Source: Allacma fusca (lineage: Eukaryota; Arthropoda; Collembola; Symphypleona; Sminthuridae). Taken from it: 64,000 bases of DNA. The notes beneath the pieces were generated by a model, which saw only the letters and a program-made list of their open reading frames with translations, had not been told where the DNA came from and made no database searches. The stretch lies in the NCBI GenBank assembly GCA_947179485.1, contig OX359245.1, positions 25,283,067 to 25,347,066 of the forward strand, in the 5' to 3' direction. The stretch's first letter is position 1. Every line of letters begins with the position of its first letter. This document shows positions 1 to 64,000 of this stretch, piece by piece. Position numbers and translations under genes: made by a program.

Positions 1-2593
1 CACTACCGCCCATCGTGAAATAAAATTGGTCACTCTGATGTATCGCTGTTGATTGATTGTGATGGACACATTCCTCCGACTGTATAACCCCATACAGTAA
101 ATAGTCCGATTGGGTTAACCTTCGCTCCGGTTACTCTTCCACATCTCATTACATCGAAGAATACATCAGCCCCCAAAAGTATATCGATGTATCCCGGTAC
201 CATAAATCCAGGATCTGCTAAAGGCAAACCTCTTAAATGGCTTACTTCATCTTCATTAACTTTTCGCTTCGGTAACATCGTTGTAACCTTGGGAAGAATG
301 TATGCATTGACTTTCATCTCGAAATCATCTTCTTGGTTTGATCTTAACCCAAGTGTGATCGAAGAATTGGAAATTCCCGCTTTCGATTCTCCAACTCCAG
401 AAATATTAACATCACAAATCTTCCGTTCTAACTTCAAAGATTTTGCTGCTCTCTCCGAAACAAAACTGACATCGGAGCCTGGATCAAGGAGTGCTCTGAA
501 CTCTTGCAACCTTCCTTTGTTATCTTCAACAGCAATCGTTGCAGTAGCCATCAATCCTTTCTTTGATGTTGCCGATACAGAACTAATTCCAATATGTGCT
601 GTCACCGATTCTGTCCTGACCTCGGTTCCCGAATTCCTCCGTATGTGTAAAAGTGAGTGATGCGCTCCTTGACAAATGCTGCATGTTGTACTGCTAAAAC
701 ACTTCGTTGCCAAATGACCCGCTCGCATGCATTTGTAAATAACTTCAATTCTACTACCTTTGCCCTTCTGTCTGCAACCGTCATTTTTAAAAATGCTTCG
801 CAGTCCCCAATCAGGTGCTCCTTACTTGAGCATAATAGACAGCAAGCATTGACATTCGTATGATGAGCATGCACAATTTTCTTGCTGCTGCCCTGCTGCT
901 TTTCCGGCATAGTTTCACTGATTGGCAACTTCTTTCCAAATTCCGATGAGCACAGAATAACAGCACGATCATCCAGGAACTCAATCAGCTCCGCCATCTT
1001 TGGAATTCTTTCCCGTCCAATTTTCGTTTCCCACAACTTATGTGTTTCGTTGTCCAACTTGGTAGTGATGCGTAACATTGCCAAGTCACTATCTTCATCA
1101 ATCGGCCTTTCCAGTGCCCTTAGTGCTCTCACTACCGATGAAGCAATATCCACCATACTCCGCAGCTCGATTCCTGATTCTCTTTCCAGAATAGGCATAT
1201 CGATTAGTCGATTTAAATGAGTTTTAATTAACTCACGCGTGTTATGGTATCTTCTGTTTAATGTGGCCCATGCTTCTTCATAGTTTGCATCAGAAATTGA
1301 AAACGGCTGCAACAATTCTGCTGGACTTCCCTTCAGACAACCTTTGAGATAACTTAATTTCTCTGCGCCCCTAAGTGTCGGATGATTATGAATACTTGAC
1401 ATAAATAGGTCCCTGAATGAAGTCCACTCCAACATACTACCAGAAAATGTTGGCGTCTCCAATTTTGGTAACTTCACCGTCACAGCATGCTCCGATGCTC
1501 CATCAGCCGACATCCTCCTTTTCGATGCTTGAGGTTCAGTGCCAGACATCCTTCCGATGATGCGCTTCACTGCCACCTTAACTTCATCAAACCGATCCGC
1601 TATTTCATCATACTGTTGAAGATGTACTTCCTCCTCTTGCTCCGGGCATGAAGACATAATTTCTTCAAATAATGAATTGAAGTCCTTCCACATATCCGTA
1701 ATTTGTTGATCATAGACCCCAGCTGTAGCCGCATTCCACAGTTGCGCATTCTCATGGTCAACCTTAGCCTTTACTCTTGTTAACTTGGACTTCACCAACT
1801 TTCTTCTTGCAATCAGAGCATCCATAATGTCAGTCACCACAATAACTCCTCAGTAAAAATATGATTCAGACACTATCCGGTTCGAAGGACCAAATGTTGA
1901 GGTGTGTGTGACTGATAAATAGTAAAATCCCGATGTAGTTTGATTTACTATGAAAGTTGCAGATTACACGTGTAATTAAGTAATTGACTTGCCCGAATAC
2001 AAGAATTACTATTCTAAAGATTAACAAGAGTATTTATTGAGATGTTAACAGTTCCGTGTCTTAATGCATTCTGTTACAAGCGCTAGTCATCATTGCATCT
2101 TAACCAGATCAATGTACTAATACTTACATACGCTTGCTATGCTACATTTCATAATACTTGCCTTACAATTATTACTATGAAAGTAATATTCAATACTTTT
2201 GCTATTGTCAAATAACTTAGAAATGACAAAAATAGCTAAATAAAATAATTTCACTTTCTTCAATTAAAAATAATAGCAGTAACAATTACTACTGCTACAC
2301 AGTAGCAAAACTATGCCATTTCACTTCTCAACAGATAGAATAAACGAGCTCTACTGCTATTATGATTAGCTGAGTTGGTAGCAATTATTTTATTCAATTA
2401 TGTGTTAAAGTTATTGGCGCTACTCTAACTCTACTCTCTAAATGTGTGTTAACTCTGCCACGAATTACGAAAATTACCACGAATATAAAGGGAATGGACA
2501 ATATGCGTATATATACATATCTATCTCCGCAGTTATTATTATTGGAAACCCTAATGGCTGTGTACATTTCCGAGCATTCTAAAACGCATAACA
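1..2593 (-). mobile_element. BEL/Pao LTR retrotransposon fossil, left part outside the window
   Basis: This is an old copy of a BEL/Pao-type LTR element read on the minus strand. A Gag-like region of the DUF1759 type lies at about 602-1840. It is followed, toward lower coordinates, by a Cys/His knuckle stretch and a DUF1758-type aspartic protease region (about 30-728) with a D-P-G-S active-site motif. The upstream LTR (1895-2593) and a primer-binding-site-like stretch typical of BEL elements (about 1875-1894) precede the Gag region. Reverse transcriptase, RNase H, integrase and the second LTR would lie beyond the left edge. The visible part is broken, with about one or two breaks, and is treated as a fossil. 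Age cannot be judged from one LTR, but the protein-like regions are still easily recognised, which suggests moderate age. Confidence 0.85.
1895..2593 (-). repeat. LTR of the BEL/Pao fossil
   Basis: On the plus strand the block starts TGTTGAGG and ends CATAACA, the usual TG...CA termini with a short inverted repeat (TGTT/AACA). It is 699 bp long and directly abuts the primer-binding-site-like sequence of the element. The start is well supported by that junction. The far end is inferred from the matching terminus, since no second LTR is available for comparison. Confidence 0.6.
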
Positions 2594-2807
2594 TTGTTAT
2601 TTAAAGCTCCGGACTTAAACTAAAAGTTCTAGTCCTTTGTGTCCACAAGGTCAAAATCGGGGTCGCTCCAGGATTCCATTTGTGGAGAAGTTTCCCAAAA
2701 TTTTCGGAATTTTGGGAAACTAAGAAATTCGAAGTGTTTGTTTGATCATTCAAGAGATCAGGAGAACGTGTAAACCAAATTTGAGGTGTAAATATCGATT
2801 TTGAATT

Positions 2808-2880
2808 TTTCGAAATTTGTAATTTTTTTTTGAAATTTCGAAATTTGTAATTTGTTTTTGAAATTTCGAAAATTGAAAAA
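2808..2880. repeat. Short tandem repeat of AAATTTCGAAATTTG-type units
   Basis: Two to three units of about 28 bp, each containing the palindromic core AAATTTCGAAATTT separated by T-runs. Seen directly. No function can be assigned. Confidence 0.6.
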
Positions 2881-3284
2881 ATTTGAAGGGGTTTGCACAT
2901 TTACATGGTCTGGAGTTTGTGTTGAGCAAGTTTTTTTTTCATCTGAGCTTAATGGTATAGAAGCCTTTGTGTCCACAAGGTCAGAACCGAGGTCAATCCA
3001 TTATATCGCTTTGCTCATAAAAATTCCACAAAGTGAAGAATAAATACATATTTACGAGAGGAGTTTCAAGATCCACCGTTGTAATTGAGTGCGAGGTGAG
3101 TGCGAGTGCAAATGAAACGCCCAGGTATGTTATGATTTCGAAATGCATTCAAATCACCCGCTGAGCAAGGATGAGCATAAAAAAAATGCTGTTTATACGC
3201 AGATATTCACGTGTGTTACTTCATATAGTGCATATGCTGAGTTTCGCAGTGATTAAATTGTTTACAAATAAAAAAAAATTATTA

Positions 3285-3339
3285 CGAATGGGGGGGGGCA
3301 ATTGCCTCCTTTGCCCCCCCCCCCTTGGCTACGCCCCTG
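3285..3339. mobile_element. Single end of a hAT-type DNA transposon
   Basis: The sequence ends TTGGCTACGCCCCTG; its reverse complement starts CAGGGGCGTAGCCAAGG followed by a G-run, the form of many hAT terminal inverted repeats. A second G-run lies at about 3290. No matching left end or 8-bp target duplication was found, so this is a lone or truncated end. Confidence 0.4.
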
Positions 3340-5181
3340 ATATTTAAATGAATTCGGTACTGAAGTTTTTGAGTTATCGTGTCAACGTATGTACGAACGA
3401 TATCGGAACATTAGGGTGGTGCGCAGTCCTAAGAAGCGCAAAATTGAACTGACCGCAATGACTCCTTTAAATAATCGCCATAATTTTGTGTATAGTAGTA
3501 ACTTAATATGCCACAAGTCACGACATAAGTCGTAAAACTTACTGCAGAAGTGTTACAAGGATTTTATTACAGTAATTCTTAATTCTCAAAAATAATAAAA
3601 GACAATGGAGCATTTTGAATTGAAGTAGAAAATAAATATCATCGCATTACAATCTTATGACCTCTCGTATTAAAATAAATAACGCGCCAGCGCCTCAAGT
3701 CTCTTTCCCATATACTACTAAAAAAAAGGTTTGAGAGCTCAGCTCACATAAGGTTTTCCATAGTAAAAGTTATAACTTAATTAAACCTAAATATACAAGC
3801 ATGTCTGCAAAAAAGTTGTTTGCTCATGTGGGTGTTTCATGGATGTCGACGAAATAATAGGTTGTAAGTAGGCCAAAGGTTATGAAAATAGTTATTTGTA
3901 ACTTCAATGAAAAGTCAAATATAATTTAAAATGCAGTGGTGCGTGCTCATTTTTTCAAATAAAGCACACACAAGCTGAAGTTTGCTCTCGTTCACAGAGA
4001 TTCCCTTCTGAAAAGTATTTTCGGCCTAGAAACTTCTCACGACAAGCAATGTCACAATAGGCCGTCTTCTTGCATTTGGTCTCCGAATTTAAGGTTTCAT
4101 TACGTGAGAAAATATGTTGTGCCTGTCCGGGAGTAAATAGTACAATTACTCTTGAAACTTTAAACTAATGTTAGCAATGTAAGTATCAGATTTCAATTAG
4201 CAATTAGCGACTAATACCTAGCGGTGTCCTACTATCGCAACATTTTTTAAATTAAATTAAATTAAACATTTAATTTGTGTGTAAAATAGGATTCACAGGG
4301 ACTCCTGACTTACGCTCTGATCACAAACGCAGAGGGAATCCGATACACAGACAGGATCCATATTATCATGACAGAGATGAACGCATTTGGAGTAAGTGTA
4401 AGAGTACTCAAACATGCAGAATTCCACGGTTCCTTCCTCAAAGTAACTCGCCTCAAGGAATTGGCTCTGTAAATTATGAGCTAATTTATCAGTCAACAGC
4501 CCAGAGTACATCAGAATCAAAATAAATTACTGGAATCAAATATCTTCAAAGGATTGAGTACAAACCTGGCTGAACAATGCGAATATAAAACAAAGGGCAG
4601 TGTTGGAATGCATATTGGAATTCTTTTCAGACGGAGACTGGTCCTGAATGAAACCTTTGTCAAATGCAATTAAATAAAATAATGAACGCTTAAATAATGC
4701 CAATATGTCAAGTACAGTCTCGCTGTTGACAAGTGAAGCTGCAAAGGAATACTAAAATTCAAAATTCATGTATTATTTTTCTCCACAACTATGTGCTTAT
4801 TTTAGACTGGAACTTGCCCTTGGCTACGATCAGTTAAAGGCTAGTGTCTGTGTGTACTTTAGGGAGTACTGAACTTCTCAAAGTATTTTTATTCCAGTCC
4901 CTATTTTTGACTTAGAGTCGTTTATCAGAAGGGTAGTTCGTTAAAAAAAATTGTATTTATGTAATTATAAAGAATGAGTTCTTCAACTAATACCATCAAT
5001 TACTTTAAAGTCTTACTTTGCCCCTTTACACAAATTTCGACACACACAAGAAATAGTTTCGACTGTGACAGTTTTGACTAATTTGTTAGCAAATAGAATT
5101 TTCAGGTCACAGAATAGAATTACATTTAATTTTTGTATTCCTTACAAAAGAATAAAAATACCAAAAAGTAGAAAAATTTGA

Positions 5182-5254
5182 TGGAGGTGCGGGGTATCGA
5201 TCCCCGTACCTCTCACATGCTAAGCGAGCGCTCTACCATCTGAGCTACACCCCC
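5182..5254 (-). tRNA. tRNA-Ala (AGC)
   Basis: On the minus strand the 73-nt sequence folds as a standard cloverleaf. The acceptor stem GGGGGTG pairs with CACCTCC (one G-U), followed by discriminator A. The D-arm region reads TAGCTCAGATGGTAGAGC, an internal promoter A box. The anticodon loop CTTAGCATG gives anticodon AGC. The T-arm region GGGGATCGATACCCC carries the B-box core GATCGATACC. A run of T residues follows about 4-9 nt downstream on the minus strand, a Pol III terminator. There is no intron. It decodes alanine GCU, and GCC by wobble after inosine modification. Confidence 0.96.
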
Positions 5255-7468
5255 ATTCGTATGAGGTGATGATGTTTACCTAGTAGTTACCTCCGACACG
5301 CAACTTCCACGTTACTCACTGTACTGTTTATCATTGGACAGTAGCTGATTGATAGTGACAGCTTTTTAGCTTTAATCTTTTACGTATTGAAAAAGATATA
5401 TACATAATGTCTAAAGGCATTTACTTACTTAAAGTAATAATTGTTAGCGGAAACCTGTTGAAAGGTCAAAATCGTGTTTTTGCCCTTTTATACTTATTCA
5501 AATTTTTCATACCCGAAATACAGGTCATAAAAATATAAATTGGCACTAGTTTGTAGCCAATTTTGTGGGCTTCAAGATTTGATATGAAACAGTTGGGGAC
5601 ACCCGACAATGTGGAAACGGGAGTTCAAAATATGTAGCAAAGTTCATCAAAATAAAATATAGGATGGATGAGAAAGACGGTAATATTTTAGGTGGCTGGA
5701 ACTGTTTTTATCCGTGGTTCCCCACTTCGGATGGAACCCTTCAACCAAACCACCATGATTGCTTAATCCACAAGATAATTCTCATCAAATTAGGGGAATC
5801 CAAAATTTGTGGCCACGCCTGCTTCTTACGTGAGCTAGAGGAGGAACATTATTTTGTTACACCTTGTATGTAAACCGTAAGCAAAGCTTAATCCCTAGTA
5901 ACGTGTGTGCATCTGCTGCAAGGCTGGGTATGAGAGTTTTATTCAGATGTAATGGTTCACTTGGGAAACGTATAGAAGCGTGTGTCCATCAATAAAGCCA
6001 CACGCTCACACGCACAAGAGCTACACGTACGAGAATGACAGTAAAGTCCAGGCTCTAAGGGACGGGTTCCAAACTGCCAACGAGTACGTAGTATGTATGT
6101 ACATCCCAAGAAGATTCAACATCATCCCACACTATCTAGTACGCTAACGAACATAAAAACGTTACCTACGTTGTAGATGTTGCAGCTGGTCGCTCTCTTC
6201 TCGCATAAAAATGCATTTTACAATAATTTAACTTACAATTTATTAGAATACCTAAATACCAAATTTTTAAGTTACTCTCCGGGTAAAAAAGCTAAAAATA
6301 AAATCTACAAAAAATCATTAAAAACCCATGGAGTCGAGTTCACGTAATTAAAAAACTCTAATTTCTTCCTGAAAGGACAAAGGGAAGAGAACAAAATAAA
6401 TAGCTGTTTCTTCAATTTTTTTTTCACTTTCCCCCAGTACGTTTAGAAGTTTATGTAGATTCTGCTGACGTCCATTTGAAACGTACATTTGATTTGTTTT
6501 TATCACCTTAATCAAAGATTGTTTAAAGATTAGCATTAGGCACAAATGATATTTTTCCTCCAGTTATTGTGAAATTAATTTTTTAATTCTATAAAAAAGC
6601 CCGCGATCCCTACTACAAAGTACCAGCACACGTTTATGGTTCCAACTCACCCCGAAAAAAACATTTCAGTTCAATTCGCAAGTAAGTGATCTGAACAAGC
6701 CTTTTCAGGTTTCAATTTCAGCTCATCTCATTTCCGTTGAACTTGCCAATTCTTTAAGATTGCTTTTTTCCAATTAAGCAACACAATTAAAAACCTTAAA
6801 TTGCTTGGAGTAACCGATCCACTTGAACAGAATTGAGGAATTAAACCTTCGGGAGGAATCTCCATTCGACCCCAGATTTATTTCCACATTAGACCCTCGG
6901 GAGTCAATGAAGTGTTTCAAGACAAAGGTTAGAAGTCTGGAAGAGAGTTGGGAGTCTGGTTGGAGTGATGACAGGAAAACGTGCCCCGTGTTTGTTCATT
7001 CCCACAGTGCTACTAGATGAAATTTCTCTTCAGAAACGAACGCCATTCTTATCTAACCGTTTCCTATTAAAACAGGTAGCAAATGAATGCAATTTGCTGC
7101 AACGCACGTGGGTCATTGTATGCAAACCCAACAATGCATGTGTTAAGTCGTATGAAAAGGTAGCTACTAACAAACCCAGAAGTCCAATTAGAATTGTTTC
7201 AATTTCCTGGACATGAAAAGTAGAAACAGAAGAAGTTTTTATGAGCTATTATTTTATGCAGTAAAACAACCAGATTTGGCTTTTTATACTGCTAGAAGAA
7301 AAGCCGGAATGTAGTTGTACAGGTGAATAATAATTGCTCGACATTTCAATTTCCTGAATATTGCGTTATTTTTTAATACTTCCCAAAAATTCTCATAGAA
7401 CTTTAAAATTTTGAACATGAGCAAATGGAATGCTTAAAACGGGCTGTAGCTCAATATTAACAGAGGAC
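5255..7468. other. Intergenic stretch, no gene seen
   Basis: About 2.2 kb without a supportable gene. Small ORFs (for example at 5664-5873 and 6823-7216) lack splice-linked neighbours, domains or biased codon use. The right end contains the 3' flank of the secreted-protein gene that follows. Confidence 0.55.
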
Positions 7469-8630
7469 CTAGACAGACATGGAAGCACTACCGGAAGCGC
7501 TACCACTGGCCTGAGAACTGCCACCAGAATTTCCTGTTGAATTACCACTGATGCTACCTCCAGCACTGCCAGCCAATTGTGATGTTAACACAGACTGCAG
7601 ATTGCGAGCACCCTGTAAGAGAGCACTGACCACGTCAGAAATACCCTGTGGAAATTAATATCCATTAATTTAAAATCCTTTGGGCACTCTGGTTGGAATA
7701 GATGGTCGCTTCCTCGACCGACAGACTTACGATTAGTCATCAAAATCATGTTTAACTAACCTGGTCAACGGCACCAGCAATGAGATTATTAGCGTTGCTA
7801 ACGGCAGTAGCTACAGCTTGGACATTATTTTGGTTCACGTTGTTCAATTCATTCAAAGCGCTCTGAAGGGCTGCCTGTTGTGCCTGAAGGGCTTGAATTC
7901 TTTGAGTGCTCTGTTGGGTCACAGCATTGACCAGGATCCCGATCAGTGAGGACGCTTGCTGGCGGGCGTTGTTCAGTTGAGTCGTGACATTTTTAAGGGC
8001 AGCAGTGACCTGGTTCCTGAAGTTTGCAAGCTGATCTGCAGCGTTCTGGCCTTGAGCTTGAAGTTGAGTTTGAATTTGGGAGCGGAGATTTGTGAGTGCG
8101 GTGGTGGCATTTGCAAGAAGTCCCTGGAGTTGCTTCCCAGCGGCGGAAGTGCTGTCGTTCAGAGACGTTTGCACGGCCTGGAGCAATTGAATGGTTTGGT
8201 TCACAGTGTCAGCTGTGCATACACAAAGTAGAGCAATAACACGGAAATTAGAAATTGGTCAGTGCCACTCTCTGGGCAGGATTTTCACGAGGAAAAATTT
8301 ACAAATAGGATAAAAAATGAATGGAAACTTACTGGTATTAGCCTGGAGGTTCGTAAGAGCCTGTCTTAGTTGTTGACCCAAGGCACTCGTCTGGTTGGTA
8401 AGGTTGTTCCTCAAGTTGGTAAGGTCACTGCGGACTTGATCAGTCAAATTAGGGTTTGCTAGCGTGAGGTTAATAACCAAGACGACCTGAAGTGTATTGT
8501 TGTTGGAGTCGCTGGAGTTGCTGGAATCTTGAGCAGGTGCCTCCCGAACGAACCGACTTGCACCGTAAACTTCAGTGGTAGTGAAGGCAAGGAGGGCAAT
8601 AGCCACGGAAATAAGAAGTACTTTAACCAT
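7469..8630 (-). CDS. Secreted Gln/Asn-rich amphipathic-helix protein, three exons
   Basis: Three exons join in frame: 8630-8333, 8212-7761 and 7645-7469, with donors GTAAGT and GTTAGT and acceptors TGCACAG and TTCCACAG. They give about 308 residues. The ATG at 8630 is chosen because upstream in-frame codons offer no ATG and it begins a clear signal peptide (MVKVLLISVAIALLAF, cut probably near YGA). The mature chain starts with a Ser/Asn-rich stretch. About 200 residues of Leu/Gln/Asn/Ala-rich heptad-like helix follow, with many N-glycosylation sequons (NLT, NQT, NNT), and the tail is Gly/Ser-rich. Regular hydrophobic spacing suggests a bundle of amphipathic helices, reminiscent of exchangeable lipid-binding apolipoproteins, but no family is recognised. 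A TATA box lies upstream. Gene structure is firm; function is unknown. Confidence 0.85.
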
Positions 8631-8726
8631 CTTTCCCAACTTCTTTTTCAACTTCAAAGCTCTTCTTGTTTTGTCTCGGCTGCTGGAAACCTTAAAGTTG
8701 TCTGTGATTTCTTTGAATTGTGGAAT

Positions 8727-8740
8727 CCCCTTTTATACCC
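8727..8740 (-). promoter_or_regulatory. TATA box of the secreted-protein gene
   Basis: The minus strand reads GGGTATAAAAGGGG, a near-ideal TATA box about 100 bp upstream of the ATG at 8630. This places transcription start around 8700 and leaves a 5' UTR of about 70 nt. It suggests strong, regulated expression, as for many secreted proteins. Confidence 0.65.
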
Positions 8741-11700
8741 TTTTTCGATCCTGATTGACTCTTGAGTTAGGAATCTTAACTTCGTTCCCATCTCATTGCA
8801 GATAAACATACATGAGCGTATAAATATTTACTAATAGTTATTATAGAATTTAGTAGGTACTGTGTCCATACATCTCAGGAGTGCTGATCTGTACGTAAAA
8901 ATAGTGTACAGTAAATGCCTCCATGAGCGGGAGGAGTGATCAGAGGATCATGAGATATAGGTGAGCTCTATTTTAATAAAAAGCATGGATTTTGACATTT
9001 TCGGCTCCAGCAAGGGTGCTACGTCATGTTGTGGTTTTATCTGACTTAAAAAAAACTGCGCGTGTTGTTATCAAATCTGATACTAGTAGAAATGTTTGTA
9101 CAGTTCGATGTTCTGTATTATGCAATATTTTAGTTTATAAGCCTTTTATATAGATACACTTAATTCAATGTGTACAGAAATTATCTAATCTATATCATTT
9201 ACTATATGTAATCTGATATTTTATGTGGAAATAAATAATCATAAATTATTGTAACAAAACCGGATTTAGTGCTGAACTTATGAAAAAACCTTTGCATGTG
9301 GAGGGATCATATTTATTAGGACTATTCGGACAAGAAAATGTTTCATGTTGATGTCTGAGCAAATGTTATGTAAATACACAATTACTTACAACACACAAAT
9401 TATTAGTCGATCAATGACTATACGAATAAAAATCGCTGACATTCCCGAATTTGAAATATCTATGCCTATATTTTATGGTCTGGGGTATGTGAAGTAAATA
9501 AATTTAAGTAAATATAGTTCTAAACGTAACTAGTTTAAACCACGTTCAAATGTAAGAAATAACAATAAAAATTGTTGTTTTTGCTTCATGTAAGCAGATA
9601 ACCTAGGCTAATCAAACCTTATATAATAATTAAACCTTATATGATACTTAAGCCTTATAAATAATTGTAGAATATAGTACACTATGGCTATACTTCATTG
9701 AGCCATACAATTTAAATGAATGATGAATGAATGCAGTGCGGAAAGGTTATCAATAGTCTCAAGCGGTAATTATTCAAAGTCAAGTTTACTCCTATTAAGT
9801 ACAAACAAGCGACTCATTATTTAGAACACGTGTGGAAGGGTAGTGCGTTAAGATTTACGCAGTGTTACATAGTTATAGTAAATACTGTTGCTATTTTTCC
9901 CGTGCCTATACAATGCATCTCGTAATTCGTTATGCATACCCACACAAGCCTGACTTATTGCAGGATGCAGTGATCCCTGATCTGCGAAGTATCAATGGAA
10001 CCTAGAAAAATACATGCAAAGGTTAGTTATTTGGCTGGTGATCAATAATCAGCGTCAGTAAAAAATTATAACACCATATATATCTATATGTATCTAGAGT
10101 AACTAACGTCAGGACATTCTGAGACTGTGAACTGTTGAAACTGTCAAGGAATCTTGAATCAATAAAAAGACATGGCACTAATTGTAAGCGTTACACAATC
10201 AGTGAGCGCGTGTAATTGTTAGATATATGAGAGTCAAGGGCGGACGTACAATTAGTTCTGAATGGTGATGAGCAGTAGGTGCATATCACCGTAATTACCG
10301 AAAAGCCTATATTGCGTCATCAAATTTCCCTACACAAACATTTCCAAAATACAATTTACGACAAAATCTCCTGCCACCATCCAGGACAGTGAAGGTTAGA
10401 GTAAACAGAGTTTGATTTAAAAAAAAAAGATGACAGCGTGTCTGTACTTAAATTGTACTTTCTCATCTTCTGTATACATGTGTATTTGCTTAAGAAAACA
10501 ACATATGCATGGTTCCTGCCCATTTAAACATAAGGAAAGATGAGTATTGACAATCCCAGGTATTTGCATTGGTGAGAGTGAATAAACTCGGGGAAAAAAA
10601 TGTAACTCAGCTCAGGCAACAGAGTAAATATAATCAGGTTGACATAACCCATGTGGACATGCGTCCCTGCCAATATCGGAGAGAGCCCGACAGGGAGACC
10701 GGGATTTTATCTTACCCGCAATGACGTCCTGCACTCCCTGTCAAAGCATCTCCAGTTCTCATCCGGGTAGCATTTCCCTCCCGCTTTTCCTCACCTCTTT
10801 TAAAAGCCGACTTTCAAGCAACACAGCTCAAAAAATATCTGTCTTCCGGCATCTGTCAGTATTTAAACCAATTTACGCTCAGCCCACTGTAAAAAGGCCT
10901 ATTTCCCACCAGTGTCGATTGCGGAATCTGGGAAGTGCCATCAAAATACTAGAGATTGCGGGCATGCTGTAATGCTGCTCTTCAAGTCGTTCACACTCCC
11001 CATAACCGTTCCAGACGCTATATTACATGCATGTGATTTCCAGTAGAAGTGAGTCTATCGCTTCCTACATTAGTCTCAAATGTGAGGAACCAATCTTGGA
11101 AATAGGACTGGAATACTTCTTGAGGCGATTTTAACTAACGCTTGTTCATCCTTCCCATTTAAAACTTATTGGTTCAGCCCCTCAGTGTGAGAAACCAGTC
11201 AAAGTACATACTAAAAGCATTTTCTAGCTCCTTTTGCTGACTTAACTCAAAACCTCTCTTGGGAGAGCTTGACAATAATTCCGCGTGAAAAAAGACCCGA
11301 GTCCGGGTATGGTTTGAGGCTCTAATTTCCACAAATAGAAATATTCTGGAATAGATGCGACTCTCAAGGATCCACAGACTCCAAACTTCAAACCCTCGCC
11401 CTGGGGATTCATCTGTCCTTTGGACGACAAATACTCGTTTTTAAATTGCAGTGGGATGCCAAAGACGAGACGAGAGACATTCTCGGAGGAGCTCCAAGTG
11501 ATTTGATTTCGTGTGTACGTAATCACTTCGTTCCAGTGAGTCCCAAAGGTTACCCTCAACGAACATCATTAAGTACCTATATTTGCTCTACCTGGCTCTA
11601 ATTCATTTAAATGAGGTTACAAAATTTCCTTCTTAAATGTTTATATCTGTTGTACGTATTTACTACTTGCGAATTGTAGGGATTTCATTTGCATTTAGTT

Positions 11701-13620
11701 TTATTTCCGTTATGTTATCTAATTTTATGAACTCTTCTAGAATTTATTGCTTTTTCCCAATTATTACTCATGTAAATCTAGTGAAAGCTTAGATAAATCA
11801 GAGGAAATGAGTTTATATATTTTCAGGGAATTTTTGGAGCTTGAGTTCAAACGTAGTTGCCCAAAATAAACATTCATTTCCTGCTCATTCCTCTCAAACT
11901 TCCAAGAGAGTTCTTCAGAACTCTCCTATCCTCAGGCAGGGATGATTTTCTGCTTCCCTGGAGCTCTTTTGCATAATATAAATATCTTTAATGACTATGG
12001 ATGCACCCAATCCTTCATGAATCTCGGTAAATGAGGGAGGGATGTGTTGGCTCTGGAATGTCAATCACTCCACATTTCCAAATTATTGGATGTGACTCCG
12101 GTAGTAATTGAACCGTATGAATTCTCAGACGTACTTGTGAATTACTGATTATAATAATTACATATTATAATCTAATTTTGTTTAGGTCCTGCAGTTTTAA
12201 GAATATTCCAACATGTAGCATCCTTGAAATACAGGACTTCTACAGTCTTAGTTACTGATACATATATCATGCACATAGTGCGACAAAACTTTTTTAACTA
12301 GAATCCAAATTTCCAAAAACTTTTTTCATTGAGCTAGCAGGTCAATATTTGCTGTCACGGGGATCAAAAAGGTGAAGCAAAGCCAAGAGAGTTTTAAACC
12401 ACAAAGTTTAAAACTATTTCCTACAGTTCACATAATATCACATCATTTGCACCACATTTCTAGCTCCAGCAGCCGCTCTCGTTTATAGAGAATTTTACTG
12501 GATTTTTTTACCGGTGCTATCTGTCGTGTCCCTAGTTTGGGAATTAAATGACCGGTTAAAATAGGGAGCAAGGTTGAAGGTTCAAATTCAGCCTCAGGAG
12601 GAAAGGTGAGGAATATACACAGGAGGAGAAGTTGCTATTTTGTCATGTAGACATGGTCGTAATATATTTCATATGTTACGGATTGTGAGCTTGTAGAAAA
12701 GTATCGTGGGGATTCATTAGAATCTAATATCATCAGTCCGAGTTGGAAATTGTGACCACAGGAGAAAAATGTAACGCTAGTTGAAAAATAAGCAAAAGAT
12801 TGTTGTTCCCGATGACAACTTTTATAAATAGCCTGGAATCACATGTTAGGCTCCGGGAGCCGCAATTTTCAACTTTCCTTCATGAAATTAGATTTTAATG
12901 AATCCCCATGAAAATTTCTGCATACATGTAGTGCTTAAAATAGCTTTATAATTGTCATGTCATGCATTATAAAAATGCAATATTAGAAACTTTTATACAT
13001 CTTCCTTACTTTCCTTCTGAGTGTGAGGCTCAATATCTTCCAACAACCTATCTCCCTATTTTTATCCGTATCCAAAATTCTCAACGGAGTGACCTATCAA
13101 ATAGCTGTCTATAAAATCCCATCCTATATACATACGAGTTATATTCTAAAAAAAACCGCGTGGAAATAAAAATGTTAACTTTGAAATCCTGAAAGCTTCT
13201 TCTTCGCTTCACGCCCGTGGTCCCGTCGGCCCCAAGTATTGAGTCAGGTCAAATAAGTAAATTTTAGAAAGCCTGGAACCACATTTGCTATATCTACCTA
13301 CAAACTGTGGGAGCCAAATTTTTTGTGAGTCAATTCACTTTGTGGGCTAGAAAGGGGAAATGATTCTGGTCAGCCTGTACAATCTGCAAGAACTGCTAGG
13401 GCTGAGGTACCGCAAGCCATTTCCGAAATTTTGGTATGCTTAAATGCATTTAATGCCTAATAAATATTATATAGGATGCCGAATGGTGCTTGCACTTTTA
13501 CACGTGCAGACACATACATAAAGAGTGTTATAGTGTTGTTTGTACTGCACACTGCGGCGCATACTACAGACGATGAAAGAAAGTATATTCTAAGGCTGAA
13601 CCCACACAAGACAACTTGCC
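8741..13620. other. Gene-poor stretch
   Basis: Nearly 5 kb, AT-rich, with no exon chain, RNA gene or bounded transposon that can be supported. ORFs at 10721-10972 (+) and 11242-11559 (-) are isolated and have no recognisable domain. A phrase like AGCCTGGAA-CACAT followed by GGGAGCC occurs near 12830 and 13270, hinting at short dispersed repeats. Confidence 0.5.
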
Positions 13621-13760
13621 GAGCACAAAAAACGTTATTTTCCAGTTACATTCATTTGTTAGTGTATGCAGATAGATTCACTGGAGAAAATCTGAACCTA
13701 ATACGGTTGATATCCCCTGGAAAAATAAGATTGGGAGTAAATAGGATTTAACGTTGCCTC
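13621..13760 (+). mobile_element. Relic of a non-LTR retrotransposon reverse transcriptase
   Basis: The frame reading HLLVYADRFTGENLNLI and then GKIRLGVN matches the pattern of the YADD palm motif region and the following helix of LINE-type reverse transcriptases (compare LLVYADDVN-LGEN...KEIGLEVN in arthropod elements). The second Asp of YADD is lost, and homology fades on both sides within about 45 residues. It is a short fragment, inside a 91-residue ORF that starts at 13476. The match is from memory of the family, not from alignment. Confidence 0.4.
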
Positions 13761-16282
13761 TGGCCTATATTTTCCTCAGTCTATTTACGTACCTTGGTCG
13801 TCATACAAACTTGGAAACACATCTTAGAACACAATCGCACCATGACAGACTTCTCAGGAAGGAACTTCGAAATGCCTTTGCATCTCATAAACCAGAAGTA
13901 GTAGATATGCAAACACCTAATTTGAATATCAAGGAGAAAGTTCAGTCACATCCTTGTCATCATCTCTTTTGACTCGACAGGGGCAAAATCCCTTGTTCTA
14001 CGTTTCACTATCCCCATCACAATTTAATGCAATTTTCCTTGTTCTTCAAGTTCAAAAGCTAGCACTTGTCATTGCCGACAGCGTGCTAATCTACAATTTA
14101 TTAATTCAGCCTTATTTGCATTAAACCACACTCCTTGATCTCTCCCAAACCCGACATGTAATTTCCTGATCGACAGTCTAAACAAGGTTCAAACTTCTTT
14201 GCTCCGTCACATTTTCAATTTTGACTACAACATAACGTGGGGGATGGGAATACTGCTCAAAGCAAGATTACTAGAGTAAAGTTTCCGTTAGAATGTGTAA
14301 TTTTGTTTTGTTTTTCTACCATTAATTCAGTACTAATAACAAACAAGTCAGCCTACTGTATTTTAGGTGTGCATGTAGATAAATATACAACAGAAAGTTT
14401 TGAGGATTTTACCTGGAAATATGTATCTGTCAAAGGTGAGACATTGTAATCATTGTAATTATACTCTTGAGGAATTCCTTTCACTTTAGAATAATTACTC
14501 TCAAAGTTGAATGAAATGAGAAAATGTGTAGTTTCTGAAACCATCACCAATGCCAAATACAAATCATGAGTTTCAATTTCTATTAATTACTCTGTTACTT
14601 GAAATTTTAGACACAAAAAATAAGTTATTTCTTTCCGTAGACGGAAAAAATGTTACAAAGAAAGTTCTGGTAATATTTACCTCTGGTAAATTGGAAAGTA
14701 TAAAAAGAAGAAAAGTAAATACTTTTTTTTAAACTAAAAGTCCCTATACCTACTTACCTTTGTTTGTAAGAAACTACTCGTGCGATGAAACATCCTAATC
14801 CTCTTTTCAAGGTATAACTCCGAGGTAGAATTTTCATGGGGGATTATTTTTAATATGGAACTAAGATTGTGTTTCAGATGTTTAAAACCTGAGCTGTAGT
14901 AGAATACAAAGTTAATACCTCATTTTCTCAATTTCTCCAGCATTCATGAAGAGAGTATGGGTAAAGCCGACAGATGATACAGGGGAGCTTTGCCCATACA
15001 CAAGAGAAGGAAAGTTTTACTTCATATTTACTTTTTCTCACACCAGACATTCCATGTTCCATTAGAAGCAGATTTTTCCTATTGTTCAAAATTCCCATGA
15101 AAGGAAAGGCTTTGTGCCTTCGGAGGAGGAAGCTAAAACATTTTCTTTTGTCAAGTCAGTGGCAAATTCCCTATACTTATACATAAGTACATAGATATTT
15201 TGTCGGGGTCAAAGTTAGTTCACTTCATAAACTTGCAAAGGATGTGACGTAAGGAAGACTCACGTGAGGCTCACTTGCTTTGATACTTATATGTTTAATT
15301 TTCTATCCATGTATGTACATTGAAGGGGCAACGGCAATGCGCTGGTTTAATTTCTTGTTTTTGTATTCGTTATCATCCAGTAGGTATTGTTTCCCTTACA
15401 TTATTACATGAATTTAATGAATATCAAAAGATTTTAATACAACTTGAGAAATATACAATGGAGTGAGTTCAAGGATAGTGGGTTAAAGATTATTACCCTA
15501 AGGAATTATTATTAAATATACCATTAATTTTAATAAAGAAATGTTTGGTCTAGGAAATGGCAAAATATTAAATTGTCAATGAAAAGGTTCCTTTTGTGAT
15601 TCTTGGGAAGAAGGTTATTAGGAAATTGTACTGCAGATATGTATTTGATTCTCATCTCGTTAAAGATTCCAAAGTATGCACTAATTCTAGTAGTAACCAT
15701 AAAATCATACGTTTCACGGTATCCCTTATTTGTACTAAGGATTTTGACACCAACCTGCAAGGTCTCCCACGACTACCAATTGAACTCATCAAATTATAGC
15801 TTTCTATAGGATTTACAAAATAACTCTTCCTCAACGGCTCCACTTATCTGCGTACACTCAATGATTAGAATTTTATATCCAAGTATATACTTACATGTGT
15901 TTGCCCGCTCCTCCTAGCCTGTAACTCAAAGGGTACACTACTATGTATTAATTCACAATTACACGTAGGTGACACGCCTTCGAGATTTATGTATTGTGCT
16001 CCTAATCTATTATTTCAGCAATTACTCTGTATTGTAATGTGAGCCAGTAGCATGTAGTTGTTTGCGAAACTTTCCCCGTGTTTACGTAAGAACAAACGTG
16101 AGAACTAATTTCGGGAAGATCTCAAACAAAAGAGTGATTTACTCCCCTGGTATAAAACTCCATAACCTCTTTTGATTTACAGAAAGGACAGCAATATATT
16201 CAAGTACCAGAAACAAATCCCTGGCAACCGGCATTGATGTGTTAAATAATCCGGGAGTTAGTTTTTTTTTTAAAATGAACAA
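13761..16282. other. Gene-poor stretch
   Basis: AT-rich intergenic DNA without a supportable gene. Several 60-76-codon ORFs occur on both strands with no shared exon structure, signal peptide or domain. Confidence 0.5.
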
Positions 16283-16561
16283 ATGATGAAAAATCAGCGA
16301 AATCCGGGAAATAGTGGAATGGGGAGTGCACAATCGGCAGAGCACACTTTTGCCTTGGTGGCAATCGTGGTGTTCGGGACGGCTTTAGTTTTAATTCTAC
16401 TCCTCTGTTACGCCTGCGTACTCCGGAGATTGTGCTGCCCAGACTTCGGACGACGGTCGAAACCTCGTCACCATCCATCGCAAAGCACCACCACCGCGAC
16501 CCAACAAACATCCTGCGATATCACAAGGCTGGACACAATTACCATTAGTAACTCCCCCTAG
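16283..16561 (+). CDS. Small single-pass membrane protein, hypothetical
   Basis: A 92-codon ORF encodes a short polar N-terminus and one strong transmembrane segment at about residues 24-47 (ALVAIVVFGTALVLILLLCY). A Cys/Arg-rich juxtamembrane stretch (LRRLCCPDFGRRS) and a Ser/Thr-rich tail follow. The positive residues after the helix predict a cytosolic C-terminus, and the cysteines could be palmitoylated. GC content rises here relative to the flanks, which favours real coding. It may be a complete small gene or the last exon of a longer one; a T-run just upstream could belong to an acceptor. No family is recognised. Confidence 0.45.
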   Translation: MMKNQRNPGNSGMGSAQSAEHTFALVAIVVFGTALVLILLLCYACVLRRLCCPDFGRRSKPRHHPSQSTTTATQQTSCDITRLDTITISNSP

Positions 16562-18561
16562 TATCTATAGTCTGTGTCTGAAAACTCCCTTCGAAAAAGA
16601 GATTCTGAATGTAGTGACCATAGATACATTACTGATGCTCGTTATTTTATAAGAATAATTACGTATGTATGTCAACGTAACCATAATTAATAATTACCTT
16701 CTTCTAAATATATTAACCAATAACACTAATAATTGTAATGTGACATTGTGAGGTAACATAAAGTATTCACACTATATTCTAATGGACATTTATTACTCCA
16801 GAGTTTCTAGATAGATAAAGTGCTCTACAGGGGATCACATATGTAATGTACATCTGTGGCTAATCATAGGTTGTGCTATCAAAAATACTAATTGTTATTG
16901 AATCATTCAGTGTGAGGCATAAAAGTCCATAGCTCAGTGAGTAGAGTCCTCAGTGTTATATTGCTGATTGAGTCAACAAGTGTCACGCAAAAACTAATAC
17001 AATCATGTCATTACCTTTAGCTCCCAATGACAAGGAACATGTAACCCAGATATGGAAAGCCACTGTTCTGAGAATGGTAGTCCACACTTCCCCTTGGGTA
17101 GCTTAAACTTGTACAAATGTACAAGCTTAAACCAACAACTTCCAGGTCCGTCCTTTCTCTGGGGAAAGATGTATTTTCCGAAAGCTTGTCCTCATGGAGA
17201 AGAGCATGGGAACGGGAGTATAGAATGACAGGAGATGAGGCTGTCAGATGTCACTTTGCGTATACCTCCAATTATTTCCTTTTCCTCATCTGCACTAGTA
17301 TGACATTTCCCAGAGAATTATATTTGGATCAAGGAAAACCGACGGAGCCTATTGATGCGGAGCCACATCAAAAGACTTGCCTTTGACAAATTCCTACAAC
17401 TCTCACAATATGAGTGTCATGATCCTAAAGAAATAAAAAGTTGGGCCGATCGGGGAAAATCGATAAATTAACACTTGACTAGGCAAAGAACCTGTCTCAA
17501 GTGTACAAGGATGTACTTCAATGTTAATATGTAATGTAGGGATTGAAAGAGTAGTTAAGCTACAATGGGAAATAAAATCCCTAACGGTAGGTTATATAGA
17601 CACTTGAATTTAATTTCACAGTTCCTTTCCTTTGGGTTCAACTTTCCAAACCTCCCATGGAAATCTGGGAAATGTGAGAATCTGATTGGGACTAAAAGGT
17701 TTTAACATATCTACTTCCACACTTGAAGTATCTATCCATAAGTACTACTTTTACTGTAATGATTAATGGTAAAGGAAAGAACCTTCCTCCAAGGTTTGGA
17801 TATACATACATAGTTCCCACGAAGGCAGGAACCAACATTGACACTAATAGTCTCCCTGCTTTAAAAATCAACTTTCTTTCCCTTTCATCTATACATTCAA
17901 AAGGGATTCAATATCCTCATTAAAACTTCAATCAGTCTCTCGTTTCAACCATATCTCCCATTATTAATAAGAAGTGCATACAAAGGCTCCTTCACAACTT
18001 TTCCTGGCTTTTCACAGTGCGTCCATGAATACTTATGAGCACATATTATGTGGACAATAATGCGAAGCTGTTTAGAATAATGCAGTAAAGTTGGGCTTAC
18101 AAATCTCGTTTGCTCATAGGTTTATATTTTGGGAATTACATACATGAGCGGTAAGGTTCTATGAAAAGTTTTTTCATGAAACAATTATATCACGAGCCCC
18201 AATCAATTTTTAACAAGGCACTTTTATAAAAATGGAGACGCAGAGCTAGAACTACATCTACATACAATTCCAGGAAAAACGCCAGATGCTATTTATGTAA
18301 TGTCATTAAGGCATTAATTATATTTAGCCCTTTTACAGCCAATTTTAGGGATCCTATCATATTTCTAATGTTATCAAATAATGTGCTAATTATTTCAAGT
18401 ATAATTTCCTAATACTGGCATTGTTTGAAATGCCCGAATGGATATACTCGAGTAGTAATGGTACGTGTCTACTTCCATAATTTTAAATAAATGCAAGATT
18501 TTATTGACACAATTTCAAAACATTTTCCCCAGATTTTATTTTACAATTTCCAATCCCAGGA
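16562..18561. other. Intergenic stretch, no gene seen
   Basis: About 2 kb. The longest ORF (17117-17386, 89 codons) has no domain, signal or splice partner. The right end carries AATAAA-like signals on the minus strand (for example around 18536) that fit 3' processing of the next gene. Confidence 0.5.
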
Positions 18562-19440
18562 TTAATTATATCTAACATTAGGATAATCTCGTCTGGCTTG
18601 ATCAAATTGATTTTGGTAAGTATCACTCCAGCCGAAGGCAGTCTCAGCTTGGGCTCTCAAATTTCTTCCTGCAGCTCCACTCCAGAAATGAACAAACTGA
18701 CCCATGTTTAAGTCCCCACGGTAGGAATTTCCATTTTTAGCGAAATTGTTGGCCAGGACGGTGAAGTAGTTGTTGAGAACAGCGGTTTTTCCATAATTGT
18801 TGTAAATTGGGTAGAACCAATCACGGAACCAGTAAGTGTTGGCCCGGGGGAAATTATCCCTTCCGTTGATCATCGCATTGTACCAGCGAGTCGCATCAGA
18901 AGCCATTCCCAAATTGACATACACATCGTAGTTGAAAATCTCCGCCCATTTACTGTCGCCCCAAATTGGGAAAGCGGGAGAGCCGTGAACTCCCTTGGAA
19001 GCACCTTCGACAATGTGTGCCACCTCGTGAGTAACAATATCCAAGTCATTCCCTTTACCTGAGATCCATGCATCCCTCGCAGACGATCCACAGTCGATGA
19101 CATTTCGGTTATCGTGTGATGCATCGAAGTAGGTGGACGGATGACCTCCGGAATACTTAGCAGTGTGGAAAATTGCGTAGAGTTCTGATTCCGATCCGAA
19201 GTTTCCGTAAGTTCTCTTCACGTACCGCCAGACATCTCCGAGGTATTTGTTCGGCCAAGTGATGGATCGATCCACGTCTTTATCGAAGTACACAGCCACA
19301 TCGGAGTCTGCAAACACCCTGGTAATGTCTTGAACATGATCGAACCAGTGCTCTCTCCATGTGCTTGGAGGGGCGTTCGGGATATTCCGACCACTGGCTC
19401 CGAGAATAGCCAAGGCTGAGAGTAAAACGATCTTGAACAT
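18562..19440 (-). CDS. Secreted HEXXH metallopeptidase-like protein, downstream copy
   Basis: Intronless, 292 residues from the ATG at 19440; an upstream in-frame ATG at 19464 would add eight residues before an otherwise typical signal peptide (MFKIVLLSALAILGASG). The chain holds a gluzincin-like zinc motif THEVAHIVE (H138, E139, H142), with E167 in GDSKWAEIFNYDVY as a candidate third ligand and D172 nearby. C-terminal conserved blocks include NTYWFRDWFYPIYNN and FVHFWSGAAGRNL. The layout recalls the basic secretory protein / secreted zincin families of plants, fungi and bacteria, but that assignment is by motif only. It lies 201 bp from its tandem paralogue (stop at 19642), with which it shares most positions. 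Likely acts outside the cell as a peptidase. Few introns and bacterial-like motif order raise horizontal transfer. Confidence 0.88.
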   Translation of the reverse strand: MFKIVLLSALAILGASGRNIPNAPPSTWREHWFDHVQDITRVFADSDVAVYFDKDVDRSITWPNKYLGDVWRYVKRTYGNFGSESELYAIFHTAKYSGGHPSTYFDASHDNRNVIDCGSSARDAWISGKGNDLDIVTHEVAHIVEGASKGVHGSPAFPIWGDSKWAEIFNYDVYVNLGMASDATRWYNAMINGRDNFPRANTYWFRDWFYPIYNNYGKTAVLNNYFTVLANNFAKNGNSYRGDLNMGQFVHFWSGAAGRNLRAQAETAFGWSDTYQNQFDQARRDYPNVRYN

Positions 19441-19641
19441 GATGCTTCTAGTTCTAATGACCAACTGATGGCAGTTGATTTAAAATGTTGAGAATAACAA
19501 TGGAGTAGTAATCCATGCGGTTGTAAAGAGGCACTTGAAATATCAAAGAATTTATTTTCCATCAAAATATCAATCATAACTTGACATTATTGACAGCCTC
19601 AAATACAGTAATTTATCATAATAAACGTCAATAATAACTGA

Positions 19642-20553
19642 TTAGGAATAATTAACATTGGGATAGTCAGTCCTTGCTCGATCAAACTGACTTTGGTAAT
19701 CTTGCGTCCAACCAAAGGCAGTTTCTGCCAAGCTCTTCAGATTCCTACCAGCGGCTCCACTCCAGAAATGAACGAATTCCCCCATGTTAAGAGATCCTTG
19801 GTACTCAGTTCCCCGTCTCGCGTAATTATTGGCCAGGATGGTGAAGTAGTTGTTTAGTACCGCTGTTTTCCCGTGATTATTGTAAATGGGGTAGAACCAG
19901 TCCCGGAACCAGTAAGTGTTCTGTCGAGGGAAGTTATCCGTAGTAACCATCTTCTCATTGTACCAGCGTGTCACGTCCGAACTCATACCCAGATTCAGGT
20001 ACACGTCATAATTATAAATCTCCGCCCATTTACTATCCCCCCAGACGGGAAATGCAGGAGATCCATGAACGCCTTTCGAAGCAAGCTCTACAATGTGAGC
20101 CACCTCATGAGTAACAATGTCCAAGTCTCCCCTTTGGCCAGAAATCCAAGCATTTGAAGAGGAAGATCCGCAGTCAATTACGTTTCGGTTATCGTGTGAC
20201 GCATCGAAGTAAGTAGATGGATGTCCCCCGGAGTATTTTCCCGTGTGGAAAATTGCGTACAACTCGGAGTCTGAGCCGAAGTTACCATAGGTCCTTTTGG
20301 TGTAACGCCAAACATCCCCCAGGTATTTGTTTGGCCAGGTAATCGATCGGTCTACGTCTTTGTCGAAGTAGATTGCTACATCCGAGTCTGCAAATACCCG
20401 GGTGAGGTTTTGATCGTGCTCAAACCAATGCTCTTTCCAGGAAGTCGGTGGGTCATTTACGATATTGCGGCCACTGGTGGTCCCAAGAAGGGCCAAGGTC
20501 AAGATTAGGAATACTCGCAGCGGCTCCACTGTCAAGGAAAAATAAATGAGCAT
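19642..20553 (-). CDS. Secreted HEXXH metallopeptidase-like protein, upstream copy
   Basis: This tandem paralogue of the neighbouring gene is 303 residues from the ATG at 20553 and has the same zinc motif (THEVAHIVE), the same WAEI-NYDVY block and the same C-terminal FVHFWSGAAGRNL block. By eye the two proteins agree at roughly three quarters of positions, differing mainly in the signal peptide and in surface residues. The start is ambiguous. A good splice acceptor (TTTTTCCTTGACAG) ends at 20529, so an upstream exon may supply the A of an ATG giving MEPLRVFLILTLALLG, a cleaner signal peptide than the one starting at 20553. Body intronless. Probably produced by tandem duplication and co-expressed. 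Confidence 0.87.
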   Translation of the reverse strand: MLIYFSLTVEPLRVFLILTLALLGTTSGRNIVNDPPTSWKEHWFEHDQNLTRVFADSDVAIYFDKDVDRSITWPNKYLGDVWRYTKRTYGNFGSDSELYAIFHTGKYSGGHPSTYFDASHDNRNVIDCGSSSSNAWISGQRGDLDIVTHEVAHIVELASKGVHGSPAFPVWGDSKWAEIYNYDVYLNLGMSSDVTRWYNEKMVTTDNFPRQNTYWFRDWFYPIYNNHGKTAVLNNYFTILANNYARRGTEYQGSLNMGEFVHFWSGAAGRNLKSLAETAFGWTQDYQSQFDRARTDYPNVNYS

Positions 20554-23500
20554 TTTGAAGTTTCTTTATTTTATGAAATTTTCTTGCAGTGCTCAATGAC
20601 AGAATATACGACAATACCACACACTACCCTGAATGAAAGAATGCAACGGACAACAACTTATACTGTGAGCGGATTGTGGACTTTTAAGAAGAAAATGAAT
20701 GTAGGGAAACATACAGGTACATCCAGTACACAGGAATAGGACGGTGAGTGTACGAAGTTCCTAGGAATAAATTTGACTTAATGGTGTATGTAATTATATG
20801 CATGTCCTTGCTAGAATTGGTCTCAGCTTTTTAGGGGACAGGGGCGTGTGTTGAAGAAAAAAACCAGGCCAGAGGGTTTAAAATACTCACTGGAAATTTC
20901 GGAGAAGTACAATCGCTTTTGCTTAAACAGGTTTGGAGTGAGGAAAAACGTGTTAGCTCTTGACAGCGGGGTTCCCCTTGCTTTAAAAGTAAAATATTTT
21001 TTTCCTTCTGTCTCCCTGGATCTAGTAACTTCCAATTCCAAAATTATATTGAATCTGCTTCAGGCTATTCCTTACAATTAGCAAGGGGCAGGTCTTAAAA
21101 TTACAATAATAGAGTCAAGTTCATTACAGCCACTTCATCACAGTATGCTCTCGCTATAAGATACCTACTCATAAAACAAACAGGAGAAAAAATGTTTGAA
21201 CACGTTTCCAGTAGCCACGATTTTATTTTAATTTGCAAATATTACTGGCAGTACGAGTACAATTTCCATTGCCGAATGTTCCTGCGTGTAGTAGTTCTCT
21301 TATAGAGAGAGTGCACTATAAATTGTTTGCTGTAATTGATTATGAGGAGATAATTCATCATGCAAAGGTTGACAGAGATAAGAATGATGGATTTTGTATC
21401 AGTTGACCAATACAGAAAATAGGGGTAAAATGAGCAGGAACAACTCATATGTTTCAACTGAGATATTATTTTCAGAAAATGTTGTCAATCAAAAAATATA
21501 ATGATTGATTGTTGCAATGTGTAATTCAAATCTGCCGTTGAATGTTGTGTGATTTTGTTTACTTGTAAAAGCGAAGGAGGCGTTCATCATAGACAATAGA
21601 CACAATGGGTAATATCTATCCATTATCTACATACTTTTTAAGGCTTTCATAAATTATTACATTTGGTGTATCTACAAATAGTATGTGCATTTAGTAAACA
21701 TGTTTGGAATGTGAGTAATGAAATGTATATTTGTTACTGCCAGTTGAGTTCTTGAATTTGTGAGAAATAGACGTATCTACTAATATACTTATACAGTTAC
21801 TAATTATACTTGAACGCGTTGACGTCAAGCATTGTTTTTTCTGTAACACAATTTCCATGAGTTGTAGTAAGACGCCTTGAAAATATTCAATGAGTACTGA
21901 ACTCATACAGTACACTGAGAAAATATCAGTGAATTTAAGTACTTTTATCACGCTTTATGGTCATACACAGCAAAAATAATTTTATTCAGGGGGATTATTA
22001 TGCACAACGCATTTTTTGTTATAATGCTGATTTTAATGGAATATTAGTTAATTCTATTGGGTACCCGTATGTAAATATAGTAATTAATTAATTACTATAA
22101 TAATTATAGTTGCATACTTAGATATATACAATTACTTACAGTTACATGAAGCTGAGACTTCTTACAGATTCTTCTTTGAGTTTCACCGTTAACGTACTTA
22201 CTTTTGGGAAAATATCATCTGTTTATTATCATTTTTATCATAATTTATTTCATAACTACGTGACGAAATTTGTATTTCGGCTAACATCGGGCCCAGCACA
22301 GGAAGAGCTGCAAGACAATAAAGTTTAGCGGAAAAGGTTTATATAACGACTCCTGCGTACCTCCTAATTAATACATAATTATGTGGTTGTGAAATGTAGA
22401 TACACCAATTATGTATTATTTTTAGCTATATATTATTTTCCTGAATCAGTGAAACATAATCCGGTTTTCCCGGGAGGGACTCCAGAAACATATTCTAGCT
22501 ACGAATATTACTTACATTGCCCCCGTTACAACTAAATACTTCTAATCATCTCTGTATTATGGTATCCAGATCTTTGGATTCTCTGGAAAATAGTTTGGCG
22601 AGTTTTATTGATTTATTTTATCATTTATGCTTCTACCTAATTTTTATCCTTCGATACACAGATATATGGAATCCATATTTTTATGTAATTCTGCCTCCAT
22701 TTTATGTAAGCAGTTGCTTTAAATTGGATAAGAAATAGGGGAATAGCGTTTGTGAGATTTATGGATATATTTTGGGACAGGACTCTTTCAACATTGAGTA
22801 CAAATTTCCTATCACACAAAAATCTCCAAATGTAGTGCTTCACGATTCACAGATTTTATTCAACTTTTGAGCATTTTACTGAACAAATCCAAGGATTTTA
22901 ATGTAAGAATGTATCATTTTTACGTAATCGTTTATATTTTAGAAAATACTTACGAAGATCAGAGTTCCATCTGAATTGTGTAGTACGGATAATAAAGCTT
23001 TATCCTACTCATGTTTGTAACTAGTACACAACAGGTAATGTGAAGTAATTACCTATTGATGTCATTTTGTTCTCCAATAATAATTACAGTTTTTACAAGC
23101 TAAACATCTCACTGAAAGCTATTTTATCTGATGACCCTACTATGATGCAGTACTTACAATGTAGATATATGAAGTAACAACCATCATTTTGGATAGATAT
23201 AGCTATAAAATCAAGACTATTGATTATTAGTTTGTTTGCACATGATCTCTCTTTCAGTCATCCGTATTGACAGTAGTAATTAACAAAACCAGTGTTAGGG
23301 AATGCATTTGATTTTAAAATGTGTGCAGCCGTAGGAATGGCAACGTAGGGCATTGAATTGCTCTACCTGATACGATCGTTGATGAATAATACCCTGCGAA
23401 GCCGCATATGTACCTTCCGTCAATTGTTCTCGGGCATTGACTTCGTTTCCAAATGCCCTTGTCAAACTAATTGCTGTATAAAGAATACATTTTTCAAGTG

Positions 23501-25072
23501 TCGTCAAGCTAAAATTTAATTGCGGACAGAAATAAATTTAAAAGTAAGATGAAGCATGGGCAAGCATCCTCATCCTTTTATGAAAAAGTTTGTTGGCTGT
23601 GCTCGGCCAATCATAAAATTATGGCACTCGATTCCAATTACAACAAAACTATTATTTGTCTGAGGGACACAAAGTCTGTTTCCGCAGTTATTTAGTTTGA
23701 ACGAAAGTACTACAGAACAAGATAGCGGCAGCGACGTTTTACAATTTAACTGTGCATACAGTAGAAGCATTGTTAATATAAAATAGAAAACATAATTATA
23801 GTAAACTCTCGCTAACCGGCAAAAATTGTCCCTTATAAAAATTATCTCTTTTAAGCATTGTGTTATACATTATATAAATGGGAATAGGGACTGCAAATCC
23901 CAATTCCTTATATCGAAAAATCCCTTATAAGAGTATCCCTTATAGCGATAGAGCCATTGTATTCAATAATTCTGCAAGGATAGATATACAACACTCTTCA
24001 TTCTGAAATATTGCTGACTATAAGCTTGTAAATTGGGCAATCCTTATAGCTAACTTACGCTTCTTTAGTTTGTGGTACTAACAATTGTATGCATTTTATA
24101 ATAATATTTGTATGCCGAAAATAAAAAAGTCTCAGTGTGCCCTTAAACAAGTCTGACTTTGCTACACGCGCATTTGACATCTCATAGCGTCGTTGAAGAG
24201 TTTGTTGCCTCTTCAGCGACAATATGAACTTCTGGATTGGCATAGCTCAATTTCGACAGTTACAGACAGTAAACTGTCTTTATTTAAAACCTTTGGCTTT
24301 TCATAAATTTGAGCTCCTGTATTAGTTTCCTACTGCTTAATTCAACTCTAAACTCAACATCTCACTTTTGTTGTATCACATCGTCAAATCTTGCCTTCGC
24401 TAACTGTATAATACCCTGTGCCTACTTCCGTCTTACCCATGTACTTAAGTGCATTCACATGCACAATTAATACCAATAATAATACATCCGGTAGCATGAT
24501 TTTTAATTTCCTGCTTGATGCATTATTTTCTGTGAATTATAGGCGAATAAATTAATTTTCGATGAAAATGTATAGCTGTGTAATTATTATTTGACGTAGA
24601 TGAATGAAGTAAATTGTGACTTAATTCTATTTTATAATTTCTCCTCCTTTCCTAGCACTTTATGTACTTGACTATTTGGTTTCCAGCAATGTTGCTGTTA
24701 GGTTTCATATGCTTGTCCGGATGGTTCTTGTCAACTCGTAATTGTACTTACTTGTAGGTACTGTGGAGAAACAATTTTGCAAATGTTCAGTTTAGTTTAC
24801 AAAGCGTTCTGCAAGCTGCAGTGCAATATTGTGCTTGCAATGTCCCTCGAACTGAGCAAACACGATCAATCATACTTGTTTGGGAAACGGGAATACAATG
24901 TCCTCATTTTACTCCGAGTTTGCTTTGTAATTTTGAAGCAATTATAGGGTCACATTATATAATATGCATATGTTTGTCAATTTAGAAAAGTACGACTAAT
25001 GGGATTGGTAGTAATATCAAATAAAATGTCAATGTTACTACAGTATTACATGTTACAAGGAATTTTAAGTCA
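20554..25072. other. Gene-poor stretch
   Basis: About 4.5 kb of AT-rich DNA with no supportable gene. The short ORFs on both strands are isolated. Only a possible MITE near 23.8 kb stands out. Confidence 0.5.
23799..23961. mobile_element. Possible pogo/Tigger-like MITE
   Basis: The left end reads TAGTAAACTCTCGCTAACCG; the reverse complement of the right end reads TACAATGGCTCTATCGCTAT. Both resemble the CAGT--AACCTCG-TAA form of pogo-group termini and are flanked by TA, the target of the Tc1/mariner/pogo superfamily. The interior contains several copies of CCCTTATA. At 163 bp it is non-coding. The ends are diverged, so this is tentative. Confidence 0.4.
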
Positions 25073-26825
25073 ATGAAAAATAGTCTTTGTGATCTCGAGA
25101 ATTTTGATTGGAAAGGTGTCGAATTTACTGGAAAAATGTCTCTTTTCAGGAGGGAGAAACATTTTTCAGGGAAAAACTACGCCAATACTTTGCTCATTGG
25201 GATATTCCTTACTTGCAATTTTCTCGGTATGTTTCCATCCTCGGGGCTCTTAGAAGGTAATTTTGAAAATCTTGAGTTTCGTTGGCAAAACCCCATCACT
25301 ATCTACTCAGTCATAATTCTCGCAATTAATAGTTTCATTGGAATTGACTTCCTTCTTCATGGAGTTGACTCATATGTACAAACCTGCGTTGGTGTGGGGA
25401 TGGCAAATATGATTACAGGATACATTCGAACCTACAATTTTGTGGTCTCCGATATTTTAATCCGGGTCTGTGCCTTGTTCTATTGCAAGAAGGCTATTCT
25501 GATTCTACAAATAATTCAGGAACTGAAGCAGAATGTTGCAGATATTTCCATTATTCCTAACAAGTATCTTCAGGAAGTCAAAACATCTTTAGACCGAGTA
25601 ATTGAAGTCGAGAAGGACATTGAGGTTGAGGGGGAACGAAGAAAAGTGAAAGATTTTTATGAAGACGATATTAATGGGAATCACAATCCTTGGAAAATAA
25701 ATATAATGCTTGGAACAGTGCTATTATTCCAAGTTTATAATACTTACGAAAGGTTACGACCTACGATTTATGGGAAGCTGAAATTAGAGACTGTTTTTAA
25801 ATTCTTACATGGTGGACCATGTTTACTATTGATTTCATGGACACTTCATGCGTTCCTTTCCGCCTTTGCTCATTTTTTCCCTTTTTTGGCATGCATCACA
25901 ATCGGAGGGGAGATGACTTCTCTCTACTGCAAATACAAGTACGCCCTAATTGTTCATTTGAGGGAAACCCAATTATCAAAAGAATACGGAAATGTGTTCC
26001 AACAAAGATTCACAAGGGAGTTTAAATTATTGATGAAGCTATTCAATTACTTCTCCGAAATAGGAGCAATCTACGCTGGTATTTGTGTTGTGGTTGGTAC
26101 GATTGCCATGGCGCAATACTTCTACTCTTTCATTGTAACCTGGGATATCTCATCGCTTTCTAATTCCCTCTCCTGTTTTTATTGGATTTTCCTTACATCT
26201 ATTTTGGGGAATAGCATGCAGGAAAACGTAAGCTACATATGCAATTATATGTAATTATCAACACACAGATACGTATGTTCTGTAACAGCGCTGAAACTAT
26301 CATTTATGGAATTGCTCTCACCTCCTTGTTTTCTTTAGATATTAAAAGGACGGGAAGAAGTTCGAAATATTCTTGCTTCTGCAACAAACCAAGCAATCAA
26401 TGATGACGTATGTAATTACATATTTTCATTTATTTCAAAAAATTAAATATAAGATTGAAACAAAATTATGAGATTTGAAGAAACCAACAGTAGTTATTAA
26501 TCACGACGACATTTTTGTTTTTTAGCTACTTGAAGCTGCAAAATGGATGTGCACATGGAAATGGAAGCTAGCGCCCTGCAACTTGTTTGTAGTAAACAAC
26601 CACATGATTATTGCGGTAGGTTCTGCTGTCATTACATATTTACTTGGAGGAATATCGGAATGCATAATTTTTTTTGAAATTTTATGTCAGGCTTGTGGAA
26701 CCGTTTTGACACAAATCATCTTTCTCTTTCAAATAAAAATGTCGGAAACTACCATTTGTGGGGACAACCTGACTGAAGTATGTAAATGTACTCCTACAAA
26801 TGGGTATAATGCCTCGTCCTACTAG
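25073..26825 (+). CDS. Gustatory-type seven-helix chemoreceptor, four exons
   Basis: Exons 25073-26227, 26339-26407, 26526-26615 and 26691-26825 join in phase 0 throughout, with donors GTAAGC, GTATGT and GTAGGT and acceptors TTCTTTAG, GTTTTTTAG and ATGTCAG. They give about 482 residues. The long first exon carries about six hydrophobic helices. The last two exons give LFVVNNHMIIA joined to ACGTVLTQIIFLFQ, which fits the C-terminal seventh-helix signature of arthropod gustatory receptors (G-T-V-L-T-Y-x-x-x-L-x-Q-F in the family), here with Q in place of Y. Without removing the 75-bp third intron the ORF also reads through, but loses that motif. Expected in the dendritic membrane of a sensory neuron as a ligand-gated channel subunit; ligand unknown. 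Start is the first ATG. Confidence 0.82.
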
Positions 26826-28013
26826 GGCAAGGAATTAAACTACACTATACTTTGGAAAAATTGAATGATAGTATGTAATTACTTTGAAGTTCACTTCCTC
26901 GAAATTCAGAAATTCAGTAATGGGAAAATATTCGATGGCCTGTATGACGTTTAATCTGCAAATTTATTAATGTTATATGGTGTGTATTCACGCTGGTGCG
27001 ATTTTGACGAAGTGATGTCACTGATTTAGAACATTTCGAGTTTTGAATAAGTTGAGATTTAATAAACCTAGCTTTCAGCAGCGCTTACGAAGACAATGAT
27101 ATTTCATTGGCATGTGAAAAATGACTCGTTGTATCAATTGAACTGAATGACTTATATCAAGAGAGATTTTGAATTAAGAATGTGTTAAATGGGAATACGT
27201 CACCATTTTTCTTGTATGTAGTGCAGAGAGAGAGAGCTATGGTGAGGAAATCTCTGTTAGTACCAAGAAACAACTCATTTTTTACGCTAAAATTTGGAAG
27301 TTCATCATAAATTGTGTGTGTGTGTGTGTGTGTACTATCAGTATTGAGTGATTAATTGATAAACAACATTTCCACTCATCTGTACCACGTGCAAACTGGA
27401 TTATGATAAGCCCCAGTCTATTTTAATACTGTATCCATTATGTACCGTTTCATCGCGTAATTGAAGATGCAAAGGAGGAAACTATGAATCACCGATTTTG
27501 GCTATCCCGTGATTTTTATCAGTAGTTTTTGTTTATCATAAGACACGTTACGTCATTTTTGCATTAGATGACAAGGTCTGTACGGCTGCAGCACATGATT
27601 TTACTTACCTTTCAATTAGTTACACGTTACTTTCGTACGAGCCATTGGATCTGATAAGATGAGATAACAATTGGTCACGCGAAATCTTTTGAATACCTTG
27701 GAATATTCTGTACATCCTCCAAAACATATGCCGACTGCCCATCAACATCCAATGTATTTATTTACACGTAACACACCTACATACAAATCTGTAGGATACG
27801 AAAGTGTGGCGACTGGGAAAATGATGTTTGGAAGACAATAACAGTAATATGTCCCTGTCATTACGAAACAACGTGTTATAAAGCACTGACTTATTTCTAA
27901 CTCAGTACAGTAACAGTATTGATTTCTATTGGCGTAGTATTTCAGTAATATTAAATGAGTAACAATTTCAACTGATACTCCTGAACGGTAAAAGTCATTG
28001 GAATTTCTTTCAG
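26826..28013. other. Intergenic stretch with a GT microsatellite
   Basis: No gene seen. It includes a short GA run near 27226 and a GT microsatellite at about 27312-27333. The right end (ATTTCTTTCAG at 28003-28013) is a splice acceptor just before the esterase ATG, so a non-coding 5' exon probably lies in this stretch. Confidence 0.55.
27312..27333. repeat. (GT)n microsatellite
   Basis: About eleven GT dinucleotides in a row, seen directly. Confidence 0.9.
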
Positions 28014-28014
28014 A

Positions 28015-30557
28015 ATGGATTTCACCGAGGAATACACGAAAGTTAGGGCGAAGAAATATAAGACCGTGGTTATTGCTGTTGCAACAGTTGCCTTCTGCGG
28101 CTTGGCACTAGGCATTGTGTTAGGATCCAACTCTAGAGACGAAGGGACTAATATCCTGACTCAAAATGGTCATGTGGGGCAAAGTGATTTGACAATTTTA
28201 GGCGATGATTCTACGGTCGTTCAGCTGAAGAAGGCTCCTGCTCCTTCAGTAAATCGAAGGAAGAATTCCGTGGTTACTGTACCCAGACAGGGTAGGCTAC
28301 GTGGGAGAACTCTTACCTCCAGGAAAGGCAGAGACTATTCTGTATTCTATAAAATCCCTTACGCTCAGCCACCTTTGGGCAACTTAAGATTTCAGGTAAT
28401 TACTGTTAGGTTAGAAGTTGACATTACCGGAACTAATTGAATATATTATATAGCTACTAACATTGAACATTAAAATACATATGTTTATAACAGCCACCAC
28501 AGACCCCAAAGCGATGGCGTGGTGTTCGAGACGCTACCAAGCCAGGTCCTCAATGTATCCAAAAGGAGAAATATGCTCCGGAGCCAATATCCGCCGGAGA
28601 GGAAGACTGCCTTTTCTTAAATATTTACACTCCAGCAGTATGACTTTATACTTTACATTTAGCTTTTATAACCATTCCTACAGTATTATCCGCAGTAGAA
28701 ATGCAAGCTCAATTATTACTTTTATTTTGACAGCTACCAAAAACCGAAGGTGATAATCCCAACTTACCAGTACTGTTCTACTTGCATGGAGGTGGTATTA
28801 ATGGAAATGGGACAAGATACGGGGGCAAGTATTTCATGGATGAAGATGTTGTCCTTGTAACTATAGAGTTTCGTGTGGGGATTTTAGGTATGACCGATTT
28901 CTCGGACTAGGAACTGTTAAGGAGTCCCGACTTTCAATGTGTAAAACTGACAACATTAGTCATTTTACAATTTATGGAATTCACAGTGCATTGAAACAAT
29001 TCATACAGGTTACTTGCGTACGGATACGATTAACTACCCTGGAAACTATGGTTCAAAAGATCAAGTATTTGCACTGAAATGGGTCCAACAGAATATTCAG
29101 CGATTTGGAGGTGATCCTAAACGAGTCATGATTTTTGGGAACAGTGGTGGTGGACAAGCTGTTCATGCTTTGCTGGTGTCACCGATGTCTGAAGGTATTT
29201 TTTCCTTTATATAATATCCCTCACAATCAATAGATCACTACAGATTTGTCACTTTTCTCATTTTCAGGATTGTTTAGTACTGCAATCCTACAGAGCGGAA
29301 ATTGCTTACGTCAGCTCTTCCCTGATTCGTTACCATTAACGCAACTGCTGGGACGGGAGTTGGGATGTGACAGTTCAAACAACGAAGAATTTGTCAAGTG
29401 TTTAAGAAAAGTTGAGGCGAAAAAATTAGTTTTGACACTTTCTCAAAATCTTGAATTGGGACCATTTAAGGAGATGGTCCCGGAAAATGGTGATGTGTCC
29501 AATACGTTTTTACCTGATTTCCCATGGAATCTAATTCAACAAGGTCGGAGCCATCGTGTTCCGACCATCTTTGGTGATGTGTCAGAGGAAGCTCTAAGTT
29601 CTACAAGTTCTGGTAATAATTTTTTATTTTTTATTTAACAATATTAATCTCTAATAAAAATACTATATGATCTACTCTTTCTTCAAAATCAAGGGTTAAT
29701 TTTATGGTTTTGTTTATTTAAAGATTACCTTCTCACTGAAAATTCGACAAGAGAACTGAACACCAACTGGAATAGTCTCTTCTCCTCAATTATACAAATT
29801 CAGGATAATGAGAACCATTCTCTTGCGACTAAATTTCGAGATGTTTATTTCGGAGATAAATATATCAACAACGATACCCGGCTTGAACTTATTCACATGG
29901 GTTCTGACGCTTATGTTCATTCCCAGCGTGTGGCAGCGTTATTACAAGCTCAGACAACAGCTCAGCCTGTTTATCTCTACTGGATTACGAAAGAGCCAGC
30001 AAAGAGTTACGCCGAGCACTACAAACAGCAATTCCCTCCACCTTATGGTATTCACAATACGAAATATTCTCAAAATAAAAATAGCAGGTTAAATTGGAAG
30101 TATGTAGCAATAATTATAACTAGTGATATGTTACTATCAATAATTATTATAGTATACGGTTACGTAAAAATGTGAAATATTCTAGGAGTGGCACATGCCG
30201 ACGAACTGCAATATTTATTCCTGTACGATGGATACCCTGAAATAACCGTGAACTCTCCCTGGTTTAAGTACTCGGAAGCTTTAGTTAAAATATGGGTGTC
30301 TTTTGCTATAACAGGGTATGCTATCCGTTCAGAATTTTTTTTACAGAGAAATTTTATCAACTGCACTATCGCTAACTTTTTTCTGTTGCATCAGGAAACC
30401 TGCGTCCCCCACTGAGGATTGGAAGCCGATAGATCTAGCTGACAATGGGATGAAGTGGTTTGAATTAGGAGATCAATTTCGGGAAGTAGAACCTGTCACC
30501 GACCGAATGTTACTGTGGGACGACTACACCGACAAGCTTTATGTTCCTGCTACATAG
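28015..30557 (+). CDS. Type II membrane-anchored carboxylesterase, eight exons
   Basis: Exons 28015-28395, 28494-28637, 28734-28887, 29009-29194, 29268-29612, 29724-30047, 30186-30315 and 30395-30557 join in frame with GT-AG borders and give about 608 residues. A short cytosolic tail is followed by one transmembrane anchor (about residues 17-37), a stalk, then the alpha/beta-hydrolase fold. Family marks are [11 protein letters not shown], the oxyanion loop [28 protein letters not shown] and catalytic His in GVAHADEL. The nucleophile elbow is GNSGGG (Ser about 272) rather than the usual GESAGG; GxSxG is kept. A Glu in GDVSEEA fits the acidic member. It probably hydrolyses esters outside the cell or in the ER lumen. 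The acceptor just before the ATG indicates a 5' UTR intron. A broken paralogue lies tail-to-tail 464 bp downstream. Confidence 0.93.
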
Positions 30558-31021
30558 TTTTTAAATATGAAGATTTATGAGCAGCGTTTTAGATGCCTTT
30601 ATCGTATTTACATTACACTTAATGTTGTACTCTGAGTTACATATAAACGCCATCACTGTGATTTTGCTGCTTGTTGAAATAATTGTTAAATAATTCTGAT
30701 TTTTACATGATACAGACATTAGAACCTCCAAATAATTTTTTTAAATGTTTCTATTTTAAGAATCGATAAACATAGATGTACGAATCTTTGAGTATGCCTG
30801 TTTATCAATAAATTCTACAGCTAATTTTGCGAGAATGAGATGCTACATTGAAATAAACATTGACTTCCACAGCATCAAGTATGCTCAGAATTGTAAAAAA
30901 TTACTTCGTAGCGACATTATATTGTAAACGTTTTCCCATTAGCTGACGATAAAAATGGCAATCGTAAACTAAAAAGGACTTCTGAATTTCGGTAGGTACA
31001 TAGTTACTCCCAGGAAATAAT
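30558..31021. other. Intergenic gap between convergent esterase genes
   Basis: 464 bp of AT-rich DNA. It contains AATAAA-like stretches for both strands, for example ATCAATAAATTC near 30803 on the plus strand, that could serve 3' ends of either gene. Nothing else seen. Confidence 0.5.
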
Positions 31022-32345
31022 TTAGGTCCAGTACAAATCCGGTATATACTCATCCCAAAGAAGCATCCGTTTAGTAACTGGTTCAACTTCTCGAAAGTTG
31101 TCTCCTAGCTCAAACCATTTCATTCCGTTATCAGCAGGATCGATTGGTTTCCATTCATTTGTAGGAGATATGGGTTTTCTGAAAAAAAAATCAGCATTTA
31201 GCACAAAACCAAATACTATAAACTAGAGGAAACTTTAAATTCAGTAACTGTCAACATTAACGCATTACCCTGTTGCTGCAAAGTCCGCCCACATCTTAAC
31301 TAATGTATTTGAATAATTATACCACGGGGAGTCTGTTGTGATTTCCGGGTAGCCATCGTAAAGAAATAAGTATTGTAACTCATCAGCATGGGACGCTCCT
31401 GGAAATACAATCAGTTCAGGAAATACTCATCGTCTTCGACCAGACCAATAAAAGTTACAGCTTACCATACGGGGGTGGAAAATTTTGTGTATATTTCTCC
31501 GCATAAGTTCCAGCGGGCTCCTTCGTGAGCCAATAGAGATAAACAGGTTGCTTTGTTTTTTTACTACTATGTTCCAAAGCTGATATTCTTAGCGAGTGAA
31601 CAAATGAGTCGGAATTGAGTTGCAGAAGTTCGACTCGAGTGTCATTACTGATGGGGTTATTTCCAAAGTAAAGTTCTCTAAATTTCTGTGCCATTGGTTG
31701 AGCTTCGCTTTGGTTGTATGATTGTAGGCCCATAATGGATGGCAGCATTTCCTCAAAATTCAGGTTAATTTCTTTTGTAGCAGTTTCATTCACGAGCTAG
31801 TCTGCAAATAAATTATTATTACCAGTACAACTCAAACCGTATTGTCGGATGGATGCTATTTATTATTGCTCAGCGTTTTGGGGTTTGTGGTAACTACAAC
31901 CAATTCAAACCAGTGTTTATTTTTATTTAACAACTCAATCTTTTTTCTATACAATTCTGAAAAGGAAAGTCTTTACTTCAAATCTTAATTCTCCGACAGG
32001 TGGCGCTGCGTATGGAACTTTGTAGAAAGCATAGTAGTCTCTACAACGTCTTGACGTCAAAATGGTTCCCTTCAATCTTCCTTGACTCGGAATTTTCACA
32101 AGTGGTATGCGCCGGCGATTTGCAGATGTATCTGCTTCCTTTAAAAGCTCTATCGTGTTTTTTTCAAAGTCATGACCTAAAATTGTGAAGTCTTGGGGTG
32201 AAGCTAGTTTCAAATTTCCTGCGCTGTTATTTGATTTAGCAGTCAATTGGATTGCTGCGAAAGTCAAGAGGCCAACGACCATAATGGCCGTGAAGCCTAA
32301 TATTGTTTTCAAATTCTTAGATTTTCGAAATGATGAGATATCCAT
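31022..32345 (-). pseudogene. Carboxylesterase paralogue lacking the catalytic middle
   Basis: Four blocks match the intact neighbour: 32345-31977 (exon 1: short tail, membrane anchor, ...YKVPYAAPPVGELRFE), 31801-31466 (exon 6), 31398-31269 (exon 7, same 130-nt length, with His in GASHADEL) and 31178-31022 (exon 8). Splice sites are preserved, but only 175 bp separates exon 1 from exon 6. Counterparts of exons 2-5, with the oxyanion loop and the nucleophile Ser, are therefore missing. The exon-6 counterpart also begins with an in-frame TAG where the intact gene has TAC. An internal deletion plus a nonsense change makes a working esterase very unlikely. It is inverted and convergent with its paralogue, so a local inverted duplication is the simplest origin. 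Confidence 0.85.
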
Positions 32346-35038
32346 TGTACTGTATGGTAACGTCACAAACAAAAAATGTATTAAAGCTAAGCTCTTTTTG
32401 TTAACACATGCCTAATCAACAATCAAATGTGTAATAAATCGTTGATATTTACGGTTTTGTCGACATTTAGCGCCTTTGAAGAGTTTACAATAATAGTTTC
32501 AAACTGCTCACATCGACTGTGTCAGCCCAGCATTTTCACAACGTAGCATGAGCGTGATGTTAGCTCACTGATACTCACGTCATATGACACTTTTGTTGCT
32601 AGAATAATTACAAAATTGAATTGGTAAGCACTTTAATTACATATTCGTACATGCATAGCAGCTCATGTGACATAAGGTTTACATTCTGATAGTAAAATCA
32701 TTTAGCAGTAAATAGCAAGATTTTTTGTATTTGTAATCATTAGAGGTGTGTCTGATAATATTTTAAAAACAATCGTGAAGTACACACACATTATTGATGC
32801 TGATAATAAATTGTGTCACGTGAGCTTGAACTTCATCATTTGTTTCTGTAATAAGAGTTACAACATTACTACTTATATTGTAGTTAATATCAGGAGACTG
32901 CTGACCTGATATTTTTACGCTCCTCTTAACAGGGTAACAATCATTTTAATTTAATAATAATTACCCCTACGAATTCCAATGCTAATTCCGCTGAACGATG
33001 GATAATGGCATGAAATAACATTTTGCTTGCAAAATCCCTGTTCGCAAAAAAGAATCCATCTCCTTTGTGATTTCTTCTGCCAGAAATATTTTTTCCCTGG
33101 AAAAATCTTCCCACAAAAATCCGACCCCTGCCCCCAAGTAATTCCCCTTCTACAATGTTTTACTGGGTTTGACATATTGTCAAGCAAAAGGAAAATATTG
33201 TAAATTCTTATTTGAATTGATTAAGTGTTTCGCAAGTTATGGACTATAAAATTAGTCGGTATCACTGTACAAATATTGGTAATTATAGGTGAGTCACGAG
33301 CTGGATTAATTTTATTGTATGTTTATCATTGATCATACCCAAACAGGTCTGGCATGTTGTAATTGCCATGGAAATAATTTCCGGATTTCGCAGGTCTTTA
33401 CTGTCTCGCCCGCCGTTCGCCGTTCATGAAATGTCAGTAATTGTACATGTAAATATAATTAGTGTTCATGATTTCGTAAATGTTTGCATACTCCCCCATT
33501 AGTAAACAAGGAATTGTATTCCTACCCTGAATAAGTAATATTGTAACAATTATTCTTTTTATTTCCATCGGAATAAACGGTCATCCGATATCTCTGATGA
33601 ATTTATGAACCTGCATGTGCAACCTGTTGCAAAAACCCCAGTAGCAAACTACGTGTATGTAGCGTCAGGTGTAAATCCATGAAGATTTAATTACTTATGA
33701 TTGTAACATTTTTATGTCATAAGTAAGCAGGCCTGCCATCATCAAATAATTACCAATCAAAAACACGTGTACACCTACAGTTCGACTACATATTAGTAGT
33801 TGTTGTACAGTGGAATCATGCAGTGCAATCCTGATTTCCAAGGACAGAGAAACAGACGAATCAGAGGACGAATTTAAGCAAATGGTAAAATATTCTTAAT
33901 TTACAATTAATCATAAGAACGTCCGACATAGTAGAGGTTACCATTTCAAAAACTGTGTGCATACAATTTTTTTTTATACATCTCAAATGTGCATAGCTCG
34001 AGGAACCTCACCCTTCTCGGTATCATAAGGGAATAACCAATGTCATAAATATCCGGCTATCACCACATTTGCAGGAAATAATCTTACAAATTTTCTAATC
34101 TTTATTCCTTGACATAGACCCGGTTACAGTCAGAGTTGGGTTTATCTCGTACTCCGTCTCCCGTACCCAGGGCCCATCAAGCACAGATTAGAAAAAACAA
34201 ATTGCACTATTCTCATTTAATAACAAATAAAATAAAATTTTACACCATCATTTACAATTTAACAAAACAAATTCATGTAAATACATGCATTCAATTGGTC
34301 AGATAAAATATACTTTATACTTTTATTACCCAACACATAGATACTAAAAGACCTTAATCCGATACAAAATTGGGGGATAAATACGTAGGATGTCCCTCCC
34401 TGGGGAAAACGTGGGGTGGGGGGCAATGTCCCACCCATAAGGTAATTTTTTTTACCCCTGAGTATTTCCGACAAACTGATTATTTCGTAAATAAAATACA
34501 GAAATTAAGTAAACCAATCAATTTTTCCATGATTAGGCCTTAATTAAAAAGGGTTCGCCTTTATCATTACTTTTTCATTAGTCATGACACAGGAAACATT
34601 ATGCATGTAGATGTACTTATTATATGAAGTATCAATGTTTTCCATCATCCATGAGTTACTGAATTGCTGCAGTTTAGTACTGATTGTAAGTTAGTTTAGA
34701 AGCAGCAACCCTCTTAATCTCTTCTGAAACTGTATTTACACCATAAAGTTTGAGATGAGAATAAAATCTAATAGTTAAACAATTTTCTGGTAATTTCTAA
34801 CCTTAACTTTCAAAATATTCTGTAATGAAGTATCGCAATTGGCTGCAATCACCCAAAACAACCTAAAATGACAAACAACCCTCCGAACGTTTTTTTCACC
34901 CCGAAAATAATTCATTTTATAATTTGTGCCACTAATTTTGGTGCACTAATTGCCGCCCACCCGTTCAGATGGAACAAGAAAGAAAATATAATGAAACTGA
35001 GTTCAAGCAGAAAGCAAAAGATGTGGGGTTTTAACATG
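32346..35038. other. Gene-poor stretch
   Basis: About 2.7 kb without a supportable gene. At about 33112-33136 the sequence ACAAAAATCCGACCCCTG resembles a transposon end, and a related phrase occurs at about 61536-61560, but no partner end or target duplication was found. Confidence 0.5.
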
Positions 35039-35661
35039 CTCCTGACTAAAGGTCTTCACGGATCGGATTCTGGTCTCATCCGTATCCGATCCTATCCGAT
35101 CCGGTAAATTCCGGATTTCAAAAACACCCATCCTATCCGATCCGATAGAGTCGGATACCATTTTATAAGTATCCGTATCCGATCTGGAATTTTCGGATCG
35201 GATAAAATTTTCGGTCCGGTCCGGCGGATACATTTACGGATGCATCCGATTCGATCCGCGGATATCCGAACCTTACTTCAAGAAACCATAAAAGAGATAG
35301 ATATATCTTATATATTGAGCATGTTTCTAATTTTATCACATTCAAATCAATATGAAAATTTTAAAATTCCGGTGTATCGATAATTACCTCGTTAGATGCA
35401 AAACCAATTTTGCTTACAAAAAACTGAAAACAAATAGATTATGCATTCAATATAATTGACACGGCTTTCCTTGATTCTTTTGTCTTGAATATTTTTCCAC
35501 CAACTTCCAATAACTTTCAAGTTCATGTTGGAAATAAGTACTGAGAAAAATAATTAGAAATGTAACAACAAATTCACGAAGAATTTGAACAATTGATGCC
35601 GGGCACGTTGCATGCGTGTATGGAGGACGAGAATTCTCATGAATGCATTAAAGTTTCAAAT

Positions 35662-37220
35662 TAGAGGTGGGATTCGGGCTTGACTTCAGACCCGAACCCG
35701 GAAGAAACCCGAACAAATACTCAATCAGCCCGACCCCGCCCGCCAACGGGCTAAATATTCGATTTTAAAACCCGATGAAAATCCGGCTTTTTACTAACAA
35801 TTGAATCGTGCTCACACGGAGCAAAACTTAGCTCTGAAATTTTTTGAAGATAAACTATAAACTTAAGGGATCGTTTCAAAATGTTTAAGCATGTGTCCGT
35901 TTTAAATATACAGTGAACCATTATTTAGCTTTTCAATGAATATACATGAAAGCAATGCTTGAACTCTGCGCAACGTCAAATATGCATGCCACCTATCTGT
36001 CCTAAATGGAGTTACGAGAAAACTCCGCCGGGGATTTTTACGCGGAGATATTTACGCAGAGAAAACTCCGCGAGAGATTATTACGCCCGGGTGGAGATTA
36101 TTACGCGGAAGTTCTTACGCGGAGGAAATTCCGCCGGAGATTTTTACGCCACGTGAGAGAAATTTACGCGGAGAGAATTCCTTCGGAGATTATTAATATT
36201 TTCTGTAGAATATTGTGAGACACTGCCAGTACGAATTGCGCCAGTGAATTCTTTAAATTCATAATGCCAACCATAATGATTGGGCACCGCTATAAGTACA
36301 TGTCATGAAGATGAGATGGTCAAAGATGAGGTGATTTCAACAAGTTAAATTTCAGCCCAGGGCTGCATTTATCGACTCGTTATTTTCTATACATACTGTC
36401 AATGATTAACGCAAATCAATAAATGCAGTACAACGATGACAAATGCATGAAACCCGCATAGCAGATTCTTAATAAATAAAAAATTTTGTCACTCTTCCCA
36501 GCAGCATAATTCACAATGTCTTCGTCTAGTGCTTTGTGGATGCTATCATTATGCTTTTATGCTGTTGTATGTTACCAAGTGCATTTTATGACTACTGTTT
36601 TGAAAAAAAAACACTTGTATAATAATAAAATTCATGTTTTACAGATAATTACTCCGCGTAAAAATCTCGTGCCGAATTTTCTCTCACTTGGCATTTCAGA
36701 ATTCGCTAGCACAATTTGTACTGACAGTGTCTCACAATATTCTACTGAAATATTACCCTTGGCAGTTAAATTGTTTTATTCCGGATGTAGTTTAAAATGC
36801 AGCATAATAGACTGCGAAGGAATTTTCTCCACGTAATTTTCTCTCACGTGGTGTAAAAATCTCCGGCGGAATTTTCTCCGCGTAAGAATCCCCGCGTAAT
36901 AATCTCCGCCCGGGCGTAAGAATCTCCCGCGGAGTTTTCGCGGCGTACAAATCTCGGCGTAAAAATCCCCAGCGGAGTTTTCTCCGAACACGTCCTAAAT
37001 CATATTGTAGTAGAATTGTCGGGTCATTTGTAATTTGTGACCCGGCCGAAACCCGAACTGGCAAATAAATGCAAGCCCAAGCCCGATCTTAACCCGGTTT
37101 CATTGTTTTAGTGCAGCCCGACGTAAGTTCGTATTTGCAGCCCGAACCCGGCTAAAAACCCGGCCGGGTCGGGTTCGGGCCGGCCCGAATCAAATAGCCC
37201 GCTTCCTGGCCCCACCTCTA
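35662..37220. mobile_element. hAT-type non-autonomous element B, inserted in A
   Basis: Bounded by an exact 8-bp duplication TTTCAAAT (35654-35661 and 37221-37228) with termini TAGAGGTGGG on both ends in inverted orientation. Arms at about 35662-35770 and 37025-37220 are built of the motif CCCGAACCCG in inverted orientation. Non-coding. It contains element C, so B inserted into A before C inserted into B. Confidence 0.88.
36008..36991. mobile_element. Long-TIR element C, Mutator-like, inserted in B
   Basis: Bounded by a 9-bp duplication GTCCTAAAT (35999-36007 and 36992-37000). The inverted arms are about 240-280 bp long (36008-36250 and about 36715-36991) and carry a recurring ACTCCGC / TTTTTACGCGGAGA motif; the inner part shares GAATATTGTGAGACACTG. 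A 9-bp duplication with long inverted repeats fits Mutator-like elements; if the outermost G is coincidence it would be 8 bp and hAT-like. Non-coding, 984 bp. It is the youngest of the nest by position. Confidence 0.82.
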
Positions 37221-37549
37221 TTTCAAATTCAAGAATCGCTCTACTATAAAATGCGTGACAATATGATAGCATTATTCCTCACGAGAGGGCTCGTCTAAAA
37301 GACGGATATCCGCGGATATTTGCCGGATCATCCGAAAACACAGAACATGCTCATCCTATCCGGTCGGATGCATTCATTACTGCATCAAATCCTATCCGAA
37401 ATAAATACACGGATTCAAATGATGCATCCGGTCCGCCATATGTTTGACGTATAGGATTAATTGTGTTTTCAATCCTATCCGAATCCTATCCGAATCCGAT
37501 CCGAATCCGTCCGGATCAATCCGATCCGATGAAGACCTTTACTCCTGAC

Positions 37550-37809
37550 TGCAGCTTAAACTGCCTTCGTTTATGTCCGATGCATTCAAGTAAATATGTC
37601 CCCACAAATTCCAGCCTGTCCGGCAAACTGCCACCCCCACAACTGCCACAATCACAACTGCTCTTCTCTGTCATTTTGCTGTCGTCCAGAAACATAAAAT
37701 AATTCTTGGATTTGTGAACGCCTTGATGGACTTGGCAGAGTACATTGGGGGTAAGTACATTTAGATGCACTTTGTAGCTAGCACCACCAAAGAATTCAAT
37801 TTGACTCAA
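37550..37809 (-). CDS. Short Cys-containing ORF beside element A, hypothetical
   Basis: About 85 codons remain outside the transposon (MSQIEFFGGASYKVHLNVL at the start; a middle CDCGSCGGG motif; end RRQFKLQSG). GC content and codon use look more coding-like than the flanks. Element A inserted in the last codons. Before insertion the frame would have ended in Ala-Cys-stop right after the target site, so the insertion changes only the tail. It may be a real small gene, one exon of a longer gene or a chance ORF. No family recognised. Confidence 0.25.
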
Positions 37810-38160
37810 CGGATCACAATAATTACTAATCTTTTAAAGCAGGCACTCCGGAACGTTTAAACAAGTGGGCGGGGACGGGGGAAATTTTCTAAATTGATTT
37901 TAGTAACTATCGCCCAGCGTCTTATTAAACACAAATAGTATTTTATGGACGATTTTAGAAAAATGTCCCCCTCTATTTCCCCTCCCATTCCGACCTGCCC
38001 GTTTTAAAGTGATTTCTTGAAAATACAGATTTCTTTTTAATAAACTTGGCGTTTATTTCTTGTAAAGAAACATATGTGTCTAAGAATGCAAAACCACCAT
38101 TCATGCATGTATTAATGGGAGCAAAGTATTTAAGTATCCGTCAGTTGCATTACATTCCTA

Positions 38161-38910
38161 ATGACCTTCAACGCGTTTCTAAGACCAACATCCCCTGAGC
38201 AAATTACGTCATTATTCGGAGCTCATCCATCTATCCAACTAAGAATCTGTTCCGCCCTTTTCATTTGTCACATTGAGTACATTTTTCACTCTTCTGCTTT
38301 AGCATTAATCATGACTAATCATTCTCTCACATATCTGGGAATTGAGGTACTGTCTATAGAAATATTGTATTCAGTACAACGTAAATTATATGTACTGGGT
38401 TATCATTACGAATCCTGTATACATTTCAGTGTAGAAACAACCAAGTTGACTGGAAGGGGTTTCAGAGCCGACCGAGAAAAATTCCACTTCTATCTGGAAC
38501 TACAACTGCTGCTGAAAATGTACAACTACATCTTCAGCTCTATAATACTTCCCGTGGTCCAAGTAGTGGGAATCACAATATTTGTTCATGTACAGTGGAA
38601 TACGACTCAGTGGAATTCAAGTAATGTCACTTGGAACCCTTGGTTCTTTCATGATTGTCATGCTTATAACAATGTTTAGTTTTATGGCAGAAGTGAATCA
38701 CCGAAGTAAGGTAATTTTGCGGGAATGGAGAAGAGATCAAGATTGTGGAGGAGCTTTTAGCTATAAACTGGCAGTTGCATTTCTTTCCGAAGCTTGCCCG
38801 AACTGAAAGTTCTCATAGGATCACATTACTTTGTGGATAGAAAAATAGTACTAACTTTTGATGGTATCCTGATTGTCAACTCCGTCAACTTTCTTTTGGT
38901 TAATCGTTGA
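38161..38910 (+). pseudogene. Seven-helix receptor-like pseudogene
   Basis: Hydrophobic segments run in order through the region: RGFRADREKFHFYLELQLL leads into a helix ending IFVHVQW, then SFMIVMLITMFSFMAEVNH, then LKVLIGSHYFVDRKIVLTF followed by a last hydrophobic stretch ILIVNSVNFLLV. The order resembles the C-terminal half of large springtail receptor-like families and of insect chemoreceptors. The reading frame changes twice (about 38610-38640 and near 38800), with no splice sites to explain it, so this looks like a decayed host gene. The family call is from overall pattern; no signature motif is decisive. Confidence 0.5.
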
Positions 38911-39146
38911 GTGGTTACATATCATCTATTGTGAGAAGATTCATGTAAGTAACTTTATTTAAATTATATAACAAAAAGAAACTTGCTATTAATAATAGAT
39001 TCCATATCTTTGGCTTATGTGGTTAACTTAATTAAACAAAAGGTAAATTATATGCAAGCTTTTTCAATTTTTTTGAAATTTTGTTTCAGAAAATTTACTT
39101 CATTGAGGGTAAATACTTGAGGCTACAGGGCAGCATTATTCCAAAA

Positions 39147-41627
39147 CAGTGCTCGGACTGGGTACGGGTAATACTCGGGTAAATGGGTACGGGTACAGGT
39201 ACGGGTACTACCCGGGTACAGAAATTGCGTACTCGCAAGTACGTGGGTACTACCTGGGTACTCTGGATTTTAGAAAATAAAGTGGGTACAGGTAAGGGTA
39301 CGGGTATGGGTACTCACCCAGTTTCAATCGGGTAGTACCCAATAGATACGGGTATCACTACGTAAAATATCTGTACCCGTGCATGCTGTACCCGAGTATT
39401 TGTGGGTACTTCAAGGTTTCTTACTGGAATGGATTACTATGGCTTAGACCTGCCAACCGTTGAGTTGGGCTTTAAATTTACTTTGCTCCTTTGTATACGG
39501 GTGCTCGTGTGAGTGATAGAGCAACGGGGCTTCGTTTCAATTCTGATTACTTGGTAGTTGCGTTCAAACGCTATCTAATAAAGAAATATAACGTTAAGAG
39601 CCAGTCAGATTGCCAATTTATCTACTTGTAGAATGTGACTCATTACAAAAGAATTTCAAGGACCGGGTTTTGAGTTTAAATTTAATTACGTTCATTGGAA
39701 GCCGAAAATTAAAATTATTTATATCTATATATTACTTAAAGAATAAATATGCGTTTGTTATTTTCTTGCCAGATCCGTTTCATATTGGTATGGTAAACAA
39801 GGTTGGCAATTTGAAAATGCCAAGAGATTTTCAATCCAGCGCATTTACTACACTTTGGGCATTTTCAATTCAGGGCATTTATGACACCGGGCATTTAAGG
39901 CATTTATTAAATATTTATGAAATTTTGGACAATATCATTCCCTGCTGACACTATTTGGATTTCAGTCCCTTTGATTATTGTTGATAATTTTAATGTTAAC
40001 AGTGTAGGCATATGTGGTTGGCTCTCATGGGACTACATTTGAGAGTAATTTCGCCAGTCTTGGGTAAACATGGGAGTTTCAGTCAACAAATAAAATATTC
40101 AATATTGCCTCCTAACTTACGCCCTGAAACCACAATATTTACTTTGAATGAAGATATACAATTCAAATTAATTCGCATAATATTTTGTGAACAGTATTAA
40201 AATATATTGTTTTATAAATTAATACAACAGATCGTTGATGAAAAAATGGGAAGATCAGACAATCCTACTTTCCTCCTGCTTCACTAATCTTGTTCTTAGT
40301 ACTACCCACAATTCTAAACGTCGAGAACTATAGAGAAGCTCCCTAAAAAGTTCCTTATAATCTCCTACGGACTTACGCTAAAAGATTTTTGAAAAGATTT
40401 GTTTGGATTGGAAAAACAAAATTGATGTTTTTGAAATCGAAAAACAAATTTCCGGTTATGAAGATTTTGGTATTTATTCGTTCAAATTGGTTATTCATAC
40501 ACCATACAAGAATCCTTGTATGGTGTAATTCAAATTCAATAGCTTATTTGCGAGAACTTATTTCATTTCATTCATGTGGTTAATATTTTAGCGTACTAGC
40601 AAATGAATTATTTCGGTGTTTAAAAAAAATACAAATGATTTTAAAAAATTTGTTAATGCCAAGGGAAAATGCCCGGCATTATAATTAATTACCACAAAAT
40701 GGACAAAATGGACATTTTTGGCAATTTCCGAGCGTTTTCAACGGGGCAGCCAAATATCGTAGTGCATTTTTAATAAGCAAACTAGTGGTCGGACTAGTTC
40801 AGTTTGGTTCGTAAAATTCAGTTTAGTTCGGTTCAGAAAGTGAACTGAATCGAAAATCAAAATTTCAATTCAGTTAGCTATTCTTCGGTTCAGTTCAGTT
40901 CAGTTTCCTCTATGAACTGAAACTGAACTGAACTGAACTGAATATGTATATATATAGAGATTTTTTAAGTAAGGGGTATACGCAGTTCTTTGTATCCCAC
41001 TTTAATCTGATTTTAAATATGTTCAATCTAGTACTGTTCTAGCACTGCAAATGCAATCAAATTTTACGTAGATACTTCTTAAAAAGTAACACTCAGAGAT
41101 GAGAAGTGCGTCATATAGAACGACAGAAACAGGCTTTATCGTGCATGCGTAACAATCAGTTCAAACGATTCAGTTCAGTTCAGTTTTACGCAGGAACCGA
41201 ACCATTCAATTTAGTTTGTGTATCGAACTGAACCAAAATTTGTATGAACCAAACTGAACTGAACTGAACTGAACTGAAATTTTCAGTTTTGAACTGAACT
41301 GGTCCGACCACTAAAGCAAACACGTCAGTACCCGAGGAAGACCCGGGTAAAAACGATAGGTACTTGGGTATGGGTACAGGTTTTGGGTACATTACGGGTG
41401 GGGGTAAACTGTGGGTACAGGTACTACATTTTAACTTCAAGTGTGGGTACGGATGCTGAAAAATATTACCCGGGTACTCGGGTATGGGTACGGGTATATG
41501 TACAGCATTTCGTCGTACCCGATATTCGGGTACGGGTATGGGTACGGGTATATGTACAGCATTTCGTCGTACCCGATATTCGGGTACGGGTATGGGTACA
41601 CGGTTTCTGTACCCAGTCCGAGCACTG
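39147..41627. mobile_element. hAT-type non-autonomous element D, with element E inside
   Basis: Exact 8-bp target duplication TTCCAAAA (39139-39146 and 41628-41635). Termini CAGTGCTCGGACTGGGTAC are identical in inverted orientation. Arms at about 39147-39420 and 41330-41627 consist of the motif GGGTACGGGTA repeated many times. Length 2481 bp including the inserted E. ORFs across the arms on both strands (41383-41741) are by-products of this motif and not genes. Confidence 0.9.
40783..41313. mobile_element. hAT-type MITE E, inserted in D
   Basis: Exact 8-bp target duplication AAGCAAAC (40775-40782 and 41314-41321). Left terminus TAGTGGTCGGACTAGTTC and right terminus, reverse-complemented, TAGTGGTCGGACCAGTTC. 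Arms are repeats of GTTCA/TGAAC-type units (GAACTGAACTGAACTG) in inverted orientation. 531 bp, non-coding. Its TIR shares GGTCGGAC / GCTCGGAC with its host D, so the two families may be cross-mobilised. Confidence 0.9.
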
Positions 41628-41635
41628 TTCCAAAA

Positions 41636-43327
41636 TCAGGATTTGTTTTACTGTATTGCCTTCTCCAATTTCTTCCTGAGGCAGAATTTCTTCCCTATTT
41701 GTTTTACTACAAATAGTACTTATTAAAGTAGTTACTATCAAATAGCTATCTGGAATCTGGAAAACTTATAAAATTTCCTGCCAATAGTCGTCAAAACCTT
41801 TTCTTAGCTATTTTGTGTAGGAATGTAAAAACTATTTTTGAAAATGTTAAATAATGCTTACTTAGCTTCTCCTTTTGCCCCAAATATTGAAACAGATCAC
41901 TGAAGTTTTAAGAAAAACGTTGTTACCAACTAAGGGAATTAAATATTTTTATTAGTCACTCCCTTACAAATGTGCGGGGCGAGGTTGTAGAGGGGTGAGG
42001 TCAAATGAGTCTGGTCTGGTCAGCCTGGTCATCGAAAATGAAATCCTCAAAGCAAAACTCATCGATGACTACAGTAGAACTAAATTGCAAAGTCACCAAG
42101 GGGGGAAGTGATACTTGCGTGATTCATTGTTCATATTGGTCCATCTTGTAATAACGTCCGTAAAAGTTTTGTGCCAGGACCTTTGTACCTGATGTACTAG
42201 TTGCATGTACTAGCATGTATTTAAATTTGACCTATTAGAATTTCCTGAGGTCAAACGGATGGCCTAATCTGCTCCTAAATCAATAGGATTCCGACTAATT
42301 ATGTATTGTATCACTGTAAAAAGTTAGAATTGTCTGGCGACATTTGTTTAGCAGTTATCGTGCGGATGGACAAGCACACAAGTAGGCATCAATCCAATAA
42401 AAATAGGCAACTTCGTTTAACTTCTCCACTTTAAACACTGTTAATGGATATACATACATACATTGGCATACAACAAAGTAATCCCAGAAAATACTTTTAA
42501 TAAGGTCATCCGTAATCAATATTTCCGGAATAATTAATTTATGGAGAAAAATATGAACCTGTCATCCCAACCTTTTCCGCTGATCTATGATCATGACTGA
42601 TGCAATAACCAAATAATAAACAAACAGGTAGAAAATTTTGATTGACTATCGACTGTGTCGTGTTGTTGATAAGATGCGAATTGATTTTAATGGAAACATA
42701 CATTGTAACATACCATTTTTGTGTATGTATTTATTTAATGTGAAGTAGGATTTCCGTACAAACATATCCGTACTAGATAAATGTAAGTGAAATAGAAACA
42801 CTCACACATACATAAGTAATTACAACAAAAATATTACTTATCGTTAATAGTCAGTATTATATGTATTAATTAAATGCATCCATTTGATCTAAAAGCTGAA
42901 ATGACCTTTAGATAGGTCGGAGCTTGATCAGAACTGACGCGTTATCTGACAAATTCCGTACAGTGATTCGCACTCACCGACAGAAGCTTCCTCTTTCCTC
43001 AAATTTGTTCTGCTGAATTAAGCGTACTAACATTTTATCTGGTTATGCAATTTACCTATAATCCAAAAATTCTCACGTAGATAAACATAATCCTGAAACT
43101 AAATTATCAGTTAGAACCAGCAGAAGTACTATCTACTTTTAGTATCTGTTCAGTGTTCAGTTGTTTTAGTAATGTCAAAATATATGCTTAATCAATGCGT
43201 CTCTTCCTGGCGGGCTAAAATGCTGACTCCGTTTAAACTCCGTCATTAAAATGTCTGAAACTGAGTACATACACAGTGGAAATGAATAAAAGTCAGAAGC
43301 AGTAAAATCAGATTAACATAATTCACC
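41636..43327. other. Intergenic stretch upstream of the subtilisin-like gene
   Basis: No gene, RNA or bounded element recognised in about 1.7 kb. The promoter of the next gene should lie at its right end; a weak ATAAAAG occurs about 40 bp upstream of the ATG. Confidence 0.5.
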
Positions 43328-44800
43328 ATGGATCTCCTCACGGTTTTAGTATTTTCGGTAGCACTTACCGTGGCTGCGTCTACAACAATCAAGATTGACC
43401 CTCGAGTCCTGGACGATGCCCGGGAGCAGGGCACCACCGATATTATCGTCCACATGAAGGAGAGCAACCTTGAGAAAATCCGGTCTCACGCCAGTTCTCT
43501 CCGGAATGCCGATCATCACAAAAGAAGCGAAGAGCTTTACACAGATCTCAAAGGTTACAGCGATAAGGTTCAACGAAATGTGCTACAATTGTTGGAAAAA
43601 CGAAAAACCCCATACATGAAAGTTACACAGCTTTGGTCAGTGAATCGGATTTCCGTAAAAAATGTGACCCCTGAAACAATTAAACTACTCTCGGAAATGT
43701 CCGATGTCTCAGCTATCAGAGAAGACCGAAAATTTCCTATAGCAAAAGTGTTTGACTTGGAGACCGTCGATAACTTAGAACCCACTAAAAATAAGAACAC
43801 GGGCATTAATGAAAACGTGTGGAATGTGGATAGAACGGGGGCCTCTTCCATGTGGAGTTACTACGGGAACACCGGGCAGAATATCACGGTGGCCAATATT
43901 GACACTGGCTGCAGGGTCTCGCATATCTGCTTGAAAGACAAGTATGAGGAAGGTTGTTGGAATGATCCTTCCGGACAGTCTGAGATTCCAGAGGACCTGC
44001 AAGGACATGGTACCCACACCATGGGAACGATAGTCGGGAGTTGTGGAATTGGATTAGCTCCAGGAGCAACATTTTCTGTATGCAGAGGGTGTGGCACACA
44101 ATCCTGCACAGAGTCTGATCTGCTAGCTTGTGGGGATTGGATAATTTACCCAACAAATACAAAAGGTATCTATATGCCGCAATGCAGACCCGACATCGTA
44201 AGTAACAGCTGGGGAGGAGATCCAAACGATCCGTTCTACATGGACCAAGTGGCTGCCTGGGATTCGGCGGGAATTATGCATGTTTTCTCTTGCGGGAACT
44301 CCGGTCCAGAATGCGGTTCAGTGGGCTCTCCAGGGGATTATCCAAGTGTGACATGTGCTGCAGCTACGGACAGTTTAGACAAACTAGCCGATTTCAGTAG
44401 CCGTGGTCCAGGTAGTTACCCGATGAGGGATGGTGGGAAACCTGATATTGCAGCTCCAGGAGTCAGTATTTTATCTGCCTATAATACAAGTGATACTGCT
44501 GGGGCTTATATGTCTGGAACAAGTATGGCTGCCCCGCATGTGGTTGGTATGCAAGTTTTGATGCTAAGGTTCATTAAGGGCTACATAGACTCCTCAAAAG
44601 CTACTCCCAAATGCATGGGTGATCTCGCGCGTGCTTTTATTATGAAGACAGCACAGCCTGGTAATTTCAATGGGACTTTAGATTGTGACGGAGTTTCGGA
44701 CTCAGATACTCCTTACAATCCTTTCTTTGGGAGGGGACTCGGCAATGTCAAAGATGCATATGCGAGGTACGAATCCATGAATTTTGATGCGTTGTGTTAA
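43328..44800 (+). CDS. Secreted subtilisin-like serine protease (S8), intronless
   Basis: 490 residues in a single exon. A signal peptide (MDLLTVLVFSVALTVAAST) is followed by an inhibitor_I9-like propeptide to about residue 140, with the phrase IIVHMKESN typical of such prodomains. The catalytic domain has Asp192 (NIDTG), His227 (GHGTHTMG), oxyanion Asn324 (SCGNSGP) and Ser399 (GTSMAAPHV). All active-site residues are present, and there are many Cys residues for disulfides. Overall form is closest to bacillopeptidase F-like or insect extracellular S8A enzymes, which break down proteins outside the cell after cleaving their own propeptide. ATG context ACCATGG is optimal. A polyadenylation signal AATAAA lies at 44968. 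Absence of introns contrasts with the neighbouring genes and suggests retroposition or transfer. Confidence 0.93.
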   Translation: MDLLTVLVFSVALTVAASTTIKIDPRVLDDAREQGTTDIIVHMKESNLEKIRSHASSLRNADHHKRSEELYTDLKGYSDKVQRNVLQLLEKRKTPYMKVTQLWSVNRISVKNVTPETIKLLSEMSDVSAIREDRKFPIAKVFDLETVDNLEPTKNKNTGINENVWNVDRTGASSMWSYYGNTGQNITVANIDTGCRVSHICLKDKYEEGCWNDPSGQSEIPEDLQGHGTHTMGTIVGSCGIGLAPGATFSVCRGCGTQSCTESDLLACGDWIIYPTNTKGIYMPQCRPDIVSNSWGGDPNDPFYMDQVAAWDSAGIMHVFSCGNSGPECGSVGSPGDYPSVTCAAATDSLDKLADFSSRGPGSYPMRDGGKPDIAAPGVSILSAYNTSDTAGAYMSGTSMAAPHVVGMQVLMLRFIKGYIDSSKATPKCMGDLARAFIMKTAQPGNFNGTLDCDGVSDSDTPYNPFFGRGLGNVKDAYARYESMNFDALC

Positions 44801-44967
44801 ATCAGATATACTAATTTCCTTCATCCAATAGTTGTAGATATTTTTACCTGATTTATACTTTTAAAATTATGCCTTTTTTAATATGTGACAACATGCATAC
44901 ATGTACTAAATGTATTATTATTATTGACATTTGATAGATATCAGTTTGCGTATTTTCTTGTTTCGTA

Positions 44968-44973
44968 AATAAA
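44968..44973 (+). promoter_or_regulatory. Polyadenylation signal of the subtilisin-like gene
   Basis: AATAAA 165 bp after the stop codon at 44800, the first canonical hexamer downstream. Confidence 0.5.
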
Positions 44974-46383
44974 TTAATAATGTATCCGATTGCAATTTAA
45001 CAGCTCTTAGAACTATTATAACCTTATTTAAGCAATTTTCATCCCCATACTGCTAAAAATTAATGTTTCTAAATAGCGTTTCATCCCTGCATATCCATAG
45101 TGTGGTTTGAAGTGATATATGGCACGGCCATGAACGTTTTAAAAGCTACATACGTGCATTTGGCTCAAGGGGAATCCCCTACCTTGCCCAAGCCGTTTCA
45201 AAAATTGACGGAAGCACGGATGTCAATCAGTTTCATTCGGCTTGATTAAACCCAATAAAAAAAATTTGAAGCGTATAAAAGGCATTACGTCATAAAAGGA
45301 TCAGCGCTCATTGTACTTACTTTATTTTGGCTTACGGACATCACGTATCAGACTTGATGGCCTTTTGGCAGATTTGCTTTCATCGTAACTGTCAATTTTG
45401 AGTACATGTTATGCCCGGACTGATCCACATCAACTCCCCCTTCCCAATCAAAAGTTAAAATTGTTAGAAAATTTCCATATTTTTAGCTTGCTCCAATTTC
45501 TACAAATTTAATTTTTCTTCTCATTCACAACCATTGATTTTCCTACAACTTAAATTATTTAGCGTGTGTTGTAATATAAAATAAAGGATTTGAAAAAAAA
45601 TTGATGCAATTAGCGTACATGCTATTAGATGAAAATCCCTTATTCCTATAAGATTAACAAAACAATTTGCAGATATGTTTCCACTTCCTAAAATTCAATC
45701 AGCCTGAGACGGAGTAATTCTACTAAAAATTCACTCACGTGGATCTTACTAAAAACAATGACAATGTATTTTGTATCTATGTACAAACCCAGGAAATAAC
45801 AAAACAGCTCCAGATACTCTTTAATTGATTGACTGAACAGGAGCATTACTAATCTAGAGATTTACGCGTACGTAAGAGATGAGCACTGACATGTGCTGCA
45901 CTAATTCCCTCCAATCTATGATCTATATAGTGAAATATCTCTTTATTATCAATTCATTCAAAGATCAACCTCACTCACAGTAAAAACTACTCTCACTTAA
46001 AAGCAGTTCACTCACCGGACGACTTTTTTCTCTATATGATAACTTACCTTGGCATGCTTTCAGGTGTATTGACACTGTACGCATACACATATGAGAAGTA
46101 ACAGTAATAATTAGCATTTTTCATCAAAAAGTCAATCCTGCCAATAAAATTTGGCCACGAATTAGTCCTCGACAATATTACATATAATCAAGATCTCTGG
46201 GCTTATTGTGCATGAAGATATGTTGATTACGTTTTGAGCCATCCATATGATCTCTCACAATCAGTAGTTTCGCAATTAACAAATTATTTGTTTGCGGTTA
46301 AATCCAATGCGTTGATGTAATTGCCTTACCATGATTGTGTATTACAGGTAATATAGGAATTAAGTGTAGGAATGATACATATT
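44974..46383. other. Intergenic stretch, no gene seen
   Basis: About 1.4 kb, AT-rich, with no supportable gene or repeat boundary. Confidence 0.5.
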
Positions 46384-46486
46384 TGCAGTATTGCTCAAAG
46401 TTCCTAGAATCTAGGAAATTCAACTCGCGCCAGTATTGCACGTGGTTAAAGATACCACACTTGAACGTGGTGTCTAACCATGTCAC
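46384..46486. repeat. 103-bp block, left copy of an inverted pair
   Basis: Its reverse complement is identical at all 103 positions to 63665-63767. It contains a palindrome TTCCTAGAATCTAGGAA and an imperfect hairpin GGTTAAAGATACCAC / GTGGTGTCTAACC. Weaker similarity continues beyond one end (CAAAGATG and AATTTTGC-TACCC), then stops. It could be a terminal or subterminal repeat of a large element or a dispersed MITE. Confidence 0.85.
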
Positions 46487-46704
46487 TGGCCAAAGATGCG
46501 CACGCAATTTTGCCTACCCTACGTACACTAGGCAAACAAAACAATAGGATTTTAAATATCGGATCAGTTTTAGAGGAAAAGCGTTGGAAATTCGTTGCAA
46601 GTATTTTCATTGCCGCGGCTTTTTTTACGTCGCAATCGTAGATATTGATAATAGTTATATGCGATGCTAATTTTTATTGTTTGAATTTTAAATTCACTGC
46701 TGAT

Positions 46705-47513
46705 TAGACATGTTAGTACCGTTCTTGTTTAAAATACCGTAATTACCGTTACCGTAAAGTGGAAAAACTCCGGTAATATTTTTAAGGTACGGTATCGTAA
46801 ATTAATCCGATTATGGTAAAAACACGAATATAAGTCGATTTTTATGGTATGTGTGTAAAGACATGAAGTAAAAAATCCAACATCAGTTATTCAACAATCA
46901 GTTTAGCGTCTTTGATGTCGATTAATGTGAGAGTATTAAATGTGCAGAAATTCCTTATAAAATAAGCTAGTTTGAAAAAAAATTAAATTTCCTTTTTTAC
47001 ATTCGTATGAAAAATATGAAAATCATAAAATATAGAAAACGATACTGATTTCTTCGATCTATCTTCTAGTAATTTTTCCTAAACTAAATCTTTACCAAAT
47101 TCGGTCGTACTTATATTAATTTAGGAAGTGACTTCCCATCTCTTTCTCATAACAGGTGAAGTGCCATCATGCCGTCAGACCGACTCAAAACATGACTCCA
47201 AACACTTGAATTATTAGACGCACGACTTGGTTTAGATTCTAAATAATCGGTTCGAATAAGTTTTTTTCCATATTGACACTACACACAATCTTTATTGTCG
47301 AACGAATTCCTTTCATTTTTGAGTTTAACTCTTTTTAATGAAAATTCGAGTATGTAACACCACAATTTTATGAGCCTTCCGCTGGATTGACGATATCGTA
47401 TGGAGTTACGATATCGCTTCAAAAAACCGATAATTATCGTACCTAAACCGTACCTAAATTTTTTACGGTAATTACGGTATTACCGTACTACGATACCGTA
47501 GTTGACATGTCTA
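46705..47513. mobile_element. hAT-type non-autonomous element F
   Basis: Exact 8-bp target duplication CTGCTGAT (46697-46704 and 47514-47521). Termini TAGACATGTTAGTAC and, reverse-complemented, TAGACATGTCAACTAC. Arms at about 46705-46810 and 47395-47513 carry degenerate ACCGTAATTACCGTACC repeats in inverted orientation. 809 bp, non-coding. Confidence 0.87.
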
Positions 47514-47631
47514 CTGCTGATCCACTTTGAGGTCCTAAAAATTAATCACGCGGGTTGAGGTGGAATAGAGTTCAAAATACTGGTTCCAATGAATTTTACG
47601 GTAAATTAATGTCAAATGCGCTTAGATGTCA

Positions 47632-48160
47632 AAGGTCATACTAGGCATTACAATTTGTGAAACATTTGTATATGGTCAAGCTTATAAGATAAAATATTCT
47701 AGATACTATTTTTCCAAACTGCAGATGACCTAAAATGAACTTCCTTCATCACATATTAACATATATTTATATATACTCTGCATCAAAATACACGCGTATG
47801 CATATTACTGACGGGTGATCAAATATCTGTGCAGTGGAAAGATATGCAGTGGTGAATTTACAAGGTGTGTACTATATTTTTGTCACTGTACAATCGATTA
47901 TAAGTTAAATCAGCTGTTTAGACGAGATGAAGTGTGTTTGAATGTCGTAGCTCATATTGGGCATAACAACTTATGAAATACCTACTAGTGGACAACATGG
48001 CAATGCTTGCATAATTAAACTTTTTTAAAAACTATTTTTCGGAACTATAGATTATGTAAAATGAACTTCACATATGCTGGATATTTGCATGCATATACGC
48101 CCAAATGTACATGTATGCACATCACTAATGGGCATTCAGGGATATTTTGTTTAAATTTGT
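47632..48160. repeat. Diverged tandem duplication of about 315 bp
   Basis: The stretch at about 47632-47840 (GGCATTACAATTTGTGAAA, then AAAATGAACTTC, then a TGCATA-rich end with ATCACTAATGGG-like sequence) is matched in order by about 47948-48160 (GGGCATAACAACTTATGAAA, AAAATGAACTTC). The copies are diverged, so the duplication is old. The remaining DNA between element F and 48488 shows no gene. Confidence 0.5.
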
Positions 48161-48487
48161 AGTCGTGGAGTAATTTTTTGTTCGGTTAATCAGAGAACTA
48201 GACGTTCAACTTTGTAAATAATCCCGTGTTGTGCCCTTTGGTAATTCGGATAAATATAATAGCATTAAATGTTTAAGCTGAAAACCATATAACTAACATC
48301 TAAACACTAAACATCCATATAATTAAGTGTTGCATGCTTGTTTGATTTTCACTGAAAGCCTAAAAAGTCAACTTTCGTGAACTGTAATAATGTGTACATC
48401 ATGTTAAACGAGAATAGCAGTCTGTCTGAACAATTTGAGTACATATAGTATGAGGTAGTATAAAAGTATTTGAGGATGTTTAACAAT

Positions 48488-49570
48488 GAAAATATTTTAA
48501 GAAAACAATTGTTTATTCCTACACAATATAAAGTGTCTGTTATGTCAATTGGAATCATTACAACATTCAATCATCCCTTGACGAATCACAACATTATTCC
48601 ATTCTATTTCCCATAAACTTTGTGGGTATTCATTATTTCAGCTGGTTTAATGGTTTTCTAATTAAATCTAAATTTCAATAATTCTATATCCCAAGTAATA
48701 TGAAAGAAGTTTATCGATTACAATTATTAATTTCTAAACTTGTCAGTAGATCCCCCATTGTAGCACATTTCATTAGCTTTCATTCTAACAGTAATGATAA
48801 TTTTGATTAGTTGCGACATGTTTTATTCCTAAAATTGAAACACATTTGTATGTTAATACATATTAGTTAAATTTTTTCGAAAATATTTTAAGAAAACAAT
48901 TGTTAATTCTTATACAATATAAAGTGCCTGTTAGGTCAATTGGAATCATTATACAATCGATCCTGCCTTGACCAATCATAACATTAATCTATAGTGTGTT
49001 CCATAAACTTTGTTGGCATTCATTATTTCAACTGGTTTAATGGCTTTCTAACTCTAATTTTCAAATCTATATCCCAAGTAATACGAAAGAGCAATGTATT
49101 TATTACCAACATTAATTTCTAAACTTGTCAGTAGATCCCACATTTCAGCTCATTCCATTAGAATGCATTCTAAAAGTAATGATACTTTTGATTAGTTGTG
49201 ACAAGTGCTATCCTAAAATTGAAACATTTGTATGTAAATATTTTAATTAAATTTGTTCGAAAATGTTTTTAAGAAACAAGTTAATTCTTATACTATATAA
49301 AGTGCCTGTTATGTCAATTCGAATCATTATAAAATTCAATCATCCCTTGACCAATCACAACATTATTCTATAGTATTTTCCATAAACGCTGTTCATTATT
49401 TCAGCTGGTTTAATGTATTTTATATCCGAATTTAAACTTTTTAGCCTAAGTAATAAGACGCCAATTTATTACCACAATTAATTTCACAATTAACTTGTCA
49501 GTAGATCTCACATATCAGCACATTCCATTGCCTTTAATTCTTAAAGTAATGATAATTCTGATAACTAACA
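48488..49570. repeat. Triplicated block of about 385 bp next to the transposase stop
   Basis: Three head-to-tail copies start at 48488, 48879 and 49259. Each runs from GAAAATATTTTAAGAAA through AAAGTG-CTGTTATGTCAAT, a CATAAAC-TTG phrase and CTTGTCAGTAGATC-CAC to an AAAGTAATGATAATT end. Similarity is high but not perfect, with small indels. The third copy ends about 5 bp from the stop codon of the large transposase gene, so the array forms its 3' flank and perhaps its 3' UTR. Confidence 0.8.
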
Positions 49571-49574
49571 CAGC

Positions 49575-52500
49575 TTATTCGCGTTTTCCTCTAAATGTTT
49601 CAGCGCGGCGATTTGGGTAGGAAAGTTTTCCTTTCTTCTTTTTTTCAGCATCTGCGCTTTTGGAAGTTTCGTAGTGCTGCAACTTTCTCTTACCAGATGT
49701 TCGGTTGACATGCCACATAGATCCAAAATGTAAATCCATAGCATCTAAGAGTAAATTGTTGGCCTCCTCTGTTGCAGGCGGTCCGTTTATGCGTATGAAC
49801 ATCTCCATGTCTTGATGAGCAGTTGACAGAGCTTCACGACCAGTAATAATGCTCTTCAACGTGGATCCGAATGATTCGGTTGCACTTTCACAGTGCGTTC
49901 GAGTACAGCTAGCAGCAACTAATTGTGCGACGTGAGGAAACAGATTTCGGATACACATAGCATCCCCCGAAATTAGAGCTCCATAGAAATTTGTTTCTTC
50001 CGAGCGATCAAGCATGACCGGGAATCCAAGAGGTCCCATTGAAGTATGAATATGGTTTACAAAATTCTTGTATTCAGCTCTCATAGTGTCCATCTGAATC
50101 GACGGATGAAGGCACCCTACCTTTTGACTTCTGCGTACAACCTCTTCAAAGCTTTCCCGAGGGGGTAAATCGTTTCCTCGTTTAGCTATTTCTGAAAAAG
50201 AAAAGCATTCTTGAATGAAACCATCCATCCCTGATTCTCGTTTCTGTCGTCTTGAGGTTAGGCTAGAAACGAATCCATCAATGTGTGCCGATGCCTCCTT
50301 GTAAACTTGCTGAGTCCATGCGGAAAGGTCGTTGGGTTGGAAATCAGTTTGACCATCTTGAGCCCTTGTTTTAGCAGATCTGTTGGTTGTTACTTTGCGT
50401 TGAAGGTATTTGCAGTCCTTTCCTAACTCATTGAGACATTTTTGGAACTCTGGCCAGTGTGGCAGGTTGTGCACAGTACTACGGTCCGTGCTGTCGTTGA
50501 ACAAGCTGTTTTTCATTTCATTCAATGAGCTACACAGCTCTGTCATTTCTTCATGTATATGCCAAGGTAACGTATTTACGCGCTGAACCGCCTTAGAGGT
50601 TTCTGCAATCCTTCCATAAATATCAACGAGACACGTAAGTCTTAGTGGGAATGAAATATGCCTTACATCGTTGTGAAGGCTATCCAACGTATTAGAAAAC
50701 CTGTCGTAAACCAGGGGGTAGTTGCTTCGGAATGACTCAAGAACATTTACTGCATATGCAGTAAACCGTGTATCGCACCATCGCTTAAATCGCTTGAGTC
50801 TGAACTTGTCGGTTCCCTCGTCACTATGTGCAAGTCGCAATTCTTCGAACGACTTTTTTACGGCAGCCCAATTTTTTCCCCAAGTTAAGTTATGACCTCC
50901 CTTAGTAACTGTTGAAACAACACTGCGAATCCAAGGAACTCCTATATGGAACCCCTCACCATGTTGCTCCCGTGCGTCTTTGCCTGCTAATTCTGAATCG
51001 AATAAACAAATATAAATACATTAGAATTGAATAACATGGTAAAAATAATTGTCAAGAATTACCTATAACATGTGCCGGGTCATGATTAGCAGAATAGTAA
51101 TTGCGATTTTCCTCCGGTATATGCAACAAATCGAAAATGTGTCTTGGAACGTTCAGGTGGAAGTATTGGCCATCAAAAGCAAATCCAACGCACCTGTAAA
51201 ATAATGTAATTTTTAAAATAATTCCAATATCCGAACTATGCTACAACAACCGAAAACATTAGCCGTATTATAGAAAACGTACCGTTCACGAATATCGTCT
51301 AGGGTAAAATATTCTTGCAGGGCCTTTATAATCGACAGGGCTAAATATTTTCCGTCACTGTTCTCCAATGGCTCGGCTTTCAGAAAAATTGCTCGCAACT
51401 CTTCCTCTTCGTGAAAGACAATTCCAATAATGTGCATTGTATCCTTGTTGGGTGTGCATTTATCTGCAATTATTTGTTAGAATAACAACCATGAAACACT
51501 TATACTTAGGTATGCTTTATAGTACTTTAAAAATGTTTACAAACCAGCAATGACAGCGAATGGCCTTTTCTTCTTGATGTTCACTAATGGTGTGTCTAAA
51601 ATCTCTTTCACGCGAGCCTTAAAAGCTGTATAGAAACATTCTCCAATTTTCGGGACAAAATTTCGAGAATGATTTATATCGCCAACGTCAAGATTTTTGC
51701 ACGAATCAACAGCTACACTTTTCGGGTAGGATGAATATGGCTTTCCGTCACTGTAACTTTGATAAGCATTTCTTGCCAGAACTAAACCAGCTTGAACGGT
51801 GGTATCGTCAAGTGTCACCGGAAATTGCTGTGGAGTTTCTTGATTTGATGCGTTTTTGTGTTTTGCTGTCTCCAAATGTTCGCGAAGTTTCTGTTTTAGG
51901 TTTTGAAAAGACTTCGGGATGGTCTGATTTTCAAAGTTAGTTCCCGAGCTTGCATCATAAGTGAATCTTCCCTTTTTTGTTCCAGTGCTTTTGCAGGCAA
52001 TGCATTGCAAGCCGTCTACAGCTCTTTCAAATGTCCCGTCGTAGGAATCCACGAGTTTTTCAAGCGTATCAATTCTTCCATTATTACTTGAATTCTTCGA
52101 CGAGGCACTGCCTTGTTGGTTTACTTCCTCTGCAAAATCAACGTTTCTATTTTCGATGGTCTGCTTACGTTTTGAATTTGAATTTGATTTATCCATTCTT
52201 CCATTGGTACTTGAATTCTTCGATGAGGCACTGCTTTGTTGTTTTGCTTCCTCTGCAAAATCAACGTTTCTATTTTCGATGCTGGGCTTACGTTTGGAGT
52301 TTGAATTTGATTTATGAACTTGTGCGCGTGTAGCCTCAAGATCGACGGTAGGCTGGTGTCGAGCCAATTGTTTTTGTATTTCCTTTCGTACGTTCCCACG
52401 GTATTCATCCAAACTATTCGCAGGATTTGTTCCAGTCAAAATCGTTTCGTACTGCAACAAACATGCTATGCCGCAGTTGTACCCTGAAATGGTTTGTTAT

Positions 52501-54663
52501 ACTATAAGTATTTATTTGGTACGAGCAGTGATTATTACGAATTGCACGAGATAATCTATAACTTACCATCAGTTTGTACAAATAATGTTGGAAGAAATTG
52601 AATGTCTAAATCTGCCTGAAATTCTCGGGCAAGTGCTTTTGCCAATACCTCGACGCCGGCGCGCATGTCGTCATAGTAGCACGAAATTCCATCAACACTC
52701 CAAACAGTCAATTTTTTCGCTCTGAAAAAAATAATACTTTTAAAACAACTGCTTTGCGCATTCAGTAGTGAATATTTGTTATACATTTGTTGTTTTCTAA
52801 CTCTCTGTCAAATAAATAACTGACGAAATGGTGTCCATTCGGCAACACACCAAAGTGTCGACTACATTCAGGATTTATGGACGAGTACAACAATCCATCG
52901 TGATAGTACCAGAGGTCCTCTTGTTTGGCTACAAGTGCTTCTTTTACATAAGATATATTCAGTGCTGTTGCTTCGTCATTGTATCGCTGCTGAAGCACTT
53001 CCATGTAATATACAATATCACTATGCCATAATTCCTGGCCATCTTGAAAACTTTCTATGTTGACATTTTCTGGAATCGGGATTTCATGAACGTTTGAACT
53101 TCCATTGTCATTTGTGGAATTTAGCTTCTGTGGACGTGACTCGTTTGCACCGGTTGTAAGAAGTTCTTCGGTAGTTGCAGATGCAACTTTCTTTCTTAAG
53201 GTTTTGTCAATGTCAGATGTTTCGTCTGGACCGGATTGCGATTGCTTTTGTTGGCTGCTCGACTTTTTTTGAAAGTCGGGATTTGAGACCGACGTCACGT
53301 CACGTGATGAATGTGTAGCTGTATAATCCGCGTTGCTATCAACAGACAGCTCAGGTTCACTTGACGTGGTACAATCGGGGTACGTGCGCTGTCTTTTTTC
53401 TGCTTTGCCACCTGTTGGTACTTCATCCTCGGTAATTACTCTCTCAGAACCGAATTCTTTAATATACCGGTGCAGTAATGCAGTCGTTTTTGTTTGGAAA
53501 TTATCCCAAACGCTTGCAAAAACGTTTCCAACTCTGTGTTTCATTTTGATGACATGTGTTTCCTTTGGCTTCATCCTTTCTTCCATTTTTGCGACCTTTC
53601 GTTGAGTTTTCTTTGCATTCTCTTCCCCTTTCTTTGCAGTTGCTTCCAATTTCTTTGCATTTTGTTCCACTTTCTTTGCCATCTCTACAACAGCTTTATC
53701 AGCAATTCTTCTCGCCTTTCTTTCCATTTTATTCGCTTGGTCCTCCAATTTTTTAGAATCCTTAACAAGTTGTTTGCGTAACTTTTCTTCCTGCCTTTCT
53801 TGTTCCTTTTGATGTAACCGTTCAGCTTGTTTAGCCTCTGCAATTATTTTCTCTTCATAGTAGTTCGCTAACCATCTCTTGTTAGCCTCTTTCGAGCGTT
53901 CCGATTCCTCTGAGCGATTAGACATGTTTCTAATTCTCAACTCGTAAGCATCCCTTGCAGAGGGTGACAAACAAGTCGTTGATAGTGTTAGCAGTTCTGT
54001 CGTAAGAAGATTCTTTATAGTTTCAGCATTGTAATAGTAGGGCGACGACACTTCTTTTGTATCCGCTGTTGACCGATATCTCGACACCGAGTAATCTTGA
54101 TTTCCTCTACTGCTGTAATTATTATCTCCCCAGGACGAAGTGCCCGCATTGTACCATGATTTACATTCGTCTTTGTGACTTTGAAGCTGTTTTCGATCAT
54201 CATAATCCCGATTCATTGTTTGCTCTTCATTATAAAGCGCCTCCTTTTGTTCAACCTGTTTTTTTTGTAACTTGGCTTCTCTTTCTGCTGCGTTTTGTTG
54301 CTCACAGCTTGTTTTCTGATATCGTTGCCTTGTCTCTTCCATCCTTAGCCGCTCTTTTTCATACCGTCCTTCTTGTTCTCTTCGTTTTTCACGATACAGT
54401 TGTTCATCCATTTTTGCTTGCTCGGCAGCTTTCCTGTCCCTTCTGGCGTTTCTTGTCTCTCTGCATATTACCTCTCGTTTTAATTGTTCACTGATGTTTC
54501 TATCGCATTCTCTTCTATCAAGGTCTATTTTCCTTCGTTCCCTGTCTTCTTGCATACGTTGTTCCCCTCTTCTCCAGGTTTCATTATTTGCCTGCTTTGC
54601 ATCATTCCTGCCTAACCCACCACCCACGTGACGGAACGATGCAATTGTTGAAGATCCTCCCAT
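49575..54663 (-). CDS. Giant transposase: coiled coil, Ulp1-type protease, zinc finger, DDE core
   Basis: Six exons join in frame with GT-AG borders: 54663-52785, 52719-52567, 52483-51545, 51463-51283, 51193-51063 and 50992-49575. They give 4701 nt, 1566 residues and no stop. Residues 20-400 are Glu/Lys/Arg-rich coiled coil. Residues 605-690 hold a C48/Ulp1-like core: His612 (HHFVSYLFD), Asp636 (WSVDG), Gln675 and Cys681 (QTDGYNCGIACLL). A 41-residue unit occurs twice (about 735-816). A CIAC...H-5-H finger is at 839-887. The DDE-like part has Asp992 (FAVIADKCT), Asp1059 (FDGQYFHL), HDPAHV, WCDTRF and a candidate Glu1463 or 1467 (CESATESFGS); a Lys-rich tail follows. The RNase H layout is hAT-like, while protease plus transposase recalls the KDZ group; the family is unresolved. 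An acceptor 12 nt before the ATG implies a 5' UTR exon. The gene looks whole and recently active. Confidence 0.87.
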
Positions 54664-54671
54664 TGTTATGA

Positions 54672-54960
54672 GTTATCTGAAACAATTCCGTCAAAAGGTT
54701 TAATAAAAAAACATGCCAGGCTAAACACAAGTAGTCACAAACTATCTACGAATAAATATATGTACAAAATAAAGACTGATTGACAAGTGTTGCAATATAT
54801 TCCCTTTCTAGTTCATCATGTGATTCAAATTATGTTGTGTTTTATAAGTGCAACTATCAGATGTAGTTCCCAATATCTTCGCATAATGTTTTAACTGTTT
54901 TACTAGTAGTAAACAGTAGTCGTAATAGTGGGGTTGAACTATCGACTTGTTGAGTTAGAT
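54672..54960. other. Spacer between the transposase gene and the old minisatellite
   Basis: Contains the splice acceptor (GTTTCAG on the minus strand, ending near 54676) for the transposase 5' UTR. Nothing else recognised. Confidence 0.45.
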
Positions 54961-56335
54961 TGCCAATATAGTGTGTACAAAGTGTTGAGTTAGCTGCAGC
55001 CGTTATAAAGTGTACAAAGTGTTGAGTTAGATGCAGCCTTTATAAAGTGTACAAAGTGTTGAGTTAGATCGAGCCGTTATAGTTTGTTCACAGTATTGAG
55101 TTATAGGGAGCCGTTATATTGTGCATAGTGTTGTGTTACATCGAGCCGTTATAGTGTGTATGAAGTGTTGAGTTTGAGGGAGCCGTTATAGTGCGTCAAA
55201 AGTGTTGAGTTAGGGGGAGCTGTTATAGTGTGCATAGTGTTGTGGTAGAGGGAGCCGTTAGTGTATAAATAGTTAAGTTAGAGGGAGCCGTTATAGTTTG
55301 TACAACGAGTTGACTCAGGTAGTTCCGTTATAGTTTGTATAACGTGTTGAATCAGAGGTGCCGTAATAGTGTGTATAAAGTTTTGAGCTAGAGGGATCTG
55401 TAATAGTGTGTATAAGTGTTGACTCCGCGAGTCCCGTAATAGGGTGCACAAAGTGGTCAGTTAGAGGGAGGCCTTATAGTTTGTATAACGTTTTAAGTTA
55501 GAGGGAAACGTTATAGTTTGTATAAATTGTTGATTCGCGGGTGTCAAAACGCTGTTTATGAAGTGTTGAGTTAGGGGGAGCCGTTGAAGTGTGTAGAAAG
55601 TATTGATTTAGATGGAGCCGTAATAGTGTGCATAAGTTGTTGAGTCAGGGGTGCCGTAATAGTTCGTATGAAGTTTTGAGTTACAGAGATCTGTTATATT
55701 GTGTATAAAGTATTGCTCAGATATACGCTTAATGGTATGTAAAAGGTGTTGAGTCGGGGGTGCCGTAATAATGTGTATGAAGTCTGTTAAAGGGAGTCGT
55801 TATACCGTGTGTAAACATCAGAGTCGGAGGGAGTCGTAATAGTGTGTGCAAACTGTACAGTCGGCGGAATTCCTAATATTGAGCATGATGTGCTGACTCA
55901 GAGGGAGTCGTAATAGTGTTTGGAAACTGTATAGTCGGACAGTTTCGTAAGAATGTGTATGACGTGCTGACTCAGAGGGAGTCGTAATAGTGTTTGGAAA
56001 CTGTATAGTCGGAAAGTCTCGTAATAATGTGTATGACGTGCTGACTCAGAGGGAGTCGTAATAGTGTTTGAAAACTGTATAGTCGGACAGTCTCGTAATA
56101 ATGTGTATGACGTGCTGACTCAGAGGGAGTCGTAATAGTTTAAATAAAGTGTTGACTCAAAGGGAGTCGTTATAGTGTGTGTAAACTGCATTCGGAGGGA
56201 GTCGTAAAATTGTGTGCAATGTGTTGATCAGAGGGAGTAGCAATAGTGTGTTTAGAGTGCTGACTTAGAGGGAGCCGTAATATTGTATAAACAGTGGACA
56301 CATAATGAGTCGTAATAGTGCGAATAGTGTTGAGG
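54960..56335. repeat. Old, diverged array of the 37-bp minisatellite
   Basis: About 35 degenerate units with the pattern GTGTTGA-T-AGAGGGAGCCG followed by TTATAGTGTGTATAAA, drifting toward GACTCAGAGGGAGTCGTAA at its right end. Unit length is close to 37 bp with many indels. The unit is clearly kin to the homogeneous array at 57.2-59.1 kb, so both descend from one repeat. Confidence 0.85.
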
Positions 56336-56474
56336 AAATGGACTATTAATAGGTAAATAATTATTGTGATGACAAAATAATCGCGCTAGTATATTAAACA
56401 ATTGCTGTAATTTTATAATTTTTTAGAATCTCAGAAACTGATACAATTATCTCATCAAGCATTTTCATGAAACT

Positions 56475-57097
56475 TTAGATATCGTCGTCTGAGTCTTCCA
56501 TTGATGGCCAACCCATTATCCCCAAGTCCCTATTATCTGGAACGAAACTATCTATTTGACCAGGTTCAAACAAATTTGGATTCGATTTAAAAAGGATTCG
56601 AAAATACTCTTCTTCTTCCTTGTTTTCCTTTTTGGAAGCCCTGGTTGCCTTTAATTTTAAAAATAAACAACCTAAGAATCGATTCAATGCCATAATGTTT
56701 TAAATCTATCGTGTTGATGAATTACTTTGCAGCATTCGGCACGAATTTTTTCCCTCTCGGCCTCAATTCTGTCACATTCAGATTTTATTCTCAGATACTT
56801 CCAAAATTCCTTTCGTTTTTTGCAATCCATACGTTCCTGAAATAGGTAGCAATGATTGTTAGTTGGACAGGTATGTGCGTTGTTTCTACTTACGTAAAAT
56901 TGAAATAAGAAAATAATAGTAATAACCCTTTTTAGTTCATTCAACTTTTCAAGTCCTCCTAGTAACTGAGCTTCCCTAACCTTTCTCCGCATGTTATTCT
57001 TCCTAGTCCTGTAATTGGTTACCGAAGTTCCCCGCAGCTTGAGTGAATCCCCTGCTGCCATAGTTTTGCCCACATCGATGACTACACTCGTATCCAT
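56475..57097 (-). CDS. Small coiled-coil protein with acidic tail, between the two arrays
   Basis: A three-exon model joins in frame: 57097-56894, 56836-56726 and 56648-56475 (donors GTAAGT and GTAATT, acceptors TATTTCAG and AAATTAAAG), about 162 residues. The N-terminal part (MDTSVVIDVGKTMAAGDS) may be preceded by an upstream exon, since TTGACTATTGTAG just before it looks like an acceptor. The middle is a basic coiled coil (RMDCKKRKEFWKYLRIKS and after), and the tail is acidic (MEDSDDDI). If the first intron instead starts earlier at GTTATT, the coil runs on without the hydrophobic VITIIFLFQFY insert. No family recognised. Its place between arrays on the transposase strand suggests an accessory gene of the same element. 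Confidence 0.55.
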
Positions 57098-57194
57098 TCC
57101 GTCTACAATAGTCAACACCAAAATTATTATTTCACGCAGCTTCCACTTAAATTACGCATTACGACTTCCCTGAGCACGAACGTACATACAACAT

Positions 57195-59230
57195 AAAAAC
57201 AAATGTGTTGACTCATAAGCAGTCGTAATAGTGTGTGTAAAGTGTTGACTCGGAGGGAGTCGTAATAGTGTGTATAAAGTGTTAACTCGAAGGGAGTCGT
57301 AATAAAGTGTATAAAGTGTTGACTCGGAGGGAGTCGTAATAGTGTGTATAAAGTGTTGACTCGGAGGGAGTCGTAATAGTGTGTATAAAGTGTTGACTCG
57401 GAGGGAGTCGTAATAGTGTGTGTAAAGTGTTGACTCGAAGGGTCGTAATAGTGTGTGTAAAGTGTTGACTCGGAGGGAGTCGTAATAGTGTGTATAAAGT
57501 GTTGACTCGTAGGGAGTCGTAATAGTGTGTATAAAGTGTTGACTCGGAGGGAGTCGTAATAGTGTGTGTAAAGTGTTGACTCGAAGGGTCGTAATAGTGT
57601 GTGTAAAGTGTTGACTCGGAGGGAGTCGTAATAGTGTGTATAAAGTGTTGACTCGTAGGGAGTCGTAATAAAGTGTATAAAGTGTTGACTCGGAGGGAGT
57701 CGTAATAGTGTGTGTAAAGTGTTGACTCGGAGGGAGTCGTAATAGTGTGTGTAAAGTGTTGACTCGGAGGGAGTCGTAATAGTGTGTATAAAGTGTTGAC
57801 TCGAAGGGAGTCGTAATAGTGTGTATAAAGTGTTGACTCGTAGGGAGTCGTAATAGTGTGTATAAAGTGTTGACTCGGAGGGAGTCGTAATAGTGTGTAT
57901 AAAGTGTTGACTCGGAGGGAGTCGTAATAGTGTGTATAAAGTGTTGACTCGGAGGGAGTCGTAATAAAGTGTACAAAGTGTTGACTCGGAGGGAGTCGTA
58001 ATAGTGTGTATAAAGTGTTGACTCGGAGGGAGTCGTAATAGTGTGTATAAAGTGTTGACTCGGAGGGAGTCGTAATAGTGTGTGTAAAGTGTTGACTCGA
58101 AGGGAGTCGTAATAGTGTGTGTAAAGTGTTGACTCGGAGGGAGTCGTAATAGTGTGTATAAAGTGTTGACTCGTAGGGAGTCGTAATAAAGTGTATAAAG
58201 TGTTGACTCGGAGGGAGTCGTAATAGTGTGTGTAAAGTGTTGACTCGGAGGGAGTCGTAATAGTGTGTGTAAAGTGTTGACTCGGAGGGAGTCGTAATAG
58301 TGTGTATAAATTGTTGACTCGGAGGGAGTCGTAATAGTGTGTATAAAGTGTTGACTCGTAGGGAGTCGTAATAAAGTGTATAAAGTGTTGACTCGGAGGG
58401 AGTCGTAATAGTGTGTGTAAAGTGTTGACTCGGAGGGAGTCGTAATAGTGTGTGTAAAGTGTTGACTCGGAGGGAGTCGTAATAGTGTGTATAAAGTGTT
58501 GACTCGAAGGGAGTCGTAATAGTGTGTATAAAGTGTTGACTCGTAGGGAGTCGTAATAGTGTGTGTAAAGTGTTGACTCGGAGGGAGTCGTAATAGTGTG
58601 TATAAAGTGTTGACTCGTAGGGAGTCGTAATAAAGTGTATAAAGTGTTGACTCGGAGGGAGTCGTAATAGTGTGTGTAAAGTGTTGACTCGGAGGGAGTC
58701 GTAATAGTTTGTGTAAAGTGTTGACTCGGAGGGAGTCGTAATAGTGTGTATAAAGTGTTGACTCGAAGGGAGTCGTAATAAAGTGTATAAAGTGTTGACT
58801 CGTAGGGAGTCGTAATAGTGTGTATAAAGTGTTGACTCGGAGGGAGTCGTAATAGTGTGCATAAAGTGTTGACTCGGAGGGAGTCGTAATAGTGTGTGTA
58901 AAGTGTTGACTCGGAGGGAGTCGTAATAGTTTGTGTAAAGTGTTGACTCGGAGGGAGTCGTAATAGTGTGTATAAAGTGTTGACTCGAAGGGAGTCGTAA
59001 TAGTGTGTATAAAGTGTTGACTCGTAGGGAGTCGTAATAGTGTGTATAAAGTGTTGACTCGGAGGGAGTCGTAATAGTGTGTGTAAACTGTAGAGTCGGA
59101 GAGTCATAATAGTGTTCATAAAGTGGTCACCAAGAGGGAGTTGGAATATTGTATATAAAGTGCTGTCAGTAGTCGGAATATTGTGTAAAAAGTGTAGAGT
59201 CAAGAAGATATGTATAAGTGTGTACCGAGG
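57195..59230. repeat. Homogenised 37-bp minisatellite array, about 50 units
   Basis: Each unit carries GTGTTGACTC, a 5-bp variable core (GGAGG, GAAGG or GTAGG), GAGTCGTAATA and an AGTGTGTATAAA or AAGTGTATAAA linker. GACTC and GAGTC form a small hairpin. Variants recur in the same order (GTAGG with AAAGTG linker, GGAGG, GGAGG, GGAGG, GAAGG), so there is higher-order structure of about five or six units. Units decay from about 59080 rightwards. No unit has a stop on the minus strand in any frame, and 37 is not divisible by three, so very long spurious ORFs arise. Confidence 0.95.
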
Positions 59231-61986
59231 ATGTCAGTTGCTTGGAATGTGAATTTAGCAAAGACAGCCACGAGAATTGCCTTTACTGGCAGTTCTCAAT
59301 GGTGTATCAAGTGTACATAACAGTAAGTATAAATCACACATGGCCACAGTAGATAATGTAATTGAAGAAAAATTTAAAAAAAAGACACGATAAAAAGTTT
59401 GTGATTTAAAATGTTTTTTGCGTTTAGATAGCAAAACCAAAAATATGGACTTCCTTGATTTCCTAGTATTTAATTTTTTGGGTGTATGCGCAAATTTGTA
59501 TTATTTAATAATTTTTGCTAGGCTCGCAACTTAATAGATCCTCTCTTTTTTCTTACAAGAAAAGTAACAATAAATTTGAAAGGCCGCTTTTTAATACTTA
59601 CGTATTTCCGTAGTCCAGAAAAAGATGCTGAATGCAGTTTCTTCGCCCCGAAATTTCGCTCACGTATTCAGAAAAGCTAGATGATTTGACAAGTGAGGTA
59701 AAGTTGAAGTAATCATTACAGCGTTCAGGCATCACTGTCTCTGTAAAGTCTTCGAAATGAAATCCCATGATAATTAAATACGACACCATCTATTCATCAT
59801 TGTCCAGAGGATCCATTGTCGACAGGACGGTAATATGACAGTCAAACTAAATTAAGAGAAGGCTAGAAGTGTATATTTCCATGTGACGAATGAAATCGCC
59901 CGCACTGTGTCTGCATAATGTTTCAGTAGCGTGTGTACACTAGTGTGCATAATTGCGTAAAATTTAGCGTCCCCAGGAATCCAACTGTTCCTGAAAACAC
60001 TGTAGTTCCTAAAATATTACTGCATTTCATAGTGTAATATAAGCACTACACATCCGTTCAAAACGTTTCTACGCATTTTTAATGACTGTTTGTTCTACAA
60101 CAATTTAGTGTATATAGAACGGGTGACAAATTAATCAAGTGCAGTTGTACACCTCGTTATGATTTTATGCATGCTATTATATGGAAAGGATATTAACTAT
60201 ATGTACTCGAATAGGTTATCTAGTTAATGTTAGTTATGTAGTCTAGTTAAACAAATACACATGAAGACAAACGAAATATACATTAACGTACACTTATTTA
60301 TTAATCCATTTGTAGTTTGCTGTAAATAGAAAATATTTGAGAGCATTTTAGACAAATCTGTCAAAATATGACAGAATGTGTTACCTCGTAAATCCACCAC
60401 TGTATATACATCTTTGTTTACCCGCCAGTAATATGCATTCGCGTAAGGACGCATCATATATATATACAGAAGTATATATGATTTGAGGATGAAGAAAATT
60501 CGTTGTCTGAATATTAGAAAAATAGTAGCTAGAATAATGCGTAATATAATCATAGCCATATCAGGTGCAATAATGTTAGTCAACCAGGAGTCCGCTATTT
60601 TGGACTTAATGAAAACATAGGGAGTGGAAATGGAGAAGAGTTGAGTGAGAGTGGGACTGGTATGCACAAAACAGGTGGGGACTGAAACTGAGTGGGACTG
60701 ACGAGTTGAACTGATACAAGTGCAGGGACAAAGCGAGTGTGATGCGAGTCCAATAATAAGCAATCTGTTAGTGACCTATATTAAAGGAGAAGAATGAAAA
60801 TGAGCGTCTTTTTGTATCCTTAATGACTGGTTGTGAGTTTGACCCAAGTCTTTCGTTGGGACCTAGACTGTTCCTTCATTATGATGCACGACAAAAGACA
60901 TTGCATGGTCTGCGTCAAAAACAGGTACAAAGGTTTCGGAAGCATTTCCACTCATGGCTTGCTGTTTACCTGGTTTGAGACTAATTTGGAAATGATTTCA
61001 AATGGAAGAGAGCTCAACGGATGGTCATCTTAACTTTATGTGCGAACGTTCTTTTATTTGATAATTTACAAATATTTTGTTATTTGCTTATTTATGCATG
61101 TAATAATTTGTCAATCAAAATACAAAGGCTTCTCGGGCTGACCCCTTGGCTGGATCTTCCTTCCATTGGCGGGTTTAGTTCTTGCAATAGTCCCTGCTAT
61201 TGCAATACATATCCTACTCCCCGAGACCTCCACGTGACTGCTGATGAAGCAACGGGAGACAGTTTCAGCAAAAAAGAGAAGCCGGGCGTACACACAATAT
61301 ACGTACAGAAATTAGTGATAGTAAGGTTAGTATGAAAGAGACTAAAGAGCCCTATGAATAACTTAACTATAAACAAGTGATCATAAGGAAAGCCGTTTGG
61401 TGGTCGACTGGTCTGGATGTGTCCTTGATGGTATTCCAACAGTTCAGGGAGCTAATGGAACTCTTATATTTGGGGAACATTTTGAAGGAACCAGAGAAGT
61501 CTGGAAGGGCCAGAATTTTTTCCACAACCATTAAGCAGGGGTCGGATTTGTGTGGGAAGAAGGGATTTTAACCGCATCTGTGACGATCACATGCCGAAGA
61601 AAACTTGTCATTTCAGCGCCGTAGACTTTCGCTGATTTTAGTTTCAAAATTTTGAATGAGCTCGTCAATGACTGAAAATACGGGTAAAACCGTAAGGCTA
61701 TTAGCCTCCAATTGTTATAATTTTTCATTTACAACTTCCATCATATGTGATAAAAAGTTAAGATAACTCACTGGTAGCTCACTTTTTTATAACTCCAGGC
61801 CAAAAAATAACCTGATTATTTTCGGTTCACTATCTTTGTTCTGAACTTGAAGAAATTGTTGATGTTTCACTCCATGATAAACCAGGGATAATTCAGCAGC
61901 TGCAGTTTTGTCATCACTTTAATTTTTAAATGCTTGAAACAGGCAAATTAGTATGACTCAGGCACTTAATATTACGAAATCAAGCA
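59231..61986. other. Stretch with isolated ORFs, no firm gene
   Basis: A minus-strand ORF at 59598-59789 ends at a strong donor (GTAAGT at about 59601), with the last residues LFLDYGNT, so it may be one exon of a gene read toward the minisatellite. A minus-strand ORF at 60230-60763 (177 codons, hydrophobic) has no family. A locally GC-rich segment at about 61130-61290 is open on both strands. None is strong enough to call as a gene. Confidence 0.4.
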
Positions 61987-63600
61987 GTCCCGGAATGACA
62001 GTCGTTGTCCCGTGTCCCGGAAGGGTGTATTCCGGGACATGTAAATGTCCCGGAAACGTCGAGCTCAAAAAGTTATGAAAATTTTTAAAGTTTTTAAGAT
62101 AAAAATAAAATATTTCGTTCTAGAGTAGCTCGATTCAAGCGAGAGTACCATGTGCATCTACATAAAATAAATCAAATCATAAAAATGTGATTACAAGCGT
62201 AACAAAATCGCTTAGCATCAGGTAATAATTAAAAAGGTCCAGGTTTTACAATTATATATGGGAAGAGGTTGGCAATTAAAAAAATTGGTTACGTCGAAAT
62301 GGCAAAGATAACCAGACCCCTGCTAGGATTTTAGTGTGTAAAGCGACTTTCTATGTGAAGTATGAAGAATTTGGGTTTGTTAAATCTCACACGTAAAGTT
62401 CCTAAAAACCTAGAGAAAGCAGGTGCTGAAACTAAAAAAGTTTAGATTTTTTTAAACCAAAAAATCTGGAGACGATTAAAAATTTGACATATTTGCTGTT
62501 ACAATGCGACCGTAAATTACGGTCTCCAAAATTATGTGTTTTAGAAATTCCAGGAAGAAAATCCATCAATTGTTGCTGCTAACTGCAAATATCACATTAT
62601 ACACAGCGCTATAGAAAATGCATGCAATAAATTATCAATGGATTTTAAAGGCTTAGTTTTAAAGGTTTGTAGCGAATCTAGCTCGTCTGTGCAGAGACTA
62701 GACTCTTTAAAAAAGTTGTGTGAATTTGTGGATGTGGCTTTTCTTGCTTCCAGCACTGCACAGATTCCTTTCTAATAGGTCAGCTTTGAAGTCACATTTT
62801 TTTGAAGGAATAAAGTGACTGCTCTGCTGTTAATCGCAAGGTTGATTGTCATACCAGCAATGAAGATGCTGCGAAACTAGAATGTTACTTATATATTCTG
62901 CACATTATTGTACAATAAATGAATTCGCCCATTTAAATGTTGGAGTGTAATGATTGTACTTCTACGGAAGTTTACGTCAATGAAATCTCTTCTGAAAAGT
63001 TCTGTAAACCGATACGATAAATTTTACGGAAGTAGCGCTAACGGAAGCGCTTTGAACAGGAAGTTTTGGATTTTTTGGAAATCACTGCAGACCTATTTGA
63101 GCAGACATTTTGATTTCAGTGATACTACATTTTTTTTGAAGATGGAACTACTAAATTTGAAATCAGAGTAATTTTTAGTATCCATGGCTTATTTACTAAA
63201 TATTGCCGTTGCGCTCAGTATTAAATTAAACGAGGACCAAATGTACAATGAATTTTGCTTACTTCGTCAAAATTGAGTTTTTTATTGTAATCGGTGATCG
63301 TGAGATCGGTCGGTGCAAAGTGGGCTGAATTTTTTAAGAAAGATCAATGTCCTGAACTATTCAAGCTTGTATCGTTCGTGCTATTAAATCCTGTTAGCAA
63401 CGATTTTGCAGAAAGTTATTTCAGCCTAATGAAGAAAGTTTGGACATCCAAGAGAAATTTAATGTCAACAAAACTTGTGAAGACATAGCTTCAAGTGAGG
63501 CTTAATGGGTCCTTCTCATGTTGTGAATTGGTTTCTTTTTTGAACAAACCGGAAAACAAGAAAATGTTATTAGATGCCAGAAAGGCTACCCTAAGTATGA
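61987..63600 (+). mobile_element. Decayed hAT transposon with motif-repeat arm (element G)
   Basis: The left end starts CAGTCCCGGAATGAC and continues as inverted and direct copies of TCCCGGAA / TTCCGGGAC to about 62060. From about 62545 the plus strand carries remnants of a hAT transposase: IVAANCKYHIIHSAIENAC, then VLKVCSESSSSVQRLDSLK, NRSALKSHFFEG, DFLEITADLFEQTF, and the C-terminal dimerisation region LVSFVLLNPVSNDFAESYFSLMKKVWTSKRN, given here only as landmarks of shorter blocks. Several stops and frame changes show it is dead. No right end or target duplication is visible before the window edge. Domain recognition is strong for the C-terminal block, weaker elsewhere. Confidence 0.7.
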
Positions 63601-63664
63601 CCTTTGAAATCTATGCGCATTTTATGTGTACGGGTATGCAAAATTATTTGTTCATCTTTGCCAT

Positions 63665-63767
63665 GTGACATGGTTAGACACCACGTTCAAGTGTGGTATC
63701 TTTAACCACGTGCAATACTGGCGCGAGTTGAATTTCCTAGATTCTAGGAACTTTGAGCAATACTGCA
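63665..63767. repeat. 103-bp block, right copy of an inverted pair
   Basis: Identical in reverse complement to 46384-46486 at every position. It follows the decayed hAT transposase by about 70 bp. The block reads open in frame (VTWLDTTFKCGIFNHVQYW and on), but the left copy is open on both strands too, so coding is doubtful. Confidence 0.85.
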
Positions 63768-64000
63768 TATTTGTTCCATCCACGCAAAGTCAGGAACCAT
63801 GCTCAGTTATGCAGAAGGACTTTGTTTGCAATGCTTTGACAGCCTCTAATATTCACAAATTGTTATTGTTGTGGAGGATAATGGGGAAGGTATTTGCTCT
63901 GAAGAAAGTACCTGAGTGCTACATATATATTAATTGTTGGGTAACGAAACATCAATCGTAGCAACAACTCTGTGGTTATATGGTTTTACAGTAATAATAA
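63768..64000. other. Right edge, nothing recognised
   Basis: The ORF crossing from the 103-bp block continues to 63961 without a recognisable domain. The far end is AT-rich. Confidence 0.4.

What the first reader, a model, noticed from the sequence alone, without database searches (positions are those of the whole stretch)
49575..54663. Apparently intact 1566-residue transposase fusing a Ulp1-type protease to a hAT-like DDE core
Six exons splice in frame with no stop. The predicted protein combines a long coiled coil, a complete Ulp1-like catalytic set (H612, D636, Q675, C681), a C2H2-type finger and DDE residues in one chain. The RNase H part has a hAT-like layout (D, then FDG, then HDPAH, then TRF, then CES-TES). 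Ulp1 domains are known in other transposon groups (KDZ, some plant MULEs, Ginger), but I do not know this exact order in a hAT-like protein. The protease may process SUMO or a SUMO-like host tag at the insertion site.
Basis: partly seen in the sequence, partly recalled or inferred. Interest (0 to 1): 0.85.

Follow-up and report, generated by a model that had tools for sequence, protein, structure and literature searches.

The report
Protease-fused transposase in a giant transposon
A very large, apparently recently inserted jumping-gene unit in an animal-like genome carries an intact-looking gene that seems to join a cutting-and-pasting enzyme to a protein-tag-removing (or related) enzyme in one chain; such pairings are known from other transposon groups, but this particular partnership looks new.

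Summary
The chain carries a coiled coil, an H-D-Q-C catalytic set, a CCHH finger candidate and a hAT-like motif order. Family support is weak: no Pfam model passes its cut-off; the best row for the protease part is YopJ acetyltransferase (E 0.027), not C48/Ulp1, and one of ten shuffled or reversed controls reached 0.033. I call it a clan-CE-like domain on a hAT-like core, by motif only.

New here: the gene lies inside a 17,380-bp unit (46386-63765) with 101-bp identical inverted terminal repeats and a perfect 8-bp target duplication, CATATTTG. hAT elements usually make 8 bp; Zisupton and P do so too. A decayed second transposase just inside the right end is the main rival as owner of these ends.

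Transposon-borne Ulp1/C48 domains are published for Ginger1, Mutator, CACTA and Crypton; nine literature searches showed none for hAT. Fold, activity and transcription were not tested. A new variant of a known kind.

The parts
46378..46385 (.). Left copy of 8-bp target-site duplication CATATTTG
46386..46486 (+). Left terminal inverted repeat, 101 bp, identical to the right one; begins CAGTATTGCTC
46705..47513 (.). Nested 809-bp element in the left arm: tips TAGACATGTT/TAGACATGTC (9 of 10), own 8-bp duplication CTGCTGAT (passenger, not part of the mechanism)
47579..48176. Left subterminal repeats: 47579-47859 resembles 47885-48176 directly (199 of 317 columns); 47695-47866 is inverted against 60536-60383 (120 of 180 columns)
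48488..49562 (.). Direct repeats of about 390-bp period downstream of the transposase gene (81% over 712 columns)
52802..54663 (-). Exon 1 (residues 1-621): coiled coil, low-complexity stretch, start of protease-like region with H611/H612
52567..52721 (-). Exon 2 (residues 621-673): D631, Q670
51545..52483 (-). Exon 3 (residues 673-986): catalytic C676, in-frame 123-bp duplication, CCHH finger candidate, start of core
51283..51463 (-). Exon 4 (residues 986-1046): codon of first core Asp D986 spans the exon 3/4 junction
51063..51193 (-). Exon 5 (residues 1046-1090): FDGQYF (D1053), HDPAH
49575..50992 (-). Exon 6 (residues 1090-1561 and stop): DTRF, about 290-residue middle stretch, CESATES (E1458/E1462), basic C-terminus
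52431..52872 (-). Protease-like (clan-CE-like) region, about residues 598-690, across exons 1-3 (coordinates converted by hand)
51858..52004 (-). Finger candidate C833-x2-C836-x38-H875-x5-H881 (coordinates converted by hand)
54967..56320 (.). Degenerate 37-bp minisatellite upstream of the transposase gene
56475..57097 (-). Second gene candidate, three exons (57097-56927, 56836-56726, 56648-56475), 151 aa, charged; a second splicing gives 153 aa; ownership uncertain
57205..59162 (.). 37-bp minisatellite, 53 copies, unit with GACTC...GAGTC arms
60369..60631 (-). Right inner arm, inverted match of 47609-47885 (185 of 293 columns)
61900..63590 (+). Decayed second transposase, hAT-like by eye only (no Pfam hAT row); stops in all three forward frames; rival owner of the ends
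63665..63765 (-). Right terminal inverted repeat, 101 bp, identical to left
63766..63773 (.). Right copy of 8-bp target-site duplication CATATTTG

Best explanation
A 17.4-kb, probably autonomous DNA transposon with hAT-type ends. Its 1,561-residue protein is a cut-and-paste transposase whose RNase-H-like core (D986, D1053, E1458 or E1462) excises and inserts the unit with an 8-bp stagger, while an upstream clan-CE-like cysteine enzyme domain (H612-D631-Q670-C676) acts on ubiquitin-like tags at the transpososome or insertion site, most likely removing SUMO or a relative to blunt host silencing or turnover. Shown: one open spliced frame, ordered motifs, matching ends and target duplication around it. 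Inferred: folds, activity, that this gene (not the decayed relic) moves these ends, and the tag-removal role.
For: Open 1,561-codon frame through five short GT-AG introns. Exon 3 holds the Cys, the finger candidate and the start of the core in one frame. H-to-D 19-20, D-to-Q 39 and Q-to-C 6 residues; strict expression in 42 of 20,000 shuffles. D-to-D spacing 67 and the ordered D-DG-AH-TR motifs, 0 of 20,000 shuffles (expressions written post hoc). 101-bp identical inverted repeats and a perfect 8-bp duplication exactly at the edge of identity; random 8-mer pairs of the window agree at about 5e-5. The inner arms are far more diverged (120 of 180 columns) than the outer ones, so they do not look like the young ends of an intact element. 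The direct-repeat unit 47579-47859 runs across the inner piece of the outer arm (47614-47642), tying arm and body together: that piece scores above 291 of 291 real-DNA control windows, though 10 of 2,000 shuffles reach it; the rest of the unit scores 119 against at most 63 in 500 shuffles.
Against: No match above cut-off for protease or core in Pfam, NCBIfam, PHROGs, and only noise in PDB. The YopJ row is no better than noise by E-value alone (one of ten controls reached 0.033). My C-terminal hAT expression did not match. The exon-6 model is useless (mean pLDDT 38.6). A decayed second transposase sits just inside the right end. Neither the 268 bp by which the left arm exceeds the right beyond the nested 809-bp element, nor the roughly 3 kb between 60631 and 63594, is explained by a clean insertion. 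The inner arms gave one 8-bp pair with one mismatch, TAAGATAA/TAATATAA, though with tips out of register. An 8-bp duplication is also made by P and Zisupton. No second copy, no transcript, no empty site seen.
Confidence: 0.55

Rival explanations
1. The 101-bp ends belong to the decayed hAT-like element (transposase relic about 61.9-63.6 kb); the protease-transposase element is a separate transposon nested inside it, with its own diverged ends near 47.6 and 60.6 kb.
For: The relic is on the + strand with its C-terminal part directly inside the right repeat. Without 47643-60561 and the nested 809-bp element the rest would be about 3.6 kb, an ordinary hAT length (recalled). Inverted inner arms exist at 47695-47866/60536-60383, score 96 against at most 41 in 100 shuffles, with one imperfect 8-bp pair beside them.
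Against: The relic has stops in all three forward frames while ends and target duplication are perfect. With matching tips required, none of 870 tests at the inner arms gave a target duplication. The inner arms agree in only 120 of 180 columns, old for ends of an intact element. A repeat unit crosses the supposed junction at 47642.
Confidence: 0.25
2. The 1,561-residue gene is a domesticated or single-copy host gene, and the unit around it is a composite that moved once.
For: Intact frame beside a decayed neighbour; only one copy in the window.
Against: Subterminal repeats, minisatellites and matched ends around it look like a mobile element. Copy number outside the window is unknown (no genome held).
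Confidence: 0.1
3. The H-D-Q-C pattern is chance in a long N-terminal extension, and the protein is only a divergent hAT-like transposase.
For: No C48 row; YopJ row at E 0.027 with a control at 0.033; a loose H-D-Q-C expression occurs in 8,987 of 20,000 shuffles.
Against: The strict pattern occurs in 42 of 20,000 shuffles; the weak row is to a family of the expected clan (recalled), spans the catalytic residues, and is the only row in both shorter versions.
Confidence: 0.1

Closest known systems
hAT superfamily DNA transposons
   Same: 8-bp target duplication (usual for hAT: PMC12730594, passages), CAG tip, subterminal repeats, order of D, DG, AH, TR[WF] and C-terminal E motifs with D-D spacing of 67 (motif comparison recalled)
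   Different: 17.4 kb, 101-bp inverted repeats, 1,561 residues with a protease-like domain; no Pfam hAT row at E up to 10
Zisupton / KDZ transposons
   Different: PF18758 KDZ transposase gives no row at E up to 10; core motifs differ (recalled)
Ginger1 transposons with Ulp1 or OTU domains
   Same: Ubiquitin-like-tag protease fused to a DDE transposase (PMC2836005, passages including abstract and table)
   Different: Protease is C-terminal, core is Gypsy-integrase-like, listed elements 2.6-7.1 kb
MULE and CACTA elements with ULP1 regions
   Same: ULP1 with a cut-and-paste transposase in one element; rice proteins with both Tnp2 and ULP1 domains (PMC2528002, passages)
   Different: Other superfamilies and cores; in KI-MULEs the ULP domain lies in reverse orientation to the transposase gene
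CryptonF/CryptonS with C48 peptidase
   Same: C48 peptidase encoded by a mobile element (PMC3212892, passages)
   Different: Tyrosine recombinase, not DDE

Membership tests
hAT superfamily | 8-bp target-site duplication (also made by P and Zisupton, so not diagnostic alone) | tested here: met
   CATATTTG on both sides, exact; lengths for hAT, P and Zisupton from PMC12730594 and PMC3706591 (passages)
hAT superfamily | Short YARNG-type tip (recalled) | tested here: inconclusive
   CAGTA fits the first four positions only
hAT superfamily | Recognisable hAT transposase sequence (e.g. Pfam hAT C-terminal dimerisation, DUF4371) | tested here: not met
   No hAT row at E up to 10 for whole protein, core or C-terminus; no hAT chain in PDB; HMMER's filters drop most rows above about 0.1
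hAT superfamily | RNase H core with D..D..(C/D-x-A-H)..TR(W/F)..E order | tested here: inconclusive
   Ordered motifs present, 0 of 20,000 shuffles for D-DG-AH-TR; C-terminal expression not matched; no structure
Ulp1 / Peptidase_C48 | H-D-Q-C catalytic set at Ulp1-like spacing (spacing recalled) | tested here: met
   H612-D631-Q670-C676
Ulp1 / Peptidase_C48 | Sequence match to the C48 model | tested here: not met
   No PF02902 row at E up to 10
Ulp1 / Peptidase_C48 | Clan-CE fold | not testable with these tools
YopJ / Peptidase_C55 acetyltransferase | Sequence match to PF03421 | tested here: inconclusive
   Best row, E 0.027, 14.5 bits against cut-off 24.4; 0.036 and 0.16 in shorter fragments; rows in 5 of 10 shuffled or reversed controls, best 0.033
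KDZ (Kyakuja-Dileera-Zisupton) | KDZ transposase domain PF18758 | tested here: not met
   No row at E up to 10
KDZ (Kyakuja-Dileera-Zisupton) | 8-bp target duplication (Zisupton) | tested here: met

The most novel reading that the evidence does not exclude
A giant hAT-lineage transposon whose transposase carries a YopJ-like clan-CE enzyme that acetylates, rather than deconjugates, host chromatin or repair proteins at the excision or insertion site: a transposase that writes or erases a host signal as part of its own reaction, in a lineage where my searches found none.
Probability: 0.1. Interest if true: 0.85.

Novelty: new variant of a known kind. Interest (0 to 1): 0.55.

Why it matters
Proteases for ubiquitin-like tags are reported in Ginger1, Mutator, CACTA and Crypton elements (passages). 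A further capture in a hAT-like lineage would be another convergence, strengthening the case that tag removal is useful to transposition itself, a role suggested in print for Ginger1 (PMC2836005) but not tested here. An intact gene inside ends that look recently inserted would make that testable in one element.

Tried and rejected
Relatives: none in viral contigs (protein queries by exact 8-residue patterns, so close relatives only, with 1 and 5 stretches matched and none confirmed; a degenerate motif and a 30-bp end, 0 matches) or phages (three records, all at E 0.4, rejected). The one genome-contig scan (motif DGQY-x-H-x-NV) gave 11 prokaryote loci; tblastn of the whole protein on the 11 gave at best E 0.095, at the very motif used to pick them, rejected. 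Plasmids and E. coli genomes were not searched. The window's own genome is not held, so no copy count, empty site or tree was possible.

Structure: exon 6 alone (472 residues, contiguous in the window) folded with mean pLDDT 38.6 and pTM 0.27, almost all helix; not used. The second folding job and the fold searches were not used. Weak Pfam and PDB rows (HK97-gp10, netrin-G2, calpain-7, DUF3525, DUF3037, Rad10 and others) rejected as noise. A permissive alignment of the two flanks (second scoring) gave 495.5 against shuffles up to 540.5 and was discarded; only the strict scoring (96 against at most 41 in 100 shuffles) was kept. A gappy alignment of 47914-48476 with the right flank (341 of 610 columns) had no control and was not used. 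Clean ends for the relic: 3,774 tests, two 5-bp matches only, rejected. No promoter scan was run.

Literature: nine searches showed no hAT-Ulp1 fusion. I saw listings, capped at 20 (of 160; of 22; of 26; of 297), and opened passages of eight papers: PMC12730594, PMC12062965, PMC2836005, PMC2528002, PMC3212892, PMC9297572, PMC4455052, PMC3706591; none was read whole. Repbase Reports and most subscription papers are not in the library. The PNAS 2014 paper that I recalled for KDZ is not held.
Full report
What was checked. The window is 64 kb, 37.5% G+C, and no genome is held for it. Neighbouring frames include a subtilase (E 9.9e-41), carboxylesterase pieces and a DUF1759 retroelement piece. With the spliced gene this points to an animal; that it is an arthropod, perhaps a springtail or crustacean, is my guess and was not tested.

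The gene. I enumerated 864 junction combinations on the minus strand; six stayed open beyond 1,400 codons, from two exon 1/2 junctions with three acceptors of intron 5 each. I prefer the shorter because the protease-like fragment then scores 14.1 instead of 11.9 bits against its best Pfam model, a weak reason. The five introns are 70-89 bp, GT...AG and poorer in G+C than the exons. The other five frames of the joined CDS hold 56 to 116 stops. Exon 3 holds, in one frame, the catalytic Cys, the finger candidate and the start of the core; exons 1 and 2 reach it through two short introns inside the protease-like region. Hence one chain is much likelier than two genes, though no transcript was seen.

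The protease-like region. H611/H612, D631, Q670 and C676 sit 19-20, 39 and 6 residues apart. A strict expression for this set, written after seeing it, occurs in 42 of 20,000 shuffles; a loose one in 8,987. For the whole protein Pfam gives only noise; for a 192-residue fragment it gives one row, PF03421 YopJ acetyltransferase, E 0.027, over residues 598-681, and the same single row in two shorter versions (0.036 and 0.16). Ten reversed or shuffled controls gave rows in 5 of 10, the best at 0.033, so the E-value alone proves nothing. What speaks for it is that YopJ and Ulp1 belong to the same protease clan (recalled) and that the match spans the catalytic residues. PF02902 (Ulp1/C48) never appears. 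Ulp1 has Trp after its catalytic His (recalled); here it is Phe613. I therefore say clan-CE-like, substrate unknown.

The core. D986, FDG with D1053, HDPAH, DTRF and CESATES follow each other as in hAT transposases (layout recalled); the D-D spacing is 67. An expression for the first four, written post hoc, occurs in 0 of 20,000 shuffles; my expression for the hAT C-terminal motif did not match. No hAT, KDZ or other transposase row appeared, and PDB gave only noise. The exon-6 model is not interpretable. So 'hAT-like' is a motif statement, not membership.

The unit around it. Inverted-repeat searches gave a 148-nt pair at 46372-46519 and 63632-63779. A search for target duplications near these arms gave seven rows with at most one mismatch, one of them perfect: CATATTTG beside tips CAGTATTGCTCA on both sides, at the edge of identity. 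The repeats are identical for 101 bp, and the first 30 bp occur only twice in the window, allowing three mismatches. Two random 8-mers of the window agree at about 5e-5. The unit is 17,380 bp. A scan that requires matching tips again put this pair first of three rows. Perfect ends and duplication suggest a recent insertion.

Which gene owns the ends? The left arm resumes at 47614-47642 after 1,085 bp, of which 809 bp are a nested element (46705-47513) with its own perfect 8-bp duplication; 268 bp remain unexplained. The right arm continues almost directly (63594-63622), then a decayed transposase follows (about 61.9-63.6 kb, stops in all three forward frames), hAT-like by eye only: Pfam gave a Rad10 row at 0.031 and no hAT row. 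Inside, 47609-47885 is inverted against 60631-60369 (185 of 293 columns), and 47579-47859 is directly repeated at 47885-48176 (199 of 317 columns). That repeat crosses the arm's inner piece, which scores above all 291 real-DNA control windows, but 10 of 2,000 shuffles reach it. Next to the inner arms one 8-bp pair with one mismatch turned up, with tips out of register; with matching tips required, 870 tests gave none. For the relic, 3,774 tests gave two 5-bp pairs. I favour the intact gene as owner of the ends, about two to one; the relic remains a serious rival.

Other contents. Two arrays of a 37-bp unit (54967-56320 and 57205-59162) lie upstream of the gene and enclose a three-exon gene candidate of 151 or 153 residues without Pfam match above cut-off. 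They could be binding sites and an accessory gene; that is speculation.

How it would work. Most likely the core excises the unit and inserts it with an 8-bp stagger, and the protease-like domain removes a ubiquitin-like tag from the transposase or nearby chromatin. The Ginger paper suggests an active role for Ulp1 and OTU domains in transposition (PMC2836005, passages). Alternatives are self-cleavage between the coiled coil and the core, or acetylation if the domain is YopJ-like. None of this was tested.

What is known. Seen in passages: Ulp1 or OTU fused C-terminally in Ginger1, and Ulp1 in Mutator elements (PMC2836005); ULP1 in MULEs and CACTA (PMC2528002); C48 peptidase in CryptonF/S (PMC3212892); hAT usually 8 bp, Zisupton 8 bp (PMC12730594); P and hAT about 8 bp (PMC3706591); Zisupton multi-exonic, up to 1,400 residues, PF18758 (PMC9297572). 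Nine literature searches showed no hAT-Ulp1 fusion, but four of the listings were capped and Repbase Reports were not searchable, so an earlier description there is possible. Verdict: real, a new variant of a known kind, with fold and activity open.

Noticed in passing
46705-47513: 809-bp nested element with tips TAGACATGTT/TAGACATGTC and a perfect 8-bp duplication CTGCTGAT; inside it a 17-bp perfect inverted repeat at 46733-46749/47465-47481.
   Followed up: partly
57205-59162: 53 copies of a 37-bp minisatellite whose three minus-strand frames stay open for 614, 658 and 693 codons; unit carries GACTC...GAGTC arms.
   Followed up: partly
56475-57097: Three-exon, 151-residue charged gene candidate between two minisatellite arrays, no family match above cut-off.
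   Followed up: partly
52067-52315: In-frame 123-bp tandem duplication in exon 3 with KRK stretches; 10 codon differences between the copies, 3 of them silent.
   Followed up: partly
18565-20565: Two tandem secreted-protein genes; the one tested (18565-19479) has a THEVAHIVEG metal-site-like motif (basic-secretory-protein-like, recalled) and no Pfam row above cut-off.
   Followed up: no
25025-26251: 409-residue membrane-protein frame resembling arthropod gustatory receptors by eye, no Pfam row at E 0.1.
   Followed up: no
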